Part shown: positions 1-64,000 of the stretch, in pieces
Layout of the letters: the number at the start of each line of letters is the position of its first letter
How positions within the stretch are numbered: position 1 is the first letter of the stretch
DNA from: Chthonomonadales bacterium
GTDB taxonomy: Bacteria > Armatimonadota > Chthonomonadetes > Chthonomonadales > CAJBBX01
Direction: 5' to 3'
DNA: 64,000 nt
Assembly: GCA_027459625.1 (NCBI GenBank)
Contig: DAIDHP010000002.1
Coordinates: 1 to 64,000, forward strand
The notes under the pieces: model-generated
What the model saw: only the letters and a program-made list of their open reading frames with translations
What the model was told of the DNA's origin: nothing
Databases searched by the model: none
Translations under genes and position numbers: made by a program

Positions 1-77
1 CCGCCTGCGCGGGTTGTGGGGGATGGGAAATCCACGGAGGTGGATTTCGTGTATTTGTTAACCGCGAATTTATTCGC
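1..77 (+). repeat. Left copy of the 111-bp multi-hairpin repeat (cut by window edge)
   Basis: This is the 3' part of the same element found three times at 7666-8277, in the same orientation. Visible parts are the GC hairpin CCGCCTGCGCGG, the hairpin AAATCCAC-GGAG-GTGGATTT and the terminal hairpin GCGAAT-TT-ATTCGC at 64-77. The stretch 78-193 after it holds low-complexity GGGTATCGGG-type sequence and no gene that I can support. Together with the right-hand copies it brackets the helicase/methylase cassette. Confidence 0.85.
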
Positions 78-193
78 CGGGGATGGTGGGAGGGGGTATC
101 GGGTATCGGGTTTTGGGTGTCGGGGTGTAACGGTCAAATCCGCCGGACCGAACCGATACGTCCGATCCGACCGATTGGGATTTCAATGTCATA

Positions 194-915
194 TCAGGCG
201 CAGCGCAAACCCATCGCGTAATCCCCCGCCACGGAGCGGATATCGTTTTCCTTTGCGTATAATTGATTCGTGAAAAACTCAATTCCATTGTCACGTATCA
301 ACCCTATCCTCTCCTTGTATTGATCCTCATATTTTTTCTCCGTGACTCGATAATTGAAGATGTAATCCTGGAAATCCTCAAATGAATCAAACATGGCATA
401 GCATAATCCCGCGCACATCCCCCATAAAGTGAGCGAACCGGCTAAGTTCTCAAGAAGCGGAGGACAGACGCTTTTCCGAGGCAGCGAAGCGCGGATGATC
501 CAACCCATGAGGAGCATGTACGATCGAACGGTTAAATCGGAGTGGTTAAAATTCCGTATGAACTCCTTGAGCGTTTCGCTGTCACCATTCAGCTTTTTGT
601 CCAAGAATTCCAGGAGAGACTCCACGGAAAATGGTCGTACAAGCCCGCCGGTCCCCTCAGGCTCGCCACCTCCCGGCATTTCGCCAGGCTGCCGCGTACG
701 GTCGGCGATAGTTTTTTGTGGTATTCGGCGCAGATTAAGAGGCAAACGAAGCTCATCTTATCCGCATAAGCGCTCAATGACGAATTTCCCGGGATCGTTT
801 GGGCGACTTCCTGGTATTCATCGCAAAAGTGACGCAGGCATGCCTCCGCGACTGTCAGGTTCACCTCGTCCATCCGCCAAAGCCCCGGCTGATCCTCGGT
901 CTTTTTTGGGGTCAT
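194..915 (-). CDS. Third gene of the defence cassette, unknown function, with a frameshift
   Basis: I do not recognise the family. The ATG at 915-913 lies two bases after the methylase stop codon, so it is probably translationally coupled to that gene. Reading starts MTPKKTEDQPGLWRMDEVNL and continues in one frame to about ...CAEYHKK, then the plausible coding continues in the -1 frame (TIADRTRQPGEM... to ...GDYAMGLRCA, stop at 196-194). The switch falls on a run of six A (712-717 on the plus strand as T), where one extra A joins the two frames into a protein of about 240 residues. The C-terminal half is rich in acidic, aromatic and helical segments (SVESLLEFLDKKLNGD). Either one base is missing from the assembly, the gene is mutated, or slippage on the A-run restores the frame. 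A cofactor role for the methylase or helicase is only suggested by position. Confidence 0.6.
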
Positions 916-916
916 C

Positions 917-3900
917 TCACTCCTCCTCTCCTCCCATTCGGTACTTGATATCATAATTGATGATGAAATCCAGCTCCTCCTCCGTGAAGCCGTAATGCTT
1001 CGCAAGCACGCGGTCTATCTCGTCTATGATAGGCTTGGATTTCTGAACATCAAAATTCACCTCTTCGCCATTTATTATATTGCCATGTCTTTGACGATTG
1101 ATGCATGTCGATTCATAAGAGGCAAGGAGAGTTTTATTTAAGGCTTCTACCTCAACTTTATTAGCTTCATTTAGAGAGAATACGGGGAACTCAAATACTT
1201 CGCGCGATACTACATCCATACAGTTAGAGTTACAGATCCAATACCAATAAAATAATTGGCTATTTAATATCGCAAGTATCCATGCTGAGCTTTCTTTATT
1301 AATTATTATAGGTTTGTAATGTGAAGATAATTTTTTCAGAAATGCCTTTCTCCAATATCTACCACCTGAATGATAAAAGATGATGTCACCAAGATTTAAA
1401 GTGTAATCTTTTATATAGTGTTTGAAACTCAGCATATGGTCTATGATATAGTGTTCTATGTGTGACCCGATTTTAGGATAACCGTTAGCAAGTTTCTTAC
1501 TATATTGATTTTCTGTATAATTTAGTGTCGTAAAAATGAAAGGGCGGTCTGATAATACTCCACTCGACCAACGACGATAGCTTGTCACATAACATCTGCC
1601 ATTTTTTGCATGTAAAAGCGAGATCGTTAGATTCATATCGACATCAGAAAACAACTTCCCCGGACGGACTGCAAAATGACTATGATACTGTTGTCGGTTT
1701 TCGTAAAGTTCTTGAAGTTCTAACATGCCGTCGGTAGAAACGGATGCTATTGGAACTATCATTCCAAAGCGTGCTTCTAAATTAAGAAGAGATAGAGATC
1801 TTTCTATGACGAAAGCATATAGGTTTCGGCAAGGTAATGTTTTAAATCCGTATATTTGATAGATGCTACTTACCTTGCTGTAGCTAACAAATGGTGGATT
1901 ACCGATGATCACATCGAAGCCTCCCTTGCTCATCACCCCGTAAAACTCCGTGTACCAGTGGAACGGCTTGTGGCTCGCCTTCCATTTCCCGTAAGCCTCT
2001 CTCCATTCGGGCTGCACGCCGTATTGCTTCGCCAGCATTTGATTCAACTCCTCGTTCAGCGCTCCGAGTCTCTCCTTCAATTCCGCCTTCAGGATTTGCA
2101 GGCTCTCCTTCATCACATCCTTGTCAGCCTGCAGCTGCTCCTCGCAAAAATGATCGTATTGTTCCCTTATCTCCTCCGCTTGGCTCAGAATGCGCCGCAA
2201 CGCGTCATCCTCGAAACCGAGCTTGCCCTGCTTGGCGTCAAAGGCGCAGGCTCTATCCAACTGCTCCAACGTGGCGTAACCCACCAAGGCGTTCCCGGGA
2301 AGGATGTTGAAATCCATGTCCGGCAAAGGCTCCAATCCGTGATTGGGGGCTTCGGGATGATTCGACTTTTGCGCGGCGAGTTTGAGGAACAGGCGAAGCT
2401 TGCATATCTCCACCGCCTCCTCCATGATATCCGCGCCGTATAGGTTGTGCAGGATGATGGTCTTCAGGGTATGATAGGGGTCCGCTTCCGGATACACGGC
2501 TTTGTACAGGGGGAGAAGGATATTCAGCGCGGCGAAAAGGAAGGCACCGGAGCCGCAGGTGGGGTCCAGTATGCGGCACTCCGTGATTGATTCCTCAAAC
2601 GCTCTTAGATAGTCGTCATCGCGGCATTCATGGAGGAAATCCTCCAGCCATTGCCGAATGTTCAGGTTCCAGGTGATGAAGTCGTTGATCTCGAAGCTCG
2701 TCTTCTCGGCGATAAGCGCGCGTATCTCCTCGCAGCGTTGCCTGCGCGCCACCGTCTCCCGCCACCACTCGGTGGGGAGCGCGTACTCCTCGTCGGCGGG
2801 TCTGTTCCACCCCCCTCGCCTGCTCACGTCCTTCACTCCCGCCTCTATTTCCGGGGGAAGAGGGAGTTCCACGCCCTTTTTCACGGCGTCGAAGATATAG
2901 TCATCGGGATTTCCCTTCAGCAGTTCGAGCATGGAGGATTTCAACGCCTCCAGCCTGGCAGGGTCCGGCTTGCCGGTTCGGAAATCCGTCACTCGCAGCG
3001 AGTAGTTCTCCAAGGATTTTTCCGCAAGGAAGGGGACAATGGTGTTTCGTCCGATATACTCCGTGATATCCTCCTTGGTGTAGTAGGCGCCCATCTGCTT
3101 GCGGTTGATGTATTTCTCGAAGATGTAGCCCAACACATCCGGGTTGATCTCTTTCTCAGTCCTCAAAGGGCGATCGTCCAGGCACCAGTTCCAATCCCCG
3201 AAGAATTGGAACACAATGTTGTAAGCCTCGTCCGGAATGGCGATACTCTCGCTGTATTTTTCCTCAAGAGAATGTTTGGCGAAGATGCCTCCGTTCAGGT
3301 AGGGCACGTCCCCTGTCAAATGCCTCAGCGTCTCCGTGCGGGACTGGGAGCCCAGCGCCTCGTGAAAAAGGGGAAGCATGAATTCGCGATGGAAGCGGTC
3401 CACAGGGTGATCGCCTCGGAAATTCACCCATCGATTGGGCAGATATCGCAAGTCGTTGTCCATATATCCCTGCTCCTGAAGGAAGAAGAGGAACATGATC
3501 CGGTTCAGCATCACGGAGGCGTACCACTCTCGGTCCTCCGTATCGTCAATTCCCCGTATCTGCTCCAGGAACGGCTTGCGCGCCTCTTTGTCGAACTCGT
3601 CGTAAAACCTCTTCGTCACCTTTTCCGCGCTCGCCATATCCTGCAGGGGCTTGCGAAATCCTTCGTTCGGCGCGCGCCGCAGACGATCCACGCAGCCGAG
3701 ATCGCTGGCGGAGAACTTTTCCGTGCGCATGTAGGCGCAGGCGACGGTTAGCGAGGAGTTACCGTTCGTCGTCCTTGTCGGATCGGCGGGAACGACAAGC
3801 AGCACGCCACCGGCGAGGACGCAGAAGACGATGGCGAAATGGGGCTCCGCACGAAGATGGCTCTGCACGACGGACTGCGCGTCCCTCCAGTTCGCCGAGG

Positions 3901-4108
3901 GGGGCAGATGAAGGCGATAGACCCGGACGCTGGCGGAATCGGTTTTGCCGAAATAGCGCAAACGGGGATCCAAAGCCGCGAACGCTCGGCCTCGATAGGG
4001 AGTATCGGAGGGTTCCGGGGGATAACGGAACCAGCCAAGAGCGCGCAAGACGGCGCGAAAAGCGTCCTCGTCGCCTCCGAGAGATACAAGAATTTCCTGA
4101 TTCGTCAT
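917..4108 (-). CDS. Large N6-adenine DNA methyltransferase of a defence or restriction system
   Basis: The product of about 1,063 residues is a class I DNA methyltransferase of the Eco57I/BREX PglX/DISARM DrmMI type, expected to methylate adenine in host DNA. The SAM-binding motif DPTCGSGAF is at about residue 515 and the catalytic NPPF (motif IV) at about 737, followed by a target-recognition-like C-terminal region. A long N-terminal region precedes motif I, as usual for these 1,000-1,300 residue enzymes. I chose the ATG at 4108, because GGAGG lies five bases upstream; an open frame continues to 4171 with no good ribosome site. It sits 215 bp behind the helicase gene and is followed directly by the frameshifted third gene. 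Whether the N-terminal part is a nuclease cannot be decided by eye; I see no convincing PD-(D/E)xK motif. Confidence 0.88.
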   Translation of the reverse strand: MTNQEILVSLGGDEDAFRAVLRALGWFRYPPEPSDTPYRGRAFAALDPRLRYFGKTDSASVRVYRLHLPPSANWRDAQSVVQSHLRAEPHFAIVFCVLAGGVLLVVPADPTRTTNGNSSLTVACAYMRTEKFSASDLGCVDRLRRAPNEGFRKPLQDMASAEKVTKRFYDEFDKEARKPFLEQIRGIDDTEDREWYASVMLNRIMFLFFLQEQGYMDNDLRYLPNRWVNFRGDHPVDRFHREFMLPLFHEALGSQSRTETLRHLTGDVPYLNGGIFAKHSLEEKYSESIAIPDEAYNIVFQFFGDWNWCLDDRPLRTEKEINPDVLGYIFEKYINRKQMGAYYTKEDITEYIGRNTIVPFLAEKSLENYSLRVTDFRTGKPDPARLEALKSSMLELLKGNPDDYIFDAVKKGVELPLPPEIEAGVKDVSRRGGWNRPADEEYALPTEWWRETVARRQRCEEIRALIAEKTSFEINDFITWNLNIRQWLEDFLHECRDDDYLRAFEESITECRILDPTCGSGAFLFAALNILLPLYKAVYPEADPYHTLKTIILHNLYGADIMEEAVEICKLRLFLKLAAQKSNHPEAPNHGLEPLPDMDFNILPGNALVGYATLEQLDRACAFDAKQGKLGFEDDALRRILSQAEEIREQYDHFCEEQLQADKDVMKESLQILKAELKERLGALNEELNQMLAKQYGVQPEWREAYGKWKASHKPFHWYTEFYGVMSKGGFDVIIGNPPFVSYSKVSSIYQIYGFKTLPCRNLYAFVIERSLSLLNLEARFGMIVPIASVSTDGMLELQELYENRQQYHSHFAVRPGKLFSDVDMNLTISLLHAKNGRCYVTSYRRWSSGVLSDRPFIFTTLNYTENQYSKKLANGYPKIGSHIEHYIIDHMLSFKHYIKDYTLNLGDIIFYHSGGRYWRKAFLKKLSSHYKPIIINKESSAWILAILNSQLFYWYWICNSNCMDVVSREVFEFPVFSLNEANKVEVEALNKTLLASYESTCINRQRHGNIINGEEVNFDVQKSKPIIDEIDRVLAKHYGFTEEELDFIINYDIKYRMGGEEE

Positions 4109-4323
4109 CCGTTCCTCCAGCCATCGTATCGGATATGCGCTTTTGCGCGCCATACAACCCATTCCGTGCATCGAAAATCTTTTTTCAGCGCAGCGAACCC
4201 TTTTTCTCCAACGAGAAAACTTGTTTTCGATACTCCTTGCGAAAAAAATCTCCCGATGCGCATGACAAGCCTCATTCCAAAGATAGCGGAGCTATCGCTC
4301 CTCGTGGTCGGATCTTTTGCGCC

Positions 4324-7300
4324 CTATGCGGCTTCGGGCGTCAATTCGAGATAAGCCGCCACAGTGAGCGGAACGGTCTCCGCGTTCTCCGTCCGGCGTT
4401 GGAATTGGGGAAGCTTCTCATCCATCCACGCGATCAGATCGCTCGTATTCCCGCTCCGCGTCGCCTCCCTCAGCAGACGCTCTCCCTCGGCCTTGTCTCT
4501 CTCCAGACTGTGGCGTCTCAGTCGAGCCTCGATATTCACCTCCAGCCCGTCTCCGTGAGCGGAGAAGAAGGAGATCAGTTTGTGATTGATATGGGTTCTG
4601 CTCCAAACCTGACCCAGATCCCTGCTTCTCTCCAATTCCCGCAGCATCTCCCTGCACCGCTTTTTCGCCTCCAGCGCGATATCCCAACGAATGGCTCTCG
4701 GACTGAAATCCGGATGATGATCGTCCTCCCTTTCGGGGCGCGAGCTTCGGATCAGATCGATGATGCGGCTTGGCTCCTGGATCGGCTCCGGCAGGGACTT
4801 GTCTTTGTCGTTTGAATCCAGAGGATAGTAAAGCCACCAGCAGGCGATGGGATCATCGGTTTTCCCCGCCGCCACGCAAAGGAACACGCCCCGATAGGTG
4901 GCTCGCTTGTTGCTCTGGCATCCCCAGGGAATTCGGTTGATCTCCTCGATCCCGAACTCCTGAAGCATCTTGATCACCTCGTTGAGCATATCGTGGAATC
5001 GGTTGATCGGGTTCTCCGCGTCGATGGCGTCCAAAACGGTCACATCCCCCGAACGGGTCCTGCGAAGCTCCTCGAGGGAGAAGACCCGAACCTTCTCACC
5101 GATGACGCTTGCGTCCACCGGCATGTTCTCCTGGATGGTGGCGATTCTTTGTTGGAGCCTTTCTATTAATCCAAGCTGCTCCTCCAAACCGCCTTCCGGG
5201 AAGAAGTTGGCGATGGTGATGCTTTCATGCTCCGAGAAGAGGCGATCGATGCGACCGTTGCGTTGGATCATGCGCACCGGGTTGAAATGCAGATCGTAGT
5301 TGATGAGAAAACCACAGTCCTGAAGATTCTGCCCTTCCGAGAGGACGTCCGTGGAGATCAGGCATTGAATCGGGCGTTCAGGGGGACCTTTGCGTTCGTT
5401 GGCGATGGGGGCGAAATCCTGCACGATCGCGTTTTTTTCGGAGGACGTGACGCCACCGACGATCATCTCGATCCGCGCATGACTAACTCTCTTCAGAAAC
5501 TCATCGTCTTCGGTCAATTCCCTGTAAAGATACTCCGCAGTGTCCGAATAGGAGGTGAAGATCAGCGCCTTTTGATCGGGGAGCAACTTGCATAACTCCA
5601 CCTTCAGGCGACGCAACTTGCCGTCGTTCCCCCCCAAGCAGCGTTTAATCCGATTCACCAAGGGGGAGAGAATCCGAAGATCGGTTTCCACGTCGTTGGA
5701 AAGCCGCTCGATATCATACTGACTGGCGTCCTTCTCGCCTATGTCCCGCAGGTAGGCGGACCCCTCCCCTTCGTCGTCATCCTCCAGTTGCCTCGCGAAG
5801 GTCATTTGCATCCGGCGATATTCGTCAGCGGTCAGCCTTCTCCCCTTTTGAAGCATTTCAACAACTTTCCGGCTGAAATCCCGGAGATTCTCCGCAGTGC
5901 TTACGAATGAGATGACGCTGCTTTCCAGTCGCTTCAGCAGCAGCATTTTGAAAAGGGTTTGCAAGCGCATGAAGGTCTGATTGCGCTGCAGGTCCGGAAC
6001 CAGTGCGTATTGCTCGATGTTGTAGGCTCCCAGAGTAAGGTTTTCAATGGCTTTCGCGATATGATCGATATCCACCGTTTCGTCATCCGAACCCAACCGG
6101 TATTCCAGGGAGATCATTTTGCGATTCGGGAACCGCACCTCCCTGTCATTGATGATGATCGTCTCCCCATTTTCCTGCCTGCGCCTGATATCCAGACGGC
6201 TTCGGCAAACCATGGTCTCCAGCAGCAGGTCCGTCGTGCTGACAAATCCCTTCTCCACCCGCTTGAAAAACTCCTGCAGGCTTCGGATACGCAAGTTGGT
6301 GTTGAGGAAGAAGTCGTCCTGGTCGCGTGTCATTAGGCGGTAGAGGCTGTAAAGGTCTCCGATGCCGTTGTTGATGGGAGTGGCGGTGAGGAAAAGAGTC
6401 TCCTTGTCATCGGGACCCCCTTGCAGTATGCGCATGAGGCTGTTGAAGCGATTGGTGGCGGGATTGCGGAAATTATGCGCCTCGTCCACGATAACCAGGG
6501 CGAAATCCTCCAACTCCGACAGTCTCCTCTCGGATCCGGAGCCATTTTGATTGCCCAGCGTCTCCATGCTCTCCGTCTCGATCATGATTCCCTGGTTATT
6601 CGCCGCTCTTCTCCAGACGGATTCCAATTGCGCCGGACAGATTACCAGGACTCGCTTGTGACTCCGTTTCCGATTTCTAGCGCGTTTCTGCATGGCGCCC
6701 AGCGCGATATAGGTTTTGCCCAAGCCGACCGCGTCTGCTATGATACAGCACTTATGCTCCGCGAGGATGCCAAGCGCTGTTTCACGCCCCTCCTCCTGAA
6801 ACACCGCGAGGTTGATATCCGAGGGGGAGGATGCCAAGGAGATAAATCGGCTCCGATAGCGTTCAAAGATCGCTTTTGCGTAAGGGTGGAACGGTGCGAA
6901 GCGGCGCAGGCGATTCGTGCGAAGCCATTCCACAAGCTCATTCTTGAAATCCGATCTTTCCGCCCTTGAAGCCTCGTCCCAGTTTGACTGGAACCATTCC
7001 CTGAGTTGAGCGATGGCGTTCGGATGCTGATGAATGAGGTTCAACTCCCGCTGCCCCATGATGCCGGAACGTGTGAGGTTGCTGCTTCCCACCACGCCGA
7101 TTCGCTCATTCACGTATAATTTGGAGTGGGTTTGCAGCGCCGTCCGTTTCGCTTGCAGACTCTCCCGTTCAAGAGCGGCAATCGCATTGAAGACGGTTTC
7201 ATCGTCATTCACGCGGTGAACAGGATCCAAACCGCTCTTCCGCCACTCCTCCGCCATTTGGAAAGTGACGACATCGTTGTTTTGCGGCATGTCGCTCAGG

Positions 7301-7509
7301 TCGTACCCCACGAGCAGGCGGCATTTGCTGTCGGGGGGCATGGCGTTAAGTTGCGCGACACCGTAAGCGTCAACGAATGCGACGGCGACATCCAAGCTTT
7401 TGGAATCCAGCAGGGCGTCGAGGGTGTCCTTCATGCGAACGCGATTGTTATCCACGATGAAGAGGTCCGTGGCATCGGTTGCGAAGGAGGAGCTATTCTT
7501 TTCAGTCAT
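4324..7509 (-). CDS. PLD-nuclease-like/SNF2-type helicase of a defence system
   Basis: This 1,061-residue protein couples a phospholipase D-type domain to a superfamily 2 helicase. The PLD part shows one HKD-like motif (HSKLYVNERIGVVGSSNLT, about residue 128). The helicase has Walker A DAVGLGKT (about 261-266), the DEAH box VDEAH (about 342), motif III TATPINNG, the SNF2-typical motif V STDVLSEGQNLQ and motif VI QRNGRIDR (about 755). This architecture is known from HepA/DISARM DrmD-like helicases next to large adenine methylases. Only one HKD motif is visible, so an active nuclease would need a dimer. The start has GAGGT eight bases upstream and a TATAAT box near 7565. DrmA, DrmB and DrmC homologues are absent here, so a complete DISARM is not shown. 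Confidence 0.88.
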   Translation of the reverse strand: MTEKNSSSFATDATDLFIVDNNRVRMKDTLDALLDSKSLDVAVAFVDAYGVAQLNAMPPDSKCRLLVGYDLSDMPQNNDVVTFQMAEEWRKSGLDPVHRVNDDETVFNAIAALERESLQAKRTALQTHSKLYVNERIGVVGSSNLTRSGIMGQRELNLIHQHPNAIAQLREWFQSNWDEASRAERSDFKNELVEWLRTNRLRRFAPFHPYAKAIFERYRSRFISLASSPSDINLAVFQEEGRETALGILAEHKCCIIADAVGLGKTYIALGAMQKRARNRKRSHKRVLVICPAQLESVWRRAANNQGIMIETESMETLGNQNGSGSERRLSELEDFALVIVDEAHNFRNPATNRFNSLMRILQGGPDDKETLFLTATPINNGIGDLYSLYRLMTRDQDDFFLNTNLRIRSLQEFFKRVEKGFVSTTDLLLETMVCRSRLDIRRRQENGETIIINDREVRFPNRKMISLEYRLGSDDETVDIDHIAKAIENLTLGAYNIEQYALVPDLQRNQTFMRLQTLFKMLLLKRLESSVISFVSTAENLRDFSRKVVEMLQKGRRLTADEYRRMQMTFARQLEDDDEGEGSAYLRDIGEKDASQYDIERLSNDVETDLRILSPLVNRIKRCLGGNDGKLRRLKVELCKLLPDQKALIFTSYSDTAEYLYRELTEDDEFLKRVSHARIEMIVGGVTSSEKNAIVQDFAPIANERKGPPERPIQCLISTDVLSEGQNLQDCGFLINYDLHFNPVRMIQRNGRIDRLFSEHESITIANFFPEGGLEEQLGLIERLQQRIATIQENMPVDASVIGEKVRVFSLEELRRTRSGDVTVLDAIDAENPINRFHDMLNEVIKMLQEFGIEEINRIPWGCQSNKRATYRGVFLCVAAGKTDDPIACWWLYYPLDSNDKDKSLPEPIQEPSRIIDLIRSSRPEREDDHHPDFSPRAIRWDIALEAKKRCREMLRELERSRDLGQVWSRTHINHKLISFFSAHGDGLEVNIEARLRRHSLERDKAEGERLLREATRSGNTSDLIAWMDEKLPQFQRRTENAETVPLTVAAYLELTPEAA

Positions 7510-7561
7510 GGGGTGACACCTCGCATTAAAGGCGATGGAACATTAATTGGAGCCATTCAAA

Positions 7562-7567
7562 ATTATA
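7562..7567 (-). promoter_or_regulatory. Candidate -10 box for the helicase/methylase operon
   Basis: On the minus strand the sequence is a perfect TATAAT, about 55 bases upstream of the helicase start codon. A -35 match is weak (GTCAAA at 16-bp spacing), so this is a plausible but unproven promoter for the three-gene cassette. Confidence 0.4.
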
Positions 7568-7665
7568 CTCAAGATTGAGATTGTTTGACCAATCCGTGTC
7601 GGGTCTCGGGTATCGGGCGTGCCGGTTTTTCTCAGCATCGCGGGTTAGTGTGGTTATTGGCGTCG

Positions 7666-8277
7666 GCGGTTCAAACCGCGCTTACCGAAAACACGAAACC
7701 CGCCTGCGCGGGTTGTGGTGTATGTGAAATCCACGGAGGTGGATTTCGTGTATTCGTTAGCCGCGAATTCATTCGCCGGGGATAGTCGTGTGTCGGGGTT
7801 GTTGGTCGTATCGGTCCAATCCGTCCGTTGCGCCGTTTATGCCCGATACGTGCCAGGCATGTTCCCATATGCCATATATTCCCCCCATATCGCGGGTTCG
7901 GTTTTGTTTTCACCGGCGGTTTAAACCGCGCCTTCCAAAAACACGAAACCCGCCTGCGCGGGTTGTGGGGGATGGGAAATCCACGGAGGTGGATTTCGTG
8001 TATTCGTTAGCCGCGAATTCATTCGCCGTGGATGGTCGTGTGTCGGGGTTGTTGGTTGTATCGGTCCAATCCGTCCGTTGCGCCGTTTATGCCCGATACG
8101 TGCCGGGCATGTCCCCATATGCCAATATATTTTTCCCCATATCGGGGGTTCGGGTTTGTTTACACCGCGGTTCAAACCGCGCTTACCGAAAACACGAAAC
8201 CCGCCTGCGCAGGTTGTGGGGGACGGGAAATCCACGGAGGTGGATTTCGTGTATTCGTTAGCCGCGAATTCATTCGC
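7666..8277 (+). repeat. Tandem array of a ~250-bp unit with the 111-bp four-hairpin element
   Basis: Three copies of a 111-bp element lie at 7666-7776, 7916-8026 and 8167-8277, all in the same orientation. Each contains four hairpins in fixed order: GCGGTT-CA-AACCGC, AACCCGC-CTGC-GCGGGTT, AAATCCAC-GGAG-GTGGATTT and GCGAAT-TC-ATTCGC. The linkers outside the two central hairpins are themselves imperfect inverted copies (GCTTACCGAAAACACGA against TCGTGTATTCGTTAGC). The spacers of about 140 bp (7777-7915 and 8027-8166) are also near identical, so the real unit is about 250 bp. The flanks 7570-7665 and 8278-8384 hold no gene that I can support. A fourth, truncated copy is at 1-77. Open frames through this region are by-products of the repeat. 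Confidence 0.92.
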
Positions 8278-8384
8278 CTGGGTGACCACCGCCTATTTTC
8301 CGCACGTCGATTTGGGGTATTTTCATGGTGACGGAAGTGTTTCTTCGAACCGCTTCACGGTAAGCGCAGCGTCAGGGGGATAGG

Positions 8385-10715
8385 ATGATAATTCGTCACG
8401 TCATTATTGTCGTATCGTTGCTCGCGGTTTCACGGGCGTTGGGGCAACAGACGCCCACGGGTCTCGCTCTGCCGCATACGGAGGCTGTGCGGGACGCGCT
8501 GACGTTTCCGGAGCCATCGCAGGTGCGAATAGGGGGCTTGCTCGGGTGGCCGTACGATATCAACGAGAGAAACCGGCTTCTTACGATCAGCGAATCCGAT
8601 CTTCTTTCGGGCTTCCAGCTTCGTCCGGGTTCGCAGGCGTGGATCGGGGAGCATATTGGGAAGTGGCTGCATGCGGCGTCGATCGTATGGGCGGCGACGA
8701 AGGATCCAAAGCTGCGAGCCAAGCTGGACCGCGTGGCTTCGGCGTTGATGGACACCCAGGAGCCCGACGGATACCTCGGAACCTACTCGCGCAATGAGCG
8801 ATTTGGATTATATCCCGGGGCGGAATGGGACGTTTGGGTGAACCGCTACTGCCTCACGGGCCTTTTGACCTACTATCAATACACCGGCGACCGCCGCGCC
8901 CTAAAATGCTGCGAAAAGATAGGAGACCTTCTTATCCGAACTTTCGGTCCCGGGAGGAGAAGCATTCTGTCAGCGGGAACGCACGACGGCATGGCTTCCA
9001 CCAGTGCGTTGGCGCCGATGCTGATGTTGTATCGAGCGACGGGCGACAAAAAATACCTGCAATTCGCAAAATACATCGTCTCCTCTTGGGAGGAACCCGG
9101 CGGACCGCAAATACTGAACAAACTGCTTCGAAAAACGCCGTTGAACGAAATAGGGGACGGCAAAGCCTACGAGATGGAGTTGAACCTGAACGGCATTTGC
9201 GAGCTTTATCGCGTGACTGGAGATCGGAAATACCTGGTAGCCGCATTGAACGCATGGAGGGACATCCGGGATAACCGCCTGTATATCACCGGAAGCGGAT
9301 CGATACGCGAATGCTGGGGCGGTGACCACGTTCTGCCGGATGACCAGAGCGACAACATCTGCGAAACATGCGTCACCGTCACTTGGATGCAGTTCAACAT
9401 GCAGTTGTTACGGCTCACGGGCGAGGCGAAGTTCGCGGATGAGTTGGAGAAGACCATTTACAATCATCTTCTCGCCGCTCAGAGCCCGCTCGGTTCCGAT
9501 TGGTGTTACTACACCTCCCTGGACGGTTTCAAGCCTTACGATTCCGCAATGACTTGCTGTCACTCCAGCGGACCGAGAGGAATCGCACTCATTCCTCTTG
9601 CCGCTTACGGCAGGGAGAGTTCTGCGATTGCGGTCAATCTCTACGTCCCCTCGACCTGTACGATCCCCATGGGATCAGGGAGCGTAATTTTGAAACAAGC
9701 GACGGATTATCCTCTCTCGGGAAGAGTAATTCTTTCCGTGAAGGGTCGAGGAATCCGCTCCCCTTTCACCCTGAAATTGCGCAAACCAGTTTGGTGCAGC
9801 GGGATGGAAGTCAAGTTGAATGGTCAAAAACTGGCGGCGACGATCAAAAACGGTTATTGGGAAATTCACCGGCATTGGGGGGATGAATCGAAATTGGAGA
9901 TCGGCTTTCCGATTACAGGGAAGTTGGTTCCGGGTCAATACGGCAACTCCGGGAGGGTGGCTGTTTGCTACGGCCCGCTGGTTTTGGCGTACGATCAAGG
10001 GTGGAACAACGATGTCCCGCCGATGCGAACAGCGATAGACATTCCCGCCTCATTCAAACATCGTTCGCAACCGATTAATATAAAGCCTCAAGGAGGCTGG
10101 AAAAATCCGGTTTTCGTCATCCAAGGGGAGCAGTTAACGGTGTCCGGCAGGCATCGCGCCGCTCTAAAGTTCGTCCCCTTCTACGCGGCGGGTGCGACCG
10201 GCAAAAGGTATTGCATCTGGATGCAACCCCCCCATACATTGAGATTGCGGCGAATCTCGCTGTTCTCTCAGGGAACCGCAACGCGATCCAGGGAGGGAAA
10301 TCGCACCGGAGATATTCGCAATCCCGCCCCCGGGGTTTTCGTGGTGACCTACGATGGCACCAAACAGGAACAAGACTGGTACGCCATCCGACTCGATTCC
10401 CCTGTGACCGTGAGCGAGATACGGTTTACGCAGGGCGGATTGTTTCACGATGGCGGATGGTTTGACACCACGGACGGCAAGCCAGTGATACAGATTCAAA
10501 AGGAGCCGGACGGATCGTGGGGCGACCTCGCCACTCTTGCCGAATACCCCTCGACCACCGCAGCAAACCCCGGCGACTTAAGAGAGGGCGAGAAGTTCCA
10601 TGTGGTTTTTCCGCCCGTTAGGATTTACGGTGTGCGCGTGATCGGGCGCCCCGCGTGCGGCGACAACCCCAATCAAAGTTTCAGTTCCTGCGAAGGGCTT
10701 GAGGGGTTTCAATAG
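8385..10715 (+). CDS. Secreted GH127 (DUF1680-type) beta-L-arabinofuranosidase
   Basis: The 776-residue product begins with a signal peptide (about residues 1-20, ending ...RALGQQ). It belongs to glycoside hydrolase family 127, which releases beta-linked L-arabinofuranose from plant glycans or hydroxyproline-linked arabinosides. The catalytic (alpha/alpha)6 barrel covers about 40-430. The E-x-C motif CETC (about 325-329) and the double Cys TCCHSSGPRG (about 390) match the family's zinc-binding glutamate and cysteines, one of which is the nucleophile. The C-terminal third is beta-rich, as in the family's jelly-roll domains, with an extra discoidin-like tail. The start has AGGGGG just upstream. 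It ends in a 7-bp convergent overlap with the next gene. Confidence 0.9.
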   Translation: MIIRHVIIVVSLLAVSRALGQQTPTGLALPHTEAVRDALTFPEPSQVRIGGLLGWPYDINERNRLLTISESDLLSGFQLRPGSQAWIGEHIGKWLHAASIVWAATKDPKLRAKLDRVASALMDTQEPDGYLGTYSRNERFGLYPGAEWDVWVNRYCLTGLLTYYQYTGDRRALKCCEKIGDLLIRTFGPGRRSILSAGTHDGMASTSALAPMLMLYRATGDKKYLQFAKYIVSSWEEPGGPQILNKLLRKTPLNEIGDGKAYEMELNLNGICELYRVTGDRKYLVAALNAWRDIRDNRLYITGSGSIRECWGGDHVLPDDQSDNICETCVTVTWMQFNMQLLRLTGEAKFADELEKTIYNHLLAAQSPLGSDWCYYTSLDGFKPYDSAMTCCHSSGPRGIALIPLAAYGRESSAIAVNLYVPSTCTIPMGSGSVILKQATDYPLSGRVILSVKGRGIRSPFTLKLRKPVWCSGMEVKLNGQKLAATIKNGYWEIHRHWGDESKLEIGFPITGKLVPGQYGNSGRVAVCYGPLVLAYDQGWNNDVPPMRTAIDIPASFKHRSQPINIKPQGGWKNPVFVIQGEQLTVSGRHRAALKFVPFYAAGATGKRYCIWMQPPHTLRLRRISLFSQGTATRSREGNRTGDIRNPAPGVFVVTYDGTKQEQDWYAIRLDSPVTVSEIRFTQGGLFHDGGWFDTTDGKPVIQIQKEPDGSWGDLATLAEYPSTTAANPGDLREGEKFHVVFPPVRIYGVRVIGRPACGDNPNQSFSSCEGLEGFQ

Positions 10716-12814
10716 TCTGGCTCGCAGCGCAGAAGTTCCAACTGATAGGCGAGGACGTTGTTTTGCCACACGGCGGAGTTGACCAAAGCCCCTCGCCATT
10801 CCCCGCCATCCGGCGAGCGGTATGTTGCCGTGAGGGTGTACCATCCCCACCATTGGGAGCCGTTTGCGGTCATGCCGGCAGGGATGGAGGAAAGAAGGAA
10901 GCCCCCTCGCTCGTCCGTGTCCGTTTCCGCCACCAGGTCTCCTCCGGAGAGTAGTTGCACATGAGCCTTGCCGGCGGGGGAGGATAATCCTTCCGGTGTT
11001 CGGCATAGGCAAAGTCCCGAAATCGCCCCCCTATTCGCGGATGTATACGACAGTGTAATGACGGTCGGGCTTGGCGGGGGAAGGTTCGGAGCGCACTCCC
11101 ATCCTTGGAACCACGGGGAGAAAATCCAGGAGTTATATCCTTGGCGCCAAGCGCCGATATGATATCTGCCCGCCGGGATGTCCCTCATGTCGAACTGATA
11201 ATTCCCATAGGCGTCGGAAATCGCCGTCAGCGGGATAAAGCTCCGAGATGAGAGATCGTATAGATGAACCTGAGCGTTTCTGACTGGCAACGCTTGTTCC
11301 GTGATAACCTTTCCGGTCCAAAATGAGGCAGGCTCGCCCACCCTCGCCCAAGCCGTCGCCCACATCGACACGCCTGAGAGCGGGTATGACGAATACTCCT
11401 GCAGGGTCCAAAGCGTGCCGTCGTCAAGGGGATCAACGCAGGTGGTCGTGAAGTCTCCCCAGCGATTTTTTCCGGATGTCTTCACCTTATAATAAGCGGC
11501 GGTGCCGTGCGCGTAGACCGTGGCGGGCGATAGCGCGTTAGGGGGGTCCCCATGGAGGTGCGTGGAGAAAGCCGCGGAGGGGTAATCGTCCGCTTCGAAT
11601 TTGGTGAAGCCGATCAACGCATCCCCGTTACGGTTGACCGCCAAAGAGGGATAGACGTACTGGCAATGACCCGTGGTGTCATCCATCCTGCCTCGTTGAA
11701 GGATGTCCCCCTTGAGACTCAACTGCCACCATTGGATGGATGCTCGAGTGGGATGTTTGGAGGGCAGAAAGATTGTGTGAGCGCCCCACAGAGTGTGATT
11801 GCGAATCACGCAGTTTTGCATACGGGAATCAAAGCAGTAGATGCGATGGGTGGTTGACGCCTGTTGTGCGATATCGTCGTCTCCGCCCGCCATCGTCGCC
11901 CATCTCTCACTCACCGTGGGGTAAGCGATTCCCAGCAGCGCTTTCTCCTCGCCAGGCTCTCCTTGAATGGCGGAGAGTCTGATGGTTCCGGCTCCTCCGC
12001 TCCAATCCTGCAGGAGGAATAGATCGTCGGAGTCGCCGTCGAGATTGACGGCGGGCGCGAACGACGAGGCGATCTCCTGGAAGCGCGTATAAGCTCCGAT
12101 GCCCCCGCGCGACAGGTCCGAAGCGGAAAAGATCAGGATATTCCCCTTTGCGAAGCTGTCGGTGTTCAGGTCATAGAGGTTAGCGGTGATCGCTATCTTA
12201 TCCCCGGCGTAACCGAGCATATCGTAGTCCGCCCAGTATTTGTCGGTGATATCCGCGTCGATTTTCCAAAATGTCCATCCCTCGTAAGGATCTTCGCCAT
12301 CCGACATCGCGAGGAGCAGCGATGCTTGTATCGAATGAGAATCGCAGCACGCGCTTGCTATCCAGCGTTTGAGGAAGGGGTTGTAAAGGCATCTGGGGTC
12401 GAAAGGCCCGCGATCCGTGGCGAATTGCCCCAGTGCGCTCCAAAACTGCTTCAGAGGCATGATGGCGAGTTGCGCTCCCGCTCTCGTGGTGATGCGCACC
12501 TGGGAATTATGCATGGTCATCAGGTGGTAAGGACCAACCGCCCCCGACACTCCCGGCGGAATGGTTGAGTTATCATCCTTTAGCCCTGGAAGCACGCGGC
12601 ACACCAAATTCCTCGTTTGGAAATAGACGCGCGCGGCGTTGACCAGGGCGGATTTCGAGGTGTAGGTAAGATCGGTTCGGAGATTTAAATGCGCCTTGAG
12701 AATCGGGACATCCCTCACTCCGTTGAGCGGGGAGGACGCAGCCTGCACAACGCCCCCCAAAAGACAAAACAGGTAAGCGGATACGGCGCATCTGATGAGG
12801 TTTCCGGGTTTCAT
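10709..12814 (-). CDS. Secreted propeller-like protein with C-terminal carboxypeptidase-regulatory-type domains
   Basis: The 701-residue protein has a clear signal peptide (about 1-26, ending ...GVVQAASS). Residues about 60-490 are beta-rich and read like a secreted propeller (repeated aromatic/Asp-rich strands, an acidic patch DGDSDDLF). Residues about 495-590 and 600-690 look like two prealbumin-like, carboxypeptidase-regulatory-type folds (A-x-V-x-L, DAYGNYQF, IPAGRYHIGAW; TDERGGFLLSSIPAG). AAGGAG lies seven bases before the ATG. No catalytic motif was recognised. A role in binding or displaying extracellular polymers is only a guess from the fold. Confidence 0.75.
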   Translation of the reverse strand: MKPGNLIRCAVSAYLFCLLGGVVQAASSPLNGVRDVPILKAHLNLRTDLTYTSKSALVNAARVYFQTRNLVCRVLPGLKDDNSTIPPGVSGAVGPYHLMTMHNSQVRITTRAGAQLAIMPLKQFWSALGQFATDRGPFDPRCLYNPFLKRWIASACCDSHSIQASLLLAMSDGEDPYEGWTFWKIDADITDKYWADYDMLGYAGDKIAITANLYDLNTDSFAKGNILIFSASDLSRGGIGAYTRFQEIASSFAPAVNLDGDSDDLFLLQDWSGGAGTIRLSAIQGEPGEEKALLGIAYPTVSERWATMAGGDDDIAQQASTTHRIYCFDSRMQNCVIRNHTLWGAHTIFLPSKHPTRASIQWWQLSLKGDILQRGRMDDTTGHCQYVYPSLAVNRNGDALIGFTKFEADDYPSAAFSTHLHGDPPNALSPATVYAHGTAAYYKVKTSGKNRWGDFTTTCVDPLDDGTLWTLQEYSSYPLSGVSMWATAWARVGEPASFWTGKVITEQALPVRNAQVHLYDLSSRSFIPLTAISDAYGNYQFDMRDIPAGRYHIGAWRQGYNSWIFSPWFQGWECAPNLPPPSPTVITLSYTSANRGAISGLCLCRTPEGLSSPAGKAHVQLLSGGDLVAETDTDERGGFLLSSIPAGMTANGSQWWGWYTLTATYRSPDGGEWRGALVNSAVWQNNVLAYQLELLRCEPDY

Positions 12815-13097
12815 ACTGTCACTCCTTGTCCGTCATGGGCGGAGCCATCCAACTCAAAACGAGCGCTATCACGGGAATTTCAGCGGAATGTCCCTTTGCT
12901 TGTAGGACATTTTCCCGTCTAGTCATAGCAATGGGGAGATTTTTCTGTCACATGCATTGATTATAATGCATCTTTTATGCCATGATATCCTTCAAATCTA
13001 AATTAATCACGCCCATGTTACGAGAGGGATACCCTCCAAAGAAGACTTGATTTTTACCTTAAGATATGATAATATTCAGTTATCATAATCCCCCGTG

Positions 13098-13127
13098 TGC
13101 GAATCGCCTCTAAACTTGCGAATCGCC
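13098..13127. repeat. Pair of 11-bp direct repeats in the divergent intergenic region
   Basis: TGCGAATCGCC occurs at 13098-13108 and 13117-13127, a 19-bp period, in the 497-bp gap between divergent genes 12814 and 13312. Two-turn spacing of identical half-sites is typical of activator or repressor sites, but no regulator is linked here. Apart from this pair and the promoter candidate at 13248, I see nothing in this gap. Confidence 0.45.
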
Positions 13128-13245
13128 AAGGATCTCGAAGTCTATATTATTCAGATCGCAGCAATACAAACTTGGCGGGCGTTTGCTGAAGTTTGGATTA
13201 TGCATACAACCGCGTTTTTGTAAATTTCGTACAGTCACCTCTGTT

Positions 13246-13253
13246 GATATACT
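13246..13253 (+). promoter_or_regulatory. Extended -10 promoter candidate for the M28-like/FtsX operon
   Basis: TATACT at 13248-13253 is preceded by TG at the extended -10 position (13245-13246 region, reading TTGATATACT). The -35 region is poor, as is common with extended -10 promoters. It would give a leader of about 50 bases to the ATG at 13312. Confidence 0.4.
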
Positions 13254-13311
13254 ATTGTCGCGCTCTCCATGAGGCGTTTCGACAAATGGAGAAGTGGAAA
13301 GGACAGCGCGG

Positions 13312-16300
13312 ATGAAATCCTCTCGGGCTTGGTCCGTTGGGTCACGTATCTGTGTTCCCGCAATTATATTGATATTAGGTTTGGGATTCACGCAAGCTCG
13401 CGCCGATGATTCTACAACCACCGCCAGCCCGGCTTTGCAAAAGGAATATCGTTTCCTCTTCAACCAAGTCAATCCTGATTATTTGAAGCAAACCGTGGAC
13501 ACGCTAGCGTCGATGAAGTCGCGTGTCGCCGGTTACCCAGGTGACGCGGACGCTGCAAAGTACGTCGAGAATCAATTTCGCCAGATTGGCTTGTTGAACA
13601 TACGCACCGAGCCTTTTCCTGTCACGGTTCCCATGGACGAGGGCGACGCAAAAATCTCTCTTGTTTCCAATTCAGCGCTTCCCCAAGGCGGGGGGAAACC
13701 GAAAGCATCCGTCCCATCAAAATCCGCCATCCCATCCGCCCATCTTTATCCCCTCTGGCCCAATCTGGTTCGCACCTCTCAATTGCCGGAAGCCGGTCTG
13801 ACCGCTCCTCTAATCTACGTTGGAGACGGCAAACTCAGCAATTTCAACGGCAAAAACGTTGCAGGCAGCATCGTAATGGTGAATTTCAACAGCGGTTCCC
13901 AATGGCTGAACGCCCCAAGGCTGGGAGCCAAGGCTGTTATCTTTATAGAGCCGGATACCACCATGCGCGGGGAGGCGGAGGATAAGTTCATCTCAATCCC
14001 CATCGCCATACCTCGTTTCTGGTTGAAAAAATCCGAAGCCGCACCGTTTCTCGCAGCCGCGACTTTAGGCGACGCGACATGTCACATTCAATGCGACATG
14101 CCCTGGGTCACAAGGACGGCTTCCAACATCTTCGGAATGATCCCCGGAACCGATCCCGTGATGAGCAAGCAGATCATCGTAATCGAGGGATATTTTGATT
14201 CCATGTCCGTTGTACCCTCATTGGCTCCGGGAGCGGAAACATCGTGCGGGATCGCCAGTCTGCTCGATTTGGCGCGTATTTACAAGGCAAACCCGCCCAA
14301 GAGAACCGTTTGGTTCATCGCCACGGACGCCCATAACCTCGCGCTGCAGGGTATACGCGAATATTTGAATCAACACATGGATAATTGGATGGCTCCCAGC
14401 ATGCTGGAGAAGGCTGAATCCCGTCGGTATTCCTTGACCACCACCATTTGGCTTCTGGGCGTTTTGATCTTGCTCGTCATCTGGTTCCTCAACAGGGTGC
14501 TCAAATCGAAAAACGCGAAAGGATGGAAGAGGATCGACGCCGGATCATGGGTGCTCGCCTCGTTTATCATAATCCTTCTGTTTTTCAATATTGGATTTCA
14601 ATTCGTCAAAACAGACAATCCTCTGCGTCATCCGCATGAAATATATCTTTGGGCCGGGTTGGATCTCACTAGCCAATCTCGAGGTGTGGGGATTTTTTAC
14701 AAGGGTTGGTATATCGACTGCCGAGAGGATATTCAAAGCAAATTCTCCGATATCGCCCGAGTGTGCAGGGAGAATGCGGCGAAGATTGGGCAAACCCTCG
14801 GATTTGACAGCACGAACTATTTCGCGGACGGTGTGAACCCCATTGATGGCAAAAGCTGGAGAAACTTCATCCCCGGAAAGCCCGCGTTCGATTCCGAGAT
14901 TGTCACCATGGCGCAGGGGAATGGAATCACGTTCGCGACAACCGATGATTCCCGTGAGCTTGTGGACACCCCATTTGACACTGCAAATCACGTCAACATT
15001 GCTAATCTGGCGTTCCAGACAAAACTCCTCGCTTGCGAATTCTATAACATCCTTAATGATTCCAACGCTCCTGGCGACGTGAACGCTCAGCGCATGCCCA
15101 TAACCGATCCTTCGCAATGGTCACGAATGGCTCTTCAGGGCGGCTTCGCCACCGTCAAGGGACGAGTGACGATGTTCGATCCGAGGAAGAGTTTTATGGC
15201 TTATCCCGATCCGATCCTCGCCGGATCCCTGGCGGTGTTGAGAAACCGGGTGAAAACCTACATGGGGGTTCGCGCGGACATGGTGGAGGAGGTGAATCCG
15301 CCCGATTCGAAGCAAGGGGTTAATTCTTTCGCCTTCTACGGAATTCCGCCTCTTACAACATACGGCGGTCCGGCGACGATCAGAGTGGCGGCGTATCATT
15401 TGGACAGCCGGAGCTATGTGGAAGAGCGCGACCCCAACACGAACCAGGTCATTGAGAAAAATGGGAAGCCGGTGATGATCCCCAACCCCAACAAAGGGGA
15501 GATTAACTATGCTCCGGATCAAGGGGTGATGGGAGCCCAGTTCGAGCCTCTCGATATGAGCATCACCACCGCCACCAAGGTGATCTCAATCGTGGAATTT
15601 CGATGCGTGCCCACCGCCATTTACGATTTGGTGGACCAGCAATCCTTAAACGCATTGAATACGCTCACTATTTTGGATGGCACCACGAACGGTTCTCCGC
15701 GAATGTACGGATACGCATTCGACCCGCAGGATCCGGGTATGGTGGGTTCCTATGTCGAGGACATGGCGGTTATCTTCTCGCAGCCTGGCACGCGTTTGAA
15801 GATCATGATGGGGTATGGGCCTGCGAATACGAGCCTCCTTTTAATCAATCCGATTTACAACCCGAAGAAGCCGTTCGCGGCTTCGAACCAGGCGGATGGC
15901 ATCGGTTATCTTGTCGGAGGTAATCCCCACGAGGCGCAGGATGCCGAACTGATGACGATCACCCAGGAAAAATATGATCCAACCCGGGAGATCGCCAGGG
16001 GCGGAGCCATATACAACACCGCTCTGCATGTCGCCAAGGATATGTGGGCGTTGGACGATTTCCGTATTAAGCGTCTTGCGAAATACAGGATCATCAATCA
16101 AGGTATCAACTCCCTTCATAATCTCGCCGCTCAATACATAGCCAAAGCCGAACAGGATCAGAAGGAAAAGAACTGGGAGCTATTCGACGCCGATAGTCGT
16201 GCGGCTTGGGGGTTTGAATCCCGAGCGTACCCGGATGTCCAAGCCACGGCGGTGGATGTCGTGGAGGGGGTGCTTTTCTACCTGGCTCTGCTCATTCCAT

Positions 16301-18381
16301 TTGCATACTTCATGGAGCGTCTCATCTTCGGCTCCTATGATTTGAAACGGCAGTTAGGCTGGGCTTCGCTCATCTTCCTCGCCATCTTCCTGATATTCAC
16401 CCAGGTTCATCCGGCGTTTGAGATCACGATGAACCCAATCATCGTTTTGCTCGCGTTTATCATGCTGGCTCTCTCAAGCATCGTGATGATACTCATTACG
16501 GGCAAGTTCGAGGAGCAACTCAAGCAGATGAACAAGGAGATGTCCGGTGTGCACAAAGCGGATATCGGACGCGTCTCCGTCGCACTCGCCGCCTTCAATC
16601 TGGGGATATCGAACATGCGCCGTCGCAAGGCGCGAACCGTTCTGACATGCATCACTTTAATACTGCTCACTTTCACGGTTTTGTCATTCACTTCCGTTGT
16701 GCAGACAATGCGCTTTAATAAAGTCCCATCTCAGGGGATACCGCGATACAACGGCTTAATGATCCGCACCGCCATGTGGGATCCGCTTCAGAATCCGGCA
16801 TACACCGAGTTGAGCGATGAGTATGGAACCAAGTATCATGTGGCTCCTCGCGCATGGTTCTTCGGCACCCAGTTGGGCGAGCAATCCTTCCTAACCCTCA
16901 AACGAGCGGACAGGCATTATGATGCGAAGGCTCTTGTGGGGATGTCGCCCCAGGAGGCGTACATCACCCGACCGCAGGACGCATTAATCGCCGGTCGATG
17001 GTTCCAGAAGGGGGACACGTATGCAATCATCCTGCCGAGCAACATTGCCAACGCTCTAAGGATATCCACGAACGAGGTGGGCAAGGCCACGGTGACATAC
17101 GCCGGCGTGGATTACACTGTTATCGGCATCCTTGACAATCAGAAGTTAAAGAGGATTACCGACTTGGATAACGAGCCGATCACCCCCGTGGACTTTATCC
17201 TGATGCAGAAGCTAAACAATCAAGGGAAGGGCGGGAATAGTTCCGGTTTCCGTGAATACACTCACCTCGAGCCGGATTCGGTGTTTTTCATCCCATACCG
17301 CACCGCCACCGATCTCGGCGCCCAGTTGCGCTCAATCGCAATTGATTTCGGCAATCCGGACGTGGTGGCGCAGAAATTAGGCTTGTTGATGCCGCGCTTG
17401 GATTTGAACCTTTACGCCGGGCGAATCCCGACGAACGGAGAGCGACCGACTATCGTGCGCTACTCATCCATCGCCGCAACATCGAGCAAAGGCATGGAGT
17501 TGGTTTTCTTCCCGGTATTGATCGCGGCTCTGATCGTTCTGAACACGATGCTCGGTTCCGTTTTCGAGAGGGTGAAGGAGATACATATCTTCTCCTCCAT
17601 TGGATTGGCGCCTTCTCATATTGCGATGCTATTCATCGCGGAAGCCTTGGTGTACGCCATCATTGGGTCGGTCGCAGGCTATCTGCTGGGTCAGTTGGCA
17701 ACCAAAGTGCTTGTCCTAACCGGCACATTCCAAGGGCTCTATTTGAACTTCTCCTCGGTTTCAGCGGTGATGACGACAATGGTGGTGGTGACTGTGGTGC
17801 TTCTCTCAACGCTCTACCCTGCGAGGAAAGCCGCCGAAGTGGCGACGCCTGCGATAGATCGCACTTGGCGTGTGCCGGATCCCGACGGGGATGATTGGAC
17901 GATTCCGCTTCCCTTCGCCGTGACGGGCGAGCAAGCCACCGGTCTCAACTCTTTCCTCTCTGAATGGTTCGGAGCTTACGAGGAGTACAGTATCGGAGAT
18001 TTTGTCACCCAGGACGTGGAGACGGAGGAGTTTTTGGTGGATGTGTCATCGCTTATAAATCTTTCGAGGGTCAAGCTGGATGCCGATGAGATTCCGGAAA
18101 CGTTACCCGGATATCGCATTCACTCCATGTGCTGGCTGGCTCCGTTCGATCTGGGGGTAAGCCAAAAGGTAATGATAGAATCCGTTCCCACGGAGATGCT
18201 GGATGTGTATGAGATACGAGTGATAATCCACAGGGAAAGCGGCGATATTTCAAACTGGAAACGGGTGAATCGTAGGTTCCTTAACACCTTGCGGAAGCAA
18301 TTCCTGATTTGGAGGACATTAAAGCAAGGTGAGCGAGAGAGGTATATGACGGATAAAACGCAGCCTCAAGTCGCTGATTGA
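13312..18381 (+). CDS. Giant M28-peptidase-like/FtsX permease fusion
   Basis: A protein of about 1,689 residues. Order of parts: signal peptide (1-30, ...GFTQARA), peptidase M28-type lead region (about 40-150), PA-like insert (about 165-250), M28-like core (about 285-365), two membrane helices (about 375-435), a large extracytoplasmic region (about 440-980), three helices (about 985-1075), then an FtsX permease module with its first helix near 1110, an extracytoplasmic MacB-like region and three closing helices (about 1393-1505), and a soluble tail of about 180 residues. The M28 metal ligands look lost: the usual H-x-D reads GYFDS, D-D-N-x-S-G reads ETSCG, and the catalytic E-E reads DA. I infer a peptidase-derived, probably inactive binding domain feeding an ABC permease. 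I prefer the ATG at 13312 (GGAAAGGA upstream) to the in-frame GTG at 13294. It heads a run of seven genes ending with the cognate ATPase. Confidence 0.85.
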   Translation: MKSSRAWSVGSRICVPAIILILGLGFTQARADDSTTTASPALQKEYRFLFNQVNPDYLKQTVDTLASMKSRVAGYPGDADAAKYVENQFRQIGLLNIRTEPFPVTVPMDEGDAKISLVSNSALPQGGGKPKASVPSKSAIPSAHLYPLWPNLVRTSQLPEAGLTAPLIYVGDGKLSNFNGKNVAGSIVMVNFNSGSQWLNAPRLGAKAVIFIEPDTTMRGEAEDKFISIPIAIPRFWLKKSEAAPFLAAATLGDATCHIQCDMPWVTRTASNIFGMIPGTDPVMSKQIIVIEGYFDSMSVVPSLAPGAETSCGIASLLDLARIYKANPPKRTVWFIATDAHNLALQGIREYLNQHMDNWMAPSMLEKAESRRYSLTTTIWLLGVLILLVIWFLNRVLKSKNAKGWKRIDAGSWVLASFIIILLFFNIGFQFVKTDNPLRHPHEIYLWAGLDLTSQSRGVGIFYKGWYIDCREDIQSKFSDIARVCRENAAKIGQTLGFDSTNYFADGVNPIDGKSWRNFIPGKPAFDSEIVTMAQGNGITFATTDDSRELVDTPFDTANHVNIANLAFQTKLLACEFYNILNDSNAPGDVNAQRMPITDPSQWSRMALQGGFATVKGRVTMFDPRKSFMAYPDPILAGSLAVLRNRVKTYMGVRADMVEEVNPPDSKQGVNSFAFYGIPPLTTYGGPATIRVAAYHLDSRSYVEERDPNTNQVIEKNGKPVMIPNPNKGEINYAPDQGVMGAQFEPLDMSITTATKVISIVEFRCVPTAIYDLVDQQSLNALNTLTILDGTTNGSPRMYGYAFDPQDPGMVGSYVEDMAVIFSQPGTRLKIMMGYGPANTSLLLINPIYNPKKPFAASNQADGIGYLVGGNPHEAQDAELMTITQEKYDPTREIARGGAIYNTALHVAKDMWALDDFRIKRLAKYRIINQGINSLHNLAAQYIAKAEQDQKEKNWELFDADSRAAWGFESRAYPDVQATAVDVVEGVLFYLALLIPFAYFMERLIFGSYDLKRQLGWASLIFLAIFLIFTQVHPAFEITMNPIIVLLAFIMLALSSIVMILITGKFEEQLKQMNKEMSGVHKADIGRVSVALAAFNLGISNMRRRKARTVLTCITLILLTFTVLSFTSVVQTMRFNKVPSQGIPRYNGLMIRTAMWDPLQNPAYTELSDEYGTKYHVAPRAWFFGTQLGEQSFLTLKRADRHYDAKALVGMSPQEAYITRPQDALIAGRWFQKGDTYAIILPSNIANALRISTNEVGKATVTYAGVDYTVIGILDNQKLKRITDLDNEPITPVDFILMQKLNNQGKGGNSSGFREYTHLEPDSVFFIPYRTATDLGAQLRSIAIDFGNPDVVAQKLGLLMPRLDLNLYAGRIPTNGERPTIVRYSSIAATSSKGMELVFFPVLIAALIVLNTMLGSVFERVKEIHIFSSIGLAPSHIAMLFIAEALVYAIIGSVAGYLLGQLATKVLVLTGTFQGLYLNFSSVSAVMTTMVVVTVVLLSTLYPARKAAEVATPAIDRTWRVPDPDGDDWTIPLPFAVTGEQATGLNSFLSEWFGAYEEYSIGDFVTQDVETEEFLVDVSSLINLSRVKLDADEIPETLPGYRIHSMCWLAPFDLGVSQKVMIESVPTEMLDVYEIRVIIHRESGDISNWKRVNRRFLNTLRKQFLIWRTLKQGERERYMTDKTQPQVAD

Positions 18382-18586
18382 TACAAATCCTCGGCTGTCG
18401 CGAACGAATCGTTGCCGCATGGCTCATTGGAAATCTTCGCGAGTTTGCAATAGCCGGTCTCATTCCGTTTTATTTCGCTGGTAACAGATGGTATTGTTGT
18501 GTTTTTATATTCAGTAAGAAGGGTAAATTTCAGGAGCCAATACCTTTCGCCATAGGAGAGGATCCTGAAGGAAGGAGGACGCACGC

Positions 18587-20623
18587 TTGGCAATGGATGA
18601 TGTCGCCCGTGCAAGGGCGCAAGTGGAAATATCCTCAGTTGAAGAAGGCGCTGAAGGGCAAGCGGTAAAGTTCGAAGAGGGCTTTACGGCTAAAACCATT
18701 GTAGGCGCCCTGTTCGTTGGCTTCATCATGCTTCCCGGCGCACTCTATCTGGGGTTGGTTGCCGGTCAGGGATTGGGGCCTGCCGCGGAATGGGTTACAA
18801 TAGTCCTTTTCGCGGAGGTGATGCGACGTTCCTTCCTACCCATGAAACGTCAGGAAGTGTATATTCTCTATTATGTCGCCGCGATGCTATCCAACGTCGT
18901 GCTGGCGGATAGAGGGATATCGGGAGGGCCGTTCGGATATCTCATCTGGAATCAGTATTTCCGCACCGCTCCTCAGGCCGGGATGATCGCAAAGGAGATT
19001 CCCAACTGGGTCGTTCCACCTGCAGGATCGGCGGCGCTCACGGAACGAACGTTCTTGAACATGGCATGGGCGGTGCCTATCCTTTTGCTTGTCACCAACG
19101 AGATACTTGGGCGATTAAACTGGATGAGCATGGGGTATATGCTCTTTCGTGCGACTTCCGATGTTGAAAGATTGCCTTTCCCGATGGCTCCCGTAGCCGC
19201 TTCCGGCGCCACTGCTTTGGCCGAGGCAGCGACCAAGGAGGAATCCTGGAGATGGAAAGTGTTCTCCATCGGATCGGTGATCGGAATGGTGTTCGGATTT
19301 TTCTACGTGGCGATACCCGTTTTCACCGGTGTGGTTTTCGGGACGGCGCTCACGCTCATTCCGATTCCTTTCTTTGATTTAAACAATAACACCGATTCCA
19401 TCCTGCACGGGGCTCTCGCATGCGTTTCCGGCGACTTAGGCAAATTGCTTGCAGGGTTCGTCATACCCTATCCGATAGTGGCGGGCGGGGCTCTTGGAGC
19501 GATACTTGCAAGAGTTTTTCCGATGCCTAATATTCTCTACGCGGTTGGAGCGTACGGTAATGGCTCCAATGGCGGATGGACCAGAGGCATGGATTGCATT
19601 CTCACCCGCCAGGTTACGGATATCAAATTCTGGCTTTCAATAGGTATCGGCTTGCAAATCGCCATCGCCATCATTGGACTCGGCGCGGTTGTGAAAGCAA
19701 TGATGGATATGAAAAAGGAGATGGCTAATCGCGGGTCTCGGCCTGAGTTGCCTAAGGGAAGAGGGGATATAAATATCCTAATTCCATTGGTGGTTTGGAT
19801 AACGGTCACGATATTTTATATCTGCCTCACACAATACCTTTTGGCGTTGGATGGGCACGCAGGGCAGTTCCCATGGTGGCTCCTGATCTTCTTCGGTCTC
19901 ATATTCACTCCGTTAAACTCATTCGTTAGCGCTCGAATGATGGGGCTTACCGGGAGCGGCGTTACTTTCCCCTTCCTGATACAAGCGACCGTTATGAAGT
20001 CGGGATATCCCCATGTGGATATCTGGTACGCCCCGATACCGTTGAACGATTACGGCCCCTTGGCGCAAAAATTCAGGGAGGTGGAACTGACCGGGACGAA
20101 ATTCGGAAGTATTGTGAAAACGGAATTCTTTGTTTTGCCGATCTTCCTGCTTTCCTCCTTCATCTTCTGGGCGTTTTTCTGGCATACGACCGCCATACCG
20201 TCGTCCCAGCAGCCCTACGCTCAAAAGTTCTGGCCGCTTGTCGCCACATTCCAAGCGATGTTCCAAACCATCAACAAGCCTAATGGACCTAAATGGGTGT
20301 TGGAGGGCATCAACGTGTCGCGCATTGCCGCCGGAACCGTCGTGGGGCTAGCGTTGTATGGAATAATGTATGCGTTTCGGGTTCCAGTGCTCTTCTATTA
20401 CGGATTCATAGGAGGCACAAGCGCGTGGCCGGGAGACGCCGTAATGACGTTCATTGGCGCATGGCTCGGCAAACGTTACTTTGAGAAGCGATTCGGCATG
20501 GATCAGTGGCGAATGTACTCTCCGGTTCTGCTCGCAGGTTTCTCGTGCGGCACGGGATTGATCGCCATGGCGGCTATCGCTCTGGCTTTAATCGCCAAGT
20601 CCATAAACTATCTGCCTTTCTAG
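18587..20623 (+). CDS. OPT-superfamily-like multi-pass transporter
   Basis: The 678-residue protein is almost entirely hydrophobic helices (about 14), with a short acidic cytoplasmic N-terminus (about 1-30). Glycine-rich helix turns such as PYPIVAGGALGAILARVFP, GAYGNGSNGGW and FVSARMMGLTGSG resemble the oligopeptide/siderophore transporter (OPT) superfamily, which takes up peptides or metal chelates. No substrate can be read from sequence. A GGAGG sits exactly eight bases before the TTG at 18587, so I take that as the start; the ATG two codons later would be too far from it. It follows the M28-like/FtsX gene after 205 bp and may share its transcript, which hints at a peptide or peptide-metal substrate. 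Confidence 0.75.
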   Translation: MAMDDVARARAQVEISSVEEGAEGQAVKFEEGFTAKTIVGALFVGFIMLPGALYLGLVAGQGLGPAAEWVTIVLFAEVMRRSFLPMKRQEVYILYYVAAMLSNVVLADRGISGGPFGYLIWNQYFRTAPQAGMIAKEIPNWVVPPAGSAALTERTFLNMAWAVPILLLVTNEILGRLNWMSMGYMLFRATSDVERLPFPMAPVAASGATALAEAATKEESWRWKVFSIGSVIGMVFGFFYVAIPVFTGVVFGTALTLIPIPFFDLNNNTDSILHGALACVSGDLGKLLAGFVIPYPIVAGGALGAILARVFPMPNILYAVGAYGNGSNGGWTRGMDCILTRQVTDIKFWLSIGIGLQIAIAIIGLGAVVKAMMDMKKEMANRGSRPELPKGRGDINILIPLVVWITVTIFYICLTQYLLALDGHAGQFPWWLLIFFGLIFTPLNSFVSARMMGLTGSGVTFPFLIQATVMKSGYPHVDIWYAPIPLNDYGPLAQKFREVELTGTKFGSIVKTEFFVLPIFLLSSFIFWAFFWHTTAIPSSQQPYAQKFWPLVATFQAMFQTINKPNGPKWVLEGINVSRIAAGTVVGLALYGIMYAFRVPVLFYYGFIGGTSAWPGDAVMTFIGAWLGKRYFEKRFGMDQWRMYSPVLLAGFSCGTGLIAMAAIALALIAKSINYLPF

Positions 20624-20676
20624 GGAGGATTCCGTGTGAAATTCCCCGGTATGGGAGTTTCGTTTGATTAATATGT

Positions 20677-21489
20677 ATGAACCAAAATAACCAACAACCA
20701 AAAAACGATTCATTTCTTTCCGCCCTTGGATGGTCCAGCTTCGTATCGTTGGCTTTGAGTCCGTTCCTCTTTATTGCACCGATATTCGCGGGCTATCTTG
20801 GCGGAAAGAAAGCCAAGGATACGCCATGGAAAGCGATCGCGGCGGTTGCCATACCCGCAGCCATCTGGTGGGGGGTGTTCGTATATCTCTCAACATTTCA
20901 AGTGAAAGGCACCACTTTAGGCATCCTTACTTTTCTTGGTCCTATAACCGCCTTGGGGTTGTTCGGCGGTGCGTTGCTTGGGATTAAGGGCAAAGGATAC
21001 AATATTGCGGGGATTTTTCTTGTAGGAATTGGGATCGGCTACATCATACCCAGAGCGCAGGCGATAGACGCCATCATGCAAATCATGCGCCCGGTGAAGG
21101 TCCAAAAGACATCGTCATCCACTGCGAGTTGTCCGAAAGACCTTAAGAAACTGTATGACGCCATGATGAATTACGCGCAATCCTGGGATGACACTCTGCC
21201 TCCGGCGAATCGCTGGGGTACGGCAATTACGGATCCGATGCAGGCATTCGCGGATCCATTGTTGCTTAAATGTCCGAACGCAACGCAGTACGGATACGCC
21301 ATGAACTCCGCCGTGGGTGGGAAGAGGTTGGAATCGATTAAGAACAAAGCAATAACTCCTTTGTTGTATGATTCCTCCGATCTGAAATTGAACGCGAATG
21401 ACGACGTTAAAAGTCTTCCCGTGCCTGGGAGACATGACGGGCAAAACTATATTATCTATATGGACGGGCATGTGGATGCCAAGCCTTAA
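20677..21489 (+). CDS. Membrane protein with C-terminal H-X9-DG (prepilin-like) domain
   Basis: The 270-residue product has four hydrophobic helices in its N-terminal half (about 20-130) and a soluble C-terminal domain (about 145-270). The tail carries H-D-G-Q-N-Y-I-I-Y-M-D-G, an exact H-X9-DG motif as in DUF1559-type prepilin-like proteins of Planctomycetes and Armatimonadota, together with the familiar upstream pattern L-Y-D-A-M-x-x-Y and CPN...YGYAMNS. The usual type II secretion N-terminal cleavage helix is missing; the domain is attached to a multi-helix membrane module instead. The Shine-Dalgarno site is poor. Function unknown; its place inside the ABC cluster suggests a partner of the exporter. 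Confidence 0.7.
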   Translation: MNQNNQQPKNDSFLSALGWSSFVSLALSPFLFIAPIFAGYLGGKKAKDTPWKAIAAVAIPAAIWWGVFVYLSTFQVKGTTLGILTFLGPITALGLFGGALLGIKGKGYNIAGIFLVGIGIGYIIPRAQAIDAIMQIMRPVKVQKTSSSTASCPKDLKKLYDAMMNYAQSWDDTLPPANRWGTAITDPMQAFADPLLLKCPNATQYGYAMNSAVGGKRLESIKNKAITPLLYDSSDLKLNANDDVKSLPVPGRHDGQNYIIYMDGHVDAKP

Positions 21490-21565
21490 CGCCACGCTGA
21501 ATCAGACTGGAACATTACTGATTTGCGTTATTTGAATTGACTAAACGTGGAATATCGGAGATTAG

Positions 21566-22600
21566 ATGGCTGTATCGTCCTTAAAGACTAACATGAGCGA
21601 AGTGTCGGGACCGAGAACTTTGATCGGATGGCATGGTGTTCGTTTCACTTTACCGCCCGATTGGAATTTAATGACCTATTCACTGGATCCGAGCGAAGGA
21701 TACCTTAAGGTGGATTCCCCGGATAACAGCATGTTTGTCCAAGTGAAATGGTCCCGTCCCACGGTAAAGCCCGCTCGCAGCTTGGCTGGCATGACGATGA
21801 ATTTCATTCGTAAATACGCTATGAAGCCGGTTGTCGACACTTCCGAGCCGGATCTCAAACAGATTTTGGATAATTTTCTTAAAAGCGCGGAGAAAAAAAC
21901 CAAGAAAACAAAAACCTCTTTTGATTGCAAAGTCAAACCAAGATCGGAGGAGGCGAATGGCGTTCGCGTTGGACATCCGTTCAGTTGGTCCGGGGGCGGA
22001 TATGGCCAAGGGAAAATATGGCACTGCAAGGAGTGCGGAAAGGTCGTAATCGCCCAAGTCGTCGGACAGAACCGGGACGAGGTGGGGAAGGTAGCGGCTG
22101 CGCTTCTGAGTGATTTTCACGACCACAGCGAGGGCGGTTGGGATGTCTGGGCTTTCTATGATCTCGTGGCGAGCATTCCATCCGAATATCGACTTGCGAA
22201 TCAGAGGTTGCATTTCGGTCAACTGAGATTGGAGTTTGACAAACCCGGCGGGGATAAGATCATTCTCGACAGATGGGGTCTGGCGGACGTTTTAAAGAAG
22301 CGTGTCCCCATAGAGGAGTGGTTTTACAACACCTATGATCTGAAGCGAACCAAAATGCAAAAAGAGCAGATGCAAGTTCAGGGGCATTCGGCGTATAGAG
22401 TGAAGCGTAAAATACGAAACCCTCTTGATTTGCTGAGAATTTACAAGGATGCAGGTCTCTCCATGCGTCCGGCGCATTATTACGACACCTGCTGCTGGGA
22501 ATGCGAGGAGACCAACAAAATATACGCCATTCAAGTGTGGCATAACAGGACGATTCAAGGTGTATTGGAGAGTGTGGCGGAGCGGTGTGAATGTCACTGA
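21566..22600 (+). CDS. Uncharacterised soluble protein with two CxxC pairs
   Basis: I do not recognise this 344-residue family. It opens with a beta-rich part (WHGVRFTLPPDWNLMTYSLD, then DSPDNSMFVQVKW) resembling small lipocalin- or PsbP-like folds, which recurs weakly at about 210-235 (PSEYRLANQRLHFGQLRLEF). CKEC at about 154-157 and CWEC at about 313-316 could together bind one zinc ion. There is no signal peptide or membrane helix. GGAG lies six bases before the ATG, and the 3' end overlaps the PqqD-like gene by 10 bases, so the two are probably made together and may act together. Confidence 0.6.
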   Translation: MAVSSLKTNMSEVSGPRTLIGWHGVRFTLPPDWNLMTYSLDPSEGYLKVDSPDNSMFVQVKWSRPTVKPARSLAGMTMNFIRKYAMKPVVDTSEPDLKQILDNFLKSAEKKTKKTKTSFDCKVKPRSEEANGVRVGHPFSWSGGGYGQGKIWHCKECGKVVIAQVVGQNRDEVGKVAAALLSDFHDHSEGGWDVWAFYDLVASIPSEYRLANQRLHFGQLRLEFDKPGGDKIILDRWGLADVLKKRVPIEEWFYNTYDLKRTKMQKEQMQVQGHSAYRVKRKIRNPLDLLRIYKDAGLSMRPAHYYDTCCWECEETNKIYAIQVWHNRTIQGVLESVAERCECH

Positions 22601-23013
22601 GCCAGAAAATTCGTAATTTTGCGGGAAAAAACCTTCCGTTTCTCCGAATGAGACCCGCTATGGAGAAATCGCGTATCATGTCTTTGCGACCTGTGCGTCA
22701 TTCGGCGATTGAATGGGAGCAAAATGACGATTTTACAATCCTAAGGATACCAAACCGAAAGGACAAGCTGGGGAAGATCATGACGCTTTGGTTCAGAATG
22801 CCGGAAACTCGCGCGGTTGAGCTTGATGAACTCGGCTCCTTTGTATGGGGGATGTGCGACGGGGAGAATACGGTGGATAAGATCATAAAAAGTGTCAGTG
22901 CGCGATACAAACTGAATCGCAGGGAGGTCGAAATGTCGGTAGCGACCTATTTGCAGATGCTCGCCGATCGTAATTTCATAGGTTTCTTCGAGCGAGGAGG
23001 AAAGACCACATGA
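22591..23013 (+). CDS. PqqD-like (RiPP recognition element type) protein
   Basis: A 140-residue protein whose last 90 residues match the PqqD winged-helix pattern: a strand-strand start (VELDELGSFVWGMCDGENTVDKII) followed by a helix (RYKLNRREVEMSVATYLQMLADRNFIGF). In known systems such domains bind leader peptides for modification or export. No radical SAM enzyme, cyclase or obvious precursor peptide lies nearby. The start overlaps the unknown protein by 10 bases and the end overlaps the FtsX gene by four (ATGA), so all three are translationally coupled. A role in presenting a peptide substrate to the ABC system is inference. Confidence 0.7.
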   Translation: MSLSQKIRNFAGKNLPFLRMRPAMEKSRIMSLRPVRHSAIEWEQNDDFTILRIPNRKDKLGKIMTLWFRMPETRAVELDELGSFVWGMCDGENTVDKIIKSVSARYKLNRREVEMSVATYLQMLADRNFIGFFERGGKTT

Positions 23014-23750
23014 GCGTGGATAAACCGAGTGCACATATGTCCCACAAAGAGGTGAGACAGCAGATTAAACTGCCTTTTTCCAAAGCGGTGGAGATTAGCC
23101 TCAGGAGCATAAAGATCCGATTTGCTCGCTCTATCATCACTGCGGCGGGGATCATGCTGGGGATAGCGTTTTTCGCATCGGTGAGAATGTCCGCCGAGTT
23201 CAGCGTGATACATGAAAAGATCGTCCACGAGACCGTGGCTGCGTTCCAAGCGGGAAAACTGCATCATATCACCGAGGATCAAACGCGCATGATCTCATCC
23301 GCCACCACGGATGTCAAGGCGGCGCAGCAGGATGCACTCGCCGCCAGAGAGCGGCTGGATTGGTTATCCATTATGGCTCTTATTGTCTGCACCGTTGGCA
23401 TTACCAATGCGATGCTGATGTCCGTAACGGAGAGATACAAGGAGATTGGCACCATGAAATGTCTTGGCGCTCTCGATTCATTCATCGTCAAGCTTTTCTT
23501 TATTGAATCCTGCCTGACGGGATTCATCTCTTCGGTGATTGGTTTTCTGTTGGGGTGGTTCATTATATCCCTGGTTCATATCTTCACCGATGGTATGCTG
23601 GCTTTTGGAGCACAGTACTGGAAGTCATCGCTCACGCTATTCGGTTTATCCGTTTTAATTGGCACATTTTTAACATTTATTGCTACAATAGCCCCTGCGG
23701 TTCGCGCGGCTCAGATGCCTCCCGCCGCTGCGTTGCGGGTGGAAATATAA
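23010..23750 (+). CDS. Short FtsX-family ABC permease
   Basis: At 246 residues this is a minimal FtsX permease with one helix near residues 35-60 (ARSIITAAGIMLGIAFF), a short extracytoplasmic loop of only about 55 residues, and three closing helices with the typical cytoplasmic turn ITNAMLMSVTERYKEIGTMKCLGA (about 130-155). That turn is the coupling element to a LolD/MacB-type ATPase, which is the next gene. LolC or MacB relatives normally carry 200 or more residues in the loop, so this subunit lacks a substrate domain; the giant fusion at 13312 could supply it. GAGGAGG precedes the ATG, which overlaps the upstream stop. Confidence 0.82.
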   Translation: MSVDKPSAHMSHKEVRQQIKLPFSKAVEISLRSIKIRFARSIITAAGIMLGIAFFASVRMSAEFSVIHEKIVHETVAAFQAGKLHHITEDQTRMISSATTDVKAAQQDALAARERLDWLSIMALIVCTVGITNAMLMSVTERYKEIGTMKCLGALDSFIVKLFFIESCLTGFISSVIGFLLGWFIISLVHIFTDGMLAFGAQYWKSSLTLFGLSVLIGTFLTFIATIAPAVRAAQMPPAAALRVEI

Positions 23751-23768
23751 CGAGAAAGGACGCTAAGC

Positions 23769-24512
23769 ATGGACGCCAATGAATATGTAGTTCGCACGAA
23801 AGGTCTTGTCAAGGAATACACCATGGGTGACCAAACGCTTCGCGCCCTGAACGGTGTGGATCTGGATATATATCGAGGGGAGTATATTTCCATCATGGGA
23901 CCCTCCGGTTCCGGCAAGTCCACGCTCTTCAACGCGATCGGAGGGTTGGATAAGCCCACCTCCGGATCGGTTTTTATCAACGATGTGGATATGGCGCAAC
24001 TGGACGCTCAGGAGCTTGCCTATCTAAGATGCCATACGATCGGATATATATTCCAAACATTCAACCTTATCCCGGTTATGACCGCTCTCGAGAATGTGAC
24101 CCTTCCGACAATCTTCGCCGGTATGTCAACCGATGACGGTATTGAGAGAGGCATGGAGCTATTGAAGATCGTGGGATTGGATCAGCGACTTCATCATAAA
24201 CCATTTGAACTTTCAGGCGGGCAACAGCAACGCGTCGCCATCGCCCGCGCCTTGGCGAACAATCCCTCCATTATTCTCGCGGACGAGCCTACGGGCAACT
24301 TGGACTTGAAAACCGGTCAGGAGATCATCGCCCTGTTAAAGCGATTGAATGTGGAGCAGGGAGTTACGATCATCTCCGCCACTCATGACTTAAAGATGCT
24401 TGATATCTCCGATCGCATTGTTTGGATTCGTGACGGCAGGATAGATAAGCTTGAGGAACGCAAGAACATTGAACTTAAAATGGGTGAGATGGAAGGCGAA
24501 CCGGTTCATTAA
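23769..24512 (+). CDS. ABC transporter ATP-binding protein (LolD/MacB type)
   Basis: The 247-residue ATPase has Walker [10 protein letters not shown] (about 44-52), Q-loop IFQTFNL, signature [15 protein letters not shown] (about 150), Walker [12 protein letters not shown] (about 175) and the switch histidine in [10 protein letters not shown]. This is the subfamily that drives mechanotransmission by FtsX-type permeases (LolCDE, MacAB, FtsEX). GAAAGGA lies upstream of the ATG, 18 bases after the short permease. As the only ATPase in the cluster it probably serves both FtsX proteins, forming an asymmetric complex with the giant fusion. Confidence 0.93.
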
Positions 24513-24520
24513 TGCCCTTC

Positions 24521-24555
24521 CGGATCGGTCGGGTCGGGCGGATATGTCCGATCCG
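24521..24555. terminator. Intergenic hairpin between convergent genes
   Basis: CGGATCGG at 24521-24528 pairs with CCGATCCG at 24548-24555 around a 19-base loop, in the 50-bp gap between the ATPase and the oppositely oriented next gene. No strong T-run follows on either strand, so a role as bidirectional terminator is uncertain. The sequence is similar in flavour to the low-complexity flank of the repeats near 148-180. Confidence 0.35.
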
Positions 24556-24562
24556 TTCGATC

Positions 24563-25891
24563 CTACAATCCCTTCCCCACAACCATATCCCCGCTTGCGC
24601 TTGAATCCCTTTTATTGGATTTACCGCCATTATCCACCATGTCCGGCCCCACGCTATAGAGCATAAATGCCCGACCATTCGATTCCAAGCGATAATGGAA
24701 AGGTTGGTTATGGTAGAGAGAATTTTCAAGGATATAGGATCGCCACGGGAATTTAAGGGGCACCGATGGGGGGGCGTTGTTAAAAGGATCTTCCGGAACG
24801 GACGGTATATATTTTGGAACCAACGCTTTTAAAGAGGGGGGATAACGCCCGGTTTGAATGCGATAAAGGTAAAGCGCCGTTTCCACCAGGAGTAGTTCGT
24901 GATAGGTTTGGTCATAAACATATTTTCCCCAACACTCCTCCCATATCTTTGAAGGGAAATCCAACATGAACAGATTATCCGGCGCACGATTAATCATTTG
25001 ACGGTGGTAAGAGTGGCTTGTCTCCTTGGCGATGAGTTGATAATAGCGTTGATTTTCCCTAAGCAACTCACTCTTATTCTCAATGAGATAGGTTAGCCAC
25101 GGATAGGGATGATGCAGGATTCTATTCAAGGGAGTAATATTGTACATCTCCTTCCAAAATCCCAAATCTCCCTGTTTTTCGATTTCATGATAATCGGTAT
25201 TGGTTCGTGCTTTCCCCTCCGCCTTTACGATCACAGGAAAGCCGGGTTCCTTGCTTTCAATATCCTTAAGCCTTTGCAGGATAGCTTCGAGTTGATTCGC
25301 GCTTAACTTTGAAAGCGTTTTTTCCAATCCCCGTCTACATATCGTGTCGATGTAATGGCTTGCAAGATAATTCTTCAGTGCGCCTCCATGTGAGGCAACA
25401 GCCGCCATTTCCATTCCATCCAGCCTGATTTGTGCCGACTCGAAGGGATGTCCGATAATATATTGGTAATCGGCAGCATCCTTAATGAGGCTGGCGAGAA
25501 TGCGAAGCTTTGTTAAATCCGTTTTGTTGGAAACCTGAGATGATACCAAGGGGCACATGCATGGTTTGCGCAAAGCGGTTCGGATTAAAGCGAGGATCGG
25601 TCGTGCATCCTCATAGGCTAAGGAGTAGTTTGGCAATGAATCTGGAAATGTGGAGGTGAATGGATCGTTGGATGGGAAGGCATGTTTCACATCCTGCGCC
25701 ATACTCCCCGCTCGCAAGAAATCGGGGTAACCGTTTACTGAAGGAGACGGATTTTCATTTGGTTGGAAATCCAGGGGTTGATGATTGATTATTGCGACAT
25801 ATCCGACCAGAGCCGCTATCGCAAGTAACACGGCACCGATACCTCCGCGTAAGGCGTGCGAGATGCGTTTCGTTATTCCATAGGATGACAC
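24563..25891 (-). CDS. Membrane-anchored protein with C-terminal 'YSVGPD' domain
   Basis: The 442-residue product has one N-terminal membrane helix (about 16-36) and is otherwise extracytoplasmic. The last 110 residues have a pattern common in Planctomycetes and Armatimonadota pseudopilin-like proteins: RIQTGRYPPSLKALVPKYIPSVPEDPF, then ...FMLYSVGPDMVDNGG. The middle part is helical with no recognised motif. The start is a GTG at 25891, chosen because GAGGAG lies six bases upstream. Function unknown. Confidence 0.65.
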   Translation of the reverse strand: MSSYGITKRISHALRGGIGAVLLAIAALVGYVAIINHQPLDFQPNENPSPSVNGYPDFLRAGSMAQDVKHAFPSNDPFTSTFPDSLPNYSLAYEDARPILALIRTALRKPCMCPLVSSQVSNKTDLTKLRILASLIKDAADYQYIIGHPFESAQIRLDGMEMAAVASHGGALKNYLASHYIDTICRRGLEKTLSKLSANQLEAILQRLKDIESKEPGFPVIVKAEGKARTNTDYHEIEKQGDLGFWKEMYNITPLNRILHHPYPWLTYLIENKSELLRENQRYYQLIAKETSHSYHRQMINRAPDNLFMLDFPSKIWEECWGKYVYDQTYHELLLVETALYLYRIQTGRYPPSLKALVPKYIPSVPEDPFNNAPPSVPLKFPWRSYILENSLYHNQPFHYRLESNGRAFMLYSVGPDMVDNGGKSNKRDSSASGDMVVGKGL

Positions 25892-26126
25892 AACGAACTC
25901 CTCTCTATCAAACGGCGGTTACCACTGCCTATGATTGGAAGTGGATGAATAGTCATTTCAGTTTGATGCATTTATCCTTCAGCATGATTATTATATTACA
26001 TGCAAAAATATTGTTCGCTGATGTATCGTTAACTTGCCGGGACTGATGATGAAGTATATTACGCCTATTTATGGTAACGTATTCACACGATCCATTCAAC
26101 CACTTGAAAAGGACATTCACCGAACC

Positions 26127-28937
26127 ATGATCACATCAACATTACTCATTTCCGCCGCCCTCATCGCGCTTGCGCCCATGGCATCCTCCGCTGCGGCGGC
26201 ACAGAAGGACGCGTTATTTCAGAGGCTTGATAAGTTTAACGTGGTGTGGACCTCCCCAAGCGCGGATGCTTCAGGCTCCATGCCGCTCGGCAACGGAGAG
26301 GTTGGGATTAACCTATGGGCTGAGAAAAACGGAGCGATCTATTTTTACATCAGCAGAAGCGACTCCCTAAGCGAGATTGCGAGACTTGTCAAGGTGGGGG
26401 GAATGAAGATCAACATTCACCCGAATCCTCTTGCGAACGCTGCGCCTTTTAAACAGACGCTTATTCTTAAGGATGGCGTTTGCAGAATCGTAATGGGGTC
26501 TGGAAGAAGCAAAGTGGTGTTGAAGATATTTGTGGATGCGGATAACCCGGTTATCTATTGCTTGGGGAGTTCCGCCTCGCCCGTATCTGTCACTGCTTCG
26601 GCTCTCTGCTGGAGAACGGAGCGGCGTGAGATCACCGGCGGAGAACAGAACTCCGCATGGACAATGCAAGGGGTGCCGTTCCCTCTTTATGAATCGGCGG
26701 ATGTGTTTCCAAACGACACCGGTGACGCTTTGGTGTGGTTCCATCGCGATGATAAAAAAGATGAGACGGCTTTTCCATCAACGATGGAACTCCAGGGATT
26801 GAAGTCCTTGGAAGGCACAGTGCATGATCCGCTTTTGGACAGGACATTTGGAGGATGGGTGGTTGGCGACGGCTTCAAAGCGACTCAGGGGCGCACCATC
26901 GAAACACGCAAGGATGTGCGGAGTTTCGTCCTGCGAGTGGCGACTCCCTGCGCACAGACCGCCACCGCTAGGGACTGGATGCGTATGGCGCGTAAAATCG
27001 CCGAGAATTCGGCGGACTATGTCACGGCGCTGAAAAGAACCGAGGCATGGTGGAATAGCTATTGGCGCCGTTCCTGGGTGTTCGTGGATAAAATCGGCAA
27101 CACGCGGATGGAGGTCCCCGGCGCCGATCATCCCCTAAGGGTGGGGTACGATTCCAATGATCAAAATCATTTTCCCGGGGAGATGAATCACGTATTGGTT
27201 TATGACAGACCTCTTTCCACCAAGAATGTGGCATTGATCGCTCAAAATCCCGGTAATGACCTAAAACTGAAAGGTCTGCTTTGGCAAGGAGATGGTTCCA
27301 GACAGGAGATCGGTAGTGGCGCGTTGAATTTCTCAAAAGGCTTCACACTCGACGCATGGATTAAACCCGACGGAACGGGAGTGGGACGTATCTTTGACAA
27401 GCTTACCGCAGGGCAACAGGATGGATTTCTGTTCGACATATATCCTGTGAACACTTTGAGGCTGATTATCGGCGAATTGCAGTTGCAATCCCATAATAAC
27501 GCTTTGGCACCAGGCAAATGGCAAAATGTCGCCGCCACCTTCGATACGAAAACAGGGGTCGCGGCAATCTATTTGGACGGAAAGCTGGCAAGCCATTCCT
27601 CCGCCACGGCAACTCCGGATATGATCAGCAGAGGATATCTTCTGCAGAATTACGTTCAAGCCTGCGGCGGAAGAGGAAACTACCCCATCAAGTTTAACGG
27701 CGGGATATTCACCGTGGAACCGAAGGCGATGGGCAGACCTTACGATCCGGATTGGCGCGCATGGGGGGAGTGTTACTGGTGGCAGAACACGCGCCACATG
27801 TATCATCCGATGCTCGCAGCAGGGGATTACGAGATGATGGAACCGCTTTTCAAAATGTATGAGGATGTGGTTCCGCTCGCTGAGGCTCGCTCGAAAATCT
27901 ATTATGATGCATCGGGAATCTACTTCCCGGAAACGATGACCGCTTGGGGAACCTACTCCAATTCGGATTACGGTTGGAACCATAACGGAAAGGCTCCCGG
28001 AGATATCCAAAGCCCCTGGTGGAGATACGCTTGGAATCAGGGTCCGGAACTTGTCGCGCTGATGCTAGATCGCTGGGATTACACACAGGATCCGGTATTC
28101 CTGAAGAGTCAACTCTTGCCCATGGCGGTGCAGGTTCTGAAATACTTCGACACCCGTTTCAAAAAAGACTCAAACGGAAAAATTATTCTCGACCCGGATC
28201 AGGCGATTGAGACCTACTGGACGGGAGTGATCAATGACACGCCCGATGTGGCGGGTTTGATAGACATTACCAGGCGTTTGTGCGAATTGCCGAAAAAATA
28301 CGTCGCCCCGGAAGAACGCAAATTCTTTCTGTATATGAAGGACGCTTGCCCTTCAATTCCCACGGAAGAGGCGACAGTGGATGGGCATACCGTGCGTATT
28401 ATCTCCCCTGCGGAGAAATACGACAAACACACCACTAATTGCGAGAACCCGGAATTATATGCGGTGTGGCCATTCCGGCTATTCGGAGTGGGCAGACCCG
28501 GATTGGAGATGGCGCGTGAGACTTACGCTCATCGACTTTTCCATCTGTATGTTGGCTGGGGATACGATGGAAACTGCGCCGCATTGCTGGGAATGCGAGA
28601 TGAAGCCGCCAAGATTTTAAAGATCAAATGCGAGAATTCCAATCCGGCTTATCGCTGGCCCGCCACATGGGGGCCCAATTTCGATTGGCTTCCGGATCAA
28701 AATCATGGAGGCAACCTTTTGGAAACCACTCAGTTGATGCTGCTCCAGGGACTGGGTCGTAAAATTCTGCTGCTTCCCGCTTGGCCTCATGACTGGGATG
28801 TGGACTTCAAGCTGCACGCCCCCTATCGAACGACGGTGGAGTGTAGTTACCGCAATGGAAAGATAGTGAAGTTAATTGTGACACCGAAATCCCGAAGGAA
28901 GGACGTGGTGGATATGAGCCATCGGTCCAAACTGTGA
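26127..28937 (+). CDS. Secreted DUF5703/GH95-like glycoside hydrolase with LamG insert
   Basis: About 936 residues with a signal peptide (MITSTLLISAALIALAP...). The N-terminal part begins FNVVWTSPSADASGSMPLGNGEVGINLW, the DUF5703 pattern that is related to the N-terminal domain of GH95 alpha-L-fucosidases. A LamG/concanavalin-like domain of about 170 residues (GFTLDAWIKPDGTG ... WQNVAATFDTKTGVAAIYLDGKLA, about 375-540) interrupts the chain before the (alpha/alpha)6 catalytic region, and a beta domain closes the protein. The substrate is not readable; a plant or algal polysaccharide is likely. An in-frame start exists at 26034, but only the ATG at 26127 puts a signal peptide at the N-terminus. 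Confidence 0.82.
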   Translation: MITSTLLISAALIALAPMASSAAAAQKDALFQRLDKFNVVWTSPSADASGSMPLGNGEVGINLWAEKNGAIYFYISRSDSLSEIARLVKVGGMKINIHPNPLANAAPFKQTLILKDGVCRIVMGSGRSKVVLKIFVDADNPVIYCLGSSASPVSVTASALCWRTERREITGGEQNSAWTMQGVPFPLYESADVFPNDTGDALVWFHRDDKKDETAFPSTMELQGLKSLEGTVHDPLLDRTFGGWVVGDGFKATQGRTIETRKDVRSFVLRVATPCAQTATARDWMRMARKIAENSADYVTALKRTEAWWNSYWRRSWVFVDKIGNTRMEVPGADHPLRVGYDSNDQNHFPGEMNHVLVYDRPLSTKNVALIAQNPGNDLKLKGLLWQGDGSRQEIGSGALNFSKGFTLDAWIKPDGTGVGRIFDKLTAGQQDGFLFDIYPVNTLRLIIGELQLQSHNNALAPGKWQNVAATFDTKTGVAAIYLDGKLASHSSATATPDMISRGYLLQNYVQACGGRGNYPIKFNGGIFTVEPKAMGRPYDPDWRAWGECYWWQNTRHMYHPMLAAGDYEMMEPLFKMYEDVVPLAEARSKIYYDASGIYFPETMTAWGTYSNSDYGWNHNGKAPGDIQSPWWRYAWNQGPELVALMLDRWDYTQDPVFLKSQLLPMAVQVLKYFDTRFKKDSNGKIILDPDQAIETYWTGVINDTPDVAGLIDITRRLCELPKKYVAPEERKFFLYMKDACPSIPTEEATVDGHTVRIISPAEKYDKHTTNCENPELYAVWPFRLFGVGRPGLEMARETYAHRLFHLYVGWGYDGNCAALLGMRDEAAKILKIKCENSNPAYRWPATWGPNFDWLPDQNHGGNLLETTQLMLLQGLGRKILLLPAWPHDWDVDFKLHAPYRTTVECSYRNGKIVKLIVTPKSRRKDVVDMSHRSKL

Positions 28938-28955
28938 AATGAGGAGGATGGAATA

Positions 28956-29783
28956 TTACGGTTTATGGCATGCGTAAAATATCCGATCGGTGAGGGGGTT
29001 GACCGGCTTAAATGAGTATCTATGGAAGGTTTGGAGTTCTCGGAATCCGGCAATTAATAGCATCTCCCTCACCTCCTCTTCGCGATATGCGTATTGGATA
29101 TGAGTTTCACGAAATTCCTTCTCCTCAGTGCCTTCATTCACGATGAAATGCATGCGTATGCGGCATATGCGAGTGTCAGGGTTGAATTCGCTTCTCCAGA
29201 CATAGCGCACTGGATCGTCCTCGTAAGAGTTCTCCTGATCGAAAAAACCGTTTTCCAGTGCGTAAATGGAGTTCATGTCAAAGATGAAAAGTCCTCCCTT
29301 GCGTAGGTGGTCAAAAACTCTTTTCATTGCGTTTTGCAGCTTGTTCGGATCGAGGATATAGTTCAGGCTGTCAAAAAAACTTACGCAGAGGTCGTAGTCG
29401 CGTTTTTCCAGCGAGAGTTCCGAGGCGTCTTGAACATGGTAGGGAATTGAATAATGCTTGTTTTGAGCCTTTTTCCGCGCCACCTTGATCATCTCGGAGG
29501 AGATATCCACCCCCTGCACATCGTAACCCTGGTCATAAAGAATCTCAGTTACGTTACCCGTTCCGCAAGCGAGGTCTAAAACCGTATGGACCTTGGTTTC
29601 AAGCTTGCGGATCATTTTACGGAGATAAAGAATCCACTCTTCGTATGGAACCCCGGTCATTAGCTTGTCGTAAAAGGACGCCACAGCGGTAAATTGCAGG
29701 AGTTGAGCCTCCAAATATTGCTGGTCAATATTTCCTTCGTCTGTTTTGTCCGAGTGGTGCAGGGGTTTCTCATCGCAACTCAT
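28956..29783 (-). CDS. Class I SAM-dependent methyltransferase
   Basis: The 275-residue protein has the SAM-binding motif VLDLACGTGNVTEIL (about 92-106), the acidic post-I residue in VQGVDISSEMIKVAR and a post-motif FSF/SLNYI region typical of small-molecule methyltransferases. I chose the ATG at 29783-29781 because it overlaps the esterase stop codon (ATGA), a sign of translational coupling; an in-frame codon at 29852 would overlap the esterase by 70 bases. Substrate unknown. The 3' end faces the DUF5703-type gene with 18 bases between them. Confidence 0.85.
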   Translation of the reverse strand: MSCDEKPLHHSDKTDEGNIDQQYLEAQLLQFTAVASFYDKLMTGVPYEEWILYLRKMIRKLETKVHTVLDLACGTGNVTEILYDQGYDVQGVDISSEMIKVARKKAQNKHYSIPYHVQDASELSLEKRDYDLCVSFFDSLNYILDPNKLQNAMKRVFDHLRKGGLFIFDMNSIYALENGFFDQENSYEDDPVRYVWRSEFNPDTRICRIRMHFIVNEGTEEKEFRETHIQYAYREEEVREMLLIAGFRELQTFHRYSFKPVNPLTDRIFYACHKP

Positions 29784-30592
29784 TTTATTAGGTTCATACT
29801 CCTTGCGTGAAAATTTAACATCTCCGACATCCTTGCGTTCCAATAATTCCAATTATGCGCCCCGGGATACTCCCGATAATCGTGTTCCACACCTCTTTCC
29901 GATAAGAAAGAGTGAAACTCCTGATTATCTCCCTTAAGAAAGTCATCCGTGCCGCAATCCAACGAAATCTTCGGAGGATTCATCCGAAAGGATGATGCCG
30001 CAATCTCGTAAAGATCGTTCTCCTTGCATCGCATGCTCTCCAAACGCTTATACGCGGAGAGATACTTACGGAACGGTGCCATCATCGCCAATCGGTAAGG
30101 AAGTCCACCCCCGAATAACCATCCGCTTTGATGATGCAGCAGGAGCTCTTTCCATGAACCTTCGCCCTCCAGCGGTCGATGCCCCCAACCCACCGCACCC
30201 GAATGACAGCTAACCGAGCCATATCGTTCGGGATGTTTGAACGCAATTTTTAACGCACCGTATCCCCCAATGGATATTCCAGCTACGCCCCTGCATTCTC
30301 GTTTTGGGATCACCTCGATGCGGTTCTCCATGATTCGTGGGATATCCTCTACGAGATAACGCTCCCAAACTCCGCAATAGAGTCCGCCGCCCTCCGGTAT
30401 AATGATTGCGAGCGGGAGGGAGGCGGCGATGGAGGCTATCGGTGAACGCCTGAGCCAATCTTCGGGTCTGTCCGGCAAGCCGTGCAATAGGTATAAAACA
30501 GGAAACCGATTAACACCTTCGGGAATAATTACCCAAGAGCGACTTTTCCTTTGCAAAGCCGGGCTATGATACTCAATTTTAGTTACAGGCAT
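29780..30592 (-). CDS. Putative esterase (alpha/beta hydrolase, esterase D family)
   Basis: A 270-residue alpha/beta hydrolase of the Esterase D/tributyrin esterase family (PF00756 type). The N-terminus starts VTKIEYHSPALQRKSRSW and VLYLLHGLPD gives the oxyanion region. The nucleophile is the Ser of GISIGGYG (about 105), with the Asp in CGTDDF (about 214) and the His in PGAHNW (about 246) completing the triad. There is no signal peptide. It is the first gene of a two-gene unit with the overlapping methyltransferase. Confidence 0.88.
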   Translation of the reverse strand: MPVTKIEYHSPALQRKSRSWVIIPEGVNRFPVLYLLHGLPDRPEDWLRRSPIASIAASLPLAIIIPEGGGLYCGVWERYLVEDIPRIMENRIEVIPKRECRGVAGISIGGYGALKIAFKHPERYGSVSCHSGAVGWGHRPLEGEGSWKELLLHHQSGWLFGGGLPYRLAMMAPFRKYLSAYKRLESMRCKENDLYEIAASSFRMNPPKISLDCGTDDFLKGDNQEFHSFLSERGVEHDYREYPGAHNWNYWNARMSEMLNFHARSMNLIK

Positions 30593-30666
30593 ATTTTGCC
30601 GTCAATGTTTGATCGGATTCCCGTTATATCTTTATCTTTTGAATACGATGCAATCGGGATATGTTC

Positions 30667-31407
30667 TTAATGAAGGTTTTTCCACTCGTCCGGCTGGATT
30701 CCCAACCCTTTCAAAATGGTATACGCCATCAATTGATTTCCCGCGTTATTCATATGTACGCCATCAACGGTTAGTAAGAGCGCCGTAGCCCCTGTGGCTC
30801 GATATGGGAGCAGGATGCGCCAAAATACGGGCTGGAAATTAACGAAGGGTAGGTGGCGCTTCTTTGCAATCTCTTCAAGGGCGGCATTATATCCCTTGAC
30901 CTTCAAATTTTCCGGTGAGTTGGGGTCTTCGTAAATAACGGTGGTTGAGAGAATAACGACTCGAATGTGCGCCGCCTCCGCCATGGAGATCATCTTTTCG
31001 ATGTTCGCACGATATTTCGGAATCGGAATGCCCCTTGGCCCGTCGTCTTTGGGATGATTATCATAAAAACCGTGCCATACGTCGTTCACGCCGCAACTAA
31101 TGGTTACCATATCGGGATTTTTATCGATAACATCCTGTTGGAATCGCGCCAGCATTTGATTGGATTTATTTCCTGATATCCCAGCGTTGATCACTTCGAA
31201 ATTTTGATCCGGGTAAAGCTTTTGCAAAGTGTTGCGAATGATGCCAACGTATCCTTGCGGTCCGTCCCCAAACTGAGTGATACTGTCGCCGAGTGCGACG
31301 ATTCTATGGACGTTTCGCAGTAATGGCGGCAAATTCTCGGCGTGCACCGCCGATGCGCAAATCAGGCTTAACGATAGTGCAATGAGAACGCTGAATTTGA
31401 GACGCAT
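30667..31407 (-). CDS. Secreted SGNH/GDSL hydrolase
   Basis: The 246-residue product starts with a signal peptide (MRLKFSVLIALSLSLICASAVHA). Block I GDSITQFG holds the catalytic Ser (about 41), the Gly of NAGISGN and the Asn of CGVNDVWHG form the oxyanion hole, and DGVHMNNAGN provides the Asp and His (about 213-216). Such enzymes deacetylate or de-esterify polysaccharides and small esters outside the cytoplasm. The ATG at 31407 is chosen because AAGGAG lies six bases upstream and the signal peptide begins there. It stands behind the RqcH gene on the same strand. Confidence 0.87.
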   Translation of the reverse strand: MRLKFSVLIALSLSLICASAVHAENLPPLLRNVHRIVALGDSITQFGDGPQGYVGIIRNTLQKLYPDQNFEVINAGISGNKSNQMLARFQQDVIDKNPDMVTISCGVNDVWHGFYDNHPKDDGPRGIPIPKYRANIEKMISMAEAAHIRVVILSTTVIYEDPNSPENLKVKGYNAALEEIAKKRHLPFVNFQPVFWRILLPYRATGATALLLTVDGVHMNNAGNQLMAYTILKGLGIQPDEWKNLH

Positions 31408-31458
31408 GAGAAAAGCTCCTTGATGATTATTTATATTTGCACTGTGGACAGGCATCTG

Positions 31459-33189
31459 CTATACGTCCGTCTCCACATGCAGGGTTTTTTCGTACTGATA
31501 GGATACCATTCCTTGGGCGGCTCCGCGAGGCTTGCGAACATATTTTCTCAATGTATAGTCCACAGGCACCGTTCCGGAGTGCTTCGCCGCACTGTGTTTT
31601 GCAGCGATAACCGCAGCTTGGCGTATTACTTCCAACGGCGTTTTTTCAGGATGGCGATTTGTCCTGATCACCACATGGGCGCTGGCGTTGGATCGAACAT
31701 GCAGCCATATGTCCGTTGGCTGAGCGACACGTGTGGTCAGGTAATCGTTCGCTTCGCTGTTCTCGCCGTAGAGAATCTCCCAGCCATCGGAAGTATGGAA
31801 GGTGCGTATCTTCTTACCGGCGAAATCAAGTGGCGCATTCAGCTTGCCAACCGGAGAAGGTTCCCGAGATTCCTCCCTCAACACTCCTTGTGATATCAGT
31901 TCCTCGCGCAGCCGCTGCAACTGATCGGTCTGCGTCAACTGAGTTATTTGTTCCATCGCCTCCCGGAGTGTTTGAAGCTGAGAATGAACCCTGTCCGCTT
32001 GATGACGCAAAATGTCCATACCATCAATCGCCTTACGGCTTTTACGATAATACTTCTCTACGTTGTCCTGGATGGAAAGGGATGGATCGAGAGGAATGAC
32101 TCGGTCTTCTTGCTCGGGGTGATAAAGATCCGGCGTTCTCGCTTCCGAGGCGCCTTCGGGAATTAATTGTCGATTGATAACGAGCAAATCGGCGCACTCT
32201 TTCCACCATTCCGCCTTTGAGGCGTTTGAGATTGATTCATCCAACTCCCTTTTTCTGTTCCCCAATGAGCGTTCCGCACGGCGTATTTGTCCTGTTAACT
32301 CCATTGCGCGGATTTCGTTTTGTATGCGGGGCAGGAAATCGCTGAAATAGGCGTCCAACGCTTCATTTAGAGAAGGAAATGCCACCTGTGAATTCGATGG
32401 AAGTTGCGCTGTCGGAATGGGATAAGCGCCGATGGGAACGCCGTTTTCACCTTTGGCAAGATGAGGATTCCATACGTTTTCCCGAGCTTTCCTGATGACA
32501 TCCTCCCACGTCTGATGGATGGAATCTCTTTGGATGCACAAGGCTATCTCCGCAGCAAGGAACGGGGAGAATCCGCGATAGTTTTTCAGTAGATAATCCG
32601 CCAGGGAGTTTTGATCCTCGGAAAATCCGGGCTCATGAATTATAGGTTCGTCGTTGAATTCCTCGAAAGGGTTCTTTTTATCCGTTTGAACTGGGGGGGG
32701 CGAATACGACATATTGGGAAGCAACTGTCTAAATCTGTTCAAGCGATACGGGACATGGCGAATCGCGTCTATAATAACCCCCTCCGTATTCAGTAGAATT
32801 AGGTTGCTGCGATTTCCCATCATTTCAGCCATGAAACAGAATGTTCCCATTGAGGAATGAACCATGATGCGTAATATGCGATCGATATCCGCTTGGATGA
32901 TGGAATGGATCCGCCCTCCCTCAAGATATTTGCGGCAGACCATGCAGAACTGCGGCGGTGCGGTGGGATTGCTTCTTTTCACCTTTGTGAGGTGGACCCT
33001 CGGATTTCGGGGGTCCGTGGAGAAGAGCAGACGATGATTCTCCCCATTATGACGCATCTCCCAGATCACGTCATGGTCGGAGGGTTGTGTGATCCTCTGA
33101 ATAGCACCACCGCAAATCTTATGTGATAGCTCCTGGGTTATGCAACGCATTACGAAACTGTCAAATGGCGTTTTTATCTCTCTTGTCAT
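31459..33189 (-). CDS. rqcH: NFACT-family RqcH (ribosome quality control) protein
   Basis: A 576-residue protein of the NFACT family (RqcH, earlier FbpA or fibronectin-binding protein). NFACT-N occupies about 1-180 (DPRNPRVHLTK, then PPQFCMVCRKYLEGGRI), a coiled-coil middle spans about 280-440, and NFACT-R closes the protein (DIWLHVRSNASAHVVI). RqcH binds obstructed 50S subunits and recruits tRNA-Ala for C-terminal alanine tailing of stalled chains. I prefer the ATG at 33189 (MTREIKTPFDSFVMRCI) over an in-frame codon at 33228, since family members start just before this segment. Confidence 0.88.
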   Translation of the reverse strand: MTREIKTPFDSFVMRCITQELSHKICGGAIQRITQPSDHDVIWEMRHNGENHRLLFSTDPRNPRVHLTKVKRSNPTAPPQFCMVCRKYLEGGRIHSIIQADIDRILRIMVHSSMGTFCFMAEMMGNRSNLILLNTEGVIIDAIRHVPYRLNRFRQLLPNMSYSPPPVQTDKKNPFEEFNDEPIIHEPGFSEDQNSLADYLLKNYRGFSPFLAAEIALCIQRDSIHQTWEDVIRKARENVWNPHLAKGENGVPIGAYPIPTAQLPSNSQVAFPSLNEALDAYFSDFLPRIQNEIRAMELTGQIRRAERSLGNRKRELDESISNASKAEWWKECADLLVINRQLIPEGASEARTPDLYHPEQEDRVIPLDPSLSIQDNVEKYYRKSRKAIDGMDILRHQADRVHSQLQTLREAMEQITQLTQTDQLQRLREELISQGVLREESREPSPVGKLNAPLDFAGKKIRTFHTSDGWEILYGENSEANDYLTTRVAQPTDIWLHVRSNASAHVVIRTNRHPEKTPLEVIRQAAVIAAKHSAAKHSGTVPVDYTLRKYVRKPRGAAQGMVSYQYEKTLHVETDV

Positions 33190-33324
33190 GGCAATAAGTC
33201 TACTCGAAAGCGGTGTGAATAACCACATTTAGAGTCGCATGAAAATGCGTATAACCCAATGGATGTAATGGATATGAGGAAAATCGGGCTGGATCGGCAG
33301 TAATATAAGTATAAGGGAAAAGCG

Positions 33325-34734
33325 ATGAAAGTGTTTGGAGAGAGACGAGAAATCAAGCGGCGAACCTCCGTTGTTTTCGTTGTTGGAGGGGGTTTCGCCG
33401 GCGTGGAGGCAGCATGGAGAGTTGCGCAATCCGGTTTACGCGCGATTCTTTATGAGATGCGCCCGAAAAGGATGACGGCGGTGCATCAATCCTCATATCT
33501 CGCCGAACTTGTCTGTTCCAACTCCTTCAAATCCAATCTGCTCACCAACGCCAGCGGGGTCATGAAAGAAGAGATGCGGCGTTTGGATTCCCTGATTTTG
33601 GAGGTTGCTTCAAGGCATAGTGTGCCCGCAGGGGAGGCACTAGCGGTGGACAGGGATTCCTTCGCGATGGAGGTGACAAGTATTCTAACGCGTCATCCTC
33701 GAATCACTATCATCCGTGACGAGGTGACCTCGCTTCCCGCTCACCGTCCTCTCATTATCGCCACGGGGCCACTCACGACGGATGATCTTACCGGAGAGAT
33801 AAGCCGATTGGTTGATGAGCGTTCTCTCTCATTTTACGACGCCGTCGCCCCAACGATCACCTTTGACAGCATCGATCAGAATAAGGTGTATCGAGCGTCA
33901 AGACGGGGAAAGACTGCTGAGAACGATCCTTCGCGCATGGAGGAAGTCACCGAAGGCGATTACCTAAACTGCCCCTTTAACAAGGAGGAATATCTTCGTT
34001 TTCACGCGGAATTGGTTCAAGCGGAGCAAAGCGCACCGCATAATCCCGACGAAAGGGATGCCTCGTATTTCGAGATGTGCCTGCCCATAGAGGAGTTGGC
34101 GCGAAGAGGAGAGAGAACGCTTGCTTACGGCCCCATGAAACCGATTGGATTGGTGGACCCGCGCACCGGCAAGCGTCCCTGGGCGGTGGTGCAACTGCGT
34201 CAGGAAAACAAAGAGGGGACATTGTGGGGGCTTGTAGGTTTTCAGACGCGGTTGAAATGGGGGGAACAGAGGCGCATCTTTCGGATGATTCCCGGGCTGG
34301 AGCAAGCCGAGTTCGTACGTTACGGAGTGATGCATCGCAACACCTATATCAACGCCCCTCTTGCGCTCAACCTATCCATGCAGGTAAGCCATCACGAGGG
34401 CATATACATGGCGGGGCAACTTACGGGAGTGGAAGGGTACTTGGAATCCGCGGCAATCGGCATAGTGGCGGGAATGAACGCCGTACGATTCGCACTGGGG
34501 TTGGAGCCGACAACACCGCCCCGTGAAACAGTGATTGGCTCCCTGTGCCATTACCTCATAGAGACAAATCCGAAGCATTTTTCTCCCATGAACTCCAATT
34601 TCGGCATTTTGCCGGAACTTCCCATTCCTATTCGGGATAAAAAGGAAAAGGCGCGCTTAAAGGGGATGCGCTCCTTGACTGCGTTGGAGGAATACCGTAA
34701 AAGTCTATACGATTTCGAACCCGGTTCTCTCTAA
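33325..34734 (+). CDS. trmFO: FAD/folate-dependent tRNA (uracil-54) C5-methyltransferase TrmFO
   Basis: The 469-residue flavoprotein forms m5U54 in the T-loop of tRNA using 5,10-methylenetetrahydrofolate. Family marks are the FAD-binding VVGGGFAGVEAAWR (about 15-30), the strongly conserved LAELVCSNSFKSN carrying the redox cysteine (about 60), IATGPLTTD, and the C-terminal YMAGQLTGVEGYLESAAIG. Length is normal (about 440-470). AAGGG lies upstream of the ATG at a proper distance. It diverges from rqcH and overlaps the stop of the next convergent gene by four bases. Confidence 0.95.
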   Translation: MKVFGERREIKRRTSVVFVVGGGFAGVEAAWRVAQSGLRAILYEMRPKRMTAVHQSSYLAELVCSNSFKSNLLTNASGVMKEEMRRLDSLILEVASRHSVPAGEALAVDRDSFAMEVTSILTRHPRITIIRDEVTSLPAHRPLIIATGPLTTDDLTGEISRLVDERSLSFYDAVAPTITFDSIDQNKVYRASRRGKTAENDPSRMEEVTEGDYLNCPFNKEEYLRFHAELVQAEQSAPHNPDERDASYFEMCLPIEELARRGERTLAYGPMKPIGLVDPRTGKRPWAVVQLRQENKEGTLWGLVGFQTRLKWGEQRRIFRMIPGLEQAEFVRYGVMHRNTYINAPLALNLSMQVSHHEGIYMAGQLTGVEGYLESAAIGIVAGMNAVRFALGLEPTTPPRETVIGSLCHYLIETNPKHFSPMNSNFGILPELPIPIRDKKEKARLKGMRSLTALEEYRKSLYDFEPGSL

Positions 34735-36602
34735 GCCGTGCATGCCGCATATAACAGATGAATGATATCGCTTTTGAAAATGTCATCATGCCCGCCGCCC
34801 GTTAGTATCGGTCCATTGAAGATAAGTCTGCTTGTATCCAGATCATAGTATTTTGGAGTGATATGCGATGGGACAGTGGAAAGCGGTGGAAATCCCACGA
34901 ACAGCGGATTATTCAAGTCGGGCGGCGTATTCAGTGCGTCAAAATTGCATCGGTATACCGCCAGCCCACAGACATTCTGATATTTGAACATCCCTTTGCT
35001 CCCCGCAGCCACCCTGGCGTTATTGGCGAGGGGATAATACGCACCGGTAGCCGTGTCATACCGTGAGAAGATATTCGCCACAACTCCTGTTATTTTATTC
35101 AAGAGTGTTCGTTCCGTTTTCAACCATTCCTGTGCCATCGCTGCCTCTATAAGGCAGAGGGTGCGAATAATCACCGGAGAATTATCCAACGCAAGCCTTC
35201 GCGCGGTGTTGCAGACCACCGACGCTCCGAAGCTATGGCCTATGAAATGAAATTGAGCGTTAGAAAGGTTTTCCGATTGCTTGCATAAATCCTTCAGGAA
35301 GTTCGCCGATGTTTCACCGACTCGCACCGCTTTGCGTTGCATCACGAAAAAGCTAAGCTGATTTTCGAGTGCGGAGACGAAATCCATGGTCTTGCTATCC
35401 TTGGGTAGTGCGCGTCTCATCCAGCGAATGGGAACCAGGGTCAGCAAAGAGAGTCCCCATCGTAAACTGATATTATGTAGGAATCTCGTTCGCGTCGTCT
35501 TCTCCGGATAAGTGAATAGATTCAGCCATTTGCCGGAAAACAGCGTAAGGATGCTTCCCACAGCCCAACGGATAACAATCCACGCCATGAGTGGTATGAC
35601 GAATAACAGAGTGGGCAACAGTCCGAAGGGCAATGCGATCCAAGGTGGCGTATTCAAGGTACCGTTTGGATGATACGCACGCCATCGCGATGTCCAATAA
35701 AAGACACAAAAATAGACAATCATGCCCCAAAAGAATGGATGCGGCTGAAGGATGTTCCATATCAGAAGACAGAGCGGTTTGATTAGGGCGAGAGAGATTA
35801 ATATCAGTGCGATCCTTCCCGTGGAGCGAAGAATGGATGCGAACAGGGAGATGGACGGTTTTTCATAACGGGCGGGGGAGGGAAGTCTTTCCGTGAGAGT
35901 TCTATCGGAGCGAGCTTCATGATAACAACGCCAAACTGTCACGATTTTTTCATCCAGCGAACTTCCTTTCGCCTCCTTCAGTTCATACCTTTGCAACAGA
36001 TGCGCCATCTTCCTTTTGCGATCAAGAGTCAACCACAAATCATCGGTTCGAGACGTATTAGGCGATGTCCAAGTGTGAGCTTTGGATTGCGTGGCGGAGC
36101 AGAAGATGCTGAAGATTCCATCGAAATCGTGATAAAACGCCACATCGTCATTTCCGAAACGTTGCCGGAAAAGAGTCGATGCGAGATCGAAGAATTTACT
36201 TTTGTCTCTCTTGCCATCGGTATCCTCGAATTTGTTTCTGCCCGGGTCTGAGTGCCAATGCAGAGCGATGATGAGGGGGCGTTTGGTATTTCCTTTAGGG
36301 AGCAATCCCCTCCGCATTAATATGAAAAATCGGGACACCAAGCGATCGTATGCGGAAATGGCGCTGTAGAAATTTCGATGCCATCCATGGCTGATGACGT
36401 ATACATCCGCCACTTGATGCCTCTGAGCATATCGGACGATTCTTTGCATTGCGATATTTCTCTGTGCTTCATTCTCAACGGGCACGAGGAAATACGGTCG
36501 GCGGGCTATGATGCTGTTCTGATCCGGTCCCACGCTAGCGGGAATGCGTATCTTGGAGGAACTGAAGAAGTTTTTTAAGCTGGCTATGCTCGGTTGTTTC
36601 AT
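34731..36602 (-). CDS. Membrane protein with lipase-like GHSFG motif
   Basis: About 623 residues. The N-terminal third (PYFLVPVENEAQRNIAMQRI, VYVISHGWHRNFYSAISAYD, LIIALHWHSD) looks like a split alpha/beta-hydrolase start, then four membrane helices follow (about 270-385), and the nucleophile motif FIGHSFGASVV lies after them (about 452-458). A hydrolase core interrupted by a membrane segment is unusual. The His of the triad could be in the C-terminal GGGHDDIF. I chose the ATG at 36602 over a TTG at 36614, because GGAG lies six bases before it. Substrate unknown. Confidence 0.65.
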   Translation of the reverse strand: MKQPSIASLKNFFSSSKIRIPASVGPDQNSIIARRPYFLVPVENEAQRNIAMQRIVRYAQRHQVADVYVISHGWHRNFYSAISAYDRLVSRFFILMRRGLLPKGNTKRPLIIALHWHSDPGRNKFEDTDGKRDKSKFFDLASTLFRQRFGNDDVAFYHDFDGIFSIFCSATQSKAHTWTSPNTSRTDDLWLTLDRKRKMAHLLQRYELKEAKGSSLDEKIVTVWRCYHEARSDRTLTERLPSPARYEKPSISLFASILRSTGRIALILISLALIKPLCLLIWNILQPHPFFWGMIVYFCVFYWTSRWRAYHPNGTLNTPPWIALPFGLLPTLLFVIPLMAWIVIRWAVGSILTLFSGKWLNLFTYPEKTTRTRFLHNISLRWGLSLLTLVPIRWMRRALPKDSKTMDFVSALENQLSFFVMQRKAVRVGETSANFLKDLCKQSENLSNAQFHFIGHSFGASVVCNTARRLALDNSPVIIRTLCLIEAAMAQEWLKTERTLLNKITGVVANIFSRYDTATGAYYPLANNARVAAGSKGMFKYQNVCGLAVYRCNFDALNTPPDLNNPLFVGFPPLSTVPSHITPKYYDLDTSRLIFNGPILTGGGHDDIFKSDIIHLLYAACTA

Positions 36603-36682
36603 GGTTGGCTCCAAGTCTGCATGAACCGCCGTCCCGGGCGGTTGCGGTGTTAGAAGCTAATATGGTTTGCATACGAATAAGT

Positions 36683-37519
36683 TTATTTAAACGCCTTGCG
36701 CAACATCTCGACGCTCTTGGGCACACCGGTCGTCGGATCCTCCTTGCCCTCGAACTCAAGCGACACGTAGCCTTGGAATCCAGCCATCTCCAGTATCCCT
36801 GCGATCCTGCGGTAATCCAAGTCGAGAGTGTACCACTCGCCGCCACCGTAGTAAGTCTTCGCATGCACGTACACCGCATGCGGGGCGAGTTTTTCCAACT
36901 CCCCGTAAGGAGAATCCAGAAAATTTCCGGTATCCATTAAGACGGAGAGCCACGGCGAATTCACCTCGTTTGTAATCCTAAGCACGCCCTCGGGTTTGCG
37001 TGTGAGCCCCCAATGATTTTCCAATGCGAGCGTCACCCCGCGTTCCCCCGCTTTGGACAGGCATTTTCGCACACTGTCAATGCACCAATTGAAGGCGTCA
37101 TCTTCGGTGTAGCCGGGCAGCGCAGGCTCTTCTCCGCTCAAAGCCATTAAGTCGTCAAAAGACTGCACCGTTCCCCACCTGCCTGAGTTCAGACGTATGC
37201 AGGGGATTCCCATTCGGTAAGCCAACTCGATGCATCGGTTGGTATGATCGATATGGTGTTGCCGGATGTCGGGGTCCGGAGAGACGAAATTTTGATGGAT
37301 GGAGAGGGATATGAGGTCCAATCCGTAGGAGAAAGCAAGCCGTTTGATTCGATTGCAGTACGCGGTATCCTCGTTCTCCATCTGCTGATGTAGAACCTCC
37401 ACGCCCTGCAGTCCCAGGTCGCATGCGTGCTTCAGCACGTTTTCAATGGGGTATTTAGTATCCGTAAAGTGCCAGTAGGAATAGGTGGAGACGCCTAACT
37501 TCAAAGGGGATTTACCCAT
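36683..37519 (-). CDS. Sugar phosphate isomerase/epimerase-type TIM barrel
   Basis: The 278-residue protein belongs to the xylose isomerase-like TIM barrel family (IolE/IolI, tagatose epimerase group). Likely metal ligands are visible: the Glu in LALENHWG (about 166), the Asp in LMDTGNF (about 191), the His in YVHAKTYYG (about 216) and the terminal Glu in YVSLEFEGKED (about 255). It probably interconverts a sugar or polyol intermediate, but the substrate is not readable. The start codon lies inside the small upstream ORF (8-base overlap). Confidence 0.88.
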   Translation of the reverse strand: MGKSPLKLGVSTYSYWHFTDTKYPIENVLKHACDLGLQGVEVLHQQMENEDTAYCNRIKRLAFSYGLDLISLSIHQNFVSPDPDIRQHHIDHTNRCIELAYRMGIPCIRLNSGRWGTVQSFDDLMALSGEEPALPGYTEDDAFNWCIDSVRKCLSKAGERGVTLALENHWGLTRKPEGVLRITNEVNSPWLSVLMDTGNFLDSPYGELEKLAPHAVYVHAKTYYGGGEWYTLDLDYRRIAGILEMAGFQGYVSLEFEGKEDPTTGVPKSVEMLRKAFK

Positions 37520-37700
37520 TTTTAACCTCGTATCCGAAATATCGGAGAATTCGTGTGATTTGCTTTGGTAAAGGATAGTGCAAGAAGTCCTCGGTCGTCA
37601 ATAGGGGGGCTACTCCTCCAATAATAAAACAATGGTCATCATAACGAACCATTAGACCGATAATAATGTTGCCGTCCCACGCAGGAACCCCTTTTGACAC
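37512..37700 (-). CDS. Small ORF overlapping the isomerase start
   Basis: A 62-codon ORF (MSKGVPAWDGNIIIGLMVRY...) whose stop lies eight bases past the isomerase start codon. Hydrophobic strand-like runs (NIIIGLMV, HCFIIGGVAPLL) and a basic C-terminus suggest a small globular protein, and the overlap suggests coupling. I do not recognise a family and no strong ribosome site was found, so it may be fortuitous. Confidence 0.35.
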   Translation of the reverse strand: MSKGVPAWDGNIIIGLMVRYDDHCFIIGGVAPLLTTEDFLHYPLPKQITRILRYFGYEVKNG

Positions 37701-37790
37701 GATTCACCTCGCATCTTCGCTGATGCACTCGGAACGATATCGGGAATCCCCCGCCTGATTTGCAATCGGATTTTTTTATTGACAGGATAT

Positions 37791-37830
37791 GTAGGGGCGA
37801 CCCTTGTGTTCGCCCGCTGTGTTCGCCCAC
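37791..37830 (+). repeat. Dispersed GTAGGGGCGACCC-type repeat fragment
   Basis: GTAGGGGCGACCCTTGTG is followed by TTCGCCC twice (37809-37815 and 37822-37828), so GGGCGA can pair with TCGCCC. Intergenic repeats of this wording recur in several bacterial phyla, from memory. It sits 19 bases upstream of the histidine kinase start and overlaps any promoter of that operon. Confidence 0.55.
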
Positions 37831-37848
37831 ATGGAATAGAGGTGAGGC

Positions 37849-40314
37849 ATGAGCGAAATGTCTTCCCGCAAGGAAGCGCGATACAACGCATTAATGAAAT
37901 ACGCCAATGATGTGATCTCCATTCTGAACGCGGATGGCACGCTTCGCGAGGTGAGCCCGTCCGCCACACGGGTTTTCGGATGGGATGTCTCCGAACTCAT
38001 AGGCAGGAACCTTCTGGAGTTTATTCACCCGGAGGATATCCCCCTTGTGCGGCGGAAAATGGAGGAGATGTTAGCCAAGCTTGGATTAACACCGATGGTG
38101 CGGGCTCGAGTGCTTTGCAAGGATGGCTCCTACAAGAAAATTGAGGGCGTTGGGAACAATCTTTTGGATATGGAGGATATCCGCGGTTGCGTGATTACAA
38201 GCCGGGATATCACGGATCAGGAGCGTTACGAAGAGCAACTGCGTATCCTTTCCAACGCCGTGGAGCAGTCTCCCGTCGAGATACTTATCTTAAATCAGCA
38301 GGGTTTAATTGAATACGTCAATCCTATCTTTGTGGCGTCAAGCGGATACTCTTCCGAGGATGCGGTAGGGAGGGAGCCTGGTTTTCTTCATGCCGAAGGA
38401 CCGAGTTCCCCGGTTAATCGCGAGATAGGAACCGCATTGCAAACCAAGGGTTGTTGGAAAGGAGAGTTGCTCAATCGAAAAAAGAACGGGGAACTTCATT
38501 GGGTTTCCGTTTCCATTTCCGGCGTGAGGAATGCCGAGGGGAAAATCACCCATTACATCTCCATAGCTGAGGATATCACTCAGCGCAAGGAGGGCGAACT
38601 TCTCATTCGTGAGAGCGAAGCGCTCAAGTGCGCCGTGCTGCAGTCGATACCAGTGCATCTTTGCGTGCTCGATCGCGATGGCGTGGTGATTTCCGTGAAC
38701 GATGCCTGGACGAAGTTCGCGGAGATAAACGGGCTTGCGCTCGGCGGGTTCGGTTTGGGCGCCAACTATCTGGATGAGTGCCGTCGAGCAACGGAACGAG
38801 GCGCCGCCGAAGCCGAGACAGTGAGAAGCAAGATATGCCAAATCCTCGACGGCACGCTGAGCGATTTCAGCATGGAGTATGACTGCCATTCTCCTGAGGA
38901 AAGGAGATGGTTCACCCTGTACGCCGCTCCGCTGACCGAGGACCTAAGGGGAGTCGTTATCGCCCATGTAAACATCACCTCCCGTAAATTGGAAGAGGAG
39001 CTTCTCGGGGTGGCTTTAAGGGAGACGCATCAAGCTAAAAAGGAGATTGAGGAGATCAATCGGCAACTTGAAAACGCCTTGAGTAAATCGCAGGAGTTGG
39101 CGAAGGAGGCGAAGGCTAGCGACTTGGAGAAGAGCATTTTGCTGGCATCCATTCCCTCAATTCTAATCAGCGTGAACTCCTCCGGTCGCATCTTACAGTG
39201 GAACACTGCTGCGGTAAAGCATTTTGGCATCCCTGTGGAGAGAGTTTTGGGAAATGAGTTTCAAACCTTGCCAATATCGTGGAACTGGGCGAAAGTTTCC
39301 GAGGCGATGGACCGATGCCGAGCAAATGGTGAGACGGTACGTCTGGATGAAATCGCATATCGAAATGAGAGAAACGATCCATGTTTCCTATGCGTCACCA
39401 TCAATCCGCTCCAAAGGGACATGAATGAGAAGTCAGGACTATTGCTGTTAGCCGAGGATATAACCGAAAGGAAAATACTTGTAAGTCAGTTGAATCAAGC
39501 GCAACGTTTGGAGAGCATAGGGCAATTGGCGGCTGGAATAGCTCACGAGATCAACACTCCCACTCAATACATCGGGGATAACATTCGGTTCCTGCAGGAT
39601 GCATTCAGGGATGTTCTCACTGTTCTGAAGCTATATGACGATCTGGTTGGCGAAGGAGGCATGGAATGCCTGAAAGGAGAGGTCGTAGCGGAGATTCGGG
39701 AGCAGTGGAGGAAGCTGGATATCGATTATCTCATATCGGAAACCCCCGCAGCTATCTCGGAGGCTTTGGAGGGCGTGGGACGAGTTTCGAAAATTGTTCT
39801 GGCGATGAAGGAGTTCTCTCATCCGCATGAAATGGAGAAAGTGGCGTACGATATGAACAAAGCGATTGAGAGCACCGTGACCGTGGCGAGAAATGAATGG
39901 AAATATATCGCCGATATCGATCTGCAGTTGGATCGATCCTTGCCACCGGTTCCCTGTTTGCCCGGGGAGATCAATCAGGTTTTCCTGAATCTCATCGTGA
40001 ATGCAACGCACGCAATAGGCGATGTAGTGGGGGAGAGCGGAACGGTGAAAGGAAGGATAACCATATCCACTAAAAACATTGGTGAGTATGCGGAGATAAG
40101 AGTGTGCGACACGGGAACAGGCATCCCCGAGGACATCCGGGATCGCATATTCGATCCATTCTTCACCACCAAAGAGGTGGGAAAGGGGAGCGGGCAGGGA
40201 CTGTCCATCGCCCACATGATTATTACGGAAAAGCATCGCGGAAGGATATTTTTCGAGACGGAAATGGGTGTCGGAACGGCTTTCATTATCCAGTTGCCAT
40301 TGCAGGATGTATGA
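37849..40314 (+). CDS. Multi-PAS sensor histidine kinase
   Basis: An 821-residue cytoplasmic kinase without membrane helices. Four PAS-type domains follow each other (about 10-125, 130-255, 262-390 and 425-545), each ending in a PAC-like strand (GVISRDITDQE, YISIAEDITQRK, VIAHVNITSRKLEE, LLLAEDITERK). The phosphoacceptor His lies in AAGIAHEINTPTQY (about 565), and the catalytic domain has the N box NLIVNATHAI (about 712), G1 DTGTGIP and F/G2 FFTTKEVGKGSGQGLS. A soluble multi-PAS kinase suggests an intracellular redox, gas or ligand signal. GAGGTGAG precedes the ATG. It leads an operon with two response regulators. Confidence 0.92.
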   Translation: MSEMSSRKEARYNALMKYANDVISILNADGTLREVSPSATRVFGWDVSELIGRNLLEFIHPEDIPLVRRKMEEMLAKLGLTPMVRARVLCKDGSYKKIEGVGNNLLDMEDIRGCVITSRDITDQERYEEQLRILSNAVEQSPVEILILNQQGLIEYVNPIFVASSGYSSEDAVGREPGFLHAEGPSSPVNREIGTALQTKGCWKGELLNRKKNGELHWVSVSISGVRNAEGKITHYISIAEDITQRKEGELLIRESEALKCAVLQSIPVHLCVLDRDGVVISVNDAWTKFAEINGLALGGFGLGANYLDECRRATERGAAEAETVRSKICQILDGTLSDFSMEYDCHSPEERRWFTLYAAPLTEDLRGVVIAHVNITSRKLEEELLGVALRETHQAKKEIEEINRQLENALSKSQELAKEAKASDLEKSILLASIPSILISVNSSGRILQWNTAAVKHFGIPVERVLGNEFQTLPISWNWAKVSEAMDRCRANGETVRLDEIAYRNERNDPCFLCVTINPLQRDMNEKSGLLLLAEDITERKILVSQLNQAQRLESIGQLAAGIAHEINTPTQYIGDNIRFLQDAFRDVLTVLKLYDDLVGEGGMECLKGEVVAEIREQWRKLDIDYLISETPAAISEALEGVGRVSKIVLAMKEFSHPHEMEKVAYDMNKAIESTVTVARNEWKYIADIDLQLDRSLPPVPCLPGEINQVFLNLIVNATHAIGDVVGESGTVKGRITISTKNIGEYAEIRVCDTGTGIPEDIRDRIFDPFFTTKEVGKGSGQGLSIAHMIITEKHRGRIFFETEMGVGTAFIIQLPLQDV

Positions 40315-40433
40315 AAGAATGTGAGACGGTTACCGTTTCCATGATTTGCGGATTATCTATCGCCACGCGTCGGGAGAGATGCACGGTTACTGGAAGCGCC
40401 GCAGCCTTTTAATAGAATAGGTTGGAATTAAGC

Positions 40434-41642
40434 ATGAAAAGAGTGATGTTTGTCGATGATGAACCGAATATTTTGCAGGGGTTGCAGAGAATGCTGCGTT
40501 CGAAACGCGAGGAGTGGGAGTTGTATTTCGCCAATAATGGCGAAGAGGCGTTACATTTGCTGCAAAAGGCGCCGATTGATGTAATCATCACCGATATGAG
40601 AATGCCGGGCATGGATGGCGCGACATTGCTCGATAAGGTCTCCAAATTGTATCCCACAGTGGTGCGGATAGTTTTATCAGGCTACTCCGATGAAGTGAAC
40701 ATCCTGCGATCCGTCGTAAACTCCCACCAATTTCTGGCGAAGCCTTGCGATTATGATACGCTGATCGCGACTCTGAACCGCGCCACATGGTTGCAGGATT
40801 ATTTGAACAATCCGTTCCTGCAAAGGCTCACCACCAACACGTCCTCGCTTCCAAGTCACCCCTCTCTTTATTACGAGATTGTGCTCATGCTGGAAAAACC
40901 GGAGTGCACCATCAAGGAAATCGTTGAGAAGATTACCGCGGATATCGGCATGTCCGCAAAGATATTGCAACTGGTCAACTCCGCCTATTTCGGGAACTCC
41001 AAGCATATCACATCCCTTGTTCAGGCGGTCAATCTAATTGGCTTGAACACGGTGAAATCGCTAGTGCTCAGCTTGCATGTCTTCAGCGGATTCAATAATT
41101 CAAAGTTAAAGAGCAATCTGATTAACAATCTATGGAACCACAGCCTCCTGACTGCCAAAGTCGCGGATCGCATCGCTCGGATGGAGCAACTGGATCGTAA
41201 AATCATTGAAGAGGCGTATTCCGCAAGTCTTCTGCACGACGTCGGGATGTTAATTCTTCTCAATAACCTGCCTCAGGAATATGAGCCGCTATTGATGAAT
41301 CAGATGCTGCCCGATATCCCGATCGAGGAGGCGGAGGAGGCGTTTTTCGGAGCCAGCCATGCGGATGTTGGGGCGTACCTGATGGGGCTTTGGGGGTTGC
41401 CTGAGTCCATGATGCAGGCGATCGCCTATCATCACACCCCAAGCAGGCAGAACTCCAGAGAGTTCAACGGCATCGCGTTAGTGCATGCCGCGAATGTTCT
41501 GACGAATGAGGCTCATCCGATTATGCCAAGAAGCGAGACGGTGCGGTTTGACGAGGAGTATCTCGATGGTCTTGGCTTGCGTGGGAAAACGGATGAATGG
41601 CGCAAAGAATGCCGGTGTGCGGAACAGGATGAAACTATATGA
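40434..41642 (+). CDS. Response regulator with HDOD output domain
   Basis: About 402 residues. A receiver domain (1-125) has the acidic pair in FVDDEPN, the phosphoacceptor Asp in IITDMRMPGMDG (about 54) and the Lys in FLAKPCD. An HDOD domain follows (about 140-340; MSAKILQLVNSAYFG, AVNLIGLNTVKSLVLSL), a phosphohydrolase-like fold without a confirmed catalytic role that often acts in signal relay. I start at the ATG at 40434 (MKRVMFVDDE), four codons after an earlier in-frame codon. The 3' end overlaps the next regulator by four bases (ATGA). Confidence 0.92.
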   Translation: MKRVMFVDDEPNILQGLQRMLRSKREEWELYFANNGEEALHLLQKAPIDVIITDMRMPGMDGATLLDKVSKLYPTVVRIVLSGYSDEVNILRSVVNSHQFLAKPCDYDTLIATLNRATWLQDYLNNPFLQRLTTNTSSLPSHPSLYYEIVLMLEKPECTIKEIVEKITADIGMSAKILQLVNSAYFGNSKHITSLVQAVNLIGLNTVKSLVLSLHVFSGFNNSKLKSNLINNLWNHSLLTAKVADRIARMEQLDRKIIEEAYSASLLHDVGMLILLNNLPQEYEPLLMNQMLPDIPIEEAEEAFFGASHADVGAYLMGLWGLPESMMQAIAYHHTPSRQNSREFNGIALVHAANVLTNEAHPIMPRSETVRFDEEYLDGLGLRGKTDEWRKECRCAEQDETI

Positions 41643-42841
41643 ATAGAAGAGTACTTTTTGTAGATGACGAGGCGAATCTGCTTTTCGGCATGCAAAGACA
41701 GTTCCACAATCGATATGAAGTCTCCATCGCCCAAGGTCCTAAGACCGGCATAGAGATGATACGGAGAATGGAACCGTATGCGGTGGTGGTGGCGGATATG
41801 CGGATGCCTCACATGAACGGCATCGAATTTCTGGCGGAAACAATGCGCCTGGCCCCGGACACCGTGCGGATTATGCTCACGGGGCAAGCGGATCAGCAGA
41901 CTGCCATGGATGCGGTGAACCATGGACAAATCTTTCGCTTCCTCAACAAGCCATGCCCACCGGAAAAACTCGCCATGGCCATTGACGCAGGCATCGAGCA
42001 GCATCGTCTTATAATCGCTGAGACGGAACTTCTTCGCAACACTCTCACTGGCAGCGTTCGCGTACTCACGGAGTTACTTGCCTCCTCCAGCCCCGAGACA
42101 TACGCCCGCAATCAGAAACTGAAACAGTATTGCAAAGCGGTGGGGAATCTCCTTCAATTAAAGAATGCATGGGAACTGGAACTCGCGGCAATGCTGTGCG
42201 GGATCGGGCGCATGGCGGTGCCTTCGGAGATCGTCGCCAAATGCGATACCAACGGGGATTTAACCGAGCAGGAACGGGAAATATGGGAGCGAACCCCCAG
42301 AATCGCTCACGACCTGCTGAACAACATCCCTAGAATGGAGTCCATAGCCAAAATCATTCTCTATCATCACAAATGTTATTCCGGCTCAGGCTTCCCAAAT
42401 GATAGTCTTTCGGGGGAGGATATTCCCATCGAATCGAGAATATTAAAGGCTTTGATGGACTTAATCGAACTGGAGAATGCCAACTCATCTCGAACAGTAG
42501 CATACCGGATGATGCTAATGCGCTATGGATCGTACGATCCGGCGGTGACGGACGCCATAGAAAAGACCTTAATATCCCAAACGCCTCCAAAAGAGGAAGG
42601 CTTGGATTTCATACCTGATTCCAAAATGGTGGATAACATCGCTGAGTCCATGGAGCATGGATATGTGGAAAAGGAGGTGCACGAACTGTTCGTCGGTGAT
42701 GTCCTTTACTACGATCTGCATCTGCTGGACGGGAAAATGATCCTGCCAAGGGGAGCGACGATCACCAATGTGCTTCTTGAGAAGATCATGAACTATCACC
42801 GTCTTAAAGGGGTGCGGGAACCCATTCAGATTGCATTGTGA
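41639..42841 (+). CDS. Response regulator with degenerate HD-GYP-like domain
   Basis: 400 residues: a receiver domain (1-125; FVDDEAN, Asp of VVVADMRMPHMNG near 54, Lys of FLNKPCP) and an HD-GYP-derived domain (about 140-340). In active HD-GYP c-di-GMP phosphodiesterases the segment reads HDIGK, here it is CGIGR, and the GYP loop reads GFPN; only YHH and the following Asp remain. The core HD pair is therefore lost and I infer no phosphodiesterase activity. A short C-terminal domain (ELFVGDVLYYDLHLLDG) resembles tails seen in this family. It is translationally coupled to the HDOD regulator. Confidence 0.9.
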   Translation: MNRRVLFVDDEANLLFGMQRQFHNRYEVSIAQGPKTGIEMIRRMEPYAVVVADMRMPHMNGIEFLAETMRLAPDTVRIMLTGQADQQTAMDAVNHGQIFRFLNKPCPPEKLAMAIDAGIEQHRLIIAETELLRNTLTGSVRVLTELLASSSPETYARNQKLKQYCKAVGNLLQLKNAWELELAAMLCGIGRMAVPSEIVAKCDTNGDLTEQEREIWERTPRIAHDLLNNIPRMESIAKIILYHHKCYSGSGFPNDSLSGEDIPIESRILKALMDLIELENANSSRTVAYRMMLMRYGSYDPAVTDAIEKTLISQTPPKEEGLDFIPDSKMVDNIAESMEHGYVEKEVHELFVGDVLYYDLHLLDGKMILPRGATITNVLLEKIMNYHRLKGVREPIQIAL

Positions 42842-43048
42842 TGTGTAGTCCCAATCCGGACTTGTCAGAAAGCAACAATTTGACATCCCTAATTCACACA
42901 CCAAAGAGGTGATGTTTCGTAATTCGCTGTTTGCAACTGAAAATACGGAATCCCTTGCATCATATGACGGCTTGTGCAAGTATTATAGATAAGGCGTTTT
43001 GATCATGCCGAACACAAAGGTCAATATAATCTTGCGAGGAGCGGGAAC

Positions 43049-45973
43049 ATGACAAACCAAAGTGAGGGGAAAAGTAAATCATTGTCTAAAGTGAACGCGC
43101 GTTTCAGATATCATTCTGAACGGTTCGAATCGGAAGCGCGTTTCGCAGATTCGCTTTGCGAACTTCATCCTGACAAAGCGGATAGCTGGAAACCTCTGAT
43201 TGCGGAGGCGCGCAAAAGAGTGTCCTCGGCGTTGAGCGGCGGGAATCTGACCGAACTTGAAAAGGCTGTGGGTGAGGCGGAAGCACTGCTGGCTCCGCTC
43301 GGAGGCACGGCGAAGAGTTACACAATACACTGCGTGGGGCATGCCCACATCGATATGAACTGGATGTGGTCCTGGCCGGAAACGGTCGCGGTAATCAACG
43401 ATTCCTTCCTGACGGTTCTGCGCCTGATGGAGGAGTTTCCCGAGTTTCATTTTTCTCAGAGTCAAGCGAGCGTTTACGCCAGTGTGGAGAAGCACAACCC
43501 TGAGATGCTGGAGCGCATCGCTCAGAGAGTGAAAGAGGGGCGATGGGAGGTGACCGCAAGTCACTGGGTGGAGAATGACAACAACATCGCCGGCGGGGAG
43601 AGCCTCACTCGCCATCTTCTTTACACGCGGCAATACATGCACAGGCTTTTTGGAATCTCCCCCGAGGAGGTGCCGATCGACTGGTGTCCTGACACCTTCG
43701 GGCACGCTCGTTCACTGCCAACCTATCTGGTGCGAGGAGGTATCAAGTACATTTATCTTCATCGCCCCGGGGTGTATTTGACGCAAAAGCCGGACGCTTT
43801 TTGGTGGAGCGCACCTGATGGTTCGCGTGTGCTAGCTGTCAACCACATGAACCTAGGCTACAACATGACCTTGATGCCCGGGATTATGGACCATCTCGTG
43901 AAATTTGCGAAAAATTACGGTGGCAAGGATTACATGATCGTTTATGGTGTGGGAGATCATGGCGGTGGTCCCACTCGAAGGGATTTGTCATTCGGATTGG
44001 ATATGAACAAATGGCCGATTTTCCCGAACATAAGTCTCACAACTGCGAAAGCCTACTACGAGAAACTGGAGAAGTTGGGAGACAAACTGCCGACGCTGGA
44101 TTGCGAACTGAACACGGAGTTCACGGGGTGCTACACCACGCAATCGCTGATCAAGAAAATCTGCCGCTTCGGCGAGGCGCGTCTGAAGGATGCTGAAGCC
44201 GCCTCTACAATGGCTTGGGGTGCGACGGGTTTGGCATACCCCAACGGAACCCTGCGAGACGACTGGGTGGACATCCTTTTTAATCATTTCCACGATATTC
44301 TACCCGGTTCCGGAGTGCATGACACGCGCACCTACGCGCATGGGCTTTACCAGACATCCATGGCGAGCGTTTCCCAGATTGAAACCAAGGCGCTTCGAAG
44401 TCTCGCCTCTAGAATCGACTCTGCGGCAGGAGAAACGGGAACGTCGGATCCGTTTCTCTCGAATGTCTCCAGCGCCATGGGGGCGGGAGTGGGGTTCCGA
44501 TACGATAACTCGGGCATGAGCCTTTCGGATCAGACACGCGGTGGATGGCCCAAACCGTATATGCTGTTCAATCCGCTTGCGGTGGATCGCGAGGAGGTGG
44601 TGGAGACGACCCTCTGGGATAACGAGGTCTATTGGGATCCTGCGCGTCCGCTGCGATTCAGGAAATACCGCGTGACATTACCCGACGGCTCCATGATCCC
44701 CGCGCAAATGATAACCGCCGGTAATTTCTGGGGGCATGAATACGCTATCGTAGCGTTCCCCGCGCACATTTCCTCATTGGGCTATTCTCTTGTCATGGTG
44801 GATGAGATTCGCAGCGAATCTCCCTCCTCCGCGCCTCATGAGGCGTGGTTGCTTGGAACACGGCATCATTGCGAATACGCACCCGTGGAGAGAAGCATCG
44901 AAGGGCTGGAGAATGAATATCTTCGAGTGGAACTGGATTCTCAAACAGGAGGAATACACCAGCTAATCGACAAGAAAACCGGCAAGACCATCGTTGAGAA
45001 TGCGCCGTTGCTGGAATACGCGGTGGAACGTCCGCACGGGATGAGCGCTTGGTCCGTTGACAACACAGGGCAAACGGAATTCCCAGTTGTCGCTTCCATG
45101 ACACGTTCCATGTCCGGGCCCCACAAAGCTACGATCGACGTGAAGGCGAAGATACATTCATCGGATATGACGCTCACATACGAACTCCGCGCCGATGATC
45201 CGATGCTTTATGTGCATATCTCCGGCGTTTGGTTTGAAAGAGGAACCCCCCAAACCGGCGTACCTGTTCTTAGCTATGTTCTGCCGTTATCTGCGAGCGA
45301 TGCGAAAGCCTCTTATGAAATACCGTTCGGCTCCATCGAGAGGAACTTTAACAACGGAGAGGAGTTACCCGCTCTGCAATGGGCGAAAGTATCGGGAACG
45401 GCGAATGGAGAGAAGGCGGGATGCGCTTTGCTGAACGACACCAAGCATGGTTATTCGCTGAAGGGAAACACTCTCCGACTTACGTTGATTCGCAGTAGCT
45501 ATGAGCCGGATATCCTGCCGGAAATAGGCTCCCATGAGATTCATTTGGCGTTGCTCCCCTTCGCCGGAGAAATGGATGACGCGAGCGTCACAGCGGCGGC
45601 TGATCGGTTAAACCACCAAGTGAAGGTGGTGAGCACGGATATTCATGAAGGCTCTCTGCCACGACAAGCGGGGTTGGCGAGCATCTCTCCTGCGAACGTC
45701 ACACTTTCCGGTTTGAAAAAGGCGGAGGATGACGACGCGGTCATCATTCGGGTTTATGAATCGGAAGGGCGGAATACCGACTGTGTCGTGAGGATCAACG
45801 AAAGCATCCTTGGGAAAGTGGTTTCCGTTACCGAGGTGGACATGATGGAAAGTCCGATAAAATCCAATGTTCGTTCCACGGACAATAGCGTGACCGTGAC
45901 CGTGCCTGCCTACGGAATCGCCTCCCTTCGGATATCCTTAACCCATACAGGTAATGGTAAAATTCAATTTTGA
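43049..45973 (+). CDS. Glycoside hydrolase family 38 alpha-mannosidase
   Basis: The 974-residue enzyme matches GH38 along its length. The zinc-binding start HCVGHAHIDMNWMW (about 97-105), the nucleophile Asp in WCPDTFGH (about 216), and FNHFHDILPGSGVHDT, with further family His and Asp residues, are visible. A GH38 C-terminal beta-sandwich follows from about 490. No signal peptide is present, so it acts in the cytoplasm on imported oligosaccharides. GAGGAG lies eight bases before the ATG. It stands alone on its strand and ends at a perfect bidirectional terminator. Confidence 0.93.
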   Translation: MTNQSEGKSKSLSKVNARFRYHSERFESEARFADSLCELHPDKADSWKPLIAEARKRVSSALSGGNLTELEKAVGEAEALLAPLGGTAKSYTIHCVGHAHIDMNWMWSWPETVAVINDSFLTVLRLMEEFPEFHFSQSQASVYASVEKHNPEMLERIAQRVKEGRWEVTASHWVENDNNIAGGESLTRHLLYTRQYMHRLFGISPEEVPIDWCPDTFGHARSLPTYLVRGGIKYIYLHRPGVYLTQKPDAFWWSAPDGSRVLAVNHMNLGYNMTLMPGIMDHLVKFAKNYGGKDYMIVYGVGDHGGGPTRRDLSFGLDMNKWPIFPNISLTTAKAYYEKLEKLGDKLPTLDCELNTEFTGCYTTQSLIKKICRFGEARLKDAEAASTMAWGATGLAYPNGTLRDDWVDILFNHFHDILPGSGVHDTRTYAHGLYQTSMASVSQIETKALRSLASRIDSAAGETGTSDPFLSNVSSAMGAGVGFRYDNSGMSLSDQTRGGWPKPYMLFNPLAVDREEVVETTLWDNEVYWDPARPLRFRKYRVTLPDGSMIPAQMITAGNFWGHEYAIVAFPAHISSLGYSLVMVDEIRSESPSSAPHEAWLLGTRHHCEYAPVERSIEGLENEYLRVELDSQTGGIHQLIDKKTGKTIVENAPLLEYAVERPHGMSAWSVDNTGQTEFPVVASMTRSMSGPHKATIDVKAKIHSSDMTLTYELRADDPMLYVHISGVWFERGTPQTGVPVLSYVLPLSASDAKASYEIPFGSIERNFNNGEELPALQWAKVSGTANGEKAGCALLNDTKHGYSLKGNTLRLTLIRSSYEPDILPEIGSHEIHLALLPFAGEMDDASVTAAADRLNHQVKVVSTDIHEGSLPRQAGLASISPANVTLSGLKKAEDDDAVIIRVYESEGRNTDCVVRINESILGKVVSVTEVDMMESPIKSNVRSTDNSVTVTVPAYGIASLRISLTHTGNGKIQF

Positions 45974-46052
45974 GATATTTCGCCAAGCGTGAGATGTGCG
46001 ATAGTACTCTCATATTCCGAATTTTGCATTTACCTCTATAGGTAAAATCAAA

Positions 46053-46090
46053 ATCTCCCCCTGCGAAAAAGCCGTATCGCAGGGGGAGAT
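46053..46090. terminator. Perfect 14-bp hairpin terminator between convergent genes
   Basis: ATCTCCCCCTGCGA (46053-46066) pairs perfectly with TCGCAGGGGGAGAT (46077-46090) around a 10-base loop. T-rich sequence follows on the minus-strand side (ATTTTGATTTT) and a weaker one on the plus side (ATTATTTA). It lies between the mannosidase and the oxidoreductase ends and should stop both transcripts. Confidence 0.85.
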
Positions 46091-46111
46091 ATTATTTAGG
46101 GAACGAGTGAA

Positions 46112-47137
46112 TCACCCATTGCGAGGGAGATGAACGGTTACGCCTGTGTCAGCGGCTTTCTTCCCTGCGGATAGTATCTCCTGGGCGTCGCGGCTTACCT
46201 CCATGGAGCAAAACCCTTCGATAGGCTCATTGTTCTCAATGCAATGGATTAGATATTCCGGACCATTGCGCTTGGGGCTTTCCAGTGGGCGGGGGGTGAT
46301 GACCTTTTGCTCCTTTCCTGCTTGTTGGAGATACAGCTTATCCCCTCCCACTGCTATAGAGCCGTCCACTCCATATGCAACCGGATTATGAGTGGCGTAG
46401 TGCACCTTTTGTGTCCAGCATGCTTCGGCGATACCGAAAGCGTGCGGGTATTTCATGAGAATGATGGCGTTATCATCCGGAACGGGGTAATCCTTCACGA
46501 AGACGCCGCGAAAGCCGGTGACCTCCGTGGGGAGCCCCATGTATCTGGCGCACATATCCGCCGAGTAGCAGCAGTAATCCATCAAAGCCCCAGCACCGTT
46601 TTTCTCCTCGTCATACAGCCACTGCCAAAAGTATGTGGTGCAGCCTATCTCCTTTGGTCCATTGTGCGCCGACCTTTGTTTAAAATAGGTGAGAGGTCCG
46701 ATCTCACCCGCAAGGATACGTCGTTCCATCTCCTGAATGGCGGGGGACCACGCTGTGGGCCAGTTTATCATTAGCTTTATTCCCGCTTTTTTGGCGGCGG
46801 CGACCATTCGATTCGCTTGTTCAACGGTTGCAGCCATGGGCTTCTCGCTGATGACGTGTATACCCTTGGCTGCACACCTGTCCACGATATCCGCGCAGAC
46901 GTTGTTCTCGGAGGCGGCTTGAACGATATCCAACTCCTCCTTGTCTATCATCTCCTCCCAAGAGGGGTATACACGGGGAACCCCGTATCGAGTGGATATC
47001 CTGTCTCGCAACTCCTCGTTAACATCCCCCGCAGCGACCAATTCGCAATCCTTGCGCTTCGCCCATATGTCCAATTCCCCCCACACATGATCATGCACCA
47101 TGCTTGCCACACCCACGCGATATTTCTTAACGGCCAT
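46112..47137 (-). CDS. Gfo/Idh/MocA-family oxidoreductase
   Basis: The 341-residue product has the NAD(P)-binding Rossmann start (YRVGVASMVHDHVWGEL, with an atypical glycine pattern), the acidic end of beta2 in VAAGDVNE, and the family motif SEKPMA (about 97-102) with the catalytic Lys. The C-terminal half is the Gfo/Idh sandwich domain (GALMDYCCYSADMCARYMG). It probably oxidises a sugar or inositol derivative; the nearby GH38 and sugar isomerase fit, but no substrate is readable. The start overlaps the end of rsmG by 11 bases. Confidence 0.9.
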   Translation of the reverse strand: MAVKKYRVGVASMVHDHVWGELDIWAKRKDCELVAAGDVNEELRDRISTRYGVPRVYPSWEEMIDKEELDIVQAASENNVCADIVDRCAAKGIHVISEKPMAATVEQANRMVAAAKKAGIKLMINWPTAWSPAIQEMERRILAGEIGPLTYFKQRSAHNGPKEIGCTTYFWQWLYDEEKNGAGALMDYCCYSADMCARYMGLPTEVTGFRGVFVKDYPVPDDNAIILMKYPHAFGIAEACWTQKVHYATHNPVAYGVDGSIAVGGDKLYLQQAGKEQKVITPRPLESPKRNGPEYLIHCIENNEPIEGFCSMEVSRDAQEILSAGKKAADTGVTVHLPRNG

Positions 47138-47900
47138 GTTCGGAACCCTTTCTTCGTTTATGGTTTACACCCTTCGTTATACCTTTTCCGGTGGATTCGA
47201 TATATTTCCTCTCCGAGGATCGATCACTTGCGCTTGCATGCTTCATACGCACCACCGCCAAGAGGCGCGTGATGGATTCGTCCGGTATTTTCACCTCTAA
47301 TATTTCCGGATCGGATCCTCCAAGGTGATGGATCACATCCAACGATTGAGTGATCTCCTCCTGGGCATTGGAGCTTTTCATCGCCACGACTCGCCCCCCT
47401 CGCTTTGCCAGAGGGATAAGCCATTCCATGAGTTGCGGCATATGCGCCACCGCCCTTGCGACAACCCAGTCGTATCGTTGGCGGTGTTGAGGATCCTTTC
47501 CTGCGTCTTCCGCCCTATTATGCGCAACGCGCACTCCCCGAAGTTGCAGGGTTTCAATCACGGATTCGAGGAATGTCAGTTTTTTTCTCGTCGCATCCAT
47601 GAGTGTCACGTCGAGGGAGGGAAACGCGATTTTCAGCGGGATTCCAGGAAACCCCGCGCCGGTGCCCACATCGATCAAACGTCCCTCGCCCGTGAAATCT
47701 GGTATGACCCTCAACGTCAACGAATCCAAAAAATGCTTGGGAATCGTCTCCTCGGGTGAGATTCGCGTAAGGTTCATCTTTTGGTTCCATTCAATCAATA
47801 GCGAGTGAAATGTGGTCAATTGATCGATTTGGAACCGGGTAAGCTCCACGCCCAATTCCTTGGCGCCATTTACAAGTTTTTCATAATCCAACTCTTCCAT
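47127..47900 (-). CDS. rsmG: 16S rRNA (guanine-527-N7) methyltransferase RsmG
   Basis: A 257-residue protein (formerly GidB) that methylates G527 of 16S rRNA with SAM. Visible are the N-terminal helical lead (LTTFHSLLIEWNQKMNLTRI), FLDSL, motif I LIDVGTGAGFPGIPLKI (about 76), the Asp in LMDATRKKLTFLE and the ARAVAHM segment. The C-terminal tail of about 25 lysine/arginine-rich residues extends beyond the usual end and overlaps the oxidoreductase start. It is not next to mnmG, parA or parB here. Confidence 0.95.
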   Translation of the reverse strand: MEELDYEKLVNGAKELGVELTRFQIDQLTTFHSLLIEWNQKMNLTRISPEETIPKHFLDSLTLRVIPDFTGEGRLIDVGTGAGFPGIPLKIAFPSLDVTLMDATRKKLTFLESVIETLQLRGVRVAHNRAEDAGKDPQHRQRYDWVVARAVAHMPQLMEWLIPLAKRGGRVVAMKSSNAQEEITQSLDVIHHLGGSDPEILEVKIPDESITRLLAVVRMKHASASDRSSERKYIESTGKGITKGVNHKRRKGSEHGR

Positions 47901-47990
47901 GGAGGGATTCTTGCTCCTATTTCGTATTAACTGCTATAATCCGTGATGATTGCATTCGGAATATCAATCCGTAATTGCAAACGCTGATTT

Positions 47991-48019
47991 TTTACAAATA
48001 CCTGATATTGTATTATAAT
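47991..48019 (+). promoter_or_regulatory. Near-consensus sigma-70 promoter for larE
   Basis: TTTACA (47991-47996) is followed after exactly 17 bases by TATAAT (48014-48019). Transcription would start near 48026 and give a leader of about 65 bases to the larE start codon. Confidence 0.75.
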
Positions 48020-48090
48020 CTCAATCCGGCAGGCAAAATGGATGGAAATATTGGCAAGCCGGATTGGATGTGGAATCGAGGGATTTATTA

Positions 48091-48963
48091 ATGAATGACA
48101 ACATTCTTTCTCAGGATACGATGGGAAAATATCTGTCCTTGAGAAGGATTATTGAAGATATGGGTTCGGTTGTGGTTGGCTTTTCGGGGGGAGTGGACAG
48201 CACCATCGTATTAAAAGTCGCCTACGATGTTCTTGGCTCGAAGGCAATTGGCGTGATAGGGGATTCCGAGGCTTTTCCCGAAGGCGAGGTTGAATCCGCA
48301 CTGAAAATAGCCGGGGAAATCGGTGTGGAGATCGTACGAACGCCCACCCATGAGTTGAGTAACATGCATTTTCGAGTGAATAACCCGGATAGATGTTATC
48401 ATTGTAAAACCGAGCTTTTCGGACAGTTGCGAAGAGTCGCCGACGAAAGGGGTGTTTCATGGATCGCCGATGGCTCTCATGCAGGGGATACGGGGGATTA
48501 TCGTCCTGGAATGATAGCCGCTCGGGAGAAATTCGTGCGAAGTCCATTGCAGGAGGCGGACATCAACAAGTCGGAGATAAGGGATATCGCTCGTTTTTTG
48601 GGGTTGTCCAATTGGGACAAGCCGTCGTTCGCTTGTCTCTCCTCTAGGTTTCCCTATGGCACAGAGATCACTTCCGATCTTCTGGCGCAAGTAGATGGGT
48701 GCGAGAAGGTGATGCGGGAGTTGGGGTTCCGTCAATTTCGTGTGAGGCATCACGACACGATATGCCGTTTGGAAGTGGAGTCTCAGGATATTCCCCGCGT
48801 GCTCGAGTTTCGAGAGGTTATTAACGCCCGCATGAAAGAGCTTGGATATCTCTATGTCACTTTGGACTTGGAGGGATATCGAACTGGTAAAATGAACGAT
48901 CCTCTTCGGAAAAGTGATAACTCTTTGCTACGCAAGGATGAAATCCAGTTAACAGTGAAATGA
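48091..48963 (+). CDS. larE: ATP-dependent sacrificial sulfur transferase LarE
   Basis: The 290-residue PP-loop protein has SGGVDST (about 33-39), the CYHCKTELF pair of cysteines (about 101-104), and FACLSSRFPYG, whose Cys is the sulfur donor in single-cysteine LarE enzymes. LarE sulfurates pyridinium biscarboxylate mononucleotide to build the nickel-pincer cofactor of lactate racemase and related enzymes. LarA, LarB and LarC are not in this window. The ATG at 48091 is chosen (GAGGG nine bases upstream); an in-frame ATG at 48064 has no ribosome site. A hairpin with a T-run follows. Confidence 0.92.
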   Translation: MNDNILSQDTMGKYLSLRRIIEDMGSVVVGFSGGVDSTIVLKVAYDVLGSKAIGVIGDSEAFPEGEVESALKIAGEIGVEIVRTPTHELSNMHFRVNNPDRCYHCKTELFGQLRRVADERGVSWIADGSHAGDTGDYRPGMIAAREKFVRSPLQEADINKSEIRDIARFLGLSNWDKPSFACLSSRFPYGTEITSDLLAQVDGCEKVMRELGFRQFRVRHHDTICRLEVESQDIPRVLEFREVINARMKELGYLYVTLDLEGYRTGKMNDPLRKSDNSLLRKDEIQLTVK

Positions 48964-48997
48964 GGCGCCTTAAATGAGGGTGCCTCTCTCATTTTTT
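48962..48997 (+). terminator. Rho-independent terminator of larE
   Basis: GAGGCGCC (48962-48969) pairs with GGTGCCTC (48979-48986), one G-T wobble included, and six T follow at 48992-48997. The T-run already overlaps the end of the convergent fliY gene. Confidence 0.6.
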
Positions 48998-49933
48998 CCC
49001 TAGGGTGTTAAGACGGTCCGCCGGGCTGACGATCTCCGTGAGGCGAAGTCCGAAATTATCCTCGATAACCACCACTTCACCTCGGGCGATCAGTCTGCCA
49101 TTCACCAGAAGATCAACAGGTTCCCCCGCCACCCTTTCCAATTCGATGATGGATCCGGCGGATAATGCGAGAACATCCTTGATGAGCATCTCCTTTCTAC
49201 CCAATTCAACCGTAGCCTCCAATGGGATATCCATGATGAGGTCGATGCCTCTGGGCAACTCTTCGCTCACCGTATGGGATTCAAAAGGTTGAAAGATGTC
49301 CTGCCGAGGTGCGCTCGAAACATTCATGGAATCAAGTTGCTGGGTTTGAGATGTATCCGCCGATGCTGAGGATTGCAAGTTCATCCTCCTTGCGGTTTCC
49401 GGCGTCAGGAACAGATACATTTTGAATTCCGTTCCATCCATCATCTGGATAGTGAAAACGACTTGAGTCACCTCTCCTGTCATTGCAAAGTCGGTTGGGA
49501 GAGTGAGGGGCCCATGGGAAACTGCGCTCTTATCCATTTGAATCATTTTCCCCAATGCGTTGCCAAGCGCGTTTCCCAAGCCTCTTATAGTCCCTTTTAA
49601 TATCTCTGACAGGGTATCTTTTATCTCCTCGGTCATTTCCGTGGGAGGGATGTTACCTGATATCGCGCCAAGTATGGCGAAAGCTTGATCGAGTGGAAAC
49701 GCGAGCACACTTTCATGGTTTCCGATTTCGGAGAAGGAAAAAGTGTTTTGAATCGTTTCTCGGACCGTCTCCATCACCGAATCCACGGTTTGCATGGAGA
49801 CCTGAGGGCCCACGACAGTGATAAGTTGCCCAATTCCTTCTGAAAGCGCCAAGCTTAGCGCATCAATAAGAGAGACCATACTCTCTTGTAAAGCATTCAT
49901 TTCATGGGCGTCCAATGCCGCCATATTATTCAC
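48989..49933 (-). CDS. fliY: Flagellar motor switch protein, FliY/FliN type
   Basis: The 314-residue protein ends in a SpoA/FliN domain (about 225-310; [33 protein letters not shown], ...[23 protein letters not shown]). The N-terminal half (about 10-190) is CheC/FliY-like ([17 protein letters not shown]...[20 protein letters not shown]), so I call it FliY rather than simple FliN. It forms the C-ring with FliM and FliG. The start is the GTG at 49933, which overlaps the fliM stop (GTGA) and has AGGAG five bases upstream; the ATG three codons later is too far away. Confidence 0.9.
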
Positions 49934-50973
49934 CCTTTCTCCTCGTTAACGACCCGATTGATATGTAAAGCGACCTTTCTTCCCGTAGTTCCCGGCTTGC
50001 CCTTGAATTTCACGTGACCCCCGATCATCAAATCGACCTCATCATCGCTCTTCCTCTCCAGTTTGAGAGTGTCTCCGGCTCTTAAATCAATCAACTCTTT
50101 CACGGTTAAAGTCGTGGACCCCAATCGGCATATGCATGTGATATTCGTGGATTCCAACCGATGTGCGATAACTGGGGCGTTCAATCCTGAAGTGGATTGC
50201 GTATTAGAGGAGAACCACCTTTGTGCGGAAAGCTTGACGATGATCGGCTTCAATAGGAGGTAGGGGAGACACAAACTCATTGCACCCCTCAGATCGCCAA
50301 TCTTCACCTCGAAGAGAACGGATACCACCGTGTCGTTCGGAGGGACGATTTGAATGAATTGGGCTTGAGTCTCCATGATCTCCCTTCGAGGGGTGAATTG
50401 CGCGATACCCTCCCATGCGTTCTTCAACTCCTTGGTGGCTCTATCCACGATGGTCGATGCGAGGGATTTCTCTATCTCGGTTAGGTTGTTCCCGTTCTTC
50501 ACCATATTGCCGGGACCACCTAACAACCGATCTATCATTGACAGCACTACGTTGAACTCTATTTCCAGTATCGCCTGTCCGGACAGCGGAGTCATGCTGA
50601 AGACATTGATAATGGAGGATGTGATGGATCGCATATATTCATCGTAGGGGACCTGCTCCACCGAAACAAGATCCACATGCGTGGAGACACGCAAATACGC
50701 TGAAAGGGACGAGGCGTATAGTCTGGCGAACGTTTCATGCAGCATTTGCAGGGTGCGTAGCTGATCTTTGGATAGTTTATCGGGACGTCGAAAATCGTAA
50801 GGTTCGTAAGCCACGGTTTTCGACGCAGCATCCCTGGCAAGAGGCGATCGCGCTTGTCCCTGTTGGTGCGCAGTTTCGATGGAGGAGGATTCGACCTGCG
50901 AATCACTCGTTCCATCACCGCTTAACGAGGATAAGAGAGCCTCAATCTCCTCTTGTGAAAGTATCTCAACCAT
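49930..50973 (-). CDS. fliM: Flagellar motor switch protein FliM
   Basis: The 347-residue protein starts [19 protein letters not shown], the CheY-P binding segment of FliM. The middle domain (about 60-240) carries [31 protein letters not shown] and the GG loop LLGGPG, and the C-terminal SpoA domain begins near 260 ([26 protein letters not shown]). It is the switch component that binds CheY-P. It overlaps fliY by four bases. Confidence 0.95.
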
Positions 50974-51051
50974 GTCGCCCTCCTAGTCCGGGGGGCGATG
51001 CAGCATATCGACGGAAATCATCCGTCTTCAAGGAGTCGCATCCCCGAACCT

Positions 51052-51540
51052 TTACTGCGTTGCGAAATCAAGAAAGTAGATGGTGACTACGTCATCGGAA
51101 CCCAACTCGGAGTTGATCTGGTCCACTAACTGCTGTTTCAGCTTTTCTCGATCCGCATCCGTGGATACATCCGCCAGCGTTTTTGTTGTCAGAACGGTAA
51201 TGATAGCGTCTCGGATATTTGGGGTGTCATCCTGAATGGTGGATGCGCTCACCCCTTCCTTAATTCCAATGGCGAATGTCGCCTTTAAATAGTGATTGCC
51301 ATTTCCTGCGAGGTTCACTAGAAATTCATCCAATGAAACTTTGGATCCGACCTTCACCACCGATTTCTTATCCTTGTTTTGTTTTGAATGGTTCCGAAGT
51401 AATATCGTACCTGCTATCGCCAGATTTATAATCAGGATTACCCCAATAATACCGATTATCAGCATCATCTTTCCGCCCTTGGGCTTTGCATCAGCTGTTT
51501 GCTCCGTTTTTTCAGTCTTTTCCTCGGTTTTGCCCGCCAT
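51052..51540 (-). CDS. fliL: Flagellar basal body protein FliL
   Basis: 162 residues: a charged cytoplasmic N-terminus, one membrane helix (about 25-45, MMLIIGIIGVILIINLAIAG) and a periplasmic FliL domain with LDEFLVNLAGNGNHYLKATFAIGI and a C-terminal VTIYFLDFATQ. FliL stabilises stators under load. I start at MAGKTEEKTE (51540) with GGAAAGG upstream; an in-frame codon at 51624 would put a basic, unrelated extension in front. Confidence 0.9.
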   Translation of the reverse strand: MAGKTEEKTEKTEQTADAKPKGGKMMLIIGIIGVILIINLAIAGTILLRNHSKQNKDKKSVVKVGSKVSLDEFLVNLAGNGNHYLKATFAIGIKEGVSASTIQDDTPNIRDAIITVLTTKTLADVSTDADREKLKQQLVDQINSELGSDDVVTIYFLDFATQ

Positions 51541-51659
51541 CTTGTTCGCGCCTTTCCCCGAAAGCAATGAAAGAGGCAGTCCATCGGAATGATGGACCGC
51601 TCTTCTAAGTTTCATTATCGGCAACCGGGACGTTTTAACTCAGGGAGTGGGATCGGGAA

Positions 51660-53399
51660 CTATCCTGGGATTATTCCGAGCACATCCTGCAACATCGTAT
51701 TTACTGTTGAGATAATTTTCGTGTTGGCTTCAAATCCTCTCTGTGTAATGATGAGATTTGTGAACTGTGAGGAGAGATCCACGTTGGACATCTCCAAGTA
51801 ACCTGGATTGATGGAGCCATTACCGTTTTGATTTGCCACGCCGTATTGAGGTGTTCCGGAGTTGCTCGATGGTTGCAGCATATTGTTGCCCACACTTGTT
51901 AACCCCCCAGGATTTACGAAGGAGGCGAGTGCGATTTGCCCCAAAGGCTTGGTTTGCCCGTTCGTAAACACCCCATTCAATTGGCCATCCGAGTCTATCG
52001 TGTAACTCTGAAGCGTACCAGCCGCGCTGCCATTCTGCGACGCCGCCTGCGCATTGGAATCGCTTGACAACTGAGTGAGCGCGGAGTTGTTCAACGTGAC
52101 CGTGAAAGGTGACACCGATCCGTTGGTGGGCGTGACGGTGATTGTTTGGCTTGAACCTGCGATGAGTTGTCCGTTTGATCCGAAATAGAGAGGCGAGTTA
52201 TTCGCACTGGATGACGAGGAGATAACATTGCCATTCTCCGATGCCGTCCATGTCCATTCCGATTGCGACCCGGGAGGTGCGTTTTGGCTTAAAGGAACGC
52301 GGGAGTATTGAAGATTGATCATATGCGCCACGCCGAGGCTATCGTATATCTGTTCCGACGCCCCCCAGGTCGGGGTGGCGCCAGCCTGTCCGTCAGCCGT
52401 ACCCGTTAGGGTGGACGCACTGCCGGCGGAGGTCATCGAGCCGTAATTAAGATTTAGGGATAACGGGGACGCTCCATTGGAGCCGGGTATTTGCTCGGCG
52501 TGATTCGCCCCACTCTGACCATCCAGTAAAATGGAGCTTCCCAACAGATTACCGGAGCTATCCGCAAACTGAAGCCCTGAACCCGTTTCGTATGCTTTGG
52601 CGTTCCCGCTCGTGCTGTTGTAGATCGAGGTGCCATCCACCTTCACTTGAACATCCCAGGATTGAGTTGAACCAGCAGGCACCCCCGTTCCCGTGGGGTT
52701 GGATACGGGATTGGAGAAAATGGTTTCCACAGTATGAGGGTTGCCGAGAGAGTCATAGACGGTGACGGTGTTATCCGCCGTATCCGACGCGGCTGCCGAG
52801 GAGTTCAAGTTGCCCGCGTAGTTCACTTTAGTGCTGTACAATGCGGAACTGGCGTTCAGATTACCGTTAAATTTAATATTGGCGGTTTGCTGCGGCGGCA
52901 TGATCTCGCCCAAGGGCACCGACAACGTGCTTGTCGGGGTGATGGATGTGGTCGTATTGATGGTTCCAAAGCTGTCCGCCGGATAGCCAAGCACTTTTTG
53001 TCCCGTGGATGGATTCACCAGCGTGCCTGAACTGTCAATTGAAAAAGAGCCGTCTCGGGTGTAACTGAGGGCGGTGCCATTGGATACCACAAACATGCCG
53101 TTCCCTTGGATCGCCAAATCGGAATTATTTCCAGTGGATTGCAGATTGCCTTGGCTTTGGTCGGTTTGTATTCCACCAAGGGAAACCCCGAGTCCCACCT
53201 GTACGGGGTTTTGCCCTCCCGCTCCGGAAGCGGTGGGAGCGGTGGCTGCTTGTAGTGTTTGTGAGAGTTGATCCTGAAAAGAGACACTTGCGGATTTGTA
53301 ACCCACCGTGTTCACATTGGCGATATTGTTGCCGATGACATCAATACCGCTTTGTTGCGTCTGCAAACCGCTGACGCCGGAATACATCGCTTGTAGCAT
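51660..53399 (-). CDS. flgE: Flagellar hook protein FlgE
   Basis: A 579-residue hook subunit. The N-terminal rod/hook signature (LQAMYSGVSGLQTQQSGIDVIGNNIANVNTVGYK) and GNGMFVV are followed by a Ser/Thr/Asn-rich central region, and the C-terminus ends LSSQFTNLIITQRGFEANTKII...LQDVLGII, which forms the inner tube. It is longer than enterobacterial FlgE (about 400), mainly in the variable D2/D3 part. GGAGGT lies before the ATG. Confidence 0.95.
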   Translation of the reverse strand: MLQAMYSGVSGLQTQQSGIDVIGNNIANVNTVGYKSASVSFQDQLSQTLQAATAPTASGAGGQNPVQVGLGVSLGGIQTDQSQGNLQSTGNNSDLAIQGNGMFVVSNGTALSYTRDGSFSIDSSGTLVNPSTGQKVLGYPADSFGTINTTTSITPTSTLSVPLGEIMPPQQTANIKFNGNLNASSALYSTKVNYAGNLNSSAAASDTADNTVTVYDSLGNPHTVETIFSNPVSNPTGTGVPAGSTQSWDVQVKVDGTSIYNSTSGNAKAYETGSGLQFADSSGNLLGSSILLDGQSGANHAEQIPGSNGASPLSLNLNYGSMTSAGSASTLTGTADGQAGATPTWGASEQIYDSLGVAHMINLQYSRVPLSQNAPPGSQSEWTWTASENGNVISSSSSANNSPLYFGSNGQLIAGSSQTITVTPTNGSVSPFTVTLNNSALTQLSSDSNAQAASQNGSAAGTLQSYTIDSDGQLNGVFTNGQTKPLGQIALASFVNPGGLTSVGNNMLQPSSNSGTPQYGVANQNGNGSINPGYLEMSNVDLSSQFTNLIITQRGFEANTKIISTVNTMLQDVLGIIPG

Positions 53400-53537
53400 T
53401 ATTCAACCTCCGTTTGAATAGCGGTTCCTTCATTCAATCCGGAACCCAGGCCTCCCCGTGGGAAAACGGCGGTCCAGCCTGTTGACATCCTGTCGACTTT
53501 ATTGTAATGGGATTCGCGTTCGTTCCTTATGCGCGGA

Positions 53538-53930
53538 TTACGCTATCACCGCGCTGTCTATGTTGGTAAAAACGTTTTGCTTCAAGTTATCCTTGTCCAC
53601 CACCGTGATGACCGTGCGATTTGGAACGCTCACCACGAACGCCGTGTCATCCATCAACACGAGCGATTCTCTCCCTCCCTTGTCCGCCACTTTTTGGACT
53701 GCCCCTTCAATCCGTTGGATATCCGTGGCTCCCAAATCTATCTGTCTCGATTGAATCCTCATCTGAGCATGCGCGGAGAATTTCAGCGTTCCCATCATGC
53801 CCTGCGCCTGCTTGAGGGAATCGGCGAAGCTTATTCCGCTTTCCCGCTCCTGAGGCTGACGAAGAGAAGGGGTTGTTACGGGCTGCTGAGGTCCGATAAG
53901 TATTTCATTAAGATTGATCGGTTCCGCCAT
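53538..53930 (-). CDS. Flagellar operon protein, TIGR02530-like
   Basis: The 130-residue protein lies between flgD and flgE, the usual place for the conserved family TIGR02530. The core reads FSAHAQMRIQSRQIDLGATDIQRIEGAVQKVADKGGRESLVLMDDTAFVVSVPNRTVITVVD. Its function is not firmly known; the position suggests a hook-assembly role. Confidence 0.85.
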   Translation of the reverse strand: MAEPINLNEILIGPQQPVTTPSLRQPQERESGISFADSLKQAQGMMGTLKFSAHAQMRIQSRQIDLGATDIQRIEGAVQKVADKGGRESLVLMDDTAFVVSVPNRTVITVVDKDNLKQNVFTNIDSAVIA

Positions 53931-53951
53931 GACACCATTCCCGCCTAATAT

Positions 53952-54344
53952 TTATTGCACGCTTTGAACATCGGATAACGGTATGTCCTGATTATTCACT
54001 GTAATATTCACACCGCTGCTGGTATAGGATACCGCCTGCACCACTCCGTTCACGGGCGTATTGACACCGTTCACCATATTCATCGCCGTAACCGTTTTTC
54101 CCAACAGCGAAGTAGCCTGAATCTGCCCCATATCCTGGGTGATTGTATTCACTCCGTTTACCGTCGAGAATTGAGCCAATTCCGCAAGGAACTGAGTGTC
54201 ATCCTGCGGCGACATCGGATCCTGATTTGTCATTTCCGCCATCATGATATTCAGGAAATCCTGTTGTCCCAATGTCTGATTATTGGTTACGGATGGGGTT
54301 GCGCTTGTGGACCCTGTGGAGGATCCGATACTGCTAATGCTCAT
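53952..54344 (-). CDS. flgD: Flagellar hook capping protein FlgD
   Basis: 130 residues with the FlgD N-terminal core LGQQDFLNIMMAEMTNQDPMSPQDDTQFLAELAQFS and LGKTVTAMN. It caps the growing hook. The protein is short because the FlgD tudor and Ig-like domains found in longer FlgD proteins are nearly absent. The ATG at 54344 has GGAGG seven bases upstream and is chosen over an in-frame codon at 54389. Confidence 0.92.
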   Translation of the reverse strand: MSISSIGSSTGSTSATPSVTNNQTLGQQDFLNIMMAEMTNQDPMSPQDDTQFLAELAQFSTVNGVNTITQDMGQIQATSLLGKTVTAMNMVNGVNTPVNGVVQAVSYTSSGVNITVNNQDIPLSDVQSVQ

Positions 54345-54408
54345 TATACACCTCCATAATCCCATGATACTGATGGGGTTCCCCGCCACACCCGCTTGTT
54401 ATCCGCTG

Positions 54409-56307
54409 TCATGCCGAATAGTCCAAATATTCCCTTGATAGAGTCATATTGGGTTGATAAACGGAGTTCGTGGCATTGGAGCCTTCACCATTTGAATGGA
54501 TGATCGAGTTCATCTGTCCCGAGTTTAACGGTTGGTTCATCGATCCGAAATTTCTTTGTTGTGAAAAGTTCTGCATGGAAACATCCAGGCCTTGCAGAGT
54601 GTACCCCCTGTTTTCAAGAAGAGCGCCGAGTTGATCACGTTTATCATTTAGCGCGTCAAAAGCGTGTTGCGTAGTGGTAACGATCTGAGCGTCCAGTTGA
54701 TGATGATCCGACACTATGGTCACTTGTACGTCACCTAAATGATCCGGTTTTAAATGAAGAGTTATTTCCTGACGTCCTTGCGTGATCTGCATGGTCTCAA
54801 GACGCCGCATTGTCTGATCAACCACCTGTATCCTATCCTGTAGGGATATCGAAGATGGAGAAGACAATCCCGTTGTTGATTGGTCGGATTTTATCATATT
54901 TGTAGCCATCCCCGTACCGGATAGCGAATTGTTCGTGTTATGCTGCTCTCCATGATTGCCTTCGTTTCCGGATCCGTTCTGGTTCATATCCGTTTTGGAT
55001 CCGGACGACGTAGGGGCTGGGGCGGCGTTTGCGGCTGAACCGTCCGATGACGCGCCGCTTACGTTTCCCGAGTTGTCTTCGTGAGGTGCGGAGAGATTTT
55101 TCAGCGGAGTTTGCGCAATCGCCATCGGCTCACTCATCCCTTGCCCTGCCTTGGATGACATGTCGCCGATGACAGGAGATAAAGCCCCCCCTTGTTTGTC
55201 TTGGCCTGACCCCGATATCCGATCGGAAGGCGAAGTGGAGACTTGCGCATCGTTTATAAGTATCAGATGGGACGCGTCTGGATGATGGTTGGAATTTTCC
55301 ATCAATACCAATGGCGTCCCGGATGACAGATTGCCTGACACCCGTATCTGCAGGATAGGGTCCTTCGACCCGCCTCCGTCGCCTTTTGCGGGATTAACCG
55401 TATCCTGCATTAGGCGGGTGTCATTGTTTGGCGTCTGCGTTTGCATTTCGGCATTTGCAGTGAGGTGTGTTTTCAGTTCACCGACCGCCGTTGGTGCGGT
55501 GTCCACTGGTGACACGATATCGTGGAATGGCAGGGTCGTTTGAGGAACATCCGCCGTCCCTATGGGCATTTGGGTTGTGGTGGATGCGGCGCTCTCTCCG
55601 GATATGTTCGCTGATTTTCCTGAGGTTGATTGCGCGATCAACACGTGAGGAGGCGTCAGCAAGTCATTTACGGGGAGGGTTTTTGTCGAGATAACCGCCA
55701 TCGCCGACGATTGGGCACGATTCGTTTCGGGGGTGACGGTGGATAATGCGACCTCGCGAGTGAGAGTGGACGCAAGGGGCATTGGGATGGATAGCGTGTT
55801 TTGAACGGGCAAGACGGGCAAAGATGATGCATCCCCTGATATAGTTGAGTGGGTTTTGTCTATTCCCGTTTTGTCGGACTTGGGCGGGGCGACAGCGTCG
55901 GCGACCCCTCCGGTTGGATTGTTCATTGAATTATCAGTGTTGATAGTATTTGAGTTATCGGGTGTGGGATTGACGTCCGGAGCGATGATTTTATCGCTTG
56001 AACTGTTTTTTATATTTTGCGCGGCATTTCCAGTCAAAGCTGCTGGGATGCTCGATTCGGACGAAGATTTCATCTGAACGGCGTCGTTATGAGACGAAGC
56101 GGCGTCCTTGCCCCCGTCATTGCTGGATGGCGACGGATTGGATTGATCCGTTTTCTGAGACGCCATCGCCAATGCTTGCTGAAAGGGATTAGACACATCC
56201 GAGGAACGATCCCCGGTGGTTTTACCGATCGATGTGTTCGACGTGTCTTTTTGCGTAACGATGTCGCCCAGAGATTTGAGATTCAATTCAGATTGCTCCG
56301 AAAACAT
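54409..56307 (-). CDS. fliK: Flagellar hook-length control protein FliK
   Basis: 632 residues: a long low-complexity Ser/Thr/Asn/Asp/Gln-rich secretion and ruler part (about 1-490) and a compact C-terminal FliK domain (about 510-600) with ITLHLKPDHLGDVQVTIV and LRNDKRDQLGALLENRGYTLQGLDV-like sequence. FliK measures the hook and switches export specificity in FlhB. It is the first gene of the flagellar operon, behind a sigma-28-like promoter; the ribosome site is weak (AAGAA). Confidence 0.9.
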   Translation of the reverse strand: MFSEQSELNLKSLGDIVTQKDTSNTSIGKTTGDRSSDVSNPFQQALAMASQKTDQSNPSPSSNDGGKDAASSHNDAVQMKSSSESSIPAALTGNAAQNIKNSSSDKIIAPDVNPTPDNSNTINTDNSMNNPTGGVADAVAPPKSDKTGIDKTHSTISGDASSLPVLPVQNTLSIPMPLASTLTREVALSTVTPETNRAQSSAMAVISTKTLPVNDLLTPPHVLIAQSTSGKSANISGESAASTTTQMPIGTADVPQTTLPFHDIVSPVDTAPTAVGELKTHLTANAEMQTQTPNNDTRLMQDTVNPAKGDGGGSKDPILQIRVSGNLSSGTPLVLMENSNHHPDASHLILINDAQVSTSPSDRISGSGQDKQGGALSPVIGDMSSKAGQGMSEPMAIAQTPLKNLSAPHEDNSGNVSGASSDGSAANAAPAPTSSGSKTDMNQNGSGNEGNHGEQHNTNNSLSGTGMATNMIKSDQSTTGLSSPSSISLQDRIQVVDQTMRRLETMQITQGRQEITLHLKPDHLGDVQVTIVSDHHQLDAQIVTTTQHAFDALNDKRDQLGALLENRGYTLQGLDVSMQNFSQQRNFGSMNQPLNSGQMNSIIHSNGEGSNATNSVYQPNMTLSREYLDYSA

Positions 56308-56328
56308 AATTTCTTAATCACGGCGATA

Positions 56329-56356
56329 TTATCGGAAATTTTATTGTGTGACTTTA
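56329..56356 (-). promoter_or_regulatory. Sigma-28 (FliA/SigD)-like promoter for the flagellar operon
   Basis: On the minus strand TAAAGTCA begins at 56356 and TCCGATAA ends at 56329; TAAA and the -10 octamer are separated by 16 bases. The known consensus is TAAA-N14-16-GCCGATAA/T. It lies just upstream of fliK, downstream of the thrS terminator. The short leader of about 15 bases and weak ribosome site are oddities. Confidence 0.6.
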
Positions 56357-56370
56357 GGGGAAATGTGGAA

Positions 56371-56400
56371 AAATAAGGGTCCGCTTTTTTGAGCGAACCC
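56371..56400 (-). terminator. Rho-independent terminator of thrS
   Basis: On the minus strand GGGTTCGCT pairs with AGCGGACCC (one wobble) around a short A-rich loop, followed by TTATTTTT. It separates the thrS transcript from the flagellar operon. Confidence 0.75.
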
Positions 56401-56433
56401 TTTCATTGGAAAAACAGGGTAATCACGTCATGC

Positions 56434-58185
56434 TCAGTCTTTTATCTCATTGAGAAGATTCTCTATGAGCGTCTCAAGTTTTAACGCTCCTAAATCTCCC
56501 GTCCCTCTCTTGCGAACGGATACCACATCCGCCTCCACGTCGCGCTTCCCCATCACCAGCATGTAAGGGATTTTCTGCGTTTCCGCCTCGGCGATCTTTT
56601 TCCCAACTCTCTCCGATCTTCCATCTATATGAACCCGTAATCCATGGCTTTGCATGATGTCCGCTATCTTTCGCGCGTATTCCAATTGGGCGTCTGCGAT
56701 GGGTAGCAGAATCGCCTGGATAGGAGAGAGCCAGAGCGGGAATGCGCCAGCATATTGTTCGATGAGCAATCCCATAAAACGCTCGGTTGATCCAGTGACT
56801 GCGCGGTGGATCACCACCGGAGTTCGTTCGGTTCCATCCTCGGCGATATAGGTGCATCCTAAACGCGCAGGTTGAATGAAGTCCACCTGAATGGTGGAGG
56901 CGGTCCACTCCCTGCCAATAACATCCTTCGTTTGGAAATCCGCCTTCGGACCGTAGAAAGCAGCCTCGCCCGGGGCTTCGTAATATTCCACCCCGTTAGC
57001 CTCCAAGGAACGTCGCAGCGCCGCCGTGGCTCGGTTCCATTTATCATCATCCGCCACGTATTTGCCGCCTGGCTCTTCGCCCCGTAATGAGAGGCGAACG
57101 CGGTAATCCTTGAAGCCATACCGATTCAGCACTTCGTGGATTAGCGCCAATGCCAATCCAAACTCGCTTTCCACCTGATCCTCGGTGCAGAAGATGTGGC
57201 AATCGTCCTGAGTGAGCGATCTCACTCGGGTTAATCCGGTCAATTCGCCGCTTTTTTCGTAACGATACAGAGTGGCGAATTCAGCGAAACGAAGCGGGAG
57301 GTCTCGGTAGGATTTCAAACCGCTTAAATTGTAAAGGGTCATGTGCGATGGACAGTTCATCGGTTTTAGACGGAATTTCACTCCATCCTCCTCATCCACC
57401 ATGGGAGGGAACATCACATCCGCATAGTTATCGTAATGACCGGATTTCTTATAAAGGTCCTCCCTTACGATGTGCCCCGTCCAGACATGCTGATACCCAT
57501 ACCGGGTTTGCACCTCGCGGACGTAATTCTCCATTGTATTGCGTAGGATCTCCCCTTTGGGAAGAAAGAGCGGGATTCCCTGTCCCACATCCTCCGGGGC
57601 GAAAAGGAATAGTCCAAGTTCCTTGCCGATTTTACGGTGGTCGCGTTTCTTTGCCTCCTCAAGGCGAGAGAGATATGCGTCCAACTCCTCCTGGGTTTCC
57701 CACACAGTACCGTATATTCGGGTCAGCATCTTGTTCTTTTCACTACCTCGCCAGTACGCTCCGGCGATGGAGAGCAACTTGAAATGGCGAATGGCGCCTG
57801 TATCGGAGATATGCGGACCTCTGCAGAGGTCTCCCCAATCGCCCTGATCGTAAAAGGAGATCACTTCATCCTTAGGAAGATCGTTTATCAACTGTATCTT
57901 GTAGGATTGATTCTTCGCCGTACAAAGAGCCAATGCAGCTACCCTGTCTAATTCCTTTCGAACGATAGGTAGTTTTCTCCCTGCGATCTCCCTCATTTTC
58001 TCCTCAATTCTCGGGAGATCCTCCTCATGAATCGGAATGGGGAAATCGAAATCGTAGTAGAAGCCATCCTCAATGGGTGGACCAATGGCGTATTGAACTC
58101 CTGGATATAATTCGCCAACAGCTTGCGCCATGAGATGCGCGGCGGAATGACGCAGGGCATAGTAACGATCATGGGAATTTTCCAT
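56434..58185 (-). CDS. thrS: Threonyl-tRNA synthetase without TGS domain
   Basis: The 583-residue class II synthetase charges tRNA-Thr. The editing domain (about 10-175) shows HSAAH near its start and LCRGPH (HxxxH...CxxxH zinc-like set), and the catalytic core has the zinc Cys of MNCPSH (about 280), motif 2 RYEKSGELTGLTRVRSL, DDCHIF, and motif 3 near VIHRAVTGSTERF. The anticodon-binding domain closes the protein (about 475-580). The N-terminal TGS domain of about 60 residues found in many ThrRS is missing; the ATG at 58185 has GGAGGT upstream, so the gene is not truncated by mis-start. The leader carries an attenuator-like structure. Confidence 0.95.
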   Translation of the reverse strand: MENSHDRYYALRHSAAHLMAQAVGELYPGVQYAIGPPIEDGFYYDFDFPIPIHEEDLPRIEEKMREIAGRKLPIVRKELDRVAALALCTAKNQSYKIQLINDLPKDEVISFYDQGDWGDLCRGPHISDTGAIRHFKLLSIAGAYWRGSEKNKMLTRIYGTVWETQEELDAYLSRLEEAKKRDHRKIGKELGLFLFAPEDVGQGIPLFLPKGEILRNTMENYVREVQTRYGYQHVWTGHIVREDLYKKSGHYDNYADVMFPPMVDEEDGVKFRLKPMNCPSHMTLYNLSGLKSYRDLPLRFAEFATLYRYEKSGELTGLTRVRSLTQDDCHIFCTEDQVESEFGLALALIHEVLNRYGFKDYRVRLSLRGEEPGGKYVADDDKWNRATAALRRSLEANGVEYYEAPGEAAFYGPKADFQTKDVIGREWTASTIQVDFIQPARLGCTYIAEDGTERTPVVIHRAVTGSTERFMGLLIEQYAGAFPLWLSPIQAILLPIADAQLEYARKIADIMQSHGLRVHIDGRSERVGKKIAEAETQKIPYMLVMGKRDVEADVVSVRKRGTGDLGALKLETLIENLLNEIKD

Positions 58186-58230
58186 GCAAAACCTCCGAAT
58201 GTATCAGTGTTAGTTATCGATGTAATAAAA

Positions 58231-58308
58231 AACGCCACCGTTTCCGGTGGCGTTCCGCTTGTGGCAATGTGACGTCGCAAACTATCGTCGACGGCGCAAC
58301 GGAACGCC
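58231..58308 (-). promoter_or_regulatory. Candidate transcription attenuator in the thrS leader
   Basis: Terminator: AACGCCACCG (58254-58245, minus strand) pairs perfectly with CGGTGGCGTT (58240-58231) around a GAAA loop, then TTTTATT follows. Competing antiterminator: GGCGTTCCG (58308-58300) is exactly complementary to CGGAACGCC (58257-58249), which contains the left arm of the terminator. A small CGTCG/CGACG stem lies between them. The two folds exclude each other. No T-box consensus (GGTGGNACCGCG) is present, so this is not a standard T-box; the sensed signal is unknown. Confidence 0.6.
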
Positions 58309-58386
58309 ATCCAATTTAGTTTGAACCAAACCGAGCGAAGCCTCTATTTCGTTTTGATATGCCAAGCGTTCCATTGCAAGCCTCAT
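58282..58386 (-). CDS. Possible leader peptide upstream of thrS
   Basis: A 34-codon ORF (MRLAMERLAYQNEIEASLGL..., one Thr codon at position 23, ending in four Arg codons CGC CGT CGA CGA) begins 11-12 bases after the predicted transcription start. Its 3' half overlaps the antiterminator arm, so its translation could control the choice between folds. The ribosome site (AAAGG) is weak. Similar length to attenuation leader peptides, but not Thr-rich. It could equally be non-functional. Confidence 0.4.
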   Translation of the reverse strand: MRLAMERLAYQNEIEASLGLVQTKLDGVPLRRRR

Positions 58387-58403
58387 GTTACCTTTGTTAA
58401 TCA

Positions 58404-58412
58404 ATTATACCA
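58404..58412 (-). promoter_or_regulatory. Extended -10 promoter of thrS leader
   Basis: The minus strand reads TGGTATAAT, a perfect TATAAT with the extended TG. The -35 match is poor. Expected start of transcription is near 58397. The remaining thrS-to-transposase gap (58413-58542) contains a GGCCG/CGGCC hairpin near 58470 but no other feature that I recognise. Confidence 0.6.
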
Positions 58413-58542
58413 TGTTTTTACGGCGCAAGAATACGGAGGATGTCCCAGAGATAATGGAAGGTTAAGGAGGCCGGTGGCTCGGCCCCGCCTGATTCCGGTA
58501 GAATCGTGCAAAAGTAAAATATTCCAAAGAGAGGAGCAAACC

Positions 58543-59822
58543 ATGGTGAAATCAGGATGCCGCATTCCCACAACGGAGGATTCTCGCCAATTGGCGAAAC
58601 GCTTCGCACGGAAGGGAGAATTCCTGGAACCCATGGTCGAACTGATCGAAAATTCAAGAATTGCCGTCGAGGAGTTGCTTGATTGCCTTGGATGCGTGAC
58701 ATTGGAAACGGTTCCTTTAATCTCCGCTACGAACGTTGCGGGACTGCCCCGTCAGGGCGGGAAGGCGTCATCGTCCGCCATGGGAGCCAGGCGGGTGTGT
58801 CGAGCCTTGGCGACAGGAAGGTTAGAGTTCAAAAGCCGCGTTTGCGCGAGCGCGGGGAGGATGGCGGACATGAGGTCGAAATTCCGGCTTGCGAGGCGAT
58901 GAGGCGCGACGCAAGTTTGGGCGCTCATATACTAAAAGCAATGTTAAAAGGGGTTTCAACCAGGAACTACGAAGAGATGCTTCCCGTGGCATGCGAGCGC
59001 ATGGGAGTTTCGAAGTCAAGCGTTTCAAGGGAGTTCTCGGAGATTAGCGATGCGGAGTGCAAATGGCTGTTGGAGCGTCGCTTCGATGACCTGGAAATTC
59101 TTGTGACATATATCGACGGCATGGTGTTCGGGGATCGCAATGTTGTCGGCGCGGTTGGGGTGGGTCGCTCTGGCGTCAAGCATGCCCGGGTGTAGCGTAA
59201 TGGAGGGTTCAACCGAAAACGCAGTGGTTGTGAAGGCGTTGCAGGAAAGCCTTGCGGAGCGCGGAATATCCCCCGGAGCAAGGCGATTGTTCGTTATTGA
59301 CGGATCGAAGGCTCTTCGCGCCGGGATTGACGCGGTTTACGGCGATGGGAACCCGGTCCAACGATGCGGAATTCACAAGGCGAGGAACGCGGCGGGTTAT
59401 CCTCCGACGGAGATGGGGAAATAAGTGACGACATATTAAGGCAACGTTCAAACTTGACGCATTTTTTTCAGGAGCGAAAAAGAAGCGAGATTTGGCTGAA
59501 ACCCTTTCAAGGCAATATCCGGACGCGGCATCCAGTCTGCTTGAGGGGCTTGAGGAGATGTTCGCAATAAACAACCCGGGCTTTCGCTTAAGCTTCAGAG
59601 CAGCCTTGGCACCACAAATATCATGGAGAGCGCCATTGGGTGCGTGAAACGCCGAACCGTCCGAGTGAGAAGATGCGTGACGGCTCAATGGTGAAACGCC
59701 GGGTCGCAAGTTCGCTGCTTGACGCGGAGAAAGGGTTTCGTCGCATCTTTGGCTGCGAGGATATTTGGATGCTTGAAGCGGTGTTGAAAAACGATATTGA
59801 CATACAGGAAAAAAGGGCGTAA
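58543..59822 (+). pseudogene. Decayed IS256 (mutator-type) transposase
   Basis: Pieces of an IS256-family transposase lie in at least four frames. 58543 onward: MVKSGCRIPTTEDS with GAGGAG upstream. About 58880-59150: GVSTRNYEEMLPVACERMGVSKSSVSREF...LERRFDDLEILVTYIDG, including the first catalytic Asp. About 59160-59420: ENAVVVKALQESLAERG...LFVIDGSKALRAGIDAVYGDG, with the second Asp, and VQRCGIHKARN. About 59445-59640: KKKRDLAETLSRQYPDAASSLLEGLEEMF, then SSLGTTNIMESAIG in another frame, the conserved ST-N-x-IES region. 59640-59822: the C-terminal LLDAEKGFRRIFGCED. No intact protein can be made. Terminal inverted repeats could not be fixed. A dead relic of an insertion. Confidence 0.88.
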
Positions 59823-59823
59823 A

Positions 59824-60375
59824 ATGAAAATGGTCGCCACTAGTAACTTTCAACTATCGTTGGGACATGCTCGAAATCCTCATCTTGATTTCAAGCAAAC
59901 ACCGGTTAAGAGTCGCGAGGAGGAAGATCGACAGTTACTCTCAGAGGTTAAAAAATACGCTTCTCGCTTGATAGATACCCGTGATGCCTTGGCATATATA
60001 TTTCCTTCCATTACAAAACAGCGTAAATATCAGTATGTTATAAATAGTGCCATATTATTTGGCGCGAATTTGAGAGGTGCGAATTTGAATAACGCGGATT
60101 TGAGTGGCGCGAATTTGACTGGCGCAAATTTGACTGGCGCGAATTTGAATAACGCGAATTTGAGTGGCGCGAAGTTGTATAGTACAGATTTGCCTAATGA
60201 TAGAAAATCTTATGCAAACTTCAAAGTTACTCGATGGTGGAAGGCGGATTTTATATTCCCTGATACCCTCAAAAGGGATCAAAAGAATTGGGATTGGCTC
60301 CTTGAGCATTACCCCAACTCTGATCTCCATGGGTCTCCAGCGAATCCAAAACCGAATAAAGTGGAAACCAATTAA
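59824..60375 (+). CDS. Pentapeptide-repeat protein, 5' end probably altered by the IS
   Basis: A 183-codon reading frame with a central right-handed quadrilateral helix region of A-(N/D)-L-x-x repeats (about ten, [16 protein letters not shown]..., residues about 75-125). The preceding segment [29 protein letters not shown] looks genuine. The first 20 codons overlap sequence that reads [13 protein letters not shown] in another frame, in the style of an IS256 C-terminal end, so the original start was probably lost to the insertion. Ribosome site weak. No function is inferred. Confidence 0.55.
60061..60175 (+). repeat. 15-bp tandem repeat coding the pentapeptide solenoid
   Basis: GGCGCGAATTTGAGT-type 15-mers repeat about seven times with small variants (NAC, AGT, ACT codon swaps). 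This near identity suggests recent amplification within the gene. Confidence 0.7.
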
Positions 60376-60478
60376 ACATCTCCCGAGGAAGATATCTCAG
60401 CCTCAGGAGACAATCCCTAACCTGGCATAACCAGAACCAAAGAGGAAATTCGGCTCCGGTGTCGTAATTAGTTATATA

Positions 60479-60511
60479 ACACATTTGCCCAGTGGCATAT
60501 CTGAAATGTGT
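60479..60511. repeat. Inverted repeat in the AT-rich gap
   Basis: ACACATTT (60479-60486) is the reverse complement of AAATGTGT (60504-60511), with 17 bases between. It lies in the 227-bp gap 60376-60602, which otherwise holds only AT-rich sequence. A possible weak terminator or operator, uncertain. Confidence 0.35.
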
Positions 60512-60602
60512 GATATTTAAAATACGAATTAAAAGATTCATATAGTTTGGTATTTATTCGGAATGTTCACGTTGATGTAATACGATTAAAAAATAAACAA
60601 AG

Positions 60603-62268
60603 ATGCATAAAGTATATTCTAATATGGTTAATGCATTATCATATAATTATAGAAAGGCTATAAACGCAAGCGAACATAATATTGCATGTGTAATGATACT
60701 TATTATTTTTATTACCTTGTATAGTTTTATCTTCATAAAACAATCTTTTTTTCTTTATGATCATTTTTCTTTAACAGCGTTTGACTTAGGAATATATGAT
60801 CAAGCAACATGGCTAATAAGTCATGGTTACCCAGCTTTTGTTACTGTAAGAGGCCTTCATCTAATGGCCGATCATTTTACTCCCATTTTTTATATTATTG
60901 CCCCATTTTACATGATAAAGGATAGTCCAAAAACACTATTAGTAATTCAAACGATATCTATTTCTATTGGAGCGTTACCTCTTTATTTTCTTGCATATAA
61001 ACATATTAAAAATGATATAATTGCTGTGGTATTAGCTCTTATATCTTCTATATGCTCCGCTTCAATGGAGCAATACTTTCGATTTCCATCCTGAGGTTTT
61101 AGATACATCATTAATAATCTATGCTATGTACTTTTTTAGATACGAAAAAATACGTATGGTATTATATCTCTCTCTTTTTTGGTTTTCTTACGAAAGGAAC
61201 TTTCGGTATAATCTTATTTGCAATTGGGTTATATGAATTATCACACAATAAAAAGAATGGCGTAATCACCATATTGAGCTCAATATTATATTTATTAATT
61301 TCAATGACAACTTTAAGATATTTCGATCACGGAAAAGAATCCGCGTACTGGTCTTTATATTCGCAATACGGTTCAAAATCCTATATCAATTATGTCATAT
61401 ATACACCCATCCATTAGCGATATTACTTGATATTAATATCCCTCCTAATGTACAATATTTAAAAAGTATCTTAATGCCATTAATATTTATTCCTTTGCTT
61501 GCCCCCGAAGTGCTCTTTATTGCCATTCCTTCGCTATTATCAAATCTTTTAAGTAATCGTTTTGCGATGCACACCGTTTTTTACCAATATACAGCTACTA
61601 TAACCCCTATTCTTTTTATTTCCACCATTAGAAGCTTGAATAAAATAAGACAATTGTTTGGAATGATCATTACGATACTGCTAACGATCATCATTTTGGT
61701 ATTTTCAATTTACTCATCTTTTAAAGGTCCACTTTCTAAAAGACCATTTCCTATTGTACATGGATTTACAACAACTCAATCCAACGAGACCAAATTGGTT
61801 CTTAATATGATCCCATGTAATTCTTCCGTTTCCGCTCAGGCTTCAATCGTTCCTCATCTTACTCATCGGAAATACATATATACTTTTCCAAATCCGTTTT
61901 ATCAAGTTGCATGGGGTAATAGTCCTAAATCATTAATCGAAGAACAAGGTTATGGATACTCATTTCCTACACCAAAAGAATTGAATAAAGAAATAGGTAT
62001 GCATAATATAAAATATATAATTCTTTCCAGATCCGGAACCATATTTCCGTTATTCAAAAAAAATTATATTTTCATTGTCTCAAACATACTATTAAATAAA
62101 TTATATTCCATTAAATACGTAAATGATAATACAATTTTACTTCAACGAAACGGTGATTATAATCATGGTCTCAAAGTATTCTCTTTTTTCATGGGATATA
62201 AAGTAACTCATAATTATAAAAGTATAAAGAATGCTTTACAGTCATATTTTCACATGAGAAATAAATGA
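60603..62268 (+). pseudogene. DUF2079-family membrane protein with frameshifts
   Basis: Three consecutive frames cover one DUF2079 protein: YDHFSLTAFDLGIYDQATWLISHGYP...TVRGLHLMADHFTPIFYIIAPFY is the family's start. Near 61078-61080 one surplus T hides QYFDFHPEVLDTSLIIYAMYFF; at the run of six A (61144-61149) the frame moves to KYVWYYISLFFGFLTKG; near 61405 it moves again to HPLAILLDINIPPNVQYLKSI, and the rest runs open to 62268. About 10 membrane helices would be present in the intact protein (about 550 residues). The family is thought to be polyprenyl-linked glycosyltransferase-like. Single-base errors in the assembly could give the same picture. Confidence 0.8.
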
Positions 62269-62311
62269 TATCTTCAAATATTAAGCTAAATACTCAATCA
62301 GGAGGAATAAA

Positions 62312-63247
62312 ATGAGGCTTTTTATTAATGATAAGAAAAAGAAATTACTATTTCTCGCTACAGTAATATTTGTATTCTCTCTCTTATTCTTATTAAGAAA
62401 CTGTTCTCATAAAAAAAATACATTGAGTATTGATTAGGTATCTGTCAAAACTAATTTTCCATGTATTCAATTGGAGAATGTAATCTGGGCGTCAAATAAA
62501 TATGTTGTCGTGGGAGACAATGGAACGATCCTTACGAGTCTGAATGGTGTCAATTGGGAAAATGAATATTCGGGCATATCAACCAGATTGGATAAATCCA
62601 TATGGGCGGATAATAGGTTCATCATTGTAGGACTTCATGGAACAATTCTTACAAGTCTCGACTCTGTTAATTGGATAAAACAAAGTTCCGGTACTTCTAA
62701 CGAACTTAGAAGTGTAGCATGGGGCGATCATAAGTTTGTTGCCGTTGGTGATAACGGAAGTATATTAACTAGTACTGATGGAATTTCTTGGATCAGTCGT
62801 AAATCCCATACAACAAGCTGGTTGAACGATGTCATATGGAACAAAAAATATTTTTTGACTATTGGTGGAAATGGTACCATCCTTTATAGTCCAAATGGAA
62901 TAAACTTGAATCACTGTAACTCCGGAAATTATTATGATCTTCTTTCAATTGTATGGTCAGGAAAAAGATATGTTATAGTTGGAGGAAACGGGACAATACT
63001 TACAAGCAATAATGGTCTCAATTGGGAATCTATCCCATCCGGAACTCAACAATATCTTTTTGCACTCACTTGGACCGGCAAAATATTTATAACAGCCGGA
63101 GATTATGGAACTATTTACACAAGCACAAATGGATATAATTGGGTCAGAAGGTCTTCTCCGGTTTTAAGAGGATTTCAATCCGTCGCTTTCAATGGTCATC
63201 AATGTATTTTAGTGGGCACATGCGGTACTATTTTACGCTCTCCGTGA
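62312..63247 (+). pseudogene. Membrane-anchored seven-blade propeller protein interrupted by TAG
   Basis: An ATG at 62312 with a perfect GGAGG six bases upstream opens MRLFINDKKKKLLFLATVIFVFSLL, an N-terminal membrane anchor. After 41 codons a single TAG (62435-62437) interrupts the frame, which then continues unbroken to 63247 with seven Kelch/BNR-like blades of the form V-G-D-N-G-T-I-L-T-S-x-x-G-x-x-W (about 42 residues each). All parts are in one frame, so one nonsense mutation explains everything. No Pyl, Sec or suppressor genes are nearby. As a photosystem-II-assembly/YCF48-like or sialidase-like fold it would face outward; function unknown. Confidence 0.8.
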
Positions 63248-63344
63248 GTGTCAAATTATCGGAATCAAAAATACAAGAAATGAGAGTTCTTAAAGAAAGT
63301 GTTTCTTTTCGGCCGGCACTCAATGTGAAAAAATTTGTCTTTTC

Positions 63345-64000
63345 CTATTTCGCAACCTGGCAGATAGCGTAGAGAGAGACATCTCCGGGCATGGCCGCCG
63401 CATCATACACGCCCCAGTAGACTTCTCCAGTTATATTGTCTATCTCTCCGTTCGTCGCTAGCACCTTTCCGGGCATTTTGATGGTGTAATACAAGGCGCA
63501 CAAGTTGCCGGAGGAGTTGTCGTTCTGAGGGGATTTAATCTGATTGGCGTTCGCGTCTCCTGTCTCCTTCGCCACTTTAAAAATGGAGCGGACCAACTGG
63601 ATACGTTGATCGGCTGTTAATTTTTTGCCGAAGGTCTCTTTCAGCGATTCGATCATCGCGTTTCCTATCCTTTGATTCAAGCGATGCTCTGCGAGTTGAG
63701 GTTGCATCAATAGCACGGGAAGCAACGGTTCGCCCGGGCCGAAGATCGCCTTCCATATGAGTTTGACGGTGTTATGCGTAAGTTTGCGCACGTTCTCGTC
63801 TGTCGCTAGATTCGCGGGAAGGAGAGCTTTTAACTCCTTTAAGGACTTTTGGTCCATCTCCATGAAATGAGCATCCTTGGGACCGACCCAATGCAACGTT
63901 TCAATGTATTTCAGTCGATTTCCGCTTAACCGCTCGATCTTCACGGTATTGGCAAGGTAGGGCGTGGTTTTCCCGGTTTTTGGATCCATATTTTGAAGAT
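63345..64000 (-). CDS. Partial gene of unknown family (N-terminus outside the window)
   Basis: The last 217 codons of a minus-strand gene whose frame stays open to the window edge (LQN precedes the first Met at 63989), so the real start is probably outside. The protein has GKTTPYLANTVKIERLSGNRLKYIETLHWVG, a helical middle (NQRIGNAMIESLKETFGKKLTADQRIQLVRSIFKVAKETG) and a beta-rich end (ITGEVYWGVYDAAAMPGDVSLYAICQVAK). I do not recognise a family. GC and codon use match the main genome, so the AT-rich island ends near 63300. Confidence 0.65.
   Translation of the reverse strand, partial: LQNMDPKTGKTTPYLANTVKIERLSGNRLKYIETLHWVGPKDAHFMEMDQKSLKELKALLPANLATDENVRKLTHNTVKLIWKAIFGPGEPLLPVLLMQPQLAEHRLNQRIGNAMIESLKETFGKKLTADQRIQLVRSIFKVAKETGDANANQIKSPQNDNSSGNLCALYYTIKMPGKVLATNGEIDNITGEVYWGVYDAAAMPGDVSLYAICQVAK

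Follow-up and report, generated by a model that had tools for sequence, protein, structure and literature searches.

A conserved, apparently undescribed ABC-type gene cluster of Armatimonadota that is kept or lost together with the DUF6785 membrane protein family

The window, which is the whole stretch of 64,000 nucleotides analyzed here, comes from a Chthonomonadales bacterium (contig DAIDHP010000002.1). Positions 13312 to 24512 carry seven open reading frames, A to G, all confirmed on the plus strand at the place given by a first-pass annotation made from the sequence alone:

13312..18381, plus strand: gene A, giant permease of 1689 aa, with a signal/TM segment, a PA-M28-like ectodomain with an inserted two-TM hairpin, a beta-rich ectodomain, three TM helices, a MacB_PCD plus FtsX core, and a conserved cytosolic tail
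18587..20623, plus strand: gene B, OPT-fold membrane protein of 678 aa, mostly single copy
20677..21489, plus strand: gene C, membrane protein with an H-X9-DG pseudopilin-type tail, recognized in Chthonomonadales clusters only
21566..22600, plus strand: gene D, soluble protein with repeated CxxC-type segments (C154-x-x-C157; W311-x-C313), belonging to no known family
22591..23013, plus strand: gene E, PqqD-like winged-helix protein, overlapping D and F
23010..23750, plus strand: gene F, short FtsX permease that lacks a large extracytoplasmic domain
23769..24512, plus strand: gene G, LolD/MacB-class ABC ATPase

The intergenic gaps measure 205 bp (A-B), 53 bp (B-C), 76 bp (C-D), and 18 bp (F-G). 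Overlaps had been described as several; they exist, and they number two, D/E (22591-22600) and E/F (23010-23013, ATGA). The family labels proposed earlier for A, E, F, and G were borne out, with Pfam matches of A to M28 (3.5e-7), MacB_PCD (2.5e-6), and FtsX (6e-14), of E to PqqD (1.7e-11), and of F to FtsX (1.4e-19), and with G being LolD/MacB-like. B, C, and D gave no confident Pfam family and no NCBIfam match.

The reading frame of A opens with a GTG at 13294, and the ATG at 13312 is the preferred start, with a better-placed GGAAAGGA upstream. The following parts of the protein were delimited:

14125..14379, plus strand: core of the M28-like domain of A (residues 272-356), with degenerate metal-binding/catalytic positions (YxDS, GAE-x-x-C-G, and A-H replacing HxDS, GA-x-D, and E-E)
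16636..17145, plus strand: MacB_PCD-like extracytoplasmic domain of A (Pfam)
17506..17835, plus strand: FtsX permease core of A, TM2-4 (Pfam and PDB matches)
17854..18378, plus strand: conserved cytosolic C-terminal tail of A, with P-F-D-x-G-V-S and R-Q-x-L-x-W-R motifs and without a Pfam family

The N-terminal 1051 residues gave a good model (pLDDT 85, pTM 0.82) that matches the PA-containing M28 aminopeptidases 2ek8 and 6hc6 (BSAP), a family also matched by the sequence profile (1.8e-23); the M28 fold matches nicalin as well (E 2e-10). Fold and PA insertion are common to A, these aminopeptidases, and the pseudo-M28 proteins nicalin, nicastrin, and transferrin receptor. Unlike them, A combines loss of the catalytic residues with a TM hairpin within the domain, indicated by hydropathy and by the long helices of the model (residues 340-374 and 386-407), and with fusion to an ABC permease. 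The E-E pair is replaced in 29 of 29 sequences and YxDS stands for HxDS in nearly all of them, the first histidine being retained in a single relative (L108). A thus has the fold of the M28 family and lacks its zinc ligands and catalytic glutamate, and we rejected an active peptidase because these residues are absent. The C-terminal half is a MacB/LolC-type core, with PDB matches to MacB, LolF, and LolC, in which MacB_PCD is followed by FtsX and the helices lie at 1118 and 1403-1507; hydropathy places the tail in the cytosol. Among relatives of A, one carries an F5/8 type C (galactose-binding-like) domain, the A of L107 has extra sequence and reaches 2094 aa, and at G128:C1:860958-863082 the giant gene is found in two ORFs with the break within the permease core, by a frameshift or a true split.

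For B, a phmmer search returned nothing convincing, and the Pfam OPT family (PF03169) was matched by 6 of 45 relatives, at best with 6e-10. The AF2 model of B (pLDDT 83, pTM 0.83) has the OPT fold: its only sound PDB match in Foldseek is the barley OPT/YSL transporter YS1 (7wst/7wsr; E 1e-10, prob 1.0, TM 0.58-0.64), which shares the fold over nearly the whole length of B. These two lines of evidence uphold the OPT label that B had been given. In contrast to YS1, to which it is about 12% identical, B is found nearly always in genomes that encode the ABC permease A, mostly as a single copy.

C had been called prepilin-like, and this stands for its H-X9-DG tail, in which H253 and D263-G264 are invariant among relatives; the rest of the protein, which has membrane helices, lacks the N-terminal methylation motif and matches neither the Pfam prepilin N-methylation family nor any NCBIfam model. 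A PDB sequence search with D found nothing convincing. The best PDB match of E is TbiB1, a lasso-peptide protein (1.7e-7); E has its PqqD domain in common with PqqD/RiPP recognition element proteins, and differs in its context, an ABC permease and an ATPase with no RiPP genes seen. F has only a short loop where A has its extracytoplasmic domain. G matches LolD (2e-70) and MacB (5e-67) in NCBIfam and ABC_tran in Pfam. Two hallmarks of type VII ABC systems are therefore present, a LolD/MacB-class ATPase (G) and an FtsX permease with an extracytoplasmic domain between TM1 and TM2 (A).

The genes are neighbors in relatives, as the earlier reading of the locus as one system presupposed. The order A-B-C-D-E-F-G is kept in 19 of 40 relatives, with more loci cut by contig ends, and E was matched in 39 of 41 genomes, the genome of the window included. 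So many recurrences of one seven-gene arrangement are far from what chance would produce, and the arrangement is conserved throughout the order Chthonomonadales. Such conservation is striking given the scattered operons for which Chthonomonas calidirosea is known (PMC4959169). Six genomes outside the order have A-B-D-E-F-G without C. The H-X9-DG gene thus goes with the ABC genes in Chthonomonadales clusters and was not found in these clusters of other classes; C was therefore rejected as a core part and is a local addition.

Scanning GTDB genomes with B yielded at least 538 relatives, of which 80 loci were taken. By record titles, which can be wrong for metagenome-assembled genomes, the relatives are mainly Armatimonadota, and others are Hydrogenedentota, Desantisbacteria, Latescibacterota, Hinthialibacteria, Omnitrophota, and Planctomycetota; Abditibacteria are counted within the window's phylum in the genome collection used. 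A match to A was present at 52 of the 80 loci and adjoins B in most. The earlier reading would have been refuted by an OPT gene always separate from the ABC genes; B instead adjoins the giant permease well outside the order. Where B stood apart from A (22 genomes), A was found elsewhere in 21, the exception being a 2.2-Mb genome (G042). In 14 further genomes, F was present in all 14 and E in 11, mostly as E-F-G or D-E-F-G. These recurring arrangements suggest two modules, A-B and (D)E-F-G, joined here in one neighborhood. E was not found in small genomes of a second phylum where A, B, and F are retained, and E and D are hence not core in those genomes. The first-pass annotation knew of no described counterpart to the cluster, and we likewise found none in the open-access literature searched.

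The strongest clue to function lies outside the window, in exact co-occurrence with DUF6785 (PF20581), a separate multi-copy family that reaches 28 copies in relatives. The genome of the window has 9 copies, none of them within the window, and 14 control genomes gave no match. The DUF6785-DUF6784 family (PF20581/PF20580) is uncharacterized, and no paper on it was found in the open-access literature searched. We sampled 121 Armatimonadota genomes, each at least 85% complete, using the C-terminal alignment of A as the query for that gene. A and B were each present in 99, F was present in 98, and DUF6785 was present in 100. Jointly, 100 of the 121 genomes have the system (A, B, F, and DUF6785) and 21 are without all four, the last genome of the unlisted remainder being assigned from the tallies. 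Among the genomes with the system, one shows no A, and there B begins near a contig start with F beside it (G118); one shows no B, and there A lies at a contig end (G162); and two show no F match, with A and B present (G005 and G138). The absences are spread across six families (f5, f8, f15, f16, f20, and f33), and presence is mixed within four of them (f8, f15, f16, and f20) and within two genera (g32 and g64). Shuffling labels within families gave p = 3e-9 for the exact coincidence, an indicative value since family members are still related. A, B, F, and DUF6785 are thus kept or lost together, with repeated independent losses. The co-loss is not the work of one deletion, because presence varies within families and genera and because several genomes have the genes dispersed; G132, a complete genome, has A, B, and F far apart at 0.78, 1.03, and 2.52 Mb. 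In the second phylum, under the same filter, A and DUF6785 are present in 20 of 20 genomes. Co-occurrence of this kind shows dependence, and neither contact nor mechanism.

Genomes with more copies of A also have more of B, with two of each in at least 9 genomes and three of each in two (G095 and G100), and F is single in nearly all genomes, including nearly all where A and B are duplicated. A 5.23-Mb single-contig genome (G157) has a single copy each of A, B, F, and DUF6785. DUF6785 itself is a remote homolog of B (hhalign E 4e-5, prob 70%; best hmmsearch E 3e-7) with the same phylogenetic distribution and is sometimes beside A, a DUF6785-DUF6784 gene lying directly or closely upstream of A at five loci (L108, L111, L112, L126, and L131). 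It differs from B in being multi-copy and dispersed. We rejected treating the two as one family, the relation being only remote, and the DUF6785 family does not match the B of the window, which makes the B and DUF6785 counts independent. Several DUF6785 genes in this genome adjoin genes for alpha-galactosidase, GH5, PfkB and ROK kinases, and putative glycoside hydrolases, and one copy is near an NlpC/P60 gene. In a matched comparison, with lists cut at 25 families, GH43 occurred in 3 of 74 DUF6785 neighbors and was not among the families listed for the 74 controls, a weak enrichment. At most, the gene neighbors hint at sugar substrates. At L225 and L227, DUF6785 genes occur as tandem or nearby pairs, which suggests recent duplication or two-subunit use. 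A DUF6785 copy in the same genome (L229:3526-5532) lies beside a type ISP restriction-type enzyme gene (L229:5713-8907).

The genes make up one conserved, apparently undescribed ABC-type envelope system, in which the ABC part is of a known class and the architecture and the tie to OPT-like proteins are new. With the type VII systems LolCDE, MacAB-TolC, FtsEX-EnvC, YbbAP-TesA, and BceAB, the cluster shares a LolD/MacB-class ATPase, an FtsX-type topology, and a MacB-like extracytoplasmic domain. It is unlike them in its very unequal permease halves, the dead PA-M28 ectodomain, the conserved cytosolic tail, the OPT-fold protein, the PqqD-like and CxxC proteins, and the co-loss with DUF6785. Our leading interpretation, to which we give not quite even chances, is an asymmetric type VII (MacB/LolCDE/FtsEX-class) ABC machine that works with membrane proteins of the OPT superfamily, perhaps as a common engine or as an assembly factor for them. 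By homology, a pair of G ATPases would power a permease made of one A half and one F half. ATP-driven mechanotransmission has been described for type VII systems (PMC5985334, PMC12646458), and by analogy cytosolic ATP hydrolysis may move the helices and the large ectodomain of A. The dead PA-M28 fold, pinned to the membrane by its TM hairpin, would be a binding or docking module rather than a protease, B would be a dedicated OPT-fold partner of A in a putative physical A-F-G-B complex, and E and D may be cytosolic accessories, perhaps docking on the tail of A. The dispersed DUF6785 proteins would be the variable, substrate-specific clients of this single engine and might take up varied nutrients, possibly oligosaccharides.

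A more specific version, which we put forward as possible but on balance doubtful, holds that this one ABC machine is the power source or the gate for an entire family of OPT-like transporters, a type VII engine with a dead peptidase ectodomain serving dispersed, substrate-specific OPT-fold clients in several phyla. TonB-ExbBD, which powers many outer-membrane transporters, offers an analogy for one engine with many transporters; to our knowledge, there is no precedent for OPT-type (secondary) transporters being driven by an ABC engine.

The main rival is that the ABC machine is a biogenesis factor for multipass proteins of the OPT-like kind (DUF6785 and B), inserting them, folding them, or controlling their quality rather than powering transport. 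The co-loss would be explained equally well, a single machine with many clients would be natural, and the dead M28 ectodomain of A resembles nicalin, a pseudo-M28 protein that forms part of the multipass translocon of eukaryotes. However, nicalin matches in the M28 fold only and is outscored by active M28 enzymes. We know of no type VII ABC system that inserts membrane proteins, and bacteria with ordinary OPT proteins live without such a machine; we consider biogenesis unlikely. It is quite improbable, in our judgment, that the cluster is an envelope remodeler resembling FtsEX or YbbAP-TesA, with the ectodomain controlling a cell wall or lipid enzyme and DUF6785 co-occurring because both suit one envelope type. 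Type VII systems do often command periplasmic enzymes, as YbbAP-TesA does (PMC12646458), and the NlpC/P60 gene near one DUF6785 copy would fit, but the conserved cluster is without a hydrolase, the M28 fold of A is dead, and co-loss within genera would be unexpected from a change of envelope type.

The first-pass annotation had favored export of peptides or lipoproteins, and neither form was supported. As one possible lipoprotein system, we considered A and F as the unequal LolC and LolE, and G as the LolD, of a LolCDE-like release system of these phyla. G is indeed closest to LolD (236.7 bits), and the cores of A and F are of the LolC/MacB type, yet all three fall far below the equivalog cutoffs (307.75 for LolD; A with 20.8 and F with 40.5, against 362 for LolCE). 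Lipoprotein release is expected to be essential in diderms, whereas 21 of the 121 largely complete genomes lack this system, which falls short of near-universal retention. Other FtsX permeases of 400 to 470 aa are present in the genomes checked, and the DUF6785 linkage would be left unexplained. Given the missed cutoffs and the dispensability of the system, we rejected a LolCDE identity, which we regard as very improbable. The least probable reading is a locus for export of RiPPs or other peptides in which E binds a leader peptide. E is a true relative of the PqqD fold, as its TbiB1 match indicates, and OPT proteins are peptide-type carriers. On the other hand, no precursor ORF was seen in the cluster gaps, and no maturation gene, whether for a radical SAM protein or a peptidase, was among the scanned window neighbors, so that the PqqD/RRE domain of E stands without a nearby precursor and modifying enzyme among the cluster and scanned window genes. 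The M28 domain of A has lost its catalytic residues in all 29 sequences, some genomes that have the other genes of the system yielded no E, and the system is kept as a phylum-wide core, mostly in single copy, unlike RiPP loci. With no precursor or maturation gene seen, a RiPP locus was rejected.

As a dependence among genes, the association brings together DUF6785, a large family with up to tens of copies per genome, and seven hypothetical proteins as one testable system. The four families concerned occur in most Armatimonadota genomes and in genomes labeled as other phyla, and their function is undescribed. If the ABC part powers or assembles OPT-like proteins, it would represent a new way of running transporters and might shed light on the feeding of these scavengers of carbohydrates.

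Elsewhere in the window, glycoside hydrolase genes lie around the cluster at 8385-10715, 26034-28937, and 43049-45973 (GH127, GH95-like with DUF5703, and GH38). On the minus strand at 920-7509, an Eco57I/MmeI-type methylase gene and a helicase-PLD nuclease gene stand side by side and probably form a restriction or defense pair. The segment from 60000 to 64000 has a GC content of 33-38%, compared with about 50% elsewhere, carries an ORF for a DUF2079-like membrane protein, and may be an island.
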